Below are positions 1-64,000 of a stretch of DNA of 64,000 bases, piece by piece; within the stretch, counting starts at the first letter, position 1; the number at the start of each line of letters is the position of its first letter. Source of the stretch: Apostichopus japonicus (lineage: Eukaryota; Echinodermata; Holothuroidea; Aspidochirotida; Stichopodidae); NCBI RefSeq assembly GCF_037975245.1, contig NC_092579.1:8152001-8216000 (forward strand), written 5' to 3'. The notes below the pieces were generated by a model. That model was given only the letters and a program-made list of their open reading frames with translations. It was not told the DNA's origin and made no database searches. The position numbers and the translations under genes were made by a program.

Positions 1-700
1 CAAGCCTCGTTTACGATGTAACCATGCTTCGTTGAATGGAGGTGTAGAATTAACGTGTAATATGTACGTATTCATACTTCAGAGTCAATGGGGTATTGAA
101 ACATGGTCACGCACTATTGAAACTGATTTTACTATAATTTGAGATTAACTCCAGACTCAAAAATTGCAGAGAATTTTGTTGAAATATTATAGATTTGAAA
201 TAAGTATTGAAATAAAAATAAGTACTAGATTTATAACTTGCCTAGGAGGTTACTGTGATACACGTTACAGTCATCGCCAAATTGAAAATTCTAGTTTAGA
301 ACACGGGCCGAGGAAGTGGGGGTGGGGGGGGGTAATCTATTTATTTGAACCCCAATATGGGTTGACTTACCAGTCAGTACACCCCAGGAAAAAAATCCAG
401 TTTAGTGACCGGAAATTGGTGACTAGTTTCGACTGGTACCAGTTAGTTTCTCCTGGGCAGATGGAATACGTTACTTGGAGTTACAAGCTATCAACCTAAC
501 CCAGCCCAACAATTTCTGCCTGTTTTTGTATTCTCGACTGTAGATGCCAATTAAGCTCTATATAGCCAACACCGAAGAACACACTCTTCCACGACCCTGC
601 ACGAATGCACGTTGCAGTCATTGCAAAATTTATAATTCTTCGTTGCTCAACAATACCACACCATCAAATGCAGATCAAAGTTTGTTTTATCATAAATCTG
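1..700. other. No supported gene; AT-rich flank
   Basis: I see no coding signal here. The longest open frames are low-complexity translations without splice context or recognisable domains. The stretch ends where a terminal inverted repeat of a candidate MITE begins. Confidence 0.5.
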
Positions 701-2358
701 CAGAGGCGTATCCAGGATTTTCTAACCCGGGGGGGGCGAATTACTATCTAAGCGGAGCGCCACCATCAGTTGGCCCGCAGCGTACAAGAAAATTTCTGGT
801 TTTGATACCACCCAGATCACCGGAAATGGCACTTCTCGGGCTTAAAAATGACCAACCAGTTGTACACTTTTTGCCTGAGAACCAAGTATTTCCCAATAGT
901 TTTTTTTTCCATCCATAACCTTTTTGAAGATTGTCACCAGTCACAAATCATGTTCGACCTCATTGCATGTCCTGTGGATCATTGCTTTTGTAGGTGATTC
1001 TACGTCGCGGCCCACAATATCCGTCAGGCCCACTTTTCAAGGTTCCAAGCCCATTATTTGTTCAGAATTTGGAAATTCACATTTCTCGTGAATAAACTCA
1101 CTTCAAAACATACCCATAATGTTGCACAAAATTTCATCTATGGACAACCAATATAGAAAAACCTCCCTCAACCCCTAACAGACCGGTCAAAATTGCACGA
1201 GTAGAGGGAACTGTGATGAAGAATGTTGGTCAGAATTTTTCTAAAATTCAGACACAGTTAATTTATTGGTGTAGAAATAGTAACCTCTTATAACGGCTAT
1301 TATAAAACTTGGTTGAAGGAAATGACCGTACGGACCGTACGGTACACGATGGCATGCGATATAATAACCGATGCTTGCTTATATGATAATGACACGTGTT
1401 GAGCGCGCGCGGAGCGCGCGAAAAATGTTGGTTATATTTTTTCGGGCAAGTCGGACAGTTTTCAGGCTGTTCATCCTGGAACGCCAATTTCATGCTCACT
1501 GATATGATGTGATATCTGCTGTTTGCTTCAAAATTCGAACAGGCGGGTAGCGAGGAATTTGCCAAGGGAGGAGCGAAGCCTGTAGGCAAATTATCTAAGC
1601 GTAGCGCCACCATAACTTGGCGCGAAGCGTACAAGAAAATTTTGGCCGAACATGCCTCCCATATCGCTGGAAATGGCACTACCCAGTACCATTTGTTGGC
1701 GCGAAGCGTACAAGTAAATTTTGGCCGAAAATGCCTCCCAGATCGCTGGAAACGACACTTCCGAGGCCTTGTAAGTTGCATCTAAGCACTTTCTATTTTG
1801 AAATTACTAGCGATATCATAAAAAATAATATGCTGAAGGTAGGGGGGGGGGGTCGGTCGCCTCCTTCCCGAAATGCGTCATGTTCCCCGACGACACGGTC
1901 GAGTTCGAGACCAGCCACAGTTGGTTTCATAGCACAATTCTACAATTGTTTAATGCGTATATACACACACGGGTTATGATAGACCATATATAGTATATAT
2001 TTAGATCATGAGTGAGAGAGGAAAATGGAAACGTCAAAAATAGAGTTGTCGGTGTAAGGGCTAGGGTGAGGCAAACGCCCCTTCCGAAATCCTTGATCCG
2101 TCACTGGCTACCCTGTGTATATAATAGGGACCAGCGCTGTAATGATGTCACTGTTCCTCTTTCTCTTCCCGGTGTCTTGGCGTTTTACTTCTACTCCCTC
2201 TTTTTTCTCCTTTTTCTTTTTTTCTTCTTTTTCTTTTCCCTTCCTTCCTCTCCTCCTCCTCTTTTTTCCCCTCTTTTTTCCTTTTCTCTTTTTTTTCTCT
2301 CCTCTTTTTCTTACCCGGGGGGCGCGCGCCCCCCACGCCCCCCCTGGATACGCGCCTG
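701..2358. mobile_element. Candidate TIR element or MITE cluster
   Basis: The left edge reads CAGAGGCGTATCCAGG and the right edge, read in reverse complement, CAGGCGCGTATCCAGG, so the two 16-base ends differ at two positions. The five bases ATCTG lie immediately outside both ends, a possible target duplication. Inside are two copies of the GCGCCACC..GGTTGGCGC hairpin core shared by other MITEs of the window (about 750-800 and 1598-1712), a GCGCGC palindrome near 1405, and a separate repeat end near 2090-2106. The segment may be several nested or abutting elements rather than one. It encodes no recognisable protein. Confidence 0.4.
2187..2320. repeat. Polypyrimidine tract
   Basis: About 130 bases are almost pure C and T on the plus strand, ending in a G/C-only palindrome at 2314-2345. 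Such mirror-like homopyrimidine DNA can form triplex structures. Open frames here (poly-Phe/Ser or poly-Lys/Glu) are artefacts of composition. Confidence 0.85.
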
Positions 2359-2562
2359 ATCTGACAACGGTCAATCGTCATACTTCTGTTAATTCTGTTA
2401 ATGTACAAATTTATAACAACCTGTAATCGTGAAAATGCAGCTAGGCTGTCCCCGGTATCCCGCTCCGCCATTTCAGTAACACTGTGTATGTTACAGGTAC
2501 CCAGACCTATAGTATTTACCATGGCATGCATACAGATACACGCACGATGGTGTTACACATTA

Positions 2563-2735
2563 CACTCTAAAAACTGAAGTGCTAATTTAGTAGCTCCAAC
2601 ACGGTGCTAGTCATCAATTAGCACTTTAAGAGCTAGTATCTCAACCTTCAAGTGTTAAATAACTTGCACCATACCAAAGTGCTATCGCCGCAGTTGTGAC
2701 GCACTGCACTTGTTAAGTGCTGAAAGTTTCGTATT
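2563..2735. repeat. Left TIR and subterminal AGTGCT array of element 1
   Basis: After the terminal CACTCTAAAAAC, the word AGTGCT or its reverse complement AGCACT recurs about every 20-40 bases (near 2577, 2619, 2680, 2717), together with near-matches such as GGTGCT and AGTGTT. Both orientations occur. Arrays of this kind in DNA transposons usually bind the element's own protein; that role is inferred here. Confidence 0.7.
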
Positions 2736-2742
2736 AACTTTT

Positions 2743-2790
2743 GATTGGCTGAAGGCGGTGACGTCAGTAACATGCAACAACGCTATTGGT
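2743..2790 (+). promoter_or_regulatory. CCAAT/CRE promoter-like region of element 1
   Basis: An inverted CCAAT box (GATTGGCT, 2743-2750), a perfect CRE palindrome TGACGTCA (2759-2766) and a second ATTGG (2784-2788) lie within 50 bases, just inside the left array. A splice-donor-like GACGTAAGT follows at 2851-2859, consistent with a short untranslated first exon. There is no clear TATA box. Confidence 0.45.
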
Positions 2791-3981
2791 TATAACCAAA
2801 TAGTTGCATATCGCATCGCTAGACGTGACAGCTGACGAACGTTCCACCGGCAGACGTAAGTTTCTGAATTGAAATCTGTGAATATTCTCCAGAGTAAGGA
2901 ATATTTGAAAGCTGATATGGCGACCTTTCATGAAATTTGAGTGATCATTCATGTTTTCAATAACCTAGCTTTGCTGATGACGTCGGGAATTTCCTTGAAA
3001 TAATACCTCTGTCGACGTCTTAGTGATGGTAGCCTACCACTTATTTCATAGGTCTATTCACGTATGTAAATGCCCAATGGGCTCTGATATAACATTAGGC
3101 TATGCCAAGTTTATGATTGGGCGTATATAGGCCTAGCCTACCTCCTTATTGTAACATTTATAAGGCCTAACTTTATGGCCGCAAATGGCGATTCGATTGA
3201 GGTGTACTACTGGTACTACAGTCTACTGCGTTTGCACAAGTGGCCATCACAGAGTCTTAACGTATAAGAGAGGCAGGCCCAATGCAATAAGTATTGGTAT
3301 TGGTTTATATGCCAATGCCTAAAGAATATGAGCCGATGGCCGCTAGACGACCACAAGAGAACGTTTTGGACGGCCTGTCACTCCATATTACGCTTTAAAT
3401 TTGTGGTAGCCTAGCCTAGGTCTAACATTATTGTGGTAACAGGCCTAACGTTGTGTTGTTAATGTTACTTTGCAGTGTAAGGTCTGTGTGTGATTGCCGA
3501 CTACAAAATGAAGTAGCCTACAAAGTACAAGTACAAACCATACTTCACAGTCATACATTATTCAGGTTTAAGGAAAAATTAAAGTAAATGTAAACATAAA
3601 ATAATGATCAGAGTAATTGTATACATCCTTTTCTTATTTGACCTTCATAGTGTTTCCCATATTTCATGCATCGCTTAATGTTGTGTACCCTAATGTTTGC
3701 CTTGTTTGCACCTATCAAGGAAGGCCTACTATAAGTATCTTTTTCTTTTGAAATGATGACTCCCAATGTAAATATGCTTCATTTAAGATGTTCTGTCATG
3801 AAAAGTGAAAGACTATAGGTAGGCTTAATTTTCCAATTAATTTGAAACTAATTTCGGTGAAACTTTAAACATGTTTTTTTTTATACTGTTTATAGACTCA
3901 AGCTTTTGCAGAAAAATGAAAGAAACCTGACATGTTTTGGGATTCATTGCATGTTTTCTTGTTCTATACTTTTACTTGTAG

Positions 3982-4138
3982 ATTTTGCAAGACTTTGAGC
4001 AGATGTATGGAGATCAGGTCGCCAATAACTTTTTGATGAAATGGGAGGGTACATTCCCGCTTCATTTGGAGCATGTACTCACCAACTCAGCTCTGCGGGA
4101 CCTTCAGTTTGAATTTGAAGAAACAGAAAAGTCTGAGG
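3982..4138 (+). CDS. SAMD3-like protein, internal exon (element 1)
   Basis: The exon is bounded by an acceptor (TTTTACTTGTAG) and a donor (G|GTATGT), and is open throughout. It encodes about 52 residues beginning ILQDFEQMYGDQVANNFLMK and continuing with a KWEGTF motif, then an acidic tail. The pattern (D-F, then a short helix, then F/L-x-KW-x-T-F) matches the central part of the uncharacterised SAMD3-like proteins abundant in fish and marine invertebrates. This is recognition from memory, not a search. The exon ends in phase 1, which does not join directly to the next exon I can see (phase 0), so at least one exon between them is missing from this annotation. Confidence 0.55.
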
Positions 4139-5425
4139 GTATGTTTCAAAAAAGTGCTAACATTTTGTAGTCATGTGACTCTCATTGTGCAAGTTCAGTC
4201 AAGTTTTCTGTAGTGAATATTTGGTATGTTAGCTCTTTAAAAGACTGCTATAGGTGAAATCATGTACAGAAAAGTGGCAATGCTATTAACAGTTTTTCTG
4301 GTACCCAACTTTCTTTAAACATACATGGAAGAAATGAATGAAAGTGGTTAAGCTAAAACTGAATTACATTCCAATCTAGATTTTGAAGAAGACTTAAGTT
4401 CTGACACCATAGAAGCTGGTGGGAGCTTATGTGATTGGTGGGCATCTACCTGTCTAACGATAGTTCATTAAGTGGTATTATCTCCTGCAGTCTTATGTGA
4501 ATTTTCAAGTACTGAAGCTAACTTGGCTAAACTGATCCATGGGAGGGGACCCATCACGAATGTATCCAAAAATTGAGGTCAAAGATCATTTAAGTGTTAA
4601 TTCAGGCTGCAGCGTGTGAATCAAAAATAGCCAGATCATTATCAGATTGCTCGCAAATTGTTGAAATCAGTGGATTAAAACTTGTATCCAGATTTCAGAT
4701 CAAAGGTTATAACTATTGGGTCTAAATTTGTAGCCAGTTCTTAGGCCCATTCACTAAAATTGATTAAGCTGGCAATCCTGTTCACTTTTGCTTTAATTCC
4801 AGCTGTGGAGTAAGGGTAAACTGAAGGAAATTTGTTTCTTGAGCTACGTACTGTTAAAGCGCTGTGGGTGGAGGGGTGTGTTATTATTCTAGAAACATTC
4901 TAGAACCAATGTTGTAAGTCTGGTGGTGTAGGTTGGACCTGTATAGCCACTTGCTTGGTTCATTCATCGATACAAGTTACTGTACCACTTGATGCCTTAG
5001 TTTCCTCCATCCACAGTGCATTCAATAAGCAAAAGTATTAATTTCCTGGCCTAACCAATTTCAATTATAGAAGAATCCCAGAAATCCTTCAGTCTTCCAC
5101 CATATTTATTTTAGTGACTTTGAAAAGACCTATGACTGTGAAATTGACATAGGCCTATGTAATTGGGTTCAGTGGACATAAAGTATATCAGAATAATGTT
5201 TTTTTTAATTTTTTTGGGCATGCAGTGCCTATGTGTAATTTGTATATTGCAATTTCTGGAGCAAGTAGTAGGAACAAACAATTACTAACTGACACGTCAC
5301 ACTATTTTGTTGACATATACATCTGTTTTGTTGAGATATGTAATCTGTTTTTATGTTTTTCATTATTAAGAAACTTTTCATTTTCTTCTTTAGAACATGC
5401 ATCCAGGTACGGTCTCTTTGCATAG

Positions 5426-5512
5426 GTTCACATATTGCCGTCTTTCAACACAAGGAAAAGTAGAAAATGCAGTCGAGATGACAATGTCCGCTACTTCATC
5501 GCCTGGCAACCA
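5426..5512 (+). CDS. SAMD3-like protein, internal exon (element 1)
   Basis: This small exon of 29 codons reads VHILPSFNTRKSRKC followed by SRDDNVRYFIAWQP. It runs from an acceptor-like CTTTGCATAG to a strong donor (CCA|GTAAGT), and joins the next exon in phase 0 to give a continuous reading through AWQP|IGTNVEEY. In the fish relatives the equivalent stretch is a short L-L-P motif followed by a basic linker and then the G-T-N/S-V motif, which is what is seen here. The 5' boundary is less certain than the 3' boundary. Confidence 0.5.
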
Positions 5513-6023
5513 GTAAGTTGTTTTGTGTGTTGAGTGGGAAAGATCTGCCAAAATTCATGCAGAGTTATCAATCTTTAACCATTTGAGCCTAGGGATATTG
5601 GTACTGACATTCTGTCCTCTAGGCCTCAGCCCCTTGGCTCAATCTGTGCTGGGCGGTCCAGGTAGGTGCTCTTATTAAATGTGTCTTTCCTTCAGGAGAT
5701 AAGAGTCAACCACATAAAACTATCTGATCCAGATGTGGGTTAATGTAGACTATTCTGTACCTGAGCCAGATAATCCTGTATTATATATCAAGTTATATTT
5801 GCATATTTTTGTAGCTGGTTAGTTATTAATATGGATTTTATATTTGGTTAAAATATGGCACAAGCCAGGCAGCAGTTCAGGCAAGATATATAATAGTACG
5901 GTTAGTGATGCAAGCAGGATGTGAAGTAATTGTCAGCTGGACTAGTTGAAGTTTTCAGAGGTTACTTGAGAAATCGGCACTATTTTGGAAATTAATGCAT
6001 GAATTAATTTTCTTTCTTCTTAG

Positions 6024-6356
6024 ATCGGAACAAATGTGGAAGAATATGCAAAGAAAAGCCAACTCAGCAGAAAACAGCCACACCTCTTGGCCATTGGAAG
6101 CAATGTGACTGACTTGCAGCAGTTTTTTGTAGTTCTGGATGGAGTTGCCCTACCTGTTTCCAGGCAAGCATGTGGAATTGTAGCAGCTACAGATATTCTA
6201 ATGAAAGTTCATTATGTTTTTATTGTAGCATATGCGGTGCAGCTCACAGATTTCTACACCTTTATCCAAACTGTGGTGTATGGCATACCTCCATCAGGTC
6301 AAAAGATAAGTAATCGTGTTAAGGAGATAAGGATTGCTTTGCAAAATGTGGAGTAG
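6024..6356 (+). CDS. SAMD3-like protein, C-terminal exon (element 1)
   Basis: After acceptor TTTCTTTCTTCTTAG the exon reads 110 codons to a TAG stop at 6354-6356. It begins IGTNVEEYAKKSQLSRKQPH and contains LLAIGSN, then QQFFVVLDGVALP, then a helix-rich end with KVHYVF and FIQTVVYGIPPSG. This is the characteristic C-terminal domain of the SAMD3-like uncharacterised family: a P-x-LL-x-G motif, a Q-x-F-h-h-h strand, ALP, then K-x-x-YV. A matching but frameshifted exon occurs in element 2 at 15865-16167. No catalytic residue set is evident. The reading frame is intact, so this copy could be functional. Family assignment is from memory of motif order and the molecular function is unknown. Confidence 0.65.
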   Translation: MGTNVEEYAKKSQLSRKQPHLLAIGSNVTDLQQFFVVLDGVALPVSRQACGIVAATDILMKVHYVFIVAYAVQLTDFYTFIQTVVYGIPPSGQKISNRVKEIRIALQNVE

Positions 6357-7624
6357 AGACTGTTCACAGTTTAGTTTAAAAGCATAAAGGAAAGTTTTTT
6401 GCAAGCATGTCTGAAAATTTATTTGTTTTAATAACAAGCATTAATCTCTTTCATGATTTCTCATAACGTTTCTTAAGTAAGTTGCAATGGCCATTTTGTA
6501 GTAGAAAAACATGCCGTATGTTTTATCTTTGGGATCAGTGTTTCAATTCTTGTAATCCTTTAGAGCTTAGTATGTAGCTATTATCTAAAGTGTAGTTGGA
6601 TTTTGACATTAACAGAATTATAAGGCCTACAACACAGGGTAAGCAAATACAAAACTGACCACTACAAAACTTAGACCCACATATATCTCTAAAATCATCT
6701 CCAGATGAACCTGGTTGTGATGGATAAATCAAGTTTTGATCAGTTATTCAGGTTGTACAGTTGATAATTTAAGTTGCTTATAAACATGGGAGGGATACTG
6801 CTTGCACCAGATCTCAGCCACAGCCACTCACATGAATTACTCATTAATAATTAATGACTCACAATATGTCAGGCACTTGCTCGCCCTTGGGAGCGTAGGT
6901 TTACCTAACTTAGTCTTGATTGGGTGTTGTCACTGTTACTTTTATCTTGTTTTAAAACATTCATTCAGACTGTTAGAGGATATTCAGTGTTTCAGTTTAT
7001 TTTTGACCCATTTGGGGATCAAGTTGGTGTTATTTTCATTTGACTTCATGAAAAGAGTGGAGTGAATAGGTTTGAAGATGTTGTTCAAAATAAGGGACCA
7101 TGGAAACTCAACCTCATTGGGTGGTAAAAACTGGTTTGTTTATTTATTTAATTTTTGTCCAATCTGAGATCTTATCCAGTTGGAATCTGGATTTTACTGG
7201 ATTTTTGGGGTGCATAGTCCCATCTACTGTCAATATCACTCAGTACTAATACAGTAAATTAATATCATGTTTTAACTTAGTAACATCCATGGCTAAATGT
7301 AAACATAAAGTTAGGCTAGAACACTATGCATGGATATACTCTAGCACTTCTGGTCAACAGCCTTAAATATTTATAGTAAACAAAGGGCTTAGCTGACATA
7401 CTTAAGCTAATCTGTCTACACTATATGGTTTAAGTCTAACTCATGATTTTTTTATTTCTCAAGTACAGGAAGCAATAAAAGAAAGAAAGAAAAGAAAAAA
7501 TGTGTTCCCTTTTATTTCAGTCAGGTGATGATGTGTTTTGACCTACCCTTTACATTCCATATTTTGCAAGTGATACAGATTCTGAGTCTACAGTAAGTGG
7601 TGCTCTGTACACCCTAATACTGAC

Positions 7625-7843
7625 CTAAGGACTTGCACTTACAGGTGCCTACTTTGCTCTTTCCAGTGCTGGTGGTAGCACTTAAAGTGCGGGACTGTTG
7701 CAGCACTTTTCAGGTGCTGGTATAGTTAGCACCATTGAGAGTGTTATTTATAGCACTTAGGGTGCTGTCCCTCTCAGGGCTCTTGGAAAGTGCTGTAAAA
7801 TAGCACTCTATGTGCTGTTTTCAGCACTTTGGTTTTTAGAGTG
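7625..7843. repeat. Right TIR and subterminal AGTGCT array of element 1
   Basis: This is the denser of the two arrays: CAGTGCTG, TAGCACTT, CAGCACTT, AGGTGCTG, TAGCACC, TAGCACTT, AAGTGCTG, TAGCACTC and CAGCACTT recur in mixed orientation over some 200 bases, closing with GGTTTTTAGAGTG|TA. The word matches the last six bases of the terminal inverted repeat. Confidence 0.7.
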
Positions 7844-7845
7844 TA

Positions 7846-10440
7846 CGTACATGTCTGTGTATACACACTACGAACAATGCTATGCGGCGTCAAATCTTGC
7901 CGCCGAGAAAAGTTAAGTACCCGCATGGGTACTACGATGTTTTGCAGTAGACACGCCCCTTTATGATAATTACACCGACCTCTACTGGGGGGGGGGGGGG
8001 AATGACGCGGTCAGGGCAATGGGAATGCCATGGGTCCATTACGTATACAATACTAACAAACAGCCAACCTTGTGATACATGTAGCCATAGCCTATGGCTA
8101 CACTAAGGTGGCGGCAATCTTCACTATAGTATGAGACAACAAGCATGCACTTTTCTCAATACAAAGAACCATACATAATATACTTACGCCATTCACAGAA
8201 GTAAACAAATTTTCAGTGCTCTTTGAGAACGATGTTTAGATGTTTTGAAAACGTGCTTAATTTGAATGTTTCATTCTTTAAATATAAAGATATCACAACA
8301 GTAATCAACTTGGTTTTATCTTTCATTCGTCTTCGAAAGACGGAACTTTATTTGTTTACTGATAATTACAAATAGCCTATGAATGAATATATATACCTTT
8401 CTTTCTTAATAAATATACAGTGTCTTCGATGCTAAGAAATTGTGTCTACATCGTAATCGGAAAGAAGTTTAAGATACTTGCATAAAAATATTCAAGTTCA
8501 ACATAGTTATACTTGTTTAGTTGTCTTATTTACATTTTTGTCAGATTTGAACTCTGTTAACCTTAATGTCCTTTAATCTCCACAGAAAACAATAGGGTTT
8601 TTCTTACTTTACAAGATAGATACGCATATCACGTATGAAGTTCATCCAAGTTTTGCTTTTTGAATTATGTCATCTGTAGTCCTAAAAGAACCTTTGACCT
8701 CAGCAGGAAACAATAGAGTTGTTGTATTCAACAAGACGGAACCACATACCCGAGTACGGAAGTAAATTGAAGCTTTGATTTCGGAATTAACCGGTTTACA
8801 AGGTTTACAGACTTTGACCTCTGTTGACCTCAAATGACATGTGCTATTACGTAAACAACGGTGACAAACTGTAGCGAAATGTGTGGGAGGCGGGGAAGAT
8901 AAGGACACATATATACTATGTTTGCCACCTTATCATTTAAAAGGGATAAAGCTTAAACCCAGATAAACCAACCACTGCATGCAGTTCTTATAGAAAATGC
9001 TATTAACCAACCGGATGCGACCACTTGCGGTATCCATACTTTTGCTAAGTAAAACAATATATTATTTCCACTCATAAAAAAAAAAGTCGTGTGAATGCTA
9101 GTATTGTTTCTCTAGCTATTCATGATTTCAAGATATTCACCTTTTAAAGTATGCTTTATCTCTGGAAAGCTCCTTTAAGGCTAAACTCATGGTGAGGTCA
9201 GCTCCTCAATGTTAATGTTATAATCAATTGTTTAATAAATTCTAATAACGTATAACAAAACCCTGTTCAGTTAACTTCATATAAACAATTGGACATCCTT
9301 GAATGAATCTATATTTGAATATTTGTGTAACACATTGTAAAGATGTCATTTGAGGTTATATATAAGTCTTCGTGTTCCTTTTCTCATTGAGTTTTGTGTT
9401 GCATCTGAGGAACTGACCTAATGTTCTGTGTGTATTAGACTATATAGTCCAGTCATTTTAATTGATGAAACCTCACCTGCTTAAAGGCTCATTTCTCAAA
9501 ACTTAAATAGTAGTTTAGAAACACAACCTGGACCTGATAACAGTGGGGGTTTTCAGCGGTCTTCAACAAATCGGAATCAATTTTGTGCCAAAAGGTCATC
9601 CTTGAACGGATTGCAGACTTTATCTGCCCCAAACATGTTGTTCATCAACACTAATTTCAGCTCAAGTATAATATTTCATTTCATCTCGGAAACACCGGGG
9701 GCTATACCTCATGCATACCTTATATACCTAAAATGAAATATGAACAAGTCAAAACTGAGACGAGTGTATAAAACGCCGATTTAAGCATGTCGAAAGAAAT
9801 GTATAGATATATCGAGGTCGATATTCCTATATCAAACAAGCTAATAATATATGAGCAGATCTAAAATAGTTTCAACATGATGTAGGTACCAGCAAATACA
9901 CCAGCATGTCGATTTGAATCTGTGGCTGAAAACTTCAAACGCACAATATGTTTCTCGGTATGTCGTGCTTACAGCTCCAGATATTTTGTACATTATATGG
10001 TTACTTGTTTATTAAAATCCGCATTAATACAATCATATATCGACCTCGATAAATTTATATTTCTTCAATGTCCTTATATCAGTTTTATTTTTATATGCTA
10101 ATATCCATGTGGACGTTGTCACCTCAATTGTTCTCTATATTTGAATCTTACGGCGCTCCATGGTCATATAAACCTGAATAAAATATGTTTACATGATTGC
10201 CATATGTTAAATGTTATTCGTTTGCTTCAGTCTACTTTACTTTTTCGACCACATACACTATAGGGCACCATTACAAACTAGCCGTGTCGTTGATGCTAAG
10301 CCTCTTAAATAAAGACTGATATCATGTGCAGGTCATGACGTCATATGATTACCCAGACGGAGTAGTAATCCTTCCTGTAAGCAAAACACTGAAAAGAAGC
10401 AGTGTTTACCAGAGTTTGGCTCTGTATACATGTCCTTTAT
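7846..10440. other. Intergenic, no supported gene
   Basis: The stretch is AT-rich with a G-run at about 7987-8000 and no coding exon I can support. The 88-residue minus-strand frame near 8642-8908 has no recognisable motif or splice context. It separates element 1 from the 3' end of the transporter gene. Confidence 0.5.
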
Positions 10441-10604
10441 TCAGACCGATGTTGCCTGACACGATTGGTCGATTGCAGCAGCTTCATTATTACGAAACGA
10501 CCTTAGAACTTCAACGCACAGCAATAAAATCGCTCCTATAAGGCACCAACCTGCATTGAGAACGAAGGCGTACGTGTATGATCCAGTGACGTCATAGATA
10601 GCGC
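10441..10604 (-). CDS. MCT-like transporter exon 6 (C-terminus, stop)
   Basis: It encodes GAIYDVTGSYTYAFVLNAGW, TM12 (LIGAILLLCVEVL) and a short cytoplasmic tail ending ATSV. GAIYD-x-T-x-SY is the standard SLC16 sequence entering TM12. The acceptor is TTTTTTTCACAG. The stop TGA (plus 10441-10443) overlaps an AATAAA signal (plus 10437-10442), so the 3' untranslated region could be only a few tens of bases. Confidence 0.85.
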
Positions 10605-13600
10605 CTGTGAAAAAAAATTGATAACAACACTTTTAAAAGTTGTGGGTATGCAAGCATACTGTAGGGCTAGAGAAGATATTATCAAACATTTTTTTGTCTG
10701 TAAGATACAATATTCATAGCCTATCTTCATCAGTTAAAGCGCTTTTTCAGCTGATTTTTTAAGCTAACTTTTCGATTCTATCCGATGTTTAATTCCCAAA
10801 TGTCGTTCTTTAAGAAATAGTCATCTTTCACGATTATTGAAGAAGAAAAAAATCAATAAAAAACAATGTTGAAATTTTGCGATTTAAGTTCAGCATGAAA
10901 AAAAAATACATATCAATTTCGCTTAGCAAATGAGCTTCATACACTAGCATAAATACATTCTATATGCTGAGTAAATTTGGTAAAATTGCTGGTTAGTATA
11001 CTCATCTCATTCTCTAAAGTTAAAAGTTAGATAAGATAATTTTTGTTGCCTGGTAACAAACAGAAGGAGGTATATATGATTGTGTGGTTTAATTACAATT
11101 GCTGGAAAGCGAAGATAATGCATGTACCCAGCACAATTCCGCTAGGATAAGACCATAATTTATATAAACAAGTCTGGTGTATACTCATCAGAGCGTTTTA
11201 CTCTCAATATAAAGTGCAGTAACATTTTTACCTACAAGTAAAAACAAAAACAAAGTCATATGAATCTGTATCTCTATAAATTGAACAGTAAAACAGGAAA
11301 TAGATGGATTGATCATTCATAATATTTATTTGCTCTTTTAGTTATTCATGAAATTTCGGATTTTGTTCTATTTTTTTTTATGCTAAAAATGCTTCTAAAT
11401 TTGGCAAGCAACTTAATACAAAAGTGAAAAAAAATGGATAACTTTTCCTACAAAACAATAAAACTGCTAACTTCTGAGTAATCAGGCAATTAAACAGTTC
11501 TAAAGAAAAAACTGGTAAAATACAAAGCGTTTTGTCATCATTTCGTTGAATTTTAGCATCAGTTATTACTACGTCAGCAGAAAGTTCATACTTTAGGACG
11601 AGGGCGTCTTCGGGTTTCCAAAAACGTTATGCTCAATTTATTCGTCTCCACAATTGCGAACATTTATTGGTTCTCAATTTTTGCTAACATTCCCATCCCT
11701 CCTGCCATCACGGAGAATGTACAAAATCAGTGATTGCGTAGTCTGTATATAGAAAGGTATGGCATCCCACAAGGGCCATAACGGTTGAGTTTTCGACAAC
11801 AACCACGTACCATAAAGGGGATCATTCTAACTATATACGCAAATTTAAGGATTTCCGTAGAACAGCAAACCCTGTAAGAATTTTCAAGACTAGACGTATC
11901 GGCTGCTCTACTCACTTGAATACCCTATATTATTGTGTAAATAGAAATAAAATTCACATGTGAATTATTCACCTGCAGGTAAGGTACCAAACGTAAACCC
12001 AAATCCGTATGCAATCATAGTGAGGGTTATAGCCTTGTCATTGACGTGGTCAGGAAGAATTTGAGTTGATACAGAGTACGGCAGAACGTTGTAAATACCT
12101 CTTCCAGTTCCAATCACTGTTTTCAATGTTACAAATAAAATCAATCAATCAAGGTTCTCTAGCAAAATAAGAAAGAATTCATTTTACAAGAAAAGAAAAA
12201 ATCCCGCATACACACACACGCATAGCATTTTTTTTTTAAATTTTGGAACATTTGTCATTTTTGGAAAGTACGAAACTTACGACTTATTGTCAATAAACAT
12301 ATCCATTGAAGATGATATAATGGGACAAAGAATATGTCAACAGGGATTAGTTGTTTACAATGCCTGGTACTAAACCAATATGAACCGATGAAGCCGTGAG
12401 TTCGCAGCGAATACATCAGCTTGCCTGCTCGTAATACAACGCTTGACGCAACCAGTAGGATTAACGTAAGTCGGTGTTAATTTAAGGTCATCCCACCGAC
12501 CCACCCACATATCGGCATTCTCGTATAGCAAATATGTGACTTCCTAGGGATAGGGAGGGCCGATGATGTCATACGCCATCTACAACAGCAATTAGTCACT
12601 TGCGAAAGATTTCATTTTGAATCTTCTGTTACACTCTCCCCTACTATAAATAAAGACATGATCTTTACTGACTGGAGTATCTTGAAGGTTGATTAATTTG
12701 ATTGCCAGATGTATCCATGAAAGGAAAGGGATTGCCGTGAATATGCGAGGTTGTTAACATCAATCAAAAATCACTTCACATTATGTTCAACGTAAAGGAC
12801 AATCAGCTTTCAAAATTGGACAGAATTTTCTTCTTTTACAGAATACTTTCCGCTCACGTTTCATAAATTTATCTATAATTTCTAAGTCAAGAGATTCACG
12901 CACACTTTAGTTAGAGTTAATTAGAGTTAATGGATTATGATCAGGCAGTGGGTCAGCAAGGGCGCAATGCTAAGAACACTATAATAATAGAAGATTGGGT
13001 TATAGGCGAGGAAATGCAAAATTTAGGAGAGCACGGGTAAGGGAGGAGTGAAGAACATCCTTTTACAGAAATCCGAATACAATTTCACACAGGAATGCAA
13101 TGTAACTGTAAACACTGAACTAAACCATTAAACATGGTTTCTAGTATTTAGATGTAAGCGAGGTACATACTTGACTATTTCTGTCATATCTCATTGAATT
13201 ATTATTATTATTATTTTTTTTTTTTTTTTGGGGGGGGGGGGGCTATTTGGTTCGAATGTGGAAAGGGGCAAGGGTGATGTTTACTGTGCTGGGTATGAGG
13301 GTTAGGATGGTGACCGATTCGAAGAGCAATATAGGCCCACAGGCTATACCCACATCGCAGTTCTGGATGGCTTCGTGTACATATGTTTATACCCATACAT
13401 GCATTCACCTAATAGCTCAGGGGTATTACGAAGAGGTAAAGCAAAAATATGTTTGAAGAGCAATTTACTCACAAATGCTGCAGAGAAGTAAAACTTTGTA
13501 GACTGGCACGAATGTGATGAGCAATGTTGTAACGAAAAATAACAAATTGTGGCAGATGAGAAGAGTACAGTGTGGAACACTCTCGGCTATGATACCAATA

Positions 13601-16600
13601 CCGATTTTCCCGATCAATTCGAAGATAGGTTGCACAGTCAGTAAATTATTCAAACAGGCTTCAGTAACATGGATGCTATCGAAGTAGCTAACCTGAATAG
13701 TAAACAAAAAAATGAAATATGAAGAAAAAGTGTTATATTTGAGTTAACAATATATGACGACGTATGTATATAGATACAGAGCAAGGTAAATATAAGGCAC
13801 TACGTGGGTTGCACTCACATTTGTTATTAAAATTATATTTTTTAAACCATTGTGTGTGGAAGACCTTGGCAAATATCTATACACTCAAAAAAATGAAGTG
13901 TTAAATTTGAATCGTAAAGTGTTGAATTTAACACCCCACCCTGTTTGGATTAGGGACAACACCCACCGGGTTAAATTAACACTTCAGAAGTGTAACATAA
14001 TATAACACTTTGCGAGTGTTGCCTTAACAACACCCATACAAGTGTCAAAATAACACTTCCTGGTGTTGAAGGTACAGTACAGGGAGTAAAATTAACACAA
14101 TAAAGTGTTCATTTGTTAAAACTTCTGGGTGTCAACATGACACTTCAGGAAGTAAAATTAACACCATAAAGTGTTCATTTGTTAGCACTTCTGGGTGTCA
14201 AAATTGCACTTCAGGGAGTATAATTAACACTCTAGTGCACATTTTTTGGCCTTCTGGGTGTCAAAGTTCTGCTTCAGTGAGTAGAATTACCACCATATAG
14301 TATTCATTTGTCATCTGTGTCAAGATGATACTTAATGGACTCTCAACACACAATAGTGCTCTCTCGTTTATACTTCTGGATGTATATTTAACTGCTGGTT
14401 TGTAAAGTTTTACATGTTTATTATGTAACGCAAATACAATACTGTTATGTAAAATTTTGCCAGAAAAGTTTACATCGCACCCTTTTAGTAAATATTTTAT
14501 ACAGGTTTTAGGTTAATTATTACCTAGTAATTAGGTAAACAATATGGATGCATGTTTGAATCGCTCACAGCAGAAAGTTACATTTAAGAGAGAGCAAAAA
14601 GCAATGACAACACAAACAATTCAGAATGTGGGATTTTCAGCAATTAAACACCCTACTACCTTCCTATTCCAGAGGTCCATTTATTATAAAAGTATTGTCT
14701 TGTGGAATTAAATCAACTTAAAAGTGCCAACATTTTCAAATGCTAGTGCAGTTACTTGGTCTTTATTTGTCGAGTAGAGGATCGATGTTAGTTTAGTCCC
14801 GACAAAGCTGCAAAGTTTCATGCGGAAGCGTGGAATTCCAAAGATAAGAATAGAGAATATTTATAATGTTCTGTGACTTTTATTCCTTCACTACTCCTTC
14901 ACTCAATCTCTCAGGTCTTCATCAGTTTGCAGTCACTTCACTCAGCCACACCCTTCATTTTCCCAACAGCCAGCACAACAACACACAAGGCCAATATTCC
15001 AAGTCAAAGTCAAAGTGAACAGTGAACTCCCTTCCTCTCACACAATATCATAAGTAGTCTGTACATAGCATACACTGTAGAAACACACACACACACACAC
15101 ATCTCTAACCCCTCTTGACCCCCATCTCCCCTTATCTCTCCTTCATCCTGCCTGACCTACATAAGCACCAACTTTCGGACTTTCACTGGCTCACGCCCAA
15201 GAATTCCATCTCCATAGCAATAATATTTACAAAGTATAGTTAAAGAGGTATATTATAGAAATAGAAAGTTGCGATATATAGATTGTTCATGGTTATAGAA
15301 ATAGATAGTTGAGATATGTAGATTGTTCATGGTTATATATATAGTCTTTAAGTTTGTTCTCGACATTATTTTTTTGCACATGCCTTTTGGTTTCTAGATT
15401 AAAGACAAAGAAACAACTCTTCCCAAAGTCAATTTCAAATAAGCAACAACTTTAGAAAAATTCTGATCCATGGGATGAGAAAACATGGAGTGCTGTGTAT
15501 GATGACTGCTACACTACAGTGACTATGTCTTTGTTGTTGGCAAATGCCTTTTGGTATTCCAGATTAAACGCAAGAAACAACTCTTCCCAAAGTCAATTTC
15601 AAATAAGCAACAACTTTAGATATATGCTGATCCGTGGGATGAGAAAACGTGGAGTACTGTCTATGATGACTGCTACACTGCAGTTACTTTGTCTTTGTTG
15701 TTGGCTCGTACCTTTGGTATTCCAAATTAAACAAAAAGAAAAAACTCTTCCCAAAGACAATTCCAAATAAGCATCAACTTTACATACATTCTGATCCGTG
15801 AGATGAGGAAACATGGAATTCTGTCTATGACAACTGCTAAACTGCAGTAACGTTGTTTTTTTTTGTCGGCACGGTGAGCATAAAAATCTCGAATCTGGTT
15901 GCGTTTCACACCACCAGGCAACTTGTAGACAACTTTTTGGAAAAATTCCCAGGCACCGAGACTTGCAATTTGGTATAATTCAGATTTAACACGTAGAATA
16001 ATTTGAAGCAAACATCAATGGCTTCATAAATGTCCTCTGGGGTAGGGCATGTCTCTGGATGATCACAAATGACTGCTTGGGGTGTATTTTGCTTCCTCCA
16101 AGAAGTAACACATATTGCTGAGGTCTTTCTGAAATCTTTTGCAAATAGAATTCCAAGTTGATGCTTCCTAAGTAACAACAAACAAAAGAAAAGAAAAGAA
16201 AATTCCCATCATAATGAAATTGTGTTAAAACCTTGGAGCATAAGCAGTTTTTTACATGTACCCCTCACAAAACATGAACATTCCTAAAGAAAATGCACAC
16301 AATTTAATCAGTTGTGATTCTAACTTCTTCAAGTACGTTTGAATCTAGAAAGCCAGATGGCCTATAGTGATTACTTGTCAAAACAGGAACTTGCATTAAA
16401 CTTTCATCAGACAAGGTAGGCAACTTTTATAACCAATGCATCATGTTAACAATGCTTAAAACAATGCTCACTCCCACTGTATGCAATTGTGTAGATTGAT
16501 AATGAATTATAACAGCTAGATCACTTCCATAAGATATCTAAATTATAGTTGGGCCTAGGCTAGGTCTAAAAGTATCACCAATCCACATCAGCTTCGGCCT

Positions 16601-19600
16601 ACTTGCTACAACTTACAAGCTAAAATGGCAATTAGTGGTAATTATATATTGCATTACATGAATATATGTTTATCCCTTATTGAACATAGTACCAGCGTAA
16701 CTATAGGCCCATGCCTGATGCTATTTAAAATGCATTGTCTTGAAATAGCCTAAGTATACCCTACTACTACTAGTACTAGGCCTAGTAGTAGTACTACTTA
16801 AAAAAGTGACTCGCAGGGTATACGAAGTTACGGTTAACGCACAAAAAGGAATAGAATGCACTAGATTACAATAAAGGCCTAGACCAAAGTCCTCCGTCCG
16901 TCCGAAGGCAATTCCGTTTAATGTTTACTTGTATGTAGGCTACACTGATTCGTTGACAATTATGAGTTGACTATGACAAACAGCAGCTAGCCTATTATAT
17001 TAACTTATAGTATGACTTTAACGTTAGGTCTACGTAACGCAAGCGATTCAAATGCATTCGTCTACCCAGCTTAGTCGTGGGTCTCTAAGCATATCTCGTA
17101 ATTGTCACGTACACTTACATAATATCAAAACATACCTTCGAATTTTTCAATCAATTCTTCCAGGCCCCAGTCTCCTATAACGTCATTTTCATGCCATTGT
17201 AGCTCGTTATCGCACACTGAGTACGTAACGTTTTGTGGCTTGAACGTATATATGGCTGTGGTTACTATAGTACATTTAGTAACGATAAATGTCGACAAAC
17301 TGGTACAGGTATTGCTAGGTACGGTAAATGGGTGTTCACGGTACTAAGAATCCAGCTGACGGGAGGTTTGACCAATCAGAATGCTCGAACTGAAAGTACA
17401 CTTCTGCAGGTGTTAAAAAATCCACGCTACATAAATTATGTAACCCTACTCAGGGTCAGAGTAACCCTTCAGGTGTAGGGTGAACGGTTACACCTGGAAA
17501 GTGTTAAAATTCAACACTCCATTTTTTTGCGTGTAGGAGATGGTAATTTTTTCTCGATCGAGACGAAAGTAACCATTAAAAGAGAAGGCGATTCCAACCG
17601 TCATTTCACCCTCAGTGATAACAATGACTGCGACGAAGAACTTCTATGAGAAGCTGGCGAAACCAGGTTTGCTTCATTTGGGGGAAAATCATGACTTAGA
17701 AAAGTTGGTGGCTGCCAATTTATCAAGTTGTCATATTGTTGTTAGGATGTGAAACCTTTTATTTCCCTTTTTGTTTTGTTGTTTTCTTCATAGTTTTTAA
17801 GGTGAACGTATTCTGTGTTGTTAATGAAAACAATGTTAAACACGACGTCATGTTGAAAACATCGAAAGTATCATGTGTACAGTACCGATATCTATCAAAG
17901 AAAATGAACAACTTCCAATGTGTAATACGAGAAGGCTCGATGACGTCATACTTAGACTTGCTCAAGTCATATATCTGTGCGAGACAGTGCTTTACAATAG
18001 ACACATTTCTTAACATCACATCGAATAATACTAATGTTTTGGTAAGAAGTAAAAGCCATCGTATATGCCACTGTGCACGACAGATACATTTGGAAAGGCT
18101 GTTGTATTTTATTTGTTAATCATGTGGAAGCAAAACCTGAACACGAAATTAGCGGTGTCGATGCCCAAACATATATATATATATATAGCGTGGTTGGCCA
18201 TACACGTTAATATTCATGAACTTGTCCACACCAATATAAGGAGGATTATCTATTGACTATTGCGGCAACATATGAAAGAAGGTACCAGGAATCAGTTGTC
18301 ATGTTGACAAAAGTCTAATTAGTGACATCGTATAAAAGCAGATAAATGCATGAAGATTAATGGGGTCAAATTCTATGATCTCATAAGCATGTATCTATCT
18401 ATATACTTACACTGTATTATGCAAGTATATTTATAAAGCTAATTAGACAAACTATTTCAGAGATACCTGATGAAGACTTTTATTTTCACTGATTTATATT
18501 CATGGCATATTTGATCCATTTAAAAGCCATTTCTTGCAATTTGATGAATATTAATGGCATAAAGTTGGAGACTTCCTGAAAATGTGCTTATTATATGCCA
18601 ACATCGCTATACTAATATGAACCAAATTTTACGTTAAGTCTCCCCACTCATAAATATTCTTGAGATGAGAAACAAGAACCATAGGGCGTCTATCTACCAA
18701 GTATCGCGTTGATTCAACTTGTGTGTTTATTGAGATATCGTGTTTGCAAGCTGTTTTTGACAATTTCTCATGAAGTTCCACCCACAAATGATTATTAATG
18801 AGGTCAAAAAATTGTTGTTACAAAAGAACAAGTACATCACCATATCAGGTTAAAACTAAATCGGACATACAGTTGCAGAGATATTGACATGTTAAGTTTA
18901 TGATAAGCCCCATACCCACTCATTAATATTCACGAGATGGGAACCCAATACAACAGGGCTCATCCGAACATCCTGGGACATCTTCCTACCAATTATGACA
19001 TTGATTCAACTTGTGGTTGTTGATATATCGTGTTTACATGGTAGCCGTCACCCCCAAACCCACGCACACGCACAGCCACCCGCGCGCACGCACACACATC
19101 CGCGCGCACGCAAACACACGCAAAGGAGAGACGTCGAAGTTGGATCCTATATTTTATCCAATCATGGACGATTTAATCTGCCAGACTTGCTGAAGATTGT
19201 ACCATTATCACGCGTAATTATCCTGATAAAAAGATATTCGTTCTTACCAGTATCATCTGTGCCTATTAGTCTATTCATAATTTTGAATTCTGCTGGTATA
19301 TGGTCTTTACTATATACCTTTTGCATACACTCTCGATAAACAGTAAGACTTTCCAAACCTAGGATCTTACGTAAAATAAAAACTATTTTGCACGCATCAA
19401 TAAATTCATGCATAGGCTACATAAATTAATCCAACATGTTTTTCCTTCAAAAGAAGCAAAGTATAAACCCGATACAGTCCAATCGGAGTGATCAGTAGCT
19501 TTTGCGATCATTTTTGACGTAAACGTGGAGAATATCAACGGCTTCATCATAGACTATAATATCACAAAATAATATGAGATCTATATAACGGTACATTAAA

Positions 19601-22600
19601 GTCAACTTTTTTTTTTTTTATGCACGGTAACCTTGTTATGTCGAATTGCAAGGGACACACACTCACACACAAATTATTCGTATGTACAGTATTATTAACG
19701 TCAAAATCGCCCTCTGCTATCGACGAAAAGCTTCAAATTTAGTATTACTTTTAGGCATGAAATTGGACAAAGAGAAAGACATGTACGAAGATTATATGAA
19801 AAGCATTTCATCGTAATCTTGTTTTTTTTTGTTCTGATTTTAGTTTTTACCGGACGGACCATTTGACATTATATCCTCGTTATTCATGCATATTATAATA
19901 TATTTGCAAGAGATTTCACTTACAATATTTATCCAGTAAACTGACCATGTCATCGTTGGCAAGAAGATGGCAAAGAAAAACAACCAAGTCATCGGCGCTT
20001 TTAACAAAGTTGTCCAGGTTTCGGTTTTAAGTCCATCGTCTGCTTCATGAGTTTGACTTTCTTCATTTTGATGTTTATCAACTGTCGCATGAGAGCTGTT
20101 ACTTTCAGTATTATTCGGCGGTGTCTTTTTGTCGCTTCTAAGTTTGTTCAATATGGACGTTCGTCGACGATGTGGTGGCTCCGAGATGAGGAACGATGCG
20201 GGAACGGCTACGAGAGCGGTGAAAAATGACGTCAGCCTCAGAACAAAACGCCAGCCAATCACAGGAAGGAGTTTTTCATACGCCACAACGAGACCGATAG
20301 TAGCTGGAGAAAACAACATAAATTTGGAAATATAAAAAACAAAAAAACTGTACATGAACATTAAAAAGATTTATTCATATTTTAGCACTACGAAACATAT
20401 TTATCCTATAAATGACGTTTACGAAAAAATTGTTGATTGCAGGAACATTATCTTTTGCAGAGAGTTCAACTCTTTGCTACTTACTCAGGCCTGGTGAAGA
20501 GGGAGTGTCTGGGAGGTTATAGCCTCGGGTCAAGAATTGGGTAGGGTAAAAAATGAAAAAAATGGGGAAAAGAAATAATGAATTCCCAGTTTCATTAATT
20601 ACCTGATAAATAAAGACTGCAAAAAATGGAGCCTGGGGACATAACTGTCCTCCAGTATACAAGATATATACCTTTGATTATAACTCTGTTACAGACCATT
20701 TCTAAAGAGTATAGAGACATTCATGTTGGCTAGATCGGGACTCGAACTAGAGACTTTTATATATTACTGCTGGCTGGGTCTCTGGTTCGAATCCCATATT
20801 ATTATTAATACCACATAGAAAATATGATTTGTTTATAAATTGACCAGTTAGTCTTCGGTTGTTGGTTGAACTAATAAAGAAGGTAAACCTACCCAATGAA
20901 CTGCCACTGAAAGCGATTCCTGATGCTAATATTCGATGCCGATGCGGCAAATGTTCGAAGATGACGCACATAACAGAGTGTATTACAAAGTTGGAGGCTG
21001 TCCCATAACCGATTCCGTACAAAACGAGCAGCCCGGGAAACGAGTCCATTAATGAAGACAGAAAAATAGTCAAAGCAGTTAAGCTTGATCCGATTACAGT
21101 CAGTGATCGATAACTGATGTATTTTTCCAATCTTTCCGATATCGGACTTCCAAAGAAACACATCCCCCACGTCATTGAGGCTATCCATCCTGATTGTGTT
21201 GTAAGTATGAAAAATGGAAATGCAGATACAAATTGGCGATCGATTAATGAATACAGAGCAATGTCATTTCTAGATATCAGGCTACAAATAGGGGTGTGTC
21301 TAAAACGAAGACCTCTAAAACGAAGATAGAAGACTGGAAAAATCGAAAACAAATAGTCTTCATTTTTCGATCTTCGTTTTCGAGATTCGCAGTATAGGCC
21401 AATCTCGAAGAGGAAGACCGACACTATATTTCTAACAAAATTCATTTTGTATTTGAAACTATTGGTGAAATTCTTCTTAGATTTTCATTTTACAACAAAG
21501 AGGAGACAGACAATATGAAGAAAAATAATTCCCCAAATACTGACAAATTAAGTCAATGGTGGCCGCCATTTTTTAAGCCGAAATAGAAAACAGTTGTACG
21601 GATGCCCATAAGCTTAAATGACTTGCTCTTTACCACGAACTAATGGTTTCATAATCACCAATCCCCGTCCCCATGGCTGACACAGCCATTAAACCTTGTA
21701 TGATCTTCTAGAAGAGTTTCTTGACGATTGTATTTGTTTGAAATGATTATTAATGAAGGTCTTCGTTTTTCGAGATTGGAATATACAGCGAATCTCGAAA
21801 ACGAAGATTGAAAAACGAGGACTTCTTTGTTTTCGATTTTCCAGTCTTCTATCTTCGGTCTTCTTTTTAGATGTCTTTGTTTTAGAGATTTCACCAATCT
21901 CCTGTCTTCGATCTTCGTTTTAGAGGTCTTCGTTTTAGACACACCCCTACAAATAGCGATGGTAGCCTAACTATATGCAATACGTCCAAGGGCGGCGTAA
22001 GCACTTTTAATCTGGGGGGGCACCAACAACGAAGGGCACTTTGCAGAAATTCGATAAGTCTGATGAGCCTGATATTTGGTACCCTTTATAACTCTTATTG
22101 TATTATCTCATTTGCGTATACACATCACTCCATCAACGCCACCCCCCCCCCCCCTCAAGGAAACAATGCATACTAGCACTGCAGTATCTATTGTGCAAAA
22201 AAAAAGACAAAATGAGGTGAAATCATTATTAAGTCCAAGTCCCTGCACACGCGATCGATACATGCATGAAAGCAAATGAAATATGTCAAAATACTGAAAG
22301 AAAAGTAATTTTCTATGTGTTTTTCAATGGTTAAACTGATATTATTATGATCATTATTATTGAAACGACTTTCCCAATAATTATAACCAATTTGGAAGGG
22401 TTATAACACGGCAAATGATTGTATGTTATTGGCATGCGATGTAATAACCAACGCATACCTATATGATATGCACATTGACATGTTGAACGCGCGCGCGTAG
22501 CGCGCGAAAAATTTTGTTAATATTTTTCGGGCAAGTCGTTACAGCCCCCCCCCCCCCCCAAAATCAAATTGGGCTCCTACGCCTGTGGTAGTAAACATTT

Positions 22601-23932
22601 AAAACTTCCCGAAATATTTCATTCGACGTGGGTTTCGCTTTGTAAACTCTTTTTTTATTTAGAAATTTTTATGTAGAAAAAGGGCACATTTTTAATCTGA
22701 GGAAAAGTGGAGGGGCACGTGCCCCCTGTGCCCCCCCCCCCGGTTCCGCCGCCCTTGAATACGTCAATAACGTGGTAGCCTACATCTTGCAACATTTGAA
22801 CAAGGTTTAAGAATTACGACTGTTCAGGTGGTACCGCATATACATATATTATTAATTTCCAAATTGCATTCTAGACATAATAATATTCCATTTGCCAGTA
22901 AGGGGGATGGTGGGTGGGGGCTGGTACCCTTGTAATATTCTGGGGGGGGCTAGTTGACCCGAAGTAAACGTGGTTTACCCCTAGTAAAAAGTGGTGCCAA
23001 ATTATTCTATAAAAAAAAGTTCGATAAGGACAATTCTCGAAATACGCTCCTCTTACCTCCAGTACCCGCCGATCCCCTCCATCCACTTTCTTTCACTTAC
23101 CTTCTCACGTTCCCTAAGTATATCTTTCACTGCAATTCAAATTGCAAGCAATTACCTTACAAAGGGAACATAGGCAGTATCGGCGCAAAGTGGAGGGAGG
23201 GGGCGGAGTGGTGCGGGAAATTTAGGTGGCTAGGGAACACGTCCAACCCCTCCACCCCACACTCCATCGGTGAATCAAAATTGTATTCTTGAAATTAAAA
23301 TTGTGACAAAACTTTAATGTCATAACCTGCAGCTGGGGTACAAATTCAACAATTCTCAAGACAAATATTTAATCGATTTCGAGGCCGACCGTGCAGAGGC
23401 AATGTTTCGAAAATTGTATATCAGGGCCCTATAGTGGGTGGGGGAGGGGAGAATCCCCGGCGGGAAGGTTTAGCATTTTGTTAGCCTATAATTTAACCCA
23501 ATTAAAGGAAATTTGGACGTGAGAGAGAATGTTTCAGTTAAGGTTTATCGTCACCGCAGCCGACTGGAGGAGTGGGAGAAACTGGAAGGCATAGGGAGGG
23601 ACGCATCGTGATTGGAGGGTGGAGCAACCCCCCCCCCCTCAGTATCGCCGCCCCTACTGAACATATTAATATGTACATCGTTAGTGGACGAGCGGCAGTA
23701 TAGCTTAGCCTATATAGCTACATATCTACTAATCATAACATCTACATCCATATTAGCAAAGTTATAACCTCTCACCTGTTTGGACGGCTGTTGTTCCAAG
23801 CTCTGTTTCGATGTCTACAAACAATCTACCGTACACCGTCATTGGCGAGAGGACCCCGCCAAATACCAGGAACGAAGCTGCAGACACTATCCAACCTCGA
23901 TTGACCAGTCGAACGGAATCACGCACGGACAT
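10441..23932 (-). CDS. Monocarboxylate-transporter-like MFS protein (SLC16 type), six exons
   Basis: This is an MFS transporter of the plasma membrane, by family likely moving monocarboxylates or similar small solutes with protons; the substrate cannot be told here. Six exons (23932-23776, 21189-20893, 20303-19924, 13692-13473, 12116-11973, 10604-10441) join with consistent phases at all five junctions to a 454-codon frame. About 12 membrane segments follow the MFS 6+6 plan. The 4-5 loop reads FEHLPHRHRILASGIAFSGS, close to the SLC16 motif YF-x-KRR-x-LA-x-G-x-A-x-AG. The TM1 entry is NRGW rather than the usual D/E-G-G-W. In the TM8 region ELIGKIGIG places E and K where many MCTs have D and R, so transport chemistry may differ. 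The central loop (exon 3) is hydrophilic and variable, as usual. The long third intron (13693-19923) hosts TA-element 2. Intron 1 hosts a fold-back element and a hAT MITE. Confidence 0.88.
11973..12116 (-). CDS. MCT-like transporter exon 5 (TM10-11)
   Basis: 144 bases, entered in phase 1 (codon TTG completed across the junction) and left in phase 1 with CTGCAG|GTGAAT. It encodes LIGTGRGIYNVLPYSVSTQI, a loop LPDHVNDKAI, and a helix rich in G and F ending GTLPAG. This corresponds to TM10, the TM10-11 loop and TM11 of SLC16 proteins. Confidence 0.82.
13210..13242. repeat. T-run followed by G-run
   Basis: About 16 T bases and then 12 G bases lie in the intron between transporter exons 4 and 5. 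The tract is prone to replication and sequencing length error. Confidence 0.8.
13473..13692 (-). CDS. MCT-like transporter exon 4 (TM7 end to TM9)
   Basis: 220 bases from TTTACTATTCAG to ATTT|GTGAGT. It encodes VSYFDSIHVTEACLNNLL, then a TM8-like helix ELIGKIGIGIIAE, then TM9 and the start of TM10. The acidic-basic pair usually seen as D..GR in TM8 is E..GK here. It joins exon 3 in phase 0 and exon 5 in phase 1. Confidence 0.82.
13882..14350. repeat. Left TIR and subterminal AGTGTTAA array of element 2
   Basis: Over about 450 bases the words GTGTTAAA, TTAACACT and related forms recur in both orientations, interspersed with a larger tandem period of roughly 70 bases (GGGAGTAAAATTAACAC, AAGTGTTCATTTGTTA, ACTTCTGGGTGTCAA), decaying inward. 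Confidence 0.75.
15378..15860. repeat. Three tandem copies of a ~165-bp unit
   Basis: The word ACTCTTCCCAAAG recurs near 15416, 15582 and 15744, with AAATAAGCA[A/T]CAACTTTA and GATGAGRAAAC[A/G]TGGA at matching offsets. The unit is therefore about 165 bases, present three times with divergence. It lies directly downstream of the C-terminal exon of the element 2 gene, in its likely 3' untranslated region, and appears confined to element 2 within this window. Confidence 0.85.
15865..16167 (-). pseudogene. SAMD3-like protein, C-terminal exon, frameshifted (element 2)
   Basis: After acceptor TTGTTACTTAG one frame reads SINLEFYLQKISERPQQYVL, then LLGGSKIHPKQSFVIIQRHA and LPQ. At about 16035-16045, at a CCCC run, the homology jumps to a second frame with EDIYEAIDVCFKLFYVLNLN. 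Near 15975 it jumps again to YQIASLGAWEFFQKVVYKLP. Placed in order, these pieces line up with the element 1 exon (LLAIG / QQFFVV / ALP / KVHYVF / FIQTVVYGIP). The two shifts have the same direction, as by loss of one base each. The copy is thus a pseudogene unless the assembly is wrong at these sites. Confidence 0.7.
17136..17240 (-). CDS. Possible 5' coding exon of the element 2 SAMD3-like gene
   Basis: Ending at a donor (GAAG|GTATG in minus orientation), the open frame reads SVCDNELQWHENDVIGDWGL followed by EELIEKFEG. The W-x-x-EELI-x-x-F pattern resembles the first helix of a SAM domain. No start codon is clear and the frame stays open further upstream, so the 5' boundary is approximate. 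The rest of the SAM domain would lie in an exon I could not place. A CCAAT box (plus 17370-17374) lies about 130 bases upstream. Confidence 0.35.
17375..17533. repeat. Right TIR and subterminal array of element 2
   Basis: Words GGTGTTAAAA, GTAACCCTACTC, AGTAACCCTTC, AAGTGTTAAAATTCAACACT lead to CCATTTTTTTGCGTG|TA. The last 50 bases hold the clearest match to the left array. Confidence 0.6.
17536..19923. other. Transporter intron 3, right part; degenerate repeats
   Basis: No exon is supported. Two diverged copies of a roughly 300-base repeat lie near 18640-18740 and 18920-19040 (shared words: CTCAT[A/T]AATATTC, GAGATG[A/G]GAA, GATTCAACTTGTG, GATAT[A/C]TCGTGTTTAC/GCA). A CpG-rich CACGCACACGC minisatellite sits at about 19055-19115. 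Confidence 0.5.
19924..20303 (-). CDS. MCT-like transporter exon 3 (TM5 to TM7)
   Basis: 380 bases from TTGTTTTCTCCAG to ATT|GTAAGT. It encodes TIGLVVAYEKLLPVIGWRFV and TM6, then a hydrophilic loop of about 60 residues (RRR near its start, many N, S, E, H), then TM7 (WLFFFAIFLPTMTWSVYWI). The YGWR-like VIGWR is typical of SLC16 before TM6. It enters in phase 1 and leaves in phase 0. Confidence 0.85.
20893..21189 (-). CDS. MCT-like transporter exon 2 (TM2 to TM5)
   Basis: 297 bases from CAACACAATCAG to TTGG|GTAGGT. It encodes GWIASMTWGMCFFGSPISER, TM3, TM4 (LLVLYGIGYGTASNFVI) and the family motif FEHLPHRHRILASGIAFSGS. W-I-x-S-x-x-x-G-x-x-x-x-x-x-P in TM2 and YG-h-G-x-G in TM4 are normal for SLC16. 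Confidence 0.88.
21291..21947. mobile_element. Fold-back element with 8-bp target duplication
   Basis: Perfect TACAAATA copies lie immediately outside both ends (21283-21290 and 21948-21955). The termini GGGGTGTGTCTAAAACG.. and ..CGTTTTAGACACACCCC are exact inverses. The arms extend for more than 100 bases as iterations of short words such as AAAACGAAGA, GAAGACTGG and TCGAAAA, so the arms are themselves repetitive. There is no coding content. The 8-bp duplication fits a hAT-type insertion mechanism. Confidence 0.85.
21987..22757. mobile_element. hAT-like MITE with perfect 8-bp TSD
   Basis: The target duplication AATACGTC is found at 21979-21986 and 22758-22765. The ends CAAGGGCGGCG and CGCCGCCCTTG are exact inverses. 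A G-run lies just inside the left end and C-runs inside the right end. The interior includes a C-run at 22142 and the GCGCGCG palindrome segment (about 22485-22505), also seen at 1403-1420. No protein is encoded. Confidence 0.9.
22766..23775. other. Transporter intron 1, 5' part; decayed repeats
   Basis: There is no exon support. GTATCGCCGCCCCTACTG at about 23642-23659 resembles the right end of a hAT-like MITE, but no matching left end was found. Several G- and C-runs are present. Confidence 0.4.
23776..23932 (-). CDS. MCT-like transporter exon 1 (start, TM1)
   Basis: The start ATG at 23932-23930 opens MSVRDSVRLVNRGWIVSAAS followed by FLVFGGVLSPMTVYGRLFVD, i.e. TM1. An in-frame ATG six codons upstream (23950) is the alternative start, and the choice is not decided by context. 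The donor is ACAG|GTGAG. The canonical SLC16 TM1 motif is degraded to NRGW. Confidence 0.8.
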
Positions 23933-25949
23933 GGTTAGCAAGATATACACCCTGTAGCAGCATGTGTAATACCTTCGCCTTCAGTTACTGTGCTTGTAGC
24001 CGTTTAGTTCTTGATAGCATTTAACGGGTTTAATCTCGAACCAGTACCTACATAACAGGCTATTGACCATATCTCAGAGTACGGCATAAGTATCAGACAG
24101 AAGAGTCTGCATTGCCCTCGGAGACTTCGGAGTACATTCAGAAAGGTTGATCCTAACCTTTGTTATTACCGAAAGCGATGAACCGTGCACGGCTATATAT
24201 GCCGATCATTCCATACTATAGAGCGAAAAGCAACAACTATTACATCCTGACTAATCAGTCTATACAATAACAACCCCCAGCAGAAACGTTGTAGTTGATT
24301 ACTGGCGTGAATCTAACCAAGCTTAGTAGAATGTGTTTACTACCAGCTGTGCTCTCACACAGTGTTTTGTGTGTTCTCCATGTATGAATCATGTTAAGTT
24401 CCGTCCAGATACCAGCGAGTTAAAAGCGACATAGCTGCAACGCATTCAAATATAGGTTAATGATAGATTTCCCAAACGCTGTAAGGATTCGAGTGGGCGG
24501 AGCAACGCTTAGGCCTGTAAAGGTTTAGTCAAGGGCTTGTTTACTCAGAAGTTAACATAGAACTCTTGTGTGAAACCTTCAAAACGCGAACAATTTTCGT
24601 CTGATTAAAGTGTAGATAAACGGGATGGGTAAGTCCACATAAATTTCCACATAGAGTGCTAGACAGCTACTGATCAATCACTGGAATTCACCAATGACCA
24701 AACTTATATAACAATGGCAAATGAATCATGTTTCGAATAGGTACGTGGCATAGTAGGTAACCTATATGCCTATATTAAAGGGAGTGAAGACTCGCGCACA
24801 AAGACATGTCTGATGCCGGTAATCTGATCTAGTTTCGAATGAGGTGTTACAGAAGTGTAAGACACCACCATCGATCCCAGAAAATACACACACAGCTTGC
24901 CACCGTCGGTAATAAGACACCAGTGTACAGTCAATACATGCAGCTACGGTCAATACCCACAGCACAGTGTACATAGCAGCAATGGACATCTCAGGTACAG
25001 ATAAAAGATAACAAGGGGTATCACGTTTCATTACTGTCTGCATTTTGTAGCGACAAGAAAAAACTTCACTTGCAAGCAACGGAAAGTTTACTTTTTTCGC
25101 AGGGCGGCACGCGGTTTGGGGCAAGTCTTCAATGCCTTTATCGTTTACATGTGTTTAACATCACCTATATTTAATTACTGATGATATGACAGTTTTCCAC
25201 AAATTCAACTTGCTCAAGTCTCTAATATATTTTTTGTTTAATCAAGTTCAACGACATTATTCAATGTGAGTTCAATGTTCTACGGTATGATTATAATGCA
25301 ATGTCATTAATTACTATGTTAGTGATCATTAAAGATTATCATCTAATATACTGTAAATTTAATAGAGTATAATTTATTAGCTTGGGACTATCCAAGTTCA
25401 TAATATGATGCAGAACGTAGGTCGAAGCCTTGTTTTAAATTCCAGAATATGTTTTAATGCCATCATCATTGTTATGATTTTTTTTTTTATAAGTCACTTT
25501 GTTTTTAACTGTACTTTCCACACAAGGAAGCTGCGTGTCATATAAATTAGTTTGGGATTTTAAGTGAACAATACAGAAATAACATTACGAAATCGGTATA
25601 CATGCCTTGTGTCATTTGTGATGTACATATCTCTCTCATTCGTTTGTAATAACAAAGTAATCACTCACACTGAGTTTTTACTTTGTATTGTCAAAGTTTA
25701 GGAACTTAGCCTTCCATGTGTACGGTATATGTACTGATTGACAGTAAACTACGGTATACTATATATGGGTTCATGAGTGGGACTGGGAATTTATTGGAAT
25801 ATCAGTATATCTATAACTGATATTCCGATAATCAATACATAGTTCCTCTGCTTATACGTTCAAGCAATGTCGTCTGCGCATAAAGTGTGATGCATACATA
25901 TACTGTAGTTGTATTATACGTATATGGTAGGCCCTGTGGGACAAATATA

Positions 25950-26172
25950 CCATATTATATACGAGTATTAATTCGAATATATTACGTGTATTAAATCGAA
26001 TATAATCACATATATATTATTAGCCAATCAGAAGTCTGATTTATTGGGCTGTATTAATTCGAATTTATACGTGTCTAAGATCGAATATATACACGTATAA
26101 ATTCGAATATATATACGTATTAATCCGAATACAAACACGTATTAATTCGAATATATGCGCGTTTTAATTCGT
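25950..26172. repeat. TTCGAA palindromic array, copy 1
   Basis: The word ACGTATTAATTCGAATATAT and variants (ATTAAATCGAATATA, TAAATTCGAATATATA, ATTAATCCGAATACA) recur about nine times at roughly 22-30 base spacing. The array leads into a (TA)n run. The same array is at about 61684-61900 in the second duplication copy. Confidence 0.8.
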
Positions 26173-26464
26173 ACATATATATATATATATTCCATATATT
26201 AAGGATGCATGTTTGTATGCATTTGTATGTGTGTGGGTGTGTGCCGCTGTTTAAACAGCTGTGTGAGCTGTGTTTAAGATAAAACTGTAAGTTATTGGTC
26301 CCCGTGTCGGGACAGGGACACGATGTGATTGTGTATGTGATATGCAGGTTAGGGTAAGGGTGGGTGAGAGGGGAAGGGAAGGGACGCCTGTGAAATGTTT
26401 GAATGGGTTAGACCATAATTTAAAATTTGTGTTCATTGTTTTTTGTGTGTCGCTTTGTTAGACA

Positions 26465-26846
26465 CAGTGGCGTAGGCAGGTACTTTGAGTGGGGGGCTGA
26501 AGACTGATGGCCGGTCTGGGGGAGGGGTCTAAGGGGAGGGGGTGTCCCCCTCCCCTTTGGAATTTTTTGCATTTCCAGGTGGCCTCAGATGCAATTTGGT
26601 GCAATATAGCACACTTCAACACCCACTCCATTTTGTAAACTTAATTTTGTATTTTCACCTGGCCTAAGATGCAATTTGTTGCTCCAAATGAGATTTTTTT
26701 TTTCTCATTTGGAAATGAAAAAGGGGTTTTCTGACTTGCGAACCGGGGGGGGGGGGGCGGAATGATACTTCCGCCCCTCCACATTTTTCACCGGGGGGCT
26801 GGCGCCCCCCAGCCCCCCAGCCCCCCTCCCGGTTCCTTCGCCCTTG
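26465..26846. mobile_element. hAT-like MITE with perfect 8-bp TSD (copy 1)
   Basis: GTTAGACA flanks the element at 26457-26464 and 26847-26854. The ends are CAGTGGCGTAGGCAGG and, in reverse complement, CAAGGGCGAAGGAACC. A G-run and then C-runs lie inside the ends. The second copy at 63107-63476 has the same target duplication, so the insertion happened before the segmental duplication. Confidence 0.9.
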
Positions 26847-27297
26847 GTTAGACAGACGTCACGTTGTCGGATTTGGGCTTAGAAAGATAGAACAATTAAT
26901 TTAATAGGATTAGCTGTTCTGTGATGGATTGTCCATTGTGACAGCGTTGTGATAGATATTTGGGTAGTCTTGTAGCTCCTCGGTAAAATGAACATGTACG
27001 GTGAAATGAACAGGGTCTTTAGGGACAAAGTACATGATATCTTGAATTATACGATATAAGAGGAGAGGATGGATCTTGGAAACAGTTTATGTCACCGGGC
27101 CCCTTTTTTGCATTATTTATATTTCCTGTGCAGACAACTACCTGACTATATATGTTACATGTTATGAAAATGAGGAACAGTTTCCTTATCCAATGTTCCC
27201 CTTTGCCTTCTGTTATCTATAGAGCCCCCTCATTGATCACAGTCCCTGGTCTGTAGCCCTCTTGCCCCGCCCCCCCTCCTCATCTCGTCAGGCTTGG

Positions 27298-27305
27298 TAT
27301 AAAAG
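27298..27305 (+). promoter_or_regulatory. TATA box
   Basis: TATAAAAG follows a C-rich GC-box-like stretch (about 27266-27277) and lies 309 bases upstream of the ATG at 27614. The identical motif occurs at 63931-63938 in the second duplication copy. Confidence 0.5.
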
Positions 27306-27613
27306 ACGCCCAAGACTGCCCCAAACCCAAACGCCCACTATATACGCCGGATTTTATCTCAGTGTGTTATTGGTTGCAAAAACCTAATCAAAACATCGTT
27401 GCTTGATGTTTGATGTTATAGTATTAATCAATCATTTGGCTGTGCTTAAAAGATGAAACGACTTCCTTGTCTCTTGGCGTAAACAATTTTTTTTCTATCA
27501 TTCGGCCTGCTTCGCTCATAGAAGTAACATTTATTGTCTATATATGCACACTCAAACTTTCTCATCTTTAGCTTAGTGGAAACGTGAAAGGAATTATATA
27601 ACGCCTTGTACGG

Positions 27614-28019
27614 ATGGCGACTACCAAGTATAACTCTATATGTATTTCTACTGAAAAAGTTACGCCTTCCGCCAAAAAGTTTCCTGTGGCTTTTTGGCTG
27701 ATCGTTAAAGGCCTTTGGCTATTCCATTACAAATCGGTCGTTCAAGACAGAAAATGCTTTAAATGTAGCGTCCATAAATTGATGAGGAACAGGAAAGAGC
27801 GCCTCCGACCAGACGGCCCACCAAGGACCAAGGTTGAAGTGATTGATTCGTTGCTTCTGTCTTACGATAGAAACAACGACAAATGGTTTCGGAAGGAAGA
27901 GGCCAAATCGAATCTATTTGTAAATATTCAAGATGGCGATTGTGAGGTCTGTGAGGTCTGTGATACTGAGTGGTGGGATTATTTTGGCAGGACCTGTAGA
28001 TATACGGAAGAAGACATCG
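27614..28019 (+). CDS. Unrecognised 5' coding exon (possible receptor N-terminus)
   Basis: The exon opens MATTKYNSICISTEKVTPSA and runs 135 codons to a donor (ATCG|GTGAGT), ending in phase 1. It contains a hydrophobic stretch (VAFWLIVKGLWLF, residues about 25-37), a basic segment (KLMRNRKERLRP), and a Cys/acidic end with CEVCEVCDTEWW. I do not recognise the family. A TATA box lies 0.3 kb upstream. The phase matches the 2-base entry phase of the receptor-like exon at 53361, so the two could belong to one gene with a 25-kb intron. This rests only on phase (one chance in three), strand and absence of any other continuation. Confidence 0.4.
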
Positions 28020-28088
28020 GTGAGTAATGTCAGTTATTCAAATACTGCGACAGGTGATATTGTCTGATAACGTAATGTACTCGTAATT

Positions 28089-28397
28089 ATGTACCATAAA
28101 AACATCTCTCTCGAGAGAGAAAAGAAGATCATGGATTTATGGCAAGTACGGTACGTCCGGGGATTGGGTGCACAAAAAAAAGTCACAGAAATGACGAAAA
28201 CAACTGTGAAAGGATGTTATAGCCTATGGTGTGATGATCTCCCAAACGCCTATATACTAAAACCTGAAACAACAACATTTCTGAAAGGAAGGAATTTGGA
28301 AGAAAGAAAGAAAGAAAATAGGACTCGAAGCTTTCCAACTAAATATTTGTATTCAGGTAATATTAGCATGTTAAATGTCTGGGCGACAAGACTTTGA
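28089..28397 (+). other. Open frame of uncertain status
   Basis: A 102-codon open frame follows the preceding exon. It has no recognisable motif, and its low-complexity KERKKENR stretch suggests chance. No clear acceptor precedes it. Confidence 0.15.
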
Positions 28398-28399
28398 TA

Positions 28400-29720
28400 A
28401 ACAAATTGATCAATAAGCCCTACTCGTACAATAATCTTCATTTTTTCTTGAAAAATAAATTATCTCGGAAACTCGGAAACTCTTTTAACCAGTAGTGGTA
28501 ATTTTAGCGCTTATGGTCGGTATTAAACTGTAAATAATTGTTATTGAAATTTTATATAAACTGTTCCTACATGGACAAGCGTATATACACGCTGCCTTTG
28601 AAAATCTAACAATACTTCTGCAGTCGTTATACATAACCGTATAATAGCAGTAAGCGGTTCTAGCGTGTCAGTGACACATGGCACCCAGGATTGGTTCATA
28701 CATTTTGAGCCAACGTATCACAACTGCTAGTCACATTTCTGCACGAAAATAATTGGATGGTTCTAACATGGCTTATGCCTAAAGTTTGTTTTAGTTTACT
28801 ACTAACAACTTGTTTTTCTAATTGAAAACTTAACAGCTGTACTTCATATCCAGATTATGACGGTGCCCTTTTCTCTAAAGTGACACCATTATGGTTTTAG
28901 TAAAGGTAAAGGCCCAGCTCTCTTTCTTGGACCGGGCCAGCATTATTCCATTGGTCGTGAATTATCAAAGGGGCGGGGGGGGGGGAGGGGGTGTTGAGAG
29001 ACCAGTTCTCATAAAACGGCACCGACCGAGGAGCTAACGACTTCATCGAGTTAGTATTAGAACTTCAAGCATTGAATACATTTCAAGATATTACTAGCTT
29101 GAAACGTTGCAAGTTATGAAACATAACCTGAGCCCAACACATTTTCTCCTTGTTGGATTATATAACAGTCATGTCCATCTAAAGTAAAGATCCTTTATTG
29201 TAATAAAGAAATATGGGATTGTAATCCCTTGTTCATATCATTGTCTAATAATAACGGTAAGGCAGAACAGAACAGTTCCGTTTATATTTTTGTACAACCA
29301 TACCACGCAATACACTCTGTACTAGCCTTTACATGAGTTACTGGAAGAATTCACAAACAATGGCATTTTATTTCGTGTCTTCAATATTTTATGGATATAG
29401 TAAAAGTTATCAATTATTGATTGCTCTTCTGTTGATATCTTCTGTTTTGAATACTTTCCAAACAATTAACAATACAAACAGATTGAAAATGAAACTGAAT
29501 TGTATTACTTTTAGGTCAGTAGGTTATATTCACCAGAGAGCACAATAAACAGAAAACTGAGTTACCATCAAGCACGACAAAAGCTCCCGATTTCTTCAAG
29601 CCTCTGTTATATAACCTGGCTATGTATGAGGATGCGGGAAGAGGGGCGGGGGAGGGGGGGGGGGCACTCCCCGCAAAAAATGACACGTGAAATGGTGAAT
29701 ATATAGATTATATTTTCATT
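28400..29720. other. No supported gene
   Basis: AT-rich sequence with a G-run at about 28975-28990 and another at 29649-29663. Nothing coding is supported. Confidence 0.5.
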
Positions 29721-29723
29721 TAT

Positions 29724-29753
29724 ACATATATATATATATATATATACATAAAC

Positions 29754-29803
<50 letters not shown>

Positions 29804-29812
29804 ATGTATATA
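29724..29812. repeat. (TA)n/(TG)n microsatellite
   Basis: ACATA-interrupted TA dinucleotides are followed by TGTGTGTGTG. Confidence 0.95.
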
Positions 29813-30225
29813 ATATATATAATGAATTTACTGAAGTTAAAAAACATTGAAGCTCTTAAAGTGACCACCAAAAATGGTATTGGTTTCAGTGTCAAACACT
29901 GTTAACATTCTATACCTAATTGAAAAGTATAAAAGGAAGGTTTCATATATTCCATTGGCACTGTGACATCATATAGATTCACAAGATGAGAGCACCAAGC
30001 ACGAGTTTTTAACGAACTATAATATCTCCCAAAGGGAGCATCCTTAATAAATCAAATAAACAAAAGAATGATGATAATTAGAGGGTTGCAAACCTTTAAT
30101 TCTGACGTCATCGTCTTTGAAACGGACAATAGTTGGCGTTTTTTAATATCTAACCGGTAAAACAATATTGTTTTCAGGAAAGCAAAACAAATTTCGTTAA
30201 TTGTTTGTTTTTTCTGTAAGTAAAT

Positions 30226-30242
30226 AGGTTATATATATATAG

Positions 30243-30297
<55 letters not shown>
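30226..30297. repeat. (TA)n microsatellite
   Basis: Long uninterrupted TA run after TAGCCTATATA. Confidence 0.95.
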
Positions 30298-30301
<4 letters not shown>

Positions 30302-30484
30302 CCTGGGTAATCTGTCTGACCATAATAAGAAAGCTTGAAGGGAGTCGCATTGATCCTTCAAGTACGTTCACACTGTCATGGTCTCGGGGATATGGCTTTT
30401 CTTTCCGGGTTCAAGCACTTTGAGCAGTCTGGGGGCTTACGATACACTAACGTGATTTCAATCACTCTTTTTACACGTGACGAA

Positions 30485-30488
<4 letters not shown>

Positions 30489-30531
<43 letters not shown>

Positions 30532-30537
30532 ATATAA

Positions 30538-30583
<46 letters not shown>
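30489..30583. repeat. (TA)n microsatellite
   Basis: TA run with ATTTATA and ATACATA interruptions. A palindromic hairpin follows at 30621-30673. Confidence 0.95.
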
Positions 30584-30585
<2 letters not shown>

Positions 30586-30620
30586 TGGTATATTTGTTTA
30601 CTTCAACGCATGATAGCTGG

Positions 30621-30673
30621 GACTTAGGTTTACCTCGGGGATAGGTTTACCTGACACCAGGTAAACCTAAGTC
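30621..30673. repeat. ACTTAGGTTTACC hairpin
   Basis: GACTTAGGTTTACCT and AGGTAAACCTAAGTC are inverse arms, with a second internal AGGTTTACCT. The same arm sequence bounds 51688-51853, and both loci lie about 40 bases from a (TA)n tract. Confidence 0.75.
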
Positions 30674-31540
30674 TAGGGTCTTCTTGTTCAATCAATTTCA
30701 CTTCCTTTGAGGAATGATTATTTCGAGTTAAGAGAAAACCTCATAAACTTTTCATTTCCGAAGTTACACAAAAAAAATCGTTCATTTAAAGGGTAAAATT
30801 TCCCCTCAAAATTGGAGGTAATTCCGAAGGGTATATAACAGAATTACGAACATGGTACATATGTTGATCCCAACTTTACACCTCGATTTTGACCAAATGC
30901 GGCTATATATAGTTCCGAAACTTAAAGGTTCCTCTAATTACACTGAAATCTTCGTAATTGTACTTTTTCTTCCATTAATTTGGGATATTTAAGAAAATAA
31001 GACTTTCTATTTTAACTGGCAAATTTACACGTAACGAAACAACGCCCCCACACATAAGCAGTTCTTTCTATGTTCGGTGGCAGGGCAGTCGATCGGATCG
31101 TATCGTTGCTATCCCAATAGCCTACATTCAACGTTACTTTATGAGGCCTAGCCATGTACAGTAGTCTACAAAGGAAAGTACCGCAGGTTACCGTAAACGT
31201 TGCCCATTTGAAGTTGGCTTTTGGACTTTGGTGCAGTATATGCATTGTAAGTAAATTCCTTAAAAGTGTTCCGGATATATTAATAACATTTAGAGTAAAT
31301 ACCTTCATGCTGAACACAATTAAATTAAGACCATGGTTAGAGTTAGAGTAGACTAGCCTAGGCCTAACGTTAGCCCTAAATTGGACCTATCAGTATTACT
31401 GGCTATGGTAAATCACAGCTGCCTGCTACTGCCTTTGCTGATACTCGGAATATAAATGTGATACATAAATTAAAGTATATACTTGTAACAGACTGGTCAA
31501 CCTACACATTTTGCAGCCTGGTGATCTTCCAGATCTTTGA

Positions 31541-31948
31541 AAGTAAAGGCTTAATAATTGACGCACCTCCAAATATTACTAGGCCTACTAGTACTAGGCT
31601 ACTATTACTATATATACTAGCCTACTACTACTGTAGCTAGTACTAGCAACTATACAGCAGGCAACCATAACTTTTTGCAGCCAAGCAGAGTTAAATATTT
31701 CATGAGTTTGAATCCATTTCAGGTATTTGCTGATCAAATTGTTTCTGTGCATGTTTTGGGGCATTTGGAAATCTTACTCCCTAAAAATAACCAAAATTAC
31801 CTCAATATAATACCACTAATCTCTGGGACCTGACCTTTCTGAAGTTAGAGGCTCAGAGCATAGCAAACAGCATCCAAAGATACTTAGGCCTTCACTACAG
31901 TAAGCTCATCGACAGATGTGTCAATTTAGGAGTATGAAAGAACTTGCA
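31541..31948. repeat. Partial copy of the GGCTTMATAATTGACGCAC element
   Basis: From AGTAAAGGCTTAATAATTGACGCACC to TATGAAAGAACTTG the sequence parallels 49083-49484, sharing TTGCAGCCAA[G/A]CAGA, TTTCATGAGTTTGAATCCATTT and AGAGGCTCAGAGCATAGCAAACAGCATC. This copy lacks the right inverted repeat seen near 50909-50926. Confidence 0.8.
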
Positions 31949-31949
31949 T

Positions 31950-34900
31950 TCGTGCGATGCAATTTTGAACCATTTCATGAAATATAAATCTTTGGGTATG
32001 TCTCAATCTCTCTGACATAAAATAAGGCAGTCAGAAAGTCACAACTCCACAAAAACAGATACACAAGCAAACGGAACACTACAGTAAAAGAAAGGGCCTG
32101 ACAGATTCCATAAACGAGTTACAAAAGTAAAAAATGTGAAAACGTTTGCCGTCTCAGTACAATATTCATCCCCACAATATTCTCTATATGTGTTAGTGTG
32201 CATCACTAAGCCCTGTGCGTACAGTAGTAGTGGTGTGTCATTGGTTCTGATTCAGAGAACTAAGTCACACAGGGCCTCAGTGTAGCAGTGTACAACAATT
32301 TTTTGTACTGTAACATGAGTTTTTTCCCCCTGCACCTATGGGATGAATCATGGCTGAAGGTAAACAATTGAGTATTCATTTTAGAATAACAACGCAATCA
32401 TGGCTAAGTAATTTAGGCATTTTGATATTAACGTTATGATGTGGGTAGTGTTAATAGTGCTGAAGTAATAGCTTGATCAAAAGTATTCCTCAAAGTCCCA
32501 CAATGCCTTCACAGGGTGACCTACTGTACAGTCACTTGAGCACTTAGGAGTTTTTGCAAAAAGAGCAAATTCCTTGTCCAAAATTGCTAGGTTTGATCCA
32601 GTTTTACGGAGTCCCATAACAAAAAAACACAGTCTGTGATATATCAATGGAAAAGTGTAAAGATTCAATGTAACATATTTGAAAGGATTAGAGTATGTTG
32701 AAAAACCACCAGCTATGCATTTTAAGGAAATAAACAGTACCTCATTGAACCTTGCATTGTGTTCACACTAATGAGTTATGAAATTGTTATCAGTGTCTTC
32801 ATCATTAAAAGCTATTAATTAGGTTGATCAATGGTCTCACATATTAGTGCAATCACAGAGGTTAAATTTCAATCAGGTTATAATGCCAAGGGAATCCAGA
32901 CCTACTTCATAAAAAATATAAAAAATTCATGGCTACTATATAAATCATTCATGATAAAAACCAGCATACATACAGTATGTGCAACTAAAGTAGTTTCATA
33001 TTGGGTATCATGTCCAAATAAAAGCTCTTGATTGTATTCAGTTTTCATACTTTTAAAAATGACCATCTGTGTGCAGTAATTTGGTGTTAGTAAGTAACAT
33101 GAAAATGCACAAGACTAATGTTCAACAGGCACTAGATAGTTCTCATGTCCATAGCACAAACCAGGGAGTTGTTCCATTACAACTCCCTGCACGAACAGGC
33201 TATTATGATCAGAGTCATGGAACAAATAAAACTCCCTTGTATGATGTTAGAACTGTACTGTGTGACAAAACACTTATATGCATACATGTGGTAACATGTT
33301 GCTATGATCCGATACTAGCTGGTTGGGTGTATAAATAGATCACCATTATGCAAACTGCACTGCACATGGTTTCCATTATGTAATAAGTTTCATTCTATGA
33401 ATTTGTCAATCTGACATGTATGCTACTGTATATGTGTAGGCTGCATGTACAACTTATTGTATCTTAATAATATACAGCAAAAAACTATTGAGAACTGTGA
33501 TAAACAACATTTTCAAAGTGACAGTTGGGGGTCTAAAAAGACCACTGAAAGCCTTCTGTAGCGATATAACATGATACTAAACATTATATATCTCTGCAAG
33601 CTAGTGTACCCTGCTTTGAGACCCATGGCTTAAATAAGGTTTTCACAAGTTTGCCCTGTTGACCCAACCACTGGCCTAGACATACCAATAAATAGATCTA
33701 TCCATGCTTCAAATTGAGTTTTCACAATTTGACCATTTTTACCTAAATTACCTTTGACCTTCACCAAAAACAATAGGCTTCTTGTACTTGTGATGCATCT
33801 ATACATACATACTGTACCAACTATGAGATCTGTCCAATAAAGCTTACTGTCATGAGAAACTGTGTTTACAAGCTAGGATCACAAACACAGTACTCCTACC
33901 AATGCACACGCACACATATGCCATCGTGAGTGGAAAGTTTCAACATCATTGAAACCAAACATTAAAAATGAACTCAGTCATAATGCCAAAGTCTGTGTAC
34001 ACGAGTAGTCCTGAGCTTAAACCCCAAATGATACGTTGAGGGACTAAATGTACCGGTATACATAGTCTAGGGTGCATGCAATTTTTTAGTATATGAACTG
34101 CATGCGGGATGAGGCATTGAACCATGCATGAATACTCAGTCAATCTCTTGAAGTGATTGCATGCTACATTCCTGGGTACAACTTACATACCAAATAATAG
34201 ATCAATATTCAAACTTAGTAGAGTGGCATTTTTCTCAATTGTTGCATATGCAGTTTCCATGAAAAAAGTGATAGCTAAATTAACTAAACTGACATGAATA
34301 TTGGACAACATGTACACTAAGTATTGACATCAAATAGGGAACTGCACTGTCAAGACTTCCACTTGCAATTTATGAACAATTATCTGGACTTATTTATGTT
34401 CATTCTCTTGTCAGAAAAGATGGCTCAAATTTGGCACAATTTGAGGAATGCATGAATGCAGAATGAGAACACCACAGCAGATATGCTCCACTTTATTGCA
34501 AGAAGTACAGGGCTGCAATTTCAAGGTCGACACAGGATATCAAAATACTGTAACTTTGAGCTGCTGGTTCATGCTGACCATGGGATGCAGAGAGAAATGG
34601 CTTATATGGAAATAAGGAGCTCCCACAAGCATATATTGCAAACATCCCAGTTGTCTCTAATATTCAGTAAGTATTGACTGTGAGATATATTTTAAATCCC
34701 TGTGACCTGAAGTTAGTTTTCTAAAGTCTTCCCTTTAATATCCTCTAAGTCTGATCAACACACACTATATATACATAATATAAATTTACTGTACTAAGTT
34801 TCAACATGAACAAAGATGATGAAAATTTGCTGTTTATTTTCAAAAACTGTAAACGATCTAAGGCAACGGCTAACAAAGTAATGTAAGAAAGACTTTCCAC

Positions 34901-35710
34901 TTCCCACCAAGTCCACTGCCAAACCTTTTGGTTTACTTTGCTACTTCCACCATCATAGAATGTTATCCGAATTGAAATGACTTTATGTGTAGTCTTTGAA
35001 AACCAAATGTACTGTAAATCTGCCATCTGGCAGGCTGGAATGAATTGTAGGTAGGATTGTGAAGCAAAGACTTGAGGTGTTAACACACCATCACATTTTA
35101 ACCTTGATTATGATGTGTTTATTTGTACCTTTTGCAACAATGTCAATATCAAAATGTGAGGCTTTAAAAAAATATTTACATGGAATGTACTTCAGTGAAA
35201 CTTTGACATATGATTGAAATGTTGTTTTGGTTCATTGTAGGTTAACGAGAGCTGATGGAATTTCTCCACAAGAGAAGGAAGTACTGTCATCAATAAAATC
35301 TGCAGACAGAAGAATATTTTTACTGAAGATCAAAATTTTCAATGAAAGGAAAGGCTTTCGATTAAAATTGGACAAACAACTTCTGTAGATATAATGAGGA
35401 CTAGATTTATATGTCATTGCTTGGAGCAAGGTACGGTGCATTCTATGAGTTTGAATTTTTCTTTTTAGTTTCTGGACAGGTATATGACATGCAGCATACA
35501 AATTAAAATTTGTTAATGAATTTTCTTCCTTTACAGCATCATAAAATTCATTATTAATAATCCATTTATACAAATTCTTATGTTGCTGTATTTGAGAATA
35601 ATTTTCGTTAGTAAAACAAAGATTTTAATCATATTCATTGCATTAACTATTATTCATGTAACTTCCTTACTTCACTGTATCAAATAAAACATTGTTTCAC
35701 CAATCCATTA
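31950..35710. other. No supported gene
   Basis: AT-rich sequence. Open frames of 60-113 codons (for example near 33069, 34456, 34745 and 35232) show no motif, splice context or family resemblance. I see nothing else definable here. Confidence 0.5.
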
Positions 35711-36741
35711 TTCCAGTTGTTATACTGCTGGGAGGGGAGACCCCAAGGTCTTTTAATACTTCAGTTACCCAATTAATGCTAACTAGATGCTCAATAATGC
35801 TTCCCACAATGGGGATGTTGAGTCTAGCAAACCTTAAGTCTAGTGGACCCTCAATGTAATGGGCATCCTCCCCCCCCCCCATGTTGGTACTGCATGTGGT
35901 ATACTTTTGTTAGTGAAACTAAGAGTTTCATCCTAGTCATTACATTGAGGGATGCTCTTTATTAAACTCCTTTACTTCACTGCGTATTGGTAATCAACTA
36001 TTCTAGTTGTAATGTTGCTAGTACTGTATTTGAGAATCTTTTTGTTAGTGAAACGAAGAGTTTAATGCTATCCATTACATTTAGGAGTACTCTCTAAGTG
36101 TCTACCTTCACAACATCATATCATAAATTATTAACAATCCATTATCTCTTTATATTTATGGCAGAGCTGTAGTCGAGTCCAATTACCCAGAGCCCGATCC
36201 AAGTCCGAGTCCATCTTGTCTGAGCCAAATACAAGACCCCTCAAGTCCGAGCCGACTCCAGATACCAAAGATCACCTTTGGTAAAAATTCTTGAACTGTT
36301 ATGATAATTATGCACCCAGGAGGAAATTTACCTCATGCTATAATTTTTTCGGACCAGATAAGTGACAGCAAGCTCTTCCTGGTTCATAAATGTTATAAAA
36401 CTACTGGGAGGGGAGACACCAAGGTCCTTCAATACTTCAGTTACCCAATAAATGCTAACTAGACGCTCAATAATGCTTCCCACAATGGGGGTGTTGGGTC
36501 TAGCAAGTCTAGTGGACCCTCAATATAATGGGCATCCCTCTTGTTGGTACTGCATGTGGTATCCTTTTGTTAGTGAAACTAAGAGTTTTATCCTAGTCAT
36601 TACATTGAGGGATGCTCTTTATTAAACTCCCTTTCTTCACTGCATCGTATTGGTGATCCATTATTTTAGCTGTAATGTTGCTAGTACTGTATTTGAGAAT
36701 CCTTTTGTTAGTGAAACGAAGAGTTTAATGCTATCCATTAC

Positions 36742-37964
36742 CATGGGCGGCGATCCGTACTTCCGAGTGGGGGGGATATGACCTTGTTGACTATCTAAGC
36801 GTAGCGCCACCATGAGTTGGCGCGAAGCGTACAAGAAAATTTTGGGATTTACAGACCCTCTAGATGGCCGGAAACGGCACTTGCCGAGGTTTCCAAGCGG
36901 CATATACCCAACTTTAAAATAGGGATTTCATGTCCGAAATATCTCATAATCAGGATCCAAAATACTTTTTTTTTTTAATTTCGGGTGTTATTTTGGGAAA
37001 ATTGCCCCTGTCAATCTTGTTTCAGGCCCTACGTTAGAATGTTCGAGAGCTCTTTATATTATTCGATGAAGAAAATGGCCTCATGCAGGCTATTATAGGC
37101 CTATACACATGCAATACACAATTACACATAGTTACATTCCTAGGTACCGATTGCTAGGGCATCCAGGTGAAACGTACGTGTATTAACAGGGGCGTCGGAA
37201 GCTATTTGGGATTGGTACGGAAGATCAGAGTGTGGCCATCTACCATAATCATCGGGGGGGGGTGGGGGACGTTTGGAAGGTTAAACTACGCTACGCGCCA
37301 CCATTGGTTGGCGCGTAGCGTAATGGAGAAAATTTTGAAAAAATGCCTCCCAGATTGCAGGAAATGGCACTTCCCGAGCTTTTCTTCTGTGCATTCTCCC
37401 TTGTCTGTTTTTGTACCCGATTAATCTTCTGAAACACATTTTGAAGTATGTTTTCATTTTGGTTCTTTATTTTTTGCCTTTTTTTCTTCTTAGTGCTACT
37501 TTTTCTCCTTTTTTTTTGCGCCGTGAATATTGGTCCGGCGAACCGCTCCGACGCCCCTAATTAAGCATTACCCTGGTAACATGAGATTCTCAGCTGTTCG
37601 AGGGAACATGTACGTGTGTAGGCCTACTATAGGGCCTATATGAATACTATGAGGGTGCATATATGTACTATATCAATACCGTGGGCGCAATAATACATTT
37701 TGTTGTTATAGGGCCAATGAAGCCTACAGTCAACTATTCTTGCTTTATAAAGACGGTTTATTTGAAAAGATCGCACTGCGTTTATGGTATAGGCGAGAAA
37801 TGAAGCTAAAAAGAGCCGTACATTCACGATGATGCATAAATGAAGGCATGAAAATATTCTTATTCCTGGCATTTGGTGGGGGGGATATGGTGTGTTACAT
37901 CCCCTCCACCCATTTTCATGGGGGGGATATATCCCCCCCATCCCCCCCAGGATCGCCGCCCATG
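36742..37964. mobile_element. hAT-like MITE with 8-bp TSD and an empty-site control
   Basis: Termini CATGGGCGGCGATCC and GGATCGCCGCCCATG are exact inverses. TCCATTAC is present on both sides (36734-36741 and 37965-37972). Copy 1 of the surrounding tandem duplication still reads CTATCCATTACATTTAGGAG (about 36072-36091), i.e. the pre-insertion site with one TCCATTAC. The element holds the shared GCGCCACC..GTTGGCGC core near 36805-36830 and a second, nested MITE. Confidence 0.93.
37187..37559. mobile_element. Nested MITE inside the hAT-like MITE
   Basis: The ends CAGGGGCGTCGGA and TCCGACGCCCCTA are inverse. A G-run is near the left end, and the interior has a core hairpin CGCGCCACCATTGGTTGGCGCG. 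The flanks TGTATTAA and ATTAAGCA share ATTAA but are not an exact duplication. Confidence 0.7.
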
Positions 37965-38299
37965 TCCATTACATTTAGGAGTTAACTTTCTAAGTCTCTA
38001 CCTTCTCAACATCATATAATAAATTATTAACAATCCATTATCTTTTTATATTTATGGCAGAGCTGTAGTCGAGTCCAATTAGCCAGATTCTGAGCCAAGT
38101 CCGACCCCACTTCGTATGAGCCAAATCCAAGACCTTTCAAGTCCGAGCCGACTCCAGATATTCAAATATGATCACCTTTGGTAAAAATTCTTGAACTGTT
38201 ATGATAATTATGCACCCAGGAGGAAATTTACCTCATGCTATAATTTTTTCGGACCAGATAAGTGGCAGCAAGCTTTTCCTGGTTCATAAATGTTCAGCC

Positions 38300-40250
38300 C
38301 GGGCGCTCAACTTTCAAACCATGCAGGGAGAGGCAAAATCATATTCAAACCACAACCACCGCCAGGTTAGAACCTGCTTGTGAGAACCCTGCTCTACTAA
38401 AAGTGAAATTCTAGTTACATTTAGGATTGCTCATTAAGATTTTCAAATCATCATCATTGTCATGGTTGCTACTTTTTCTGATGTCATCATCATTTGTGAA
38501 TTATTGTGATTGTTGCCATGTTACATTTGCCAGTATCAATTTTGCTTATTGTTCTCTCAAAATTGCAGAGTAGAAGGAAGAAATGTTAGCTAACAGTTAT
38601 TATACCATATGTTCTTGGTCTCTAAATTGTTTACGCTGAGGTCAGTATGAACAGAAGTGTTTATAATAGTTTTCCTTTCTGTTAAAGTATTTTCTGAATC
38701 ATTTCATTAATTTTATATTTATACTGGAATTTTCAGTAGGTGTTGGCCTCATTGAGGGTCAAGGCTACTCAAGGTCAGTAGAGTAACATAGAGCATCTAA
38801 CTCAACAAGGAAAAGTTGGTAGTCATATGTAGTGCATATAGGTTTCTGACATTGAGTACTATTCTATAAACAGTATAGCAGAAGCCCATGTGAGATAACT
38901 AGATATCTGAATCTGAAAGCCATGTTAACATGATAGTTCAATATTGGAATGATGAATGGAAGTTTGTATGAAGGTGTATCATGTGCTGAGCTCTTAGCCA
39001 AGTCAAAGGTTATTTGAGGCCAATATAGGTAAAATCTGAAAACCTTCATGATCCCATACTATCTAGTATCTGACTAGTAGCTGCTTTAATAGCTGAATCT
39101 TAGGGCAATTAATATATTTATCAGAACAAGTAATGTACCTCAAAAGACTTCTTAAGCTCTTTTGAGCCCCATTCAATATTTCAGTGTATTAACTTCATCA
39201 TTCTTTTAACAAATTTACTCCAAATTACTAGTTTCATGTTCTGGCAATGAACCTTTGTCATATCATGTTGCATGAGTGCTGTAACTGGTTTACAAGCTTG
39301 CAAAAGTCTTAAAAGGAGGATAGGGTGTTGGGACAAATAGTTCAAAATAATATTAACAAAATTGTACCATATTTTGCTTTTCTTTTTTCCCATATGTTGC
39401 CACTGCTTGAATAAGACTAGTTGATAGGACTTTTTGTGAGCTCCACCTTTGACAACAAGGTACAGTAGACTTCAACTGCATCTTGTTGGCAACATCCTAG
39501 GAAAGTTTCAATAAACACAGATGTTTCTATAAATGAGGAATCTGATGAACATTCCAATACTGCAAGTCTTTATTGGACATTTCAGCAGGAGGCAATAACC
39601 AATTCTGCTATCGTTACATACTGTAGGTCCTTCATAAAATGCCACTTAAAGAACTGTATTACTTCCTTGGAAGGTGAATTTTATTGTCAAATACAACATC
39701 TGTCAAATATTTAGTTTCCCAACCTGTCCAACACCTCCCCCCCCCCACCCCTCCATTTATCCCGAGTAGTTTACAGAAACTGGGACAGAACATTTTTTGT
39801 GGGAAACAAGGTTAAATAATGTTGTTTGAGGTATTGAGCATTTATCTATATGTCCCTTTCGAAACTAGATAGGAGGAAGTAGCAAACAATGCAAGGAAAA
39901 CATGAAGTTCAAGTGGATGCTTTAATTGCTTTTACCCAAAACATTGCTATATTCATTGATAAATATAATCCACTTCAAATTCAGTACCGTTATACAACAT
40001 GCAAAAGAGTTATGATATTGATGTACTTTCTGAATTTAGACCATTGCAGGTGAACAAGTTTAACATTGGTTTTTAATTTGACTGTATGTAGAAAACACCC
40101 GTTACATAATGAACCTCAGATACAATGTCGTGCAAATGCATATTACTGCTAGGAGCTGTTTAACAAACAGTGAAAGAAAAATTTATTACTCGACTATCAA
40201 AAGATTCGCAGAACTCCACTCCTTCAACAATATTTACAGTGGTGCAGACT
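38300..40250. other. No supported gene
   Basis: AT-rich sequence with a short C-run near 39738. No coding exon or transposon boundary could be supported. Confidence 0.5.
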
Positions 40251-40255
40251 TCAAA

Positions 40256-40605
40256 GCAGTGCAAGGGCAACAACTGTCTATCTCTTTAAGAAATTTCCAA
40301 GTGCTTTCATTTCTAGCATTTGCATATGTTCAAAAGAAAAATGACAAATTAAAAGATGTGGTCTTTTCAACATGTTACCACATCTCCCCCCCCCCCCTCT
40401 CTCCCCCATCAAAAAAGTATTGCATGTACAGCAGTGCAAGGGCAACAACTGTCTATCTCTTTAAGAAATTTCCAAGTGCTTTCATTTCTAGCATTTGCAT
40501 ATGTTCAAAAGAAAAATGACAAATTAAAAGATGTGGTCTTTTCAACATGTTACCACATCTCCCCCCCCCCTCTCTCCCCCATCAAAAAAGTATTGCATGT
40601 ACAGC
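40256..40605. repeat. Near-identical tandem duplication, two ~175-bp units
   Basis: CAGTGCAAGGGCAACAACTG starts at about 40257 and again at about 40432. The two units match almost perfectly through the C-run and TTGCATGTACAGCAGT, differing mainly in C-run length. Open frames spanning the units simply repeat and are not evidence of a gene. Confidence 0.93.
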
Positions 40606-40609
40606 AGTA

Positions 40610-41799
40610 ACCCTTTTTGTACATGTGCAATACTGTATATGAGGCAGGGCCTTAATCATGACTTGACCAAGCCCTTTATCCATTTGAATAGCACAAGTTA
40701 TGTCAGTGGTATTCACATCAATGCCTCATTGAAAATGTGCCTCATGGTGAATTTTCTAGCTGATAGCATGAATGTGAATGAGCTGAAGTTGTTGAAGTTG
40801 CTTTGTTTATATATTTCTGAAAGTAACATGAAATTTCATATTGATTTTTAATGAAAATATTTGCATTTATCGGTAATAAACAGAAAGAAGACATAATGAT
40901 TTCTGCTAAAGTGTCTTATCTCTGCCTCTTTTGTTACAAATTTGTTCATTGGTTGGTCCTTGTACTTCGAACATATTGCTCCCTAACTCAGCAAACCCAT
41001 ATTCGATCTGAAGATGCTAATTCAGACAGCTTACTGTTCTAGCAAGTTCTCGACCAATTATATTGATGAATTTGCATCTGGATGAATTTGCACTGGATGA
41101 ATTTGAATCATGCCAACTATGTAAGGAGCCATTTCTTTAAACCTTGCAAGACTGTGCGGAAAATATATCATTCATTGGTCTGCATGGTATCGAATCTCCA
41201 TGATGACCACTCATGAACGACCCTTCGACCGCGGACCGGCAGTAGGCTATAGTTGCTGAAAAACCTGACGTGACATAGCGCATAGGCCGAGATATGTCAT
41301 GATATTTCAAAGCAACTTACCAGATTGTCTTTTTTCTTCTATTTCTCTAAACAATTTGATGACCATATCAAGACATGGGGATCTCAAAATAAAGGATGCT
41401 GTGAAACTTTAGAGCAGCTTACAAGGCCTGGGAAGTGTTATTTCCAACGATCTAGGAGGTCTTTATAGCTGAAAATTTCCCGTATGCTGAGCGCCAACCC
41501 ATATGGTGGCACTCCACTCAGGTAGTAACAAGACGCCCTCCCAGGAATTGTTCAAGCCCCCCCCCAAGCGCCCACCCCCTCCACTGGAACAATCCTGGCT
41601 ACGTCACTGCATGTACCACAGGTTTATCTGATATCAAAGTGAAAGCGGCTTTCCACAAGAATAAAGAAAGCATATCTACATTTTTGTGTAACACCTACAC
41701 AACTCAATCCCCACGCAAACAAGACTACCTACGTATAGTTTTCATTGAGGATTCCAATAATTCCTGCAATTTCCTACCAATAACATATGGAAAGTCACT
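40610..41799. other. No supported gene
   Basis: AT-rich sequence. A decayed MITE-like stretch near 41490-41610 contains GGTGGCACTCCACTC, C-runs and GGCTACGTCACTGCATG. No coding support. Confidence 0.4.
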
Positions 41800-41807
41800 C
41801 CTGTTAT

Positions 41808-42185
41808 CGTGGCGGAGCTAGGGGTATTGGTAAGAGGGGGTGAGAATGGTCTGTATGGGCGCTTTCGACTTTATCTAAGCGGAGCGCCACCACAGGTTGG
41901 CGCAGAGCGTACAGAAATCATTTGAGTAAAGATACTCCCTATATGGCCGGAAATGACCCTTTCCGGGCCTTGCTAATTTGCAGATAAACGAAGAATAAAT
42001 AGGTGTCATCGCCAACAAAATGTGACAAATGTCAATAGGTAGATGAGAGCGCCATAAAAAAGTCAATACTCGCGAATAAGTAAAAGAAGTGATCAATAGC
42101 TGAAAAGGGCGCCAGCAGTCCATATTAGTCCGTTGAGGGGGGGGGGGGGCCTCCGCCCCCTGACTGTATTGACGCTCCGCCACTG
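41808..42185. mobile_element. hAT-like MITE, left copy
   Basis: It begins CGTGGCGGAGC (one base shorter than CAGTGGCGGAGC of the right copy) and ends GCTCCGCCACTG. It contains the core GCGGAGCGCCACCACAGGTT..GGCGC and a G-run near 42136-42149. Confidence 0.88.
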
Positions 42186-42193
42186 TTGGGAGC

Positions 42194-43909
42194 TCAGTGT
42201 AGGAAGAGAAGGGGGGGGGGGGGAGAGGGAGGGTATTTTTTAACGGTTTGGGTGAGCGTCTGCAATGATTCGTAATGACATGTTATCACAAGCGTTCAAC
42301 ATGCTCAAATAAAAAGAATGAATGAGGAGGAATTCATATCACTTTTCAATCATTGTTTGAAACAAATTGAGCGAATTGATCGCTAGTAATCTTGAAATTG
42401 GTTTAATCACGGTCATTGTCATGTTTCTCATATGTACCTTTCTCATATAAAAGAATTCTGTACGTAATGTTATCAGAAATACTTTTAAAATGACACCAAA
42501 GAGATTAAAAATTCTTTTCGAATTTGTTAATAATATTGTCTTTTAAGAGACACCGTAGACACGTTGCTCGGTTGGGTTTACTGCAATAGTGGCAAATGGA
42601 GACCAATATCCGCACTTAGTGGACCTAATGTTATAGTCGTGCATTGACCTTGAACAGAGGGGCCTACCGTGAAAACGTACGGAAAATTCATCCTTTTATA
42701 TCTCAGCGAGACAATTCCACTGGATACAATAATACGACTCAAAAGTCCTTAGATGTGGTTATCATAACAATCACAATAAAAGATATGTATGAAAAGCAGA
42801 ACAAAGATATGATGGAAACTCAAATGTGGACCAAAAAACGATGTCCCTACGGATGCCGTTTAGTGACATTTACATAATTTGTGTGTAGTAGGTTCCGTAG
42901 CTCTTTTGTGGAAAAACTTTGTAATATGCTTAAAGTTGGTAGTTCATCCATGCTTTAGAATAATGAGAGACATAGATCATCACGTTCTATGAGGAGGGAG
43001 GCTATTTTTAAAAATCTGGGTAATAGGTACTGTAACTCTTTTCTTGGAGAAAGCTTGGAATAGGCGGATAAGGAAGAAAGTTTCGAGTTCCTTCCACGCA
43101 TTAGATAAATGAGGAACCTAGTTCATCACGCTTTGCGAGGATATCTCATATATTAGGTGTAAGAGAAGCGGTGATTGTAAGGACGGGAAGGGGAGAATGG
43201 AGGGGGGTAAATGATGTTACCAGGGGACCTAATAATTTGTCCTAAATGAGATTTAAAAAATTCATTAATGTAAGTAAATTTCATTACTGCCTGCTCTCGC
43301 TGATTTCTTTTAACCCTATAGAGCGGAGTGTGTGAGGTGAAGAAGGGTAGGGCAGGATGGGGGAGGGATGATAAATGACGATGTAACCAGGGGCTAATAA
43401 TTCGTTCAATAAGAGATTTGAAAATATATATATATATATATATATGTAAGTTAATATCATTACTGCCTGCTCCCATTGATTTCTTTCAAACCTAAGTTAC
43501 GCTTATCGGAAGACTATATGCCGATAATACAATTCTTTAACAAGGAGATGCTTCTAATTTATTAAACTGTGTAACTTTCACTAATCTATTTGGAAAAACA
43601 TATGCTTTTAAGTTGAAAGACTCAGTAAGGATCAATTAAGTAGAACAAGGATCGTTGCGTGCTGCGTGTAACGATGAAGTTTCCTACATTGGGATGGAAG
43701 AGTATCAGGGAGTGTAAGATTGGGTGGGAAGTTAAATGACGGTGTAACTGAGAAATTAAAAAAAAATCTTAGTGATAAAATCATTATTGCTTGCTCTTTG
43801 CTGATTTAACATTAGAATAAGTGTCTCTAATCATTAGATATTCCTTTAACATACGAGGTTCGGTTGGGGAAGGGGGGGGGGGTACTAGACGGATTGACGG
43901 GGAAGAAGA
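42194..43909. repeat. Insert of the composite; diverged internal repeats
   Basis: The 1.7-kb insert holds about three diverged copies of a unit of a few hundred bases (words ATTACTGCCTGCTC, TGATTTCTTT, AATGACG[A/G]TGTAAC and AATAATT near 43265-43310, 43370-43485 and 43730-43805) and a short (TA)n at 43425-43445. No protein is recognised. The sequence was not seen elsewhere in the window. Confidence 0.6.
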
Positions 43910-43917
43910 TTGGGAGC

Positions 43918-44248
43918 CAGTGGCGGAGCTAGGGATATTGGTCAGAGGGGCGAGAAAGGTCTGTACGGGCGCTTTCGAAAGTTATCTAAGCGGAGCGCCA
44001 CCACAGGTTGGCGCAGAGCGTACAGAAATCTTTTGAGTAAAGATACTCCCTATATCGCCGGAAATGACCCTTAAGGTATAGGTGTCATCGCCAACAAAAT
44101 GTGACAAATGTCAATAGGTAGATGAGAGCGCAATAAAAAAGTAAATAATCGCGAATAAGTAAAAAGTGTTGAATAGCTGAAAAGGGCGCCAGCTTCCCAT
44201 TTGAGTCCGCCCCCCCCCCCGCCTGACTGTATGGACGCTCCGCCACTG
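43918..44248. mobile_element. hAT-like MITE, right copy
   Basis: CAGTGGCGGAGCTAGGGATA at the left and GGACGCTCCGCCACTG at the right are inverse at the ends. Internal sequence matches the left copy closely, with a deletion of about 45 bases near 44070. Confidence 0.9.
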
Positions 44249-44426
44249 CCTGTTATGACATTAGAAACAAATACTGATATGAGATGAGTGGTGGTATATA
44301 CCTACTGGCGACTGATAACAGTATTATAGTGCATGTTATAGCCTTTTGACATCGTATGAATCTAGCAGACAACGTACAGGTACCGTCTGGTACCATTATC
44401 CGTTTTGAGTGATATTTAGGGGTTCT

Positions 44427-45272
44427 AGGACAAAATCCCCCGGACAAAATCCCCCCAGACAATATCCCACTGACCCATACAAAGCCTGCCTGCAACAACC
44501 AGCGATGGCCCAGGGGTGACAGTCAAGGCATGGGACATTGCACTGGTTAGGGTACCGTTCAGGGGATTGGTCAGGGTACTAGTGAGGGTACTGGCGAGTG
44601 TAACTGTGAGGGCTCCTGTTAGGGTACCTGTGAGGGTACCGGTCAAGGTACTGGTCATGTGACTGGTCAGGGTACCGGTCATCATACTGGTCACTCTACC
44701 AGTCAGGGTTCCACTCAGTGTACTGGTTAGGGTACTGGTCAGGGGACTGGTCGGGAGTTCATTGAGGGTAATTGCAAGGCTACCTGTTAGTGTGGCCATG
44801 GGACATAGCTCCATGTTGTGACATTTAAGGGACCGGTCAAGGTACTGGTCAAATTACTGTTTATCGTACCAGTACTAGTAAGGGTACGTGTCAGAGTATG
44901 TGTCAGGGTGCCTTTCAGGATACCAGTTCGGATACCGGTCGAGGTACCGGCCGGGGTACAGTCCAGGGTACTGGTCAGGGAGGAGCACCGGTGGGGGTAA
45001 CTGTCAGGCTCACTATTAAGGTACCGGTCGGGGTATGGTCGGAGTACTGGTCCGGGAACCACTGAGAGTACCAATGGAAATACTGGTGAGGGTACCAGAT
45101 GACGGTACTGGATGACGATACCGGGGACCGGGATGACGCATTTTTGTAAAGAATTGATAGGATTTTTTATAGCTTGGGTGGATTTTGTCCTAGGGGGATT
45201 TTGTGCAGGGGGATTTTGGCTCTGGGGGATTTTGTCCTAGGGGGACTTTGTCTGGGGGATTTTGTCCTGTCA
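44427..45272. mobile_element. Fold-back element with 12-bp minisatellite core
   Basis: The left end has AGGACAAAATCCCCC and two shorter iterations. The right end has GGGGGATTTTGTCCT with about five iterations (45180-45272). Between them, 44540-45125 is a degenerate minisatellite of GGTACTGGTCAG-like units with a period near 12 bases and higher-order multiples. On the minus strand the array reads as Thr-Leu-Thr-Gly repeats, which explains the long repetitive open frames; I do not consider these proteins. The flanks resemble ATTT on both sides but no firm target duplication was found. Confidence 0.75.
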
Positions 45273-45279
45273 CCCTATT

Positions 45280-48200
45280 TAGGTATTAGTATTAGACCAA
45301 AACAGTATTAATGTCGGCACAAAACAAACGTTAAAGAAAGCTCAAATGTTGTTTGTCCATCTCTAACATCCCTGGTGGAACCATGGAAATATTTGAAAAT
45401 TGTCAGCACTGTGGCAAGTCCCCAGACATTTTGATATGTTACCATTATAGTTAACAAATTGGGTAAGCCTGTTCAGGGAATGATGATAAGCAGCCCCTCC
45501 ACTTTTATGTTTTTGACAAAATACTATACACTCAAAGCCAGATTTTTAAAGCAAAAAAATTATGGCTCAGGAACTAATGGTATACTGGCAGTTTTGAACT
45601 AAAATCGACAGTGAATATTACATGAATTTCATCAGAACATAATTTAAGTAATGTATAAATGCATGCGCAGTTGCAACTGTTCACTGTATGTTTATTTTTC
45701 TTTCACTCCTCAGAGGAATACTGCTACAAACAGTCAAACAACAAACAATTTTCAATTGATCAGGAATACAACAGAAAGTGTCCCTTTCTGTACACTACTG
45801 TACAGTATACTGTGTTGCTGACTCAAAACATAAACAGAGATAGAGGCAGTGAATGAGATTGCTTAAAATTCATCAAAAATTGTTGACGATTTGCTTTTTT
45901 AAACTTCTACCCAGAAATCTGGCTTATTACCAAACACATACAGTAGTGGAGATTAGCATGATATTAAAAGACGAGACACAATAAAAATTGTACAATCATA
46001 TTCAAGCAGTTGATTGTAATTTCAATCCCAGTTTATATTTTCCACAAGATTTATTTCACATAAACCAGGATACTTGCACTATTACATTACCTCAATTTAC
46101 TGACCTCTCTCATACATGAGAAACATTTTGGGAACTAACTTATACCTCAAGTATTTATCTAGACTTACCAGTATAGGCACATGTATCCAATACCGTAAAC
46201 AATGCAAATTACCACAATATCATGGAGTTTCCATGCTTGGAGGGACAAAATTATACACAATACAGTGTACCCCTGGATTGCACACTTTCATACCTATAGT
46301 TACAAATGTTGTGGTTTTACAGTATGTTTCATTGGGCTGCACTAGGTTTCCATGACATTGGTGCTAGTTGCATGTGCCTTTGCTGTATTCACTCCCCTCA
46401 ATTTTGAGGGGAAATAATTTAATTTTGTTTAAAGAATAAACTGGTTCTTGGTGTAATAAAAGACCACAAGCTTTCAGTAATTAAGTCAGCCCTAACATTG
46501 TAAACTTTTCCCATAGCATAACCCCTGAACCCAACTTGTAGAATTGTCAAACTGTGGTTCAGGAACAATGCAGTGTACCCCTGGAGATTTTGAGGGATAA
46601 AAGTTTGAAAGATTTTTATAATAGTAATCTGCTTAACAAATACCCTTAGTCCTGCACAAGTATCTGTGTGGTGGTTGTTGAAAATTACTGTACTATGGCT
46701 TGCTGATCTTGCTTGGAATACAAAATTAAAACATCTTAAAACATGAGAAATGCATTTAAGAACAGTTAAAGCAAGGTAAGGCAGCAAAATATCCAGTAAC
46801 CTCAACACTTTAAGCATCAGGACCACTTCAGTTGTATAACAAGTTCCATGTTCTTGACAAGCAGCTGCAAATGTTCCCTAATACTTACAAAAACATGTAG
46901 TGCCACAATGTCACCAAACTAAAATATTTCAAGAAGTACATTGCAAAAGAATGAGTCCATTTATACAGTTAAATATGTAGAAGACTTCCCATGAAGACTG
47001 GTATGCATTCTCTTGGTTCTGTCTGCTTGAAGCTTATAATATTAATTTCCTCTATCTTTTATATGGTGTAACAGTGTAACATATCCTGGAACTAGTTAGT
47101 TTTCTGTTACTGCTACTACATTACTGTGCCAATCCAACAACTATTCCCAGCAACTTCCTAACTCCATTGAAAGATGTGCTGTGTCCCAGAGGATATACAT
47201 GAGATGTGTGAATCTACTTCGCGATTTACAGGACATACTTTTGCTTTGCTTGGCATCGGCTTCTATGCAAGCTTTTAATTGATAAGCCCAACAAGGAGCT
47301 ACTGTATACCACTATGTACAGCATGATGAAAAGCTTGGTTGATGATTGTATTCACCGCACTGTAAACTGTGTGATAATCTTGCCTGGCATTTCTAATTAG
47401 AGCATATCCTTTGCTGTATTAGCCTGTAGATCTATCCATCTGTTGGTACAAAAAGAAAAGCTTTCTCTTAAAGATATGCTGATTTGGTCCCAATTATAGC
47501 ACGCGCAATATAGCTTGGAATGTTTTGCGATTACCGAATAGACCTCACACTCTACAAATGAAGAAAACAATGAACTGCTTTACAAAACTAAATCTCCTGT
47601 AATTCAGCCAATATTTTAATCATCTCACAGCCTTTCATATATACTATTTTCACTGTAAATTTCAATTCGTTTATCCATCCCATTTTGGGCCCATTAATTC
47701 TTGATTCATCTTGCCTTGTATACAACATTACACATTTTATTTATGCAGCCATGCATTCAATTGGAGCTGAAACAGCTCCCTACCATAGCAAGTGCTTTTA
47801 AAAGTTGCAAGTCATTCAAGCTTTACCAATTGTAAAGATTTCAAAATTTAAATATGCATGTACATTTTATGTGGACCTAGCCTGACAATTTGGTGTTGTC
47901 TTGCATTGACCTTTAAGATTAAAAACCAGTGAGTGGATATAGCTCTAGTGTAGTTAAATACTATGGAGATAGAGGAAAAGATACCACCACATTAACCAGA
48001 TCATACAACAGTTTTCATCCCTTCTGATTGTTTCTTACTTCATTCCATAACTTTGGAATAAATTACCTCAGATGTTACTCGTATTTGCGATAATAGAGTC
48101 CTATGGTATCAAGTTTATGCGATGTCAAACCTACAGAATATTAACTTACTTTTTGGTTAATTCAGAAAATATCTTCCATTTTGCTGTCAATGATGCAGTA

Positions 48201-49080
48201 GGTCATCACATCAGTCTGTCCCAGACGGCATCTGTGCTCTAGCTATGATTGCTGTCGTTCCAACATTGACTTTTTCACTGCATGGCAGCTACATCGTACA
48301 GTGTTATTCCCTTGGATAGTGGGCTGTTGTCATTCATCTTGAGATTGAGAATGTTGATCATCAAATTTGTCTGAGAAAACATTAACAGTGCCAATCAAAT
48401 AAATATCAAATGGTCAGAGTGTAGATGTGCATTATTTCAATTTTTATTGTACACTTCTCTCCAATATATTTTGGGCCAATACAGAGCTCAGATCTTAAAC
48501 ACTGAATATTGCACATTTAGTCAACTTGGTATTACTTATGGATCTAAATAGACTTAACAAAATGACTTACAGTATATGCAAGGGAGGGGATAGAAGGCTT
48601 TATCAAATTTTTGTGTTACAGTATATAGATTTTTGGAGGATGGTAACTTTTAATTAGGTGCACTCAGCTTTTGTAATAGTTACATTATGGAAATGTACTG
48701 ACTCAATAACCTGTTGGATGCATGGCATTGTTATTTTGTACAAATTTTGGCTAGTTATAAATAAGACACTTGAAACACAATGCATCACTTGAGAGACTTA
48801 GATTAAAGGTATTCTGCATTGGCCCAAATTTTATGCTGGATTTTCTAGTATTATATCCTTTAACTGTTTTTATTGATACCCTCACTGGGATATTCAGACA
48901 TCTTACAGTACAGTGGTGTCTATAATGTCTGAGAATATTTTGGAGAGTAAAGACTTCCAAGAACTTTTTGAAAAGTTCTAGCAATTATAGCATCTTTTAT
49001 TCAATACAGGCTACTTGTAAGTTACATTTGCATGGTGACTTCAGTCTATAATAATCTAGGCATAGCTACTGTACAGTATA
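45280..49080. other. No supported gene
   Basis: AT-rich, low in CpG, with frequent CTGTAC/GTACAG words. Open frames of up to 135 codons (for example 46419-46826 minus) have no motif. It could be intron sequence of the receptor-like gene if the 27614 exon belongs to it. Confidence 0.45.
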
Positions 49081-49651
49081 GTAAAGGCTTCATAATTGAC
49101 GCACCCCCGTAATTGACGCACCTTAAATTATTACTAGCAACGATACAGCAGGCCACCTAAACTTTTTTGCAGCCAAACAGAATTACATATTTCATGAGTT
49201 TGAATCCATTTGAGGTATTTGCTGACCAAATTGTGGTATTTTTTAAGCTTTTAACACCCTCCCCCCAGTTTTGCACATTTTTTGGCGGTTTGGAAATCTT
49301 ACACCCTTAAAATACCCAACATTACCTCAATATGAGAACACTACTCTCTGGAACATGACCTGTCAGAGCTTAGAGGCTCAGAGCATAGCAAACAGCATCT
49401 AAAGTCAATGGATGTATACCAAGGCCTACACTACAGTTAGCTTATCGACGAATGTGTCAATTTAGGGGTATGAAAGAACTTGACACGGCAGACATTTTGT
49501 GGTCAAATTCTGCTCAATTGTACGGTGCATAAGCACAGAACCTTAAATATTTTGAGATTAGAACATTTCTGAGGAACTACACATATGAAAAACACATACA
49601 GTTGAGTAATTTGGATTTTTCCTTGATAGATATCATTGATCAAATCCTTAA

Positions 49652-50903
49652 AGGAATTGTCTGGTGGAAGATTTTGATACTTTGTCTTTGTAGTTATTAT
49701 TTTTCTCTTTCTAACCATGTAAAAATTGTCCCCATTCGACGTTTTCTTCTTGTAGAAATCTGGTTTTCAAATTCACCAGTTTCTCACCAAAAGTACCGTT
49801 TGTTCGAACGCTTCAATATGGTGATTGACGTAGTGCTTGCAGATAGGCAAAACAGGCGACTTGAAGTTAGCACTCCCAATTCCGCAGCAAATAAACTCAC
49901 GTGTAAGCACATTGGATTGCCTCATATATATAACGTACATACTCGCGAACGTATATACTACGGTGCTCAGTTGGTGTACTTGTATAGCGTTACACATAGT
50001 ACACTCACACTCAAACCACAGTTCATTAACTGTTCTTCGAAATCGCTGAAATAAAATTCACGGATCAAATTAACAGTAAAAGGAAACTTGTAAAGTATTC
50101 GTTAAACCGAAAGATTAACTTGGCGGAATCGATGTCATCGCAGAACTGTCCGATTGTAAACGTTAGAGTATCCTATACACGCGAACATTCTTCGCGCTGG
50201 AGCTGGATACCGCGATGTATAAACAACGAAGAGCCTGCTGTTAAAACTTATCTTGTGTTACACAAAGACCACGAAACCACCGATCTACTACATATATGGC
50301 GGCTTAAGGAGTTTTTTAAATCATGTCTAATTTATAAGAAATTTCACCGGAAATTATTATAGAAATTGATCGAATCGTTGTCAGAGCAGAATGTAGCACT
50401 GAGAAGCTTAGGCTTCGCAGAACTGTCCGATTGTCAACGTTTGAGTATAGCCTACATGCGAACATTTTTCGCGTTGGAGCTGGATAGCGCGATGTATAGC
50501 CCGAACAACTCAGAGTCTGCTGTTAAAATTTACCTTGTGTTACACAAAGACCACGGAACCAACGATCAAGTACATGGCGGCTTAAGGAGTTTTTGAAAAC
50601 ATATCTAATTTTTAAGAAATTTCACCGGAAATTAAGGAAGAAATTTATCTGTATACAAACGCTGTTTTTGTTGTGATTACCGTATAGGTACTGTGCGGAG
50701 GGTGGGTTATGACGCAATCTGCTATGGCAGAGCTGACGTCACGTATTGTACTGTTCAAATCATATTTGAAATGTCTATCGATAACGATTAAAAAATCGTT
50801 TCTCTGTCAAACGCAACATTAGCGTTCTCATACTTTGACAACATGTTTGGAAAATTATTTACTACTTTTTAAGGTAACTTCTTTGGGCCACCAGACAATC
50901 CTT
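49652..50903. mobile_element. TTAA-flanked MITE (piggyBac- or Kolobok-type target)
   Basis: TTAA|AGGAATTGTCTGGTGG at the left and CCACCAGACAATCCTT|TTAA at the right give inverted ends of about 17 bases and a TTAA duplication (49648-49651 and 50904-50907). It contains a diverged tandem repeat (50127-50635). The open frames inside look fortuitous. Confidence 0.72.
50127..50635. repeat. Diverged tandem duplication (~250 bp x 2)
   Basis: GCAGAACTGTCCGATTGT, GTTGGAGCTGGATA (first copy GCTGGAGCTGGATA), CTTGTGTTACACAAAGACCA and AAGAAATTTCACCGGAAATT occur in both halves in the same order. Open frames in both copies share TYLVLHKDHE / IYLVLHKDHG, which is expected from a DNA duplication and does not show coding. 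Confidence 0.85.
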
Positions 50904-51687
50904 TTAAGTGCGTCAATTATAAGCCCACCATGCTACAGTATCTTGGTCATGATTAGGGCAATGTACAGTAACATAATTGTCCAGCAAAATCTAAGGCCAT
51001 ATATGATACATACATGCACAGTAGGCTAAGAAGTTAAGCTGACCTACTTGAAATCTAATTTCTCTGGCAGTTGGTATTAATTTGTAGCTCAAACTACAGA
51101 CCAGTTTACCCTTGACCCAATGCTAAGGTAGTGTTAGGACTTGGACTATGGCCCTAGGCTACAGCCGAACGTAGGCTAGGCCTTACAAGTTTTAGGCTAG
51201 AAGCTAGTCTAGACTATAGTATTGAAATATGGGTATGAACAAATAACGTGAAGCTGTATGCAACAACGTTACAATATCAACGTTATTAATATCACCAAAC
51301 TTTATTGACTAATCTCATGGACCTTACCTGAAGTTGTTGGTGAGACGTTTTCGTTTTAACGGTACTTTTTTAAGAAAAAGTCAACAAGGAAAGAACCTGG
51401 GCACGAAAACCAAACTACCCGGCGAACGACTGACCCGATCTCAAGCCCAGTCCCCTTGCATCGAGAGGAAACAGATACTACACATCATCTTATATTAGCC
51501 GAAACTGTTATTGGGTTGCATGCAATGCAGCCGACGGGTATGCTTTAGCGTTGGCCATGGCGTATACAGTGTACACAGTGTAGAGCGTATACACTGAATA
51601 CAGGCTACTGCCGCTGTCAAGAAAACTACGGATGCCTGTACGTCAGGTCAACTTATATACCAACTGGGGGATATACTTTGAGAGCAA

Positions 51688-51853
51688 GACTTAGGTTTAC
51701 CGTAAGGGTTTGACCAATTGGATTTTTCCTTGCCAAATGACCCAAAAAGTAGGTAGCAACTTATAACGACTGATATGCAGTCCTAGTACCATAAGGTATA
51801 CTGATGTAAAATTTCAAGTTGATCCAATCATTTCACCTCAGGTAAACCTAAGC
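51688..51853. mobile_element. Small inverted-repeat element (ACTTAGGTTTACC ends)
   Basis: GACTTAGGTTTACC (51688-51701) and GGTAAACCTAAGC (51841-51853) are inverse ends of a 166-base unit related to the hairpin at 30621-30673. A (TA)n tract begins 40 bases away. Confidence 0.6.
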
Positions 51854-51891
51854 ACCAACTTGGAGAAGTAAACGTAAATACCAATCCAGTG

Positions 51892-51892
<1 letters not shown>

Positions 51893-51948
<56 letters not shown>
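51893..51948. repeat. (TA)n microsatellite
   Basis: Uninterrupted TA run of about 28 units. Confidence 0.95.
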
Positions 51949-51949
<1 letters not shown>

Positions 51950-52019
51950 CAACGTGAAGAATACCAACCAGAATAAATAGAAAATGTGCATAAAACGATA
52001 AAAGGAGGCTAAAATAAAG

Positions 52020-53075
52020 TTTAAAAAAAACAATCATTCCTGTTTATATTTGATTAGAACGATTCGTACAATAAAAAACTATAATTACACATATACAATA
52101 CAGAAATATAAAAAAAGGATCCTGGTGTAAATCTCCCAAGTTACGTTAAACTCGAGCGAAAGCAATAATTTTTTGGCTAAAAATAAGGATATGCATATTT
52201 GTGTTTCGGTTGTTTTTGTTCTGATCTCATTATTACTCATATGTTGACAGAAACGCATAAGAGTCAAATTATATCAATTAACCCACGTGAAAATGAGGTT
52301 TAAATAAGTCCAGAATTATGCCTAGCTAACCACCGACGCAATGTTAGAGCAAACATAAACATAAAGAATGTATACACCACTAGCATGCATGCATGGACAA
52401 AATCCGAATTTGTATCAAAAGTTCTCAGTTAGATGCCTCTTACATCAAACCCATCGTTTAGCTGAAACAAAATGTGTTGCATACTAGTGTGTATAATAAC
52501 CTGAGGGATGGGGGGGGGTGGAGGGGTGAAATGCACGTGGTAACACAATGCCATGAATTGATTTACCATTTCGGGGGTCGCATGGTAAAGAAAAAAAGTA
52601 TATATGTGTATATTATTGTTATCGCAAACAGGAAGCCGATCGATATCAAACTTTGGCTAGTGGATGTATAGCCTATACCTGGGTATTGGACTTCTAGCCA
52701 CCGTGAGTGATGACGTCATAACGTCCGCCGTCAAAGCTCAAATAGCCACATCGTGCGATGAGATATGCAAGGCTAGAAGGATTGCAAATCATATTCATAT
52801 TACTATTATCTTAAAGCAGTTATTTGGGTTGGTTTTGAAACTTTCCCGAAACCATTTGTTATTATAAGATCGCACTCACAATGTAGTTCTATACTAAATG
52901 AAGAAACCTAAAATGTTTGAAAATCTATGACATTAATTTGTAATGTGCTTTTCTGGCGAGGATAGGCTGAGAATCCAAAGTAGTATCACTAAATTATTCG
53001 CTGTTGTGTTGGTACGGTGGGAAATTTATGGTCGTCTAACGTTGCATCATTTCCAAGCTTCTTAGTGGAATGTTG
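52020..53075. other. No supported gene
   Basis: AT-rich; a G-run lies at 52510-52518 and a CRE-like TGACGTCA at 52711-52718. If the receptor-like gene has its own nearby promoter rather than the distant 27614 exon, it could lie here, but no start exon could be identified. Confidence 0.35.
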
Positions 53076-53079
53076 CTCG

Positions 53080-53330
53080 TGGAGTGTTAGCTCAGTGGTT
53101 AACGCCGGTGCCTTCCAATCATAAGGTCCCCGGTTCGAGTGACTCCAAGATTAATGTATGTCGTCCAGTTACAGAGTTGTTGACAATTGACAATTCATAA
53201 TCACGGACGTTAAATATGAAAGTAAGAGACTGATTTCGGTCAGCTTGCGGCTTTGATAAGCCAACGAGGCTTCTTCGCGAGCTCCTGCTTGCAGGGAGGG
53301 TCTAAAATAAAAATAAAACAAAAAGGTGCA
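53080..53330 (+). repeat. tRNA-derived SINE
   Basis: Box A TAGCTCAGTGG (53088-53098) and box B GGTTCGAGTGAC (53132-53143) are 33 bases apart, with a CCTTCCAA loop as in tRNA-Gly(TCC). The tRNA-like head is followed by an unrelated body (GTTGACAATTGACAATTCAT..) and an A-rich tail, TAAAATAAAAATAAAAC. The lack of a folded acceptor and anticodon stem and the presence of the tail show it is a SINE, not a tRNA gene. It ends about 30 bases before the exon at 53361. Confidence 0.82.
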
Positions 53331-53360
53331 AGCGGTTATACGTTTGGATTCTCTCAACAG

Positions 53361-53666
53361 GTGTCACGCGATGGAACCATAAAGGAAGCGGTCTTCTCTC
53401 CATGGGGATGATAACCATTTTTCTCTCAGCAAGTTTCTACGACAACATTTTGAACATGGAAAAAATGTGGGGTCATTCTGAAGAAATCATCAACTTAATC
53501 AATAAACTGTGTTTGCTGACGCTTCTTGCGTCATACTTTTTGGTGGCGCTGTTATCAAAACTTCGAAGTCATATGAAAGGGGATGTTCCTTGCCTTGCGT
53601 GGGCGACAACTTGGAACGTGAGATATCTCATTAAAAGAGCTCAACTTTTGGATTTACCTAGTAAAG
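53361..53666 (+). CDS. Seven-helix receptor-like protein, internal exon (TM1-2)
   Basis: Bounded by CTCTCAACAG and AAAG|GTTAGT, the exon has 2 + 303 + 1 bases and joins the next exon in phase. It begins VTRWNHKGSGLLSMGMITIF (TM1) and then has TM2 (LCLLTLLASYFLVALLSKL). It may contain the true start (Met at 53402), but the open frame and acceptor upstream favour an internal exon. A SINE sits directly upstream in the intron. The family call rests on the next exon. Confidence 0.6.
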
Positions 53667-54187
53667 GTTAGTTTATTTCCATTGTCTACAAAAAAAGAAA
53701 GAAAGATTTCTCAGATATACAGAAAAGTCAATAAAGGTTTTTTCTTCTTTTCGTACACGCAATTAAAGTATGTACACGTAATGAACACTAGAAAAAAATA
53801 TGTTTTTAATATTACACGACAGCAACCATGAGAGGAAAAAAAAACAACCCGGAAGAAAATTCCAAGAATTTCATGTTAAATATGCCTATTTATTTTTTAT
53901 ATATTTAAATCTCGTATCAGCTAATCTGAACATTGATAATTTTCGAGTAATATATGAATGAAAACCCCTGACTTACAATGTAAATGTACAAATATTTAGG
54001 CTTTAAACTTTGAGGTTATGGATGGAGTACTCAACACGTGACTTTAAATATAATATCAATCATAAAAAATGTTCTAGTATTACACGGATAGGTAAATTTT
54101 CCGGTATTTAAATTTCTTGTTTTTTTCTCACATTTTTCCATCGGTCTCTTTGAAATGACTTTCCTTTATTTTTATTTTCTTCCAAAG

Positions 54188-54933
54188 GAATGCCTGGTAA
54201 ATATTTTCTCTTCCTCTGTATGCTATGGCCGTTCTTAAACTCTTGTTACCGGGCCATCATTTATTTCTACCTAAGCGAGTGTGACTTTGACAGTCACGTG
54301 GTGACGACTGCCCTCTTTGGAATTATTATGATGGAGACTTGGGGACTGTTCGTGTACCTCATCTACTTCATCCGGGTATCATTCCAGAGGCAGTTTTCTC
54401 TCATCCTAGTGTACCTCCGGGATTTCGAGGGTCACATTGATCGTTGCCGAGGGGCGATTCTATGTGCATTTGCAGATTATAACCTATTTAAAACTTTCTG
54501 TAACGGATATTTCTTGCTAACCTTCCCCGTGGTCGTCATTGGAGTGACGTCACACATCACATGGCAGTACTTACTTTATCAAGTTTGTGCGACGGACTCG
54601 CCGATCATGAAAACTCAAAATTTTCTCCGATGGTTAGGACTGTCCGAGATATCGATGGCGCTCTTCTTATATATCTTCGCAAGTGGTGGCATGAGTGTCA
54701 ACTACCTTGGCCTACAGTTACATTCGAACGTTTTGAAGTTAAAATCAGCAGCGCATGCTCTCTTTTGGGATGAAATTGTGCAAGTCGTCGATACGACGAA
54801 CAGAGGGTCTCAATTATTGTACCTAAGCGTATTTTTCTCAACTGTTGGTATCTTTATGTCGCTTCAATTTAATAATCAAGATGTCACGTATATGAATGCG
54901 CGGTATAACACAACAAATATGACGATTTGCTGA
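54188..54933 (+). CDS. Seven-helix receptor-like protein, C-terminal exon (TM3-7)
   Basis: After acceptor TTTTCTTCCAAAG it reads GMPGKYFLFLCMLWPFLNSC and goes on to a TGA at 54931-54933, 248 codons in all. Five hydrophobic helices are evident, the last being LLYLSVFFSTVGIFMSLQF, close to the end of the protein. T-V-G-I-F-M-S-L-Q-F resembles the TY(h)5QF motif of insect gustatory receptors and their echinoderm and cnidarian relatives (GRL proteins). The reduced N-linked tail (NNTT-like NTTNMT) follows. With the upstream exon there are seven helices, as in that family, whose members are membrane proteins of uncertain role outside arthropods. Assignment is by architecture and one degenerate motif, so moderate confidence only. 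Confidence 0.6.
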
Positions 54934-54939
54934 AGTTGA

Positions 54940-57390
<2,451 letters not shown>

Positions 57391-57393
57391 AAG

Positions 57394-57616
57394 TCACTGG
57401 CCGCGGTAACCAGCCAGCTTGGCTGTCGTTGGATATGTTCTACGTAGCCCCATGCACTTCTCTTTGTCTAGGTACAGACTGTTGTTCTTCACTTGCAGGT
57501 CGTGTTCTAAGGTACTCTTAGTGCGAACCAGATCCTGCAGCGCAGACTCGGCAGCTCGCAGACGGTTTTGAAGAATGTCGACAGTTTCGTAGATTTCACC
57601 AACTTCACTAACGAGT
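57394..57616 (-). CDS. Tektin (tektin-3-like), C-terminal exon
   Basis: After acceptor TTTAATTTTGCAG it encodes LVSEVGEIYETVDILQNRLR, a coiled-coil stretch, and ends NNSLYLDKEKCMGLRRTYP followed by TTAKLAGYRGQ and a TGA at 57394-57396. N-S-L-x-[I/L]-D-x-[E/Q]-K-C-x-x-x-R-x-x-Y-P is the standard tektin C-terminus. Tektins form filaments inside the doublet microtubules of cilia and flagella. Confidence 0.9.
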
Positions 57617-58318
57617 CTGCAAAATTAAAATTAAAATATATATATGTATATATATATATATATATTCAGTATATGAAACTAAAATCATGTTTTGTTTCCC
57701 ATATTTTTACTTGTTACTTCTCTATGCTGTTAAGTTTGTTTCTTTACGTATAGTATTTCCGGGTGATTACACCTACAAGATTTTTGCAAGCTTTTTGTAA
57801 TCACTCCCCAGTCTCAACTATGGTTGTATATTGTTTTGTATGATATTAAAGATGAAAGAGTCTGAAAAAAAAGTTTTATGGAACGAAACGAAATGGAACG
57901 GAAATGAAAAAAATAAATATTGAATGATATACTGTGGGAAAGGTCAATTTTGATTGGTATAATATATATATAATATTTTAGGTAAAACCATATATGAGGT
58001 GGATTATGCTCCTCCTTACCTAAACTGAACAATGTAATGTCATATATTTTACATCATTTTGACGACATTGTTAATATTTCTTTCATTTTAACTTTCCATT
58101 CACTTTTCTACTTCACACTTAAGGTATAATGTTGGATCCCCTGTATCCAGTCCCGAGGTAAAATAAATAAATAAATAAAACAAAGTGAAAACATAAAATT
58201 ACGGCAATAGATCTGATTATTAGTTTGTAACTATGACGTCACGCCAGTTTGCTTCAAGTTCACCTTTTGGTGCCTATTTTTCAGAGGTTTGAAGATCGCT
58301 TAATCACTGAAGGGCTTA

Positions 58319-58582
<264 letters not shown>

Positions 58583-58877
58583 TTATTTTCCAAGTCCCCA
58601 GCATATTTTCCCCGACGCCTTGCTTTATCCCGGGTGCTATAGGTTTTTAGCACCTGCCCCCCCCCCCTGTCGTGTCTCTCGCCACGCCCTGTATACAGAT
58701 TAATTTTATACTGCATGTTATGCTTTATCATTCCAGTACAGGTATTTATCCTTCGTCAGATGGCTATATAGTTTATACGTTAGGTTACTTAAAGCTAGGT
58801 TACTCTCAGGAGCCAATCACTATATGGTAACATGCCTTTGTCGATGTGTCTGAACATACAATTATATATATATATTA

Positions 58878-60535
<1,658 letters not shown>

Positions 60536-61683
60536 TGTCTGATGCCGGTAAATCTGATCTAGTTTCGAATGAGGTGCAACAGAAGTGTTAGACACCACCA
60601 TCGATCCCAGAAAATACACACACAGCTTGCCACCGTCGGTAATTAGACACCAGTGTACAGTCAATACATGCAGCTACGGTCAATACCCACAACACATTGT
60701 ACATATAGCAGTGATGGACATCTCAGGTACAGATAAAAGATAACAAGGGGTATCACGTTTCATTACCGTCTGCATTTTGTAGCGACAAGAAAAAAATTCA
60801 CTTGCAAGCAACGGAAAGTTACCTTTTTTCAGAGGGCGGCACGTGGTTTGGGGCTAGTCTTCAATGCCTTTATCGTTTACATGTGTTTATCATCACCTAT
60901 ATTTAATTACTGATGATATGACAGTTTTCCACAAATTCAACTTGCTCAAGTCTCTAATATTTTTTTGTTTAATCAATTAGTTCAACGACATTATTCAATG
61001 TGAGTTCAATGTTCTAAGGTATGATTATAATGCAATGTCATTAATTACTATGTTAGTGATCATTAAAGATTATCATCTAATTTACTGTAAATTTAGTAGA
61101 GTATAATTTATTAGCTTGGGACTATCCAAGTTCATAATATGATGCAGAACGTAGGTCGAAGCCTTGTTTTAAATTCCAGAATATGTTTTAATGCCATCAT
61201 CATTGTTATGATTTTTTTTTAAGTCCCTTTGTTTTTATATAACTGTACTTTCCACACAAGGAAGCTGCGTGTCATATAAATTAGTTTGGGATTTTAAGTG
61301 AACAATACAGAAATAACATTACGAAATCGGTATACATGCCTTGTGTCATTTGTGATGTACATATCTCTCTCATTCGTTTGTAATAACAAAGTAATCATTC
61401 ACACTGAGTTTTTACTTTATATTGTCAAAGTTTAGGAACTTAGCCTTCCATGTGTACGGTATATGCACTGATTGACAGTAAACTACGGTATACTATATAT
61501 GGGTTCATGAGTGGGGCTGGGAATTTATTGGAATATCAGTAAATCTATAACTGATATTCCGATAATCAATACATATTTCCTCTGCTTATACGTTCAAGCA
61601 ATGTCGTCTGCGCATAAAGTGTGATGCATATACTGTAGTTGTATTATACGTATATGGTAGGCCCTGTGGGACAAATATACTAT

Positions 61684-61900
61684 ATTATATACGAGTATTA
61701 ATTCGAATATATTACGTGTATTAAATCGAATATAATCACATATATATTACTAGCCAATCAGAAGTCTGATTTATATGGCTGTATTAATTCGAAATTATAC
61801 GTGTCTAAGATCGAATATATACACGTATAAATTCGAATATATATACGTATTAATCCGAATACAAACACGTATTAATTCGAAAATATGCGCGTTTTAATTC

Positions 61901-61902
<2 letters not shown>
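61684..61902. repeat. TTCGAA palindromic array, copy 2
   Basis: Same array as at 25950-26172, with a few substitutions, ending in (TA)n. Confidence 0.8.

Positions 61903-61940
<38 letters not shown>
61903..61940. repeat. (TA)n, left of the retroelement
   Basis: TA run directly abutting the 3' end of the Penelope-like insertion. Copy 1 of the duplication has a short TA run and no insertion at the equivalent position (about 26177-26190). Confidence 0.95.
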
Positions 61941-61943
<3 letters not shown>

Positions 61944-62069
61944 AATAACGGAAAAACTGTTAAACAACTATGCTGCATTTAGAGAAAGGCTGGATCTCGA
62001 GTGAGATACAATAATTGAATTAGGTAAGTGATTGGAAGTAAAACAGCCAATGTTTGGTTTTTGCAGAGC

Positions 62070-62096
62070 TTTCGAGCAAAACTAGCTCTTCTTCAG
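62070..62096 (-). other. Hammerhead-like motif
   Basis: In minus orientation CTGAAGA, then the stem AGAGC..GCTC with a 7-base loop, then GAAA: the conserved CUGANGA-stem II-GAAA core of hammerhead ribozymes, which are known in Penelope-like elements. Palindromic TGCA pieces just outside could form a stem I. A stem III is not apparent, so self-cleavage is doubtful for this copy. Confidence 0.35.
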
Positions 62097-62243
62097 TGCA
62101 TGATCACCGAAAGTGACAAGGAGTAGCAGGAATTGAAACTCTTTTATAGAGGAGATGTCGGCATGGTTGTAAGGGCAAAGCGACTTACTGATTTCTGCTG
62201 AATTTTTAGAAATTCGGATTATTTTAATCCGCGTCGGATTATT

Positions 62244-62797
62244 TTAATCCGATTCCGTCGTAATTGTAAAGGAATTGTTTTGGTTTATCTGGGACGGCAA
62301 ATCGTTTCTGATGTTTAAACCGAATGGTGCCGTGGTCTTTAGGTTTAGTTCCCAGAAATTTTCTTTCGCTCTCCTAGATTTATCTGTCCAAGAATCGTTC
62401 TGGTCAATGGCAATAACACGCAAATTCTCAATTGAATGATTTTGGAGATTGAAGTGATTTGCAACAGGTTGGTAGATCTTTTTTGTTTTGATCGCCGATC
62501 TATGTTGTGTCATTCTCATTCTAAGAGTGTTTTTTGACTCTCCAATGTATTGTAAGTAACAAATATTGCAGTAGATGAGGTTAATGACATTTTTGGGAAG
62601 GCAGTTAATTTTGTGCCGAATTTGGAACGTGCGTTTGGTTTGGTTGCTCTGAAAGGCCCCGGTCGAATCGACAAGTAAGCACGTTTTGCAATTTTGTGTA
62701 CAGGGCGATGATCCTGTAGTTTCTGTTATGCTTTCCCCTAATGGGGTGTCATCCCGAAAGGATGCCCGAACTAAGATATCCCGTAGGTTGCTGGGTC

Positions 62798-62798
<1 letters not shown>
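62244..62798 (-). pseudogene. Penelope-like protein, C-terminal GIY-YIG endonuclease fragment
   Basis: An open frame of 185 codons begins RPSNLRDILVRASFRDDTPL, the region after the reverse transcriptase in these elements. A Cys pair (PCTQNCKTC) follows, and then the GIY-YIG-type domain: LIYCNICYLQYIGES, LRMRMTQHRSAI, and the C-terminal HFNLQNHSIENL and REN/KENFWELNLKTTAPFGLN, ending at TAA (62244-62246). The usual G-I-Y is C-N-I-C-Y..YIG here. The domain nicks target DNA during insertion. The frame is intact but lacks all upstream domains. It has no start codon of its own and is a retroelement relic. Confidence 0.82.

Positions 62799-62801
<3 letters not shown>

Positions 62802-62840
<39 letters not shown>
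62802..62840. repeat. (TA)n, right of the retroelement
   Basis: The TA run continues directly into TTCCATATATTAAGGATGCA, which corresponds to 26190 onward in copy 1. Confidence 0.95.
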
Positions 62841-62842
<2 letters not shown>

Positions 62843-63106
62843 CATATATTAAGGATGCATGTTTGTATGCATTTGTATGTGTGTGGGTGGGTGCCGCTGT
62901 TTAAACAGCTGCGTGAGCTGTGTTTAAGATAAAACTGTAAGTTACTGGTGCCCGTGTCGGGACAGGGACGCGATGTGATTGTGTATGTGATATGCAGGTA
63001 AGGGTAGGGGTGGGTGAGAGGGGAAGGGAAGGGACGCCTGTGAAGTGGGTTAGACCATAATTTAAGATTTGTGTTCAATGTTTTTTGTGTGTCGCTTTGT
63101 TAGACA

Positions 63107-63476
63107 CAGTGGCGTAGGAAGGTACTTTTGAGTGGGGGGGCTGAAGACTGATGGCCGGCCTGGGGGAGGGGTCTAAGGGGAGGGGGTGTCCCCCTCCCCT
63201 TTGGAATTTTTTGCATTTCCAGGTGGCCTCAGATGCAATTTGGTGCAATATAGCACACTTCAACACCCACTCCATTTTGTAAACTTAATTTTGTATTTTC
63301 ACCTGGCCTAAGATGCAATTTGGTGCTCCAAATGAGATTTTTTTTCTCATTTGGAAATGAAAAAGGGGTTTTCTGACTTGCGAACTGGGGGGGGGGGGGC
63401 GGAATGATACTTCCGCCCCTCCACATTTTTCACTGGGGGCTGGCGCCCCCCCAGCCCCCCGGTTCCTACGCCCTTG
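63107..63476. mobile_element. hAT-like MITE with perfect 8-bp TSD (copy 2)
   Basis: Same insertion as 26465-26846, with GTTAGACA at 63099-63106 and 63477-63484. It differs by small indels in the homopolymer runs. Confidence 0.9.
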
Positions 63477-63930
63477 GTTAGACAGACGTCACGTTGTCGG
63501 ATTTGGGCTTAGAAAGATAGAACAAATAATTTAATAGGATTAGCTGTTCTGTGATGGATTGTCTATTGTGGCAGCGTTGTGATAGATATTTGGGTAGTCT
63601 TGTAGCTCCTCGGTAAAATGAACATGTACGGTGAAATGAACAGGGCCTTTAGGGACAAAGTACATGATATCTTGAATTATACGATATAAGAGGAGAGGAT
63701 GGATCTTGGAAACAGTTTATGTCACCGGGCCCCTTTTTTGCATTATTTATATTTCCTGTGCAGACAACTACCTGACTATATATGTTACATGTTATGAAAA
63801 TGAGGAACAGTTTCCTTATCCCATGTTCCCCTTTGCCTTCTGTTATCTATAGAGCCCCCTCATTGATCACAGTCCCTGCTCTGTAGCCCTCTTGCCCCGC
63901 CCGCCCCGCCCCCCATCTCGTCAGGCTTGG

Positions 63931-63938
63931 TATAAAAG
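63931..63938 (+). promoter_or_regulatory. TATA box in duplication copy 2
   Basis: TATAAAAG in the same context as 27298-27305. If the duplication also includes the exon at 27614, a related exon would begin about 250 bases beyond the right edge. Confidence 0.45.
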
Positions 63939-64000
63939 ACGCCCAAGACTGCCCCAAACCCAAACGCCCACTATATACGCCGGATATTATCTCAGTGTGT

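Follow-up and report, generated by a model that had tools for sequence, protein, structure and literature searches.

Two transposon-like elements in a 64-kb window of the Apostichopus japonicus genome (the whole stretch of DNA analysed here), E1 (positions 2563–7843) and E2 (13882–17533), are probably diverged, internally deleted and non-autonomous animal CACTA-type elements of the CACTA/Mirage/Chapaev/Transib clade that retain damaged copies of a second gene of their own, SAMD3-like. Fuller relatives of this gene family in fish and spiders are coupled to a transposase with a predicted RAG1-like fold; the putative kinship of E1 and E2 to those elements is drawn solely through the protein.

Ends and subterminal words of E1 and E2

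Inverted CAC..GTG ends are real in both elements, as the original prediction had claimed. With the flanking TA counted, the E1 arms (2561–2583 and 7823–7845) match at 21 of 23 positions and the E2 arms (13880–13911 and 17504–17535) at 28 of 32. The terminal inverted repeats proper lie at 2563–2583 (forward strand, CACTC...AAGTGCT) and 7823–7843 (reverse strand) in E1, and at 13882–13911 (forward strand, CACTC...AAGTGTTAA) and 17504–17533 (reverse strand; a GTG end with one mismatch to CACTC) in E2. All four ends have the 5′-CA..TG-3′ inverted termini by which CACTA (CMC) elements are recognised, and the pattern TACAC[TG]C[ATG]AAAA occurs at four places only in the 64 kb, which are these same ends. 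In a random control of 400,000 arm pairs, 4 pairs reached 22–23 matches and a few reached 18–20; overlap of chance places with real repeats can explain such scores.

The dinucleotide TA lies directly outside both ends of E1 (2561–2562 and 7844–7845) and of E2 (13880–13881 and 17534–17535). The elements had been described as having TA duplications: the TA beside all four ends is present, whereas its origin as a target-site duplication is predicted and likely, and no empty insertion site for E1 or E2 was found within the window. Transib and RAGL transposons make 5-bp duplications, and no matching 5-bp flanks were found at E1 or E2, only TA. CACTA (CMC) elements have target-site duplications of 2 to 5 bp; the TA flanks are unlike those of the maize CACTA element En/Spm, which makes a 3-bp duplication.

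Each element carries a short word clustered towards its ends. AAGTGCT is the most enriched 7-mer in the E1 ends, with nine copies in 401 bp (four in the left subterminal region, 2563–2763, and five in the right, 7644–7843, on either strand) against seven in 55,067 background bases. AAGTGTT is present in eight copies in the 701 bp of the E2 ends, against ten in the background, and ranks second there behind the overlapping GTGTTAA; seven copies are in the left subterminal region (13882–14382) and one is at the right end. The associated p-values (Poisson p 1e-17 for AAGTGCT; p 2e-12 for AAGTGTT) are too small, because the end windows were chosen after inspection, the E2 copies are uneven and some of them fall in a 66-bp tandem repeat present four times (14051–14311) inside the E2 left region. 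Each word occurs once in the ends of the other element.

End-clustered words in both elements thus bear out the predicted subterminal arrays, with the single copy at the right end of E2 as the thin spot. The accompanying claim, that the array word equals the inner end of the element’s own terminal repeat, holds for the cores AAGTGCT and AAGTGTT, each of which is also present in its own terminal repeats, but not for the full words proposed: the E1 ends contain a single copy of GAAGTGCT, which is not arrayed, and GAAGTGTTAA likewise is not the arrayed word in E2, where the arrayed core is AAGTGTT. That protein and end word change together is a putative idea whose basis is two elements (n = 2, E1 and E2). 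Inverted CCAAT boxes, recognised by eye, precede the SAMD3-like gene of each element, in keeping with the CCAAT promoter-like regions described earlier; E1 has two boxes (2744–2748 and 2785–2789) and TGACGTCA (2759–2766) within a putative promoter-like stretch at 2744–2789 on the forward strand, and E2 has one box (17372–17376, reverse strand).

Damaged SAMD3-like genes in both elements

The E1 gene remnant spans positions ~266–458 of a SAMD3-like profile that is ~460 long. Exon A (3982–4138, forward strand; from profile position ~266) and exon B (5394–5512, forward strand) are weak profile matches (E 4.1 and E 0.74) with splice sites placed by eye, and they match the Apostichopus protein P0105 at 26 of 30 and 36 of 38 residues, respectively. 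Exon B, the middle exon, has an in-frame stop at 5423–5425. The last exon (6024–6356, forward strand), found by profile (E 3.9e-21) and tblastn, encodes the C-terminal domain and the stop codon. We saw no SAM domain in E1.

In E2, the C-terminal coding remnant (15883–16165, reverse strand; profile E 3.3e-10, 1e-06 and 4e-04) is broken across three reading frames (16165–16022, 16037–15969 and 15975–15883), and a 164-bp tandem repeat of three units (15408–15899) overlaps its 3′ end. A possible SAM-domain first exon, positioned by eye and followed by a GTATGT donor, lies at 17136–17201 on the reverse strand; its match (E 0.13, rank 2 of 2,436 window open reading frames) is not significant alone. 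The conserved SAMD3-like body is represented in both elements by its C-terminal part only. The E1 last exon and the joined E2 pieces have 28 of 89 aligned residues in common, consistent with the earlier description of related but diverged proteins. The multi-exon genes with a common C-terminal domain described for both elements do belong to one SAMD3-like family, but what survives is damaged fragments, with a stop in E1 and a split frame in E2.

Coupling of the family to a transposase with a predicted RAG1-like fold

As the original prediction had noted, no standard transposase is recognisable in the window: a profile search of the 64 kb gave a best match of E 4.3, and tblastn with transposase parts a best match of E 0.16. 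E1 and E2 are therefore at most non-autonomous derivatives, and their class assignment rests on their ends and their relatives because no transposase trace lies inside them.

Protein searches found members of the SAMD3-like family in teleosts and echinoderms and also in Lingula and spiders. Among the 240 matches listed, 15 models from seven fish and two spider species are joined to a transposase, which comes first in 13 of the 15. By database names, isoforms X1 and X2 of the Astyanax gene LOC111195806 are the transposase and the SAMD3-like protein, respectively. These relatives support the earlier suggestion that SAMD3-like is one of the element’s own proteins.

A search seeded with one joined model (P0120) yielded transposases from which 48 rows were chosen among the 120 matches listed. 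They carry the motifs that mark the CACTA/Mirage/Chapaev/Transib clade, a DDE triad whose second D and E enclose C(2)C and H(3)H (H(3-4)H in the clade definition), with D, E, C/C and H/H in 48 of 48 rows and the first D in 47 (one gap). The predicted transposase model matches RAG1 (Foldseek E 2.5e-11), which points to a RAG1/Transib-type fold. No protein reached the Pfam Transposase_21 cut-off (best 27.2 against 28.6 bits); 16 of the 48 rows matched at E ≤ 0.1, and P0130 and P0163 are annotated as PF02992 in their source database. The undescribed transposon type that had been envisaged for E1 and E2 is not supported, because the partner transposase has the clade signature and a RAG1-like model; animal CACTA elements with 2-bp duplications have also been published.

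Role and origin of the SAMD3-like protein

We propose that the fuller elements encode a RAG1-fold DDE transposase and a SAMD3-like protein, adjoining or from one gene. The second protein, with an N-terminal SAM domain (Pfam SAM_1 at E ≤ 0.1 in 6 of 42 rows of the family) and a conserved body, would bind the short words repeated within each end, and its SAM domain could oligomerise and so bring the element ends together. The transposase would cut at CAC..GTG and insert at TA, presumably duplicating it, and E1 and E2 would be mobile only with proteins supplied in trans.

By analogy with maize En/Spm, described as encoding a TNPD transposase and a subterminal-binding protein, TNPA (PMC2613891), we consider it an even call that the SAMD3-like protein is a TNPA-like binder of the subterminal words. 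Possible, though somewhat doubtful, is that this element protein instead serves chromatin control, anti-silencing or assistance to the transposase. Its predicted structure yielded no significant structural match, PDB included, and no recognised DNA-binding fold was found in the model; SAM domains are often protein-binding; and the N-terminal C2H2 fingers of the partner transposase could read the words instead. However, something must read the strongly clustered end words, and the second protein does so in the plant CACTA elements that PMC2613891 describes.

Capture of pieces of a host SAMD3-like gene by unrelated TA-inserting elements, on two occasions, is improbable. It would fit with two fragmentary gene copies, the missing transposase trace inside E1 and E2 and the annotation of fish SAMD3-like proteins as ordinary genes, but two elements as diverged as these (28/89) have like ends and the same gene family, and 15 of the 240 matches listed carry that family together with a transposase. 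MITE ends with an unrelated gene next to them were set aside on the same two grounds, the same family in two diverged elements and transposase-joined relatives. Still more improbable is that SAMD3-like genes belong to the host and that nested insertions or bad gene prediction produced the joined models. These models, one of which (P0120) seeded the transposase search, are automatic annotation and may partly be errors. The joined label requires five changes on a tree of 36 rows, a number as low as in 42 of 500 shuffles, with no clear clustering; a separate, weakly rooted group of 11 rows contains no joined model. Yet the same partners recur in seven fish and two spider species, the transposase is first in 13 of 15, and both parts are isoforms of one Astyanax gene.

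A new superfamily with SAMD3-like as its transposase was set aside as scarcely credible: SAMD3-like is the sole gene remaining in E1 and E2, but the coupled, separate protein has an intact DDE signature and a RAG1 fold, and the SAMD3-like model has no significant PDB match. The hidden RNase H fold once suggested for the SAMD3-like protein appears in its partner, whereas the SAMD3-like model, in which such a fold could still lie, matched nothing significantly.

Taking E1 and E2 as remnants of two-protein CACTA-type elements, we tentatively propose, as plausible but short of probable, an old animal RAG1-fold lineage spanning spiders, a brachiopod, echinoderms and fish. Its second protein would be a conserved, SAM-domain, TNPA-like reader of element-specific end words, the SAMD3-like genes annotated in many fish would be copies from this lineage, and vertebrate SAMD3 would perhaps be a tamed descendant. 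If true, this conserved SAM-domain family with its RAG1-fold transposase partner gives animals a testable counterpart of TNPA, many fish genes annotated as SAMD3-like or uncharacterized are transposon genes, and the RAG1 fold has one more two-protein relative. In related elements each protein can be paired with its own end word, and co-change of protein and site is therefore measurable.

Relation to known systems

Among the papers listed from the open PubMed Central library, none has a title on a CACTA element whose second protein has a SAM domain, and neither SAMD3 nor the SAM domain is mentioned in those listed papers for which mentions were counted; earlier description in subscription papers or Repbase entries is possible. 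Like En/Spm, as described in PMC2613891, E1 and E2 have subterminal repeats and appear as deletion derivatives that would depend on proteins in trans. En/Spm makes both of its proteins from one transcription unit, and the Astyanax isoform names suggest that the relatives of E1 and E2 may do likewise. Unlike En/Spm, the second protein is SAM-domain and SAMD3-like, its likeness to TNPA being putative, and the partner transposase falls under the Pfam Transposase_21 cut-off.

Among animals, CACTA elements with 2-bp duplications, some of them CAC..GTG-ended, are described in PMC1636069, PMC4298943 and PMC6004678. SmTRC1 of Schistosoma (TRC) is an animal CACTA-type element; 7 of its 14 copies show a 2-bp repeat, and alternative splicing yields short second products (PMC1636069). 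These second proteins were reported to be without recognisable kin among elements of other animals or of fungi, unlike the conserved family here, and TRC ends as described there start with CCC, those of E1 and E2 with CAC. ENS1_Cis of Ciona and the CMC-NA MITEs are close, but a SAMD3-like gene is not mentioned in the accessible portion of PMC6004678. RAG1–RAG2, BbRAGL and Transib are also among the closest systems. The fungal, EnSpm-like ESTA elements, compared by their description in PMC12730594, have TET/JBP dioxygenase as their extra gene, unlike the elements here. Their transposase resembles RAG1 and, like the partner transposase here, has the C(2)C and H(3-4)H motifs with a DDE triad; ESTA elements also make TA duplications, which recall the TA flanks of E1 and E2.

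A SAMD3-like gene remnant in two elements

Both E1 (2563–7843) and E2 (13882–17533) carry fragments of a SAMD3-like gene. In E1, three plus-strand exons, with splice sites assigned by eye, match the annotated Apostichopus japonicus protein P0105: an exon at 3982–4138 (26/30 residues; weak profile match, E 4.1), a middle exon at 5394–5512 (36/38 residues; weak, E 0.74) and a last exon at 6024–6356 (34/35 residues; E 3.9e-21), which is, by similarity, a clear member of the SAMD3-like family. The middle exon contains an in-frame stop that P0105 lacks. The window probably derives from A. japonicus or a close relative. The C-terminal pieces in E2 lie on the minus strand in three frames (profile E 3.3e-10, 1e-06 and 4e-04), with a possible SAM exon at about 17136–17201 on the same strand (E 0.13, rank 2 of 2,436 ORFs), and the C-terminal domain has 28 of 89 residues in common between the two elements. 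Three 164-bp tandem copies within E2 (15408–15899) overlap the 3′ end of its gene remnant.

No transposase trace was found in the 64 kb, where the best profile match had E 4.3 and the best tblastn matches had E 0.11, with the SAMD3-like part of the database protein P0205 as query, and then 0.16. Elsewhere in the window, two pairs of long direct copies of about 96% identity (24807–26199 and 60536–61926; 26172–27367 and 62822–64000) are probably one repeated element or duplication. Inspection of the ORF list by eye also revealed reading frames that are transporter-like (19840–21484, minus), multi-pass-membrane or receptor-like (54154–54933, plus) and GIY-YIG/Penelope-like (62244–62900, minus).

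Element ends and their words

The predicted inverted ends were borne out: counting TA, 21 of 23 positions pair in E1 and 28 of 32 in E2. TA adjoins both ends of each element, and a search of the window for TACAC[TG]C[ATG]AAAA hits these four ends and nothing else. AAGTGCT occurs nine times in the 401 bp of E1 ends versus seven times in 55,067 background bases (p 1e-17), and AAGTGTT eight times in the 701 bp of E2 ends versus ten in background (p 2e-12), both p-values being understated, since the choice of end windows followed inspection of the sequence and part of the E2 copies lie in a 66-bp tandem repeat. Each word appears once in the ends of the other element, and the right end of E2 has one AAGTGTT copy. 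The original prediction equated each array word with the inner end of its own terminal repeat; AAGTGCT and AAGTGTT do lie within their own terminal repeats, but the longer words first proposed are not those arrayed.

Coupling to a transposase

A first protein search returned three proteins, and a second, with an alignment as query, returned 130, of which 120 were listed. SAMD3-like matches among those listed are mostly from teleosts, with others from Apostichopus, Asterias, Patiria, Lytechinus and Lingula. Several of the fish proteins are more than SAMD3-like: P0106, P0109, P0120 and P0003 start with a different protein, whose motifs are suggestive of a transposase (P0120 against Transposase_21, E 0.06). 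A third search, using this N-terminal part as query, returned 263 proteins (120 listed), and the matches named among them come from fish, Lingula, Lineus, echinoderms and spiders. With P0164 from Apostichopus, an identified sea cucumber has a transposase of this partner family; no element uniting it with SAMD3-like genes came to light in that animal.

Across the 240 proteins listed, the SAMD3-like profile has 127 matches and the transposase profile 128, with 15 proteins matching both, in a sample biased by the use of a joined model as seed for the transposase search. These 15 joined models, annotated proteins with both parts, come from Denticeps, Xyrauchen, Labeo, Leuciscus chuanchicus, Merluccius polli, Anabarilius, Siganus and two Trichonephila spiders. 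The transposase part leads in 13 of them; P0022 and P0174 have SAM-region sequence ahead of transposase sequence. P0174 (Labeo rohita) goes under the database name 'ATP synthase subunit b', apparently in error. By eye, P0229 also opens with a SAM-like stretch, and the spider model P0223 runs from transposase to a SAM-like stretch. Database listings give Astyanax LOC111195806 a transposase as isoform X1 and a SAMD3-like protein as isoform X2, and place the two Doryrhamphus proteins at LOC131127529 and LOC131127533. In a transposase tree of 36 rows, five changes are required to account for the joined label; strongly supported branches force them, and the label does not clearly cluster (42 of 500 shuffles were equally low). 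None of the 11 rows in one weakly rooted group is a joined model. Coupling, as annotated, is scattered across fish and spiders.

A two-protein model and known systems

On the structure of these two damaged elements and their protein relatives, we propose a transposon that would combine CAC..GTG ends, TA flanks, word arrays within the ends and two proteins. The partner transposase would perform cutting and joining, and the SAMD3-like protein would most likely read the end words, by analogy with TNPA, the second protein of maize En/Spm. The SAM domain is compatible with oligomerisation. The SAMD3-like model yielded no recognisable DNA-binding fold, which counts against word reading by this protein, and fingers of the transposase itself could read the words instead. 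The precedent for reading by the second protein is that TNPA reads end words in maize (PMC2613891). E1 and E2 would be internal deletion forms that have lost the transposase.

Animal CACTA elements with 2-bp duplications have already been published (PMC1636069, PMC4298943 and PMC6004678). In the open PubMed Central literature, we found no published link between a SAM-domain or SAMD3-like protein and animal CACTA elements. In En/Spm, intron 1 of tnpA contains the transposase reading frame (PMC2613891); by database names, the two-isoform arrangement of the Astyanax gene would be the same.
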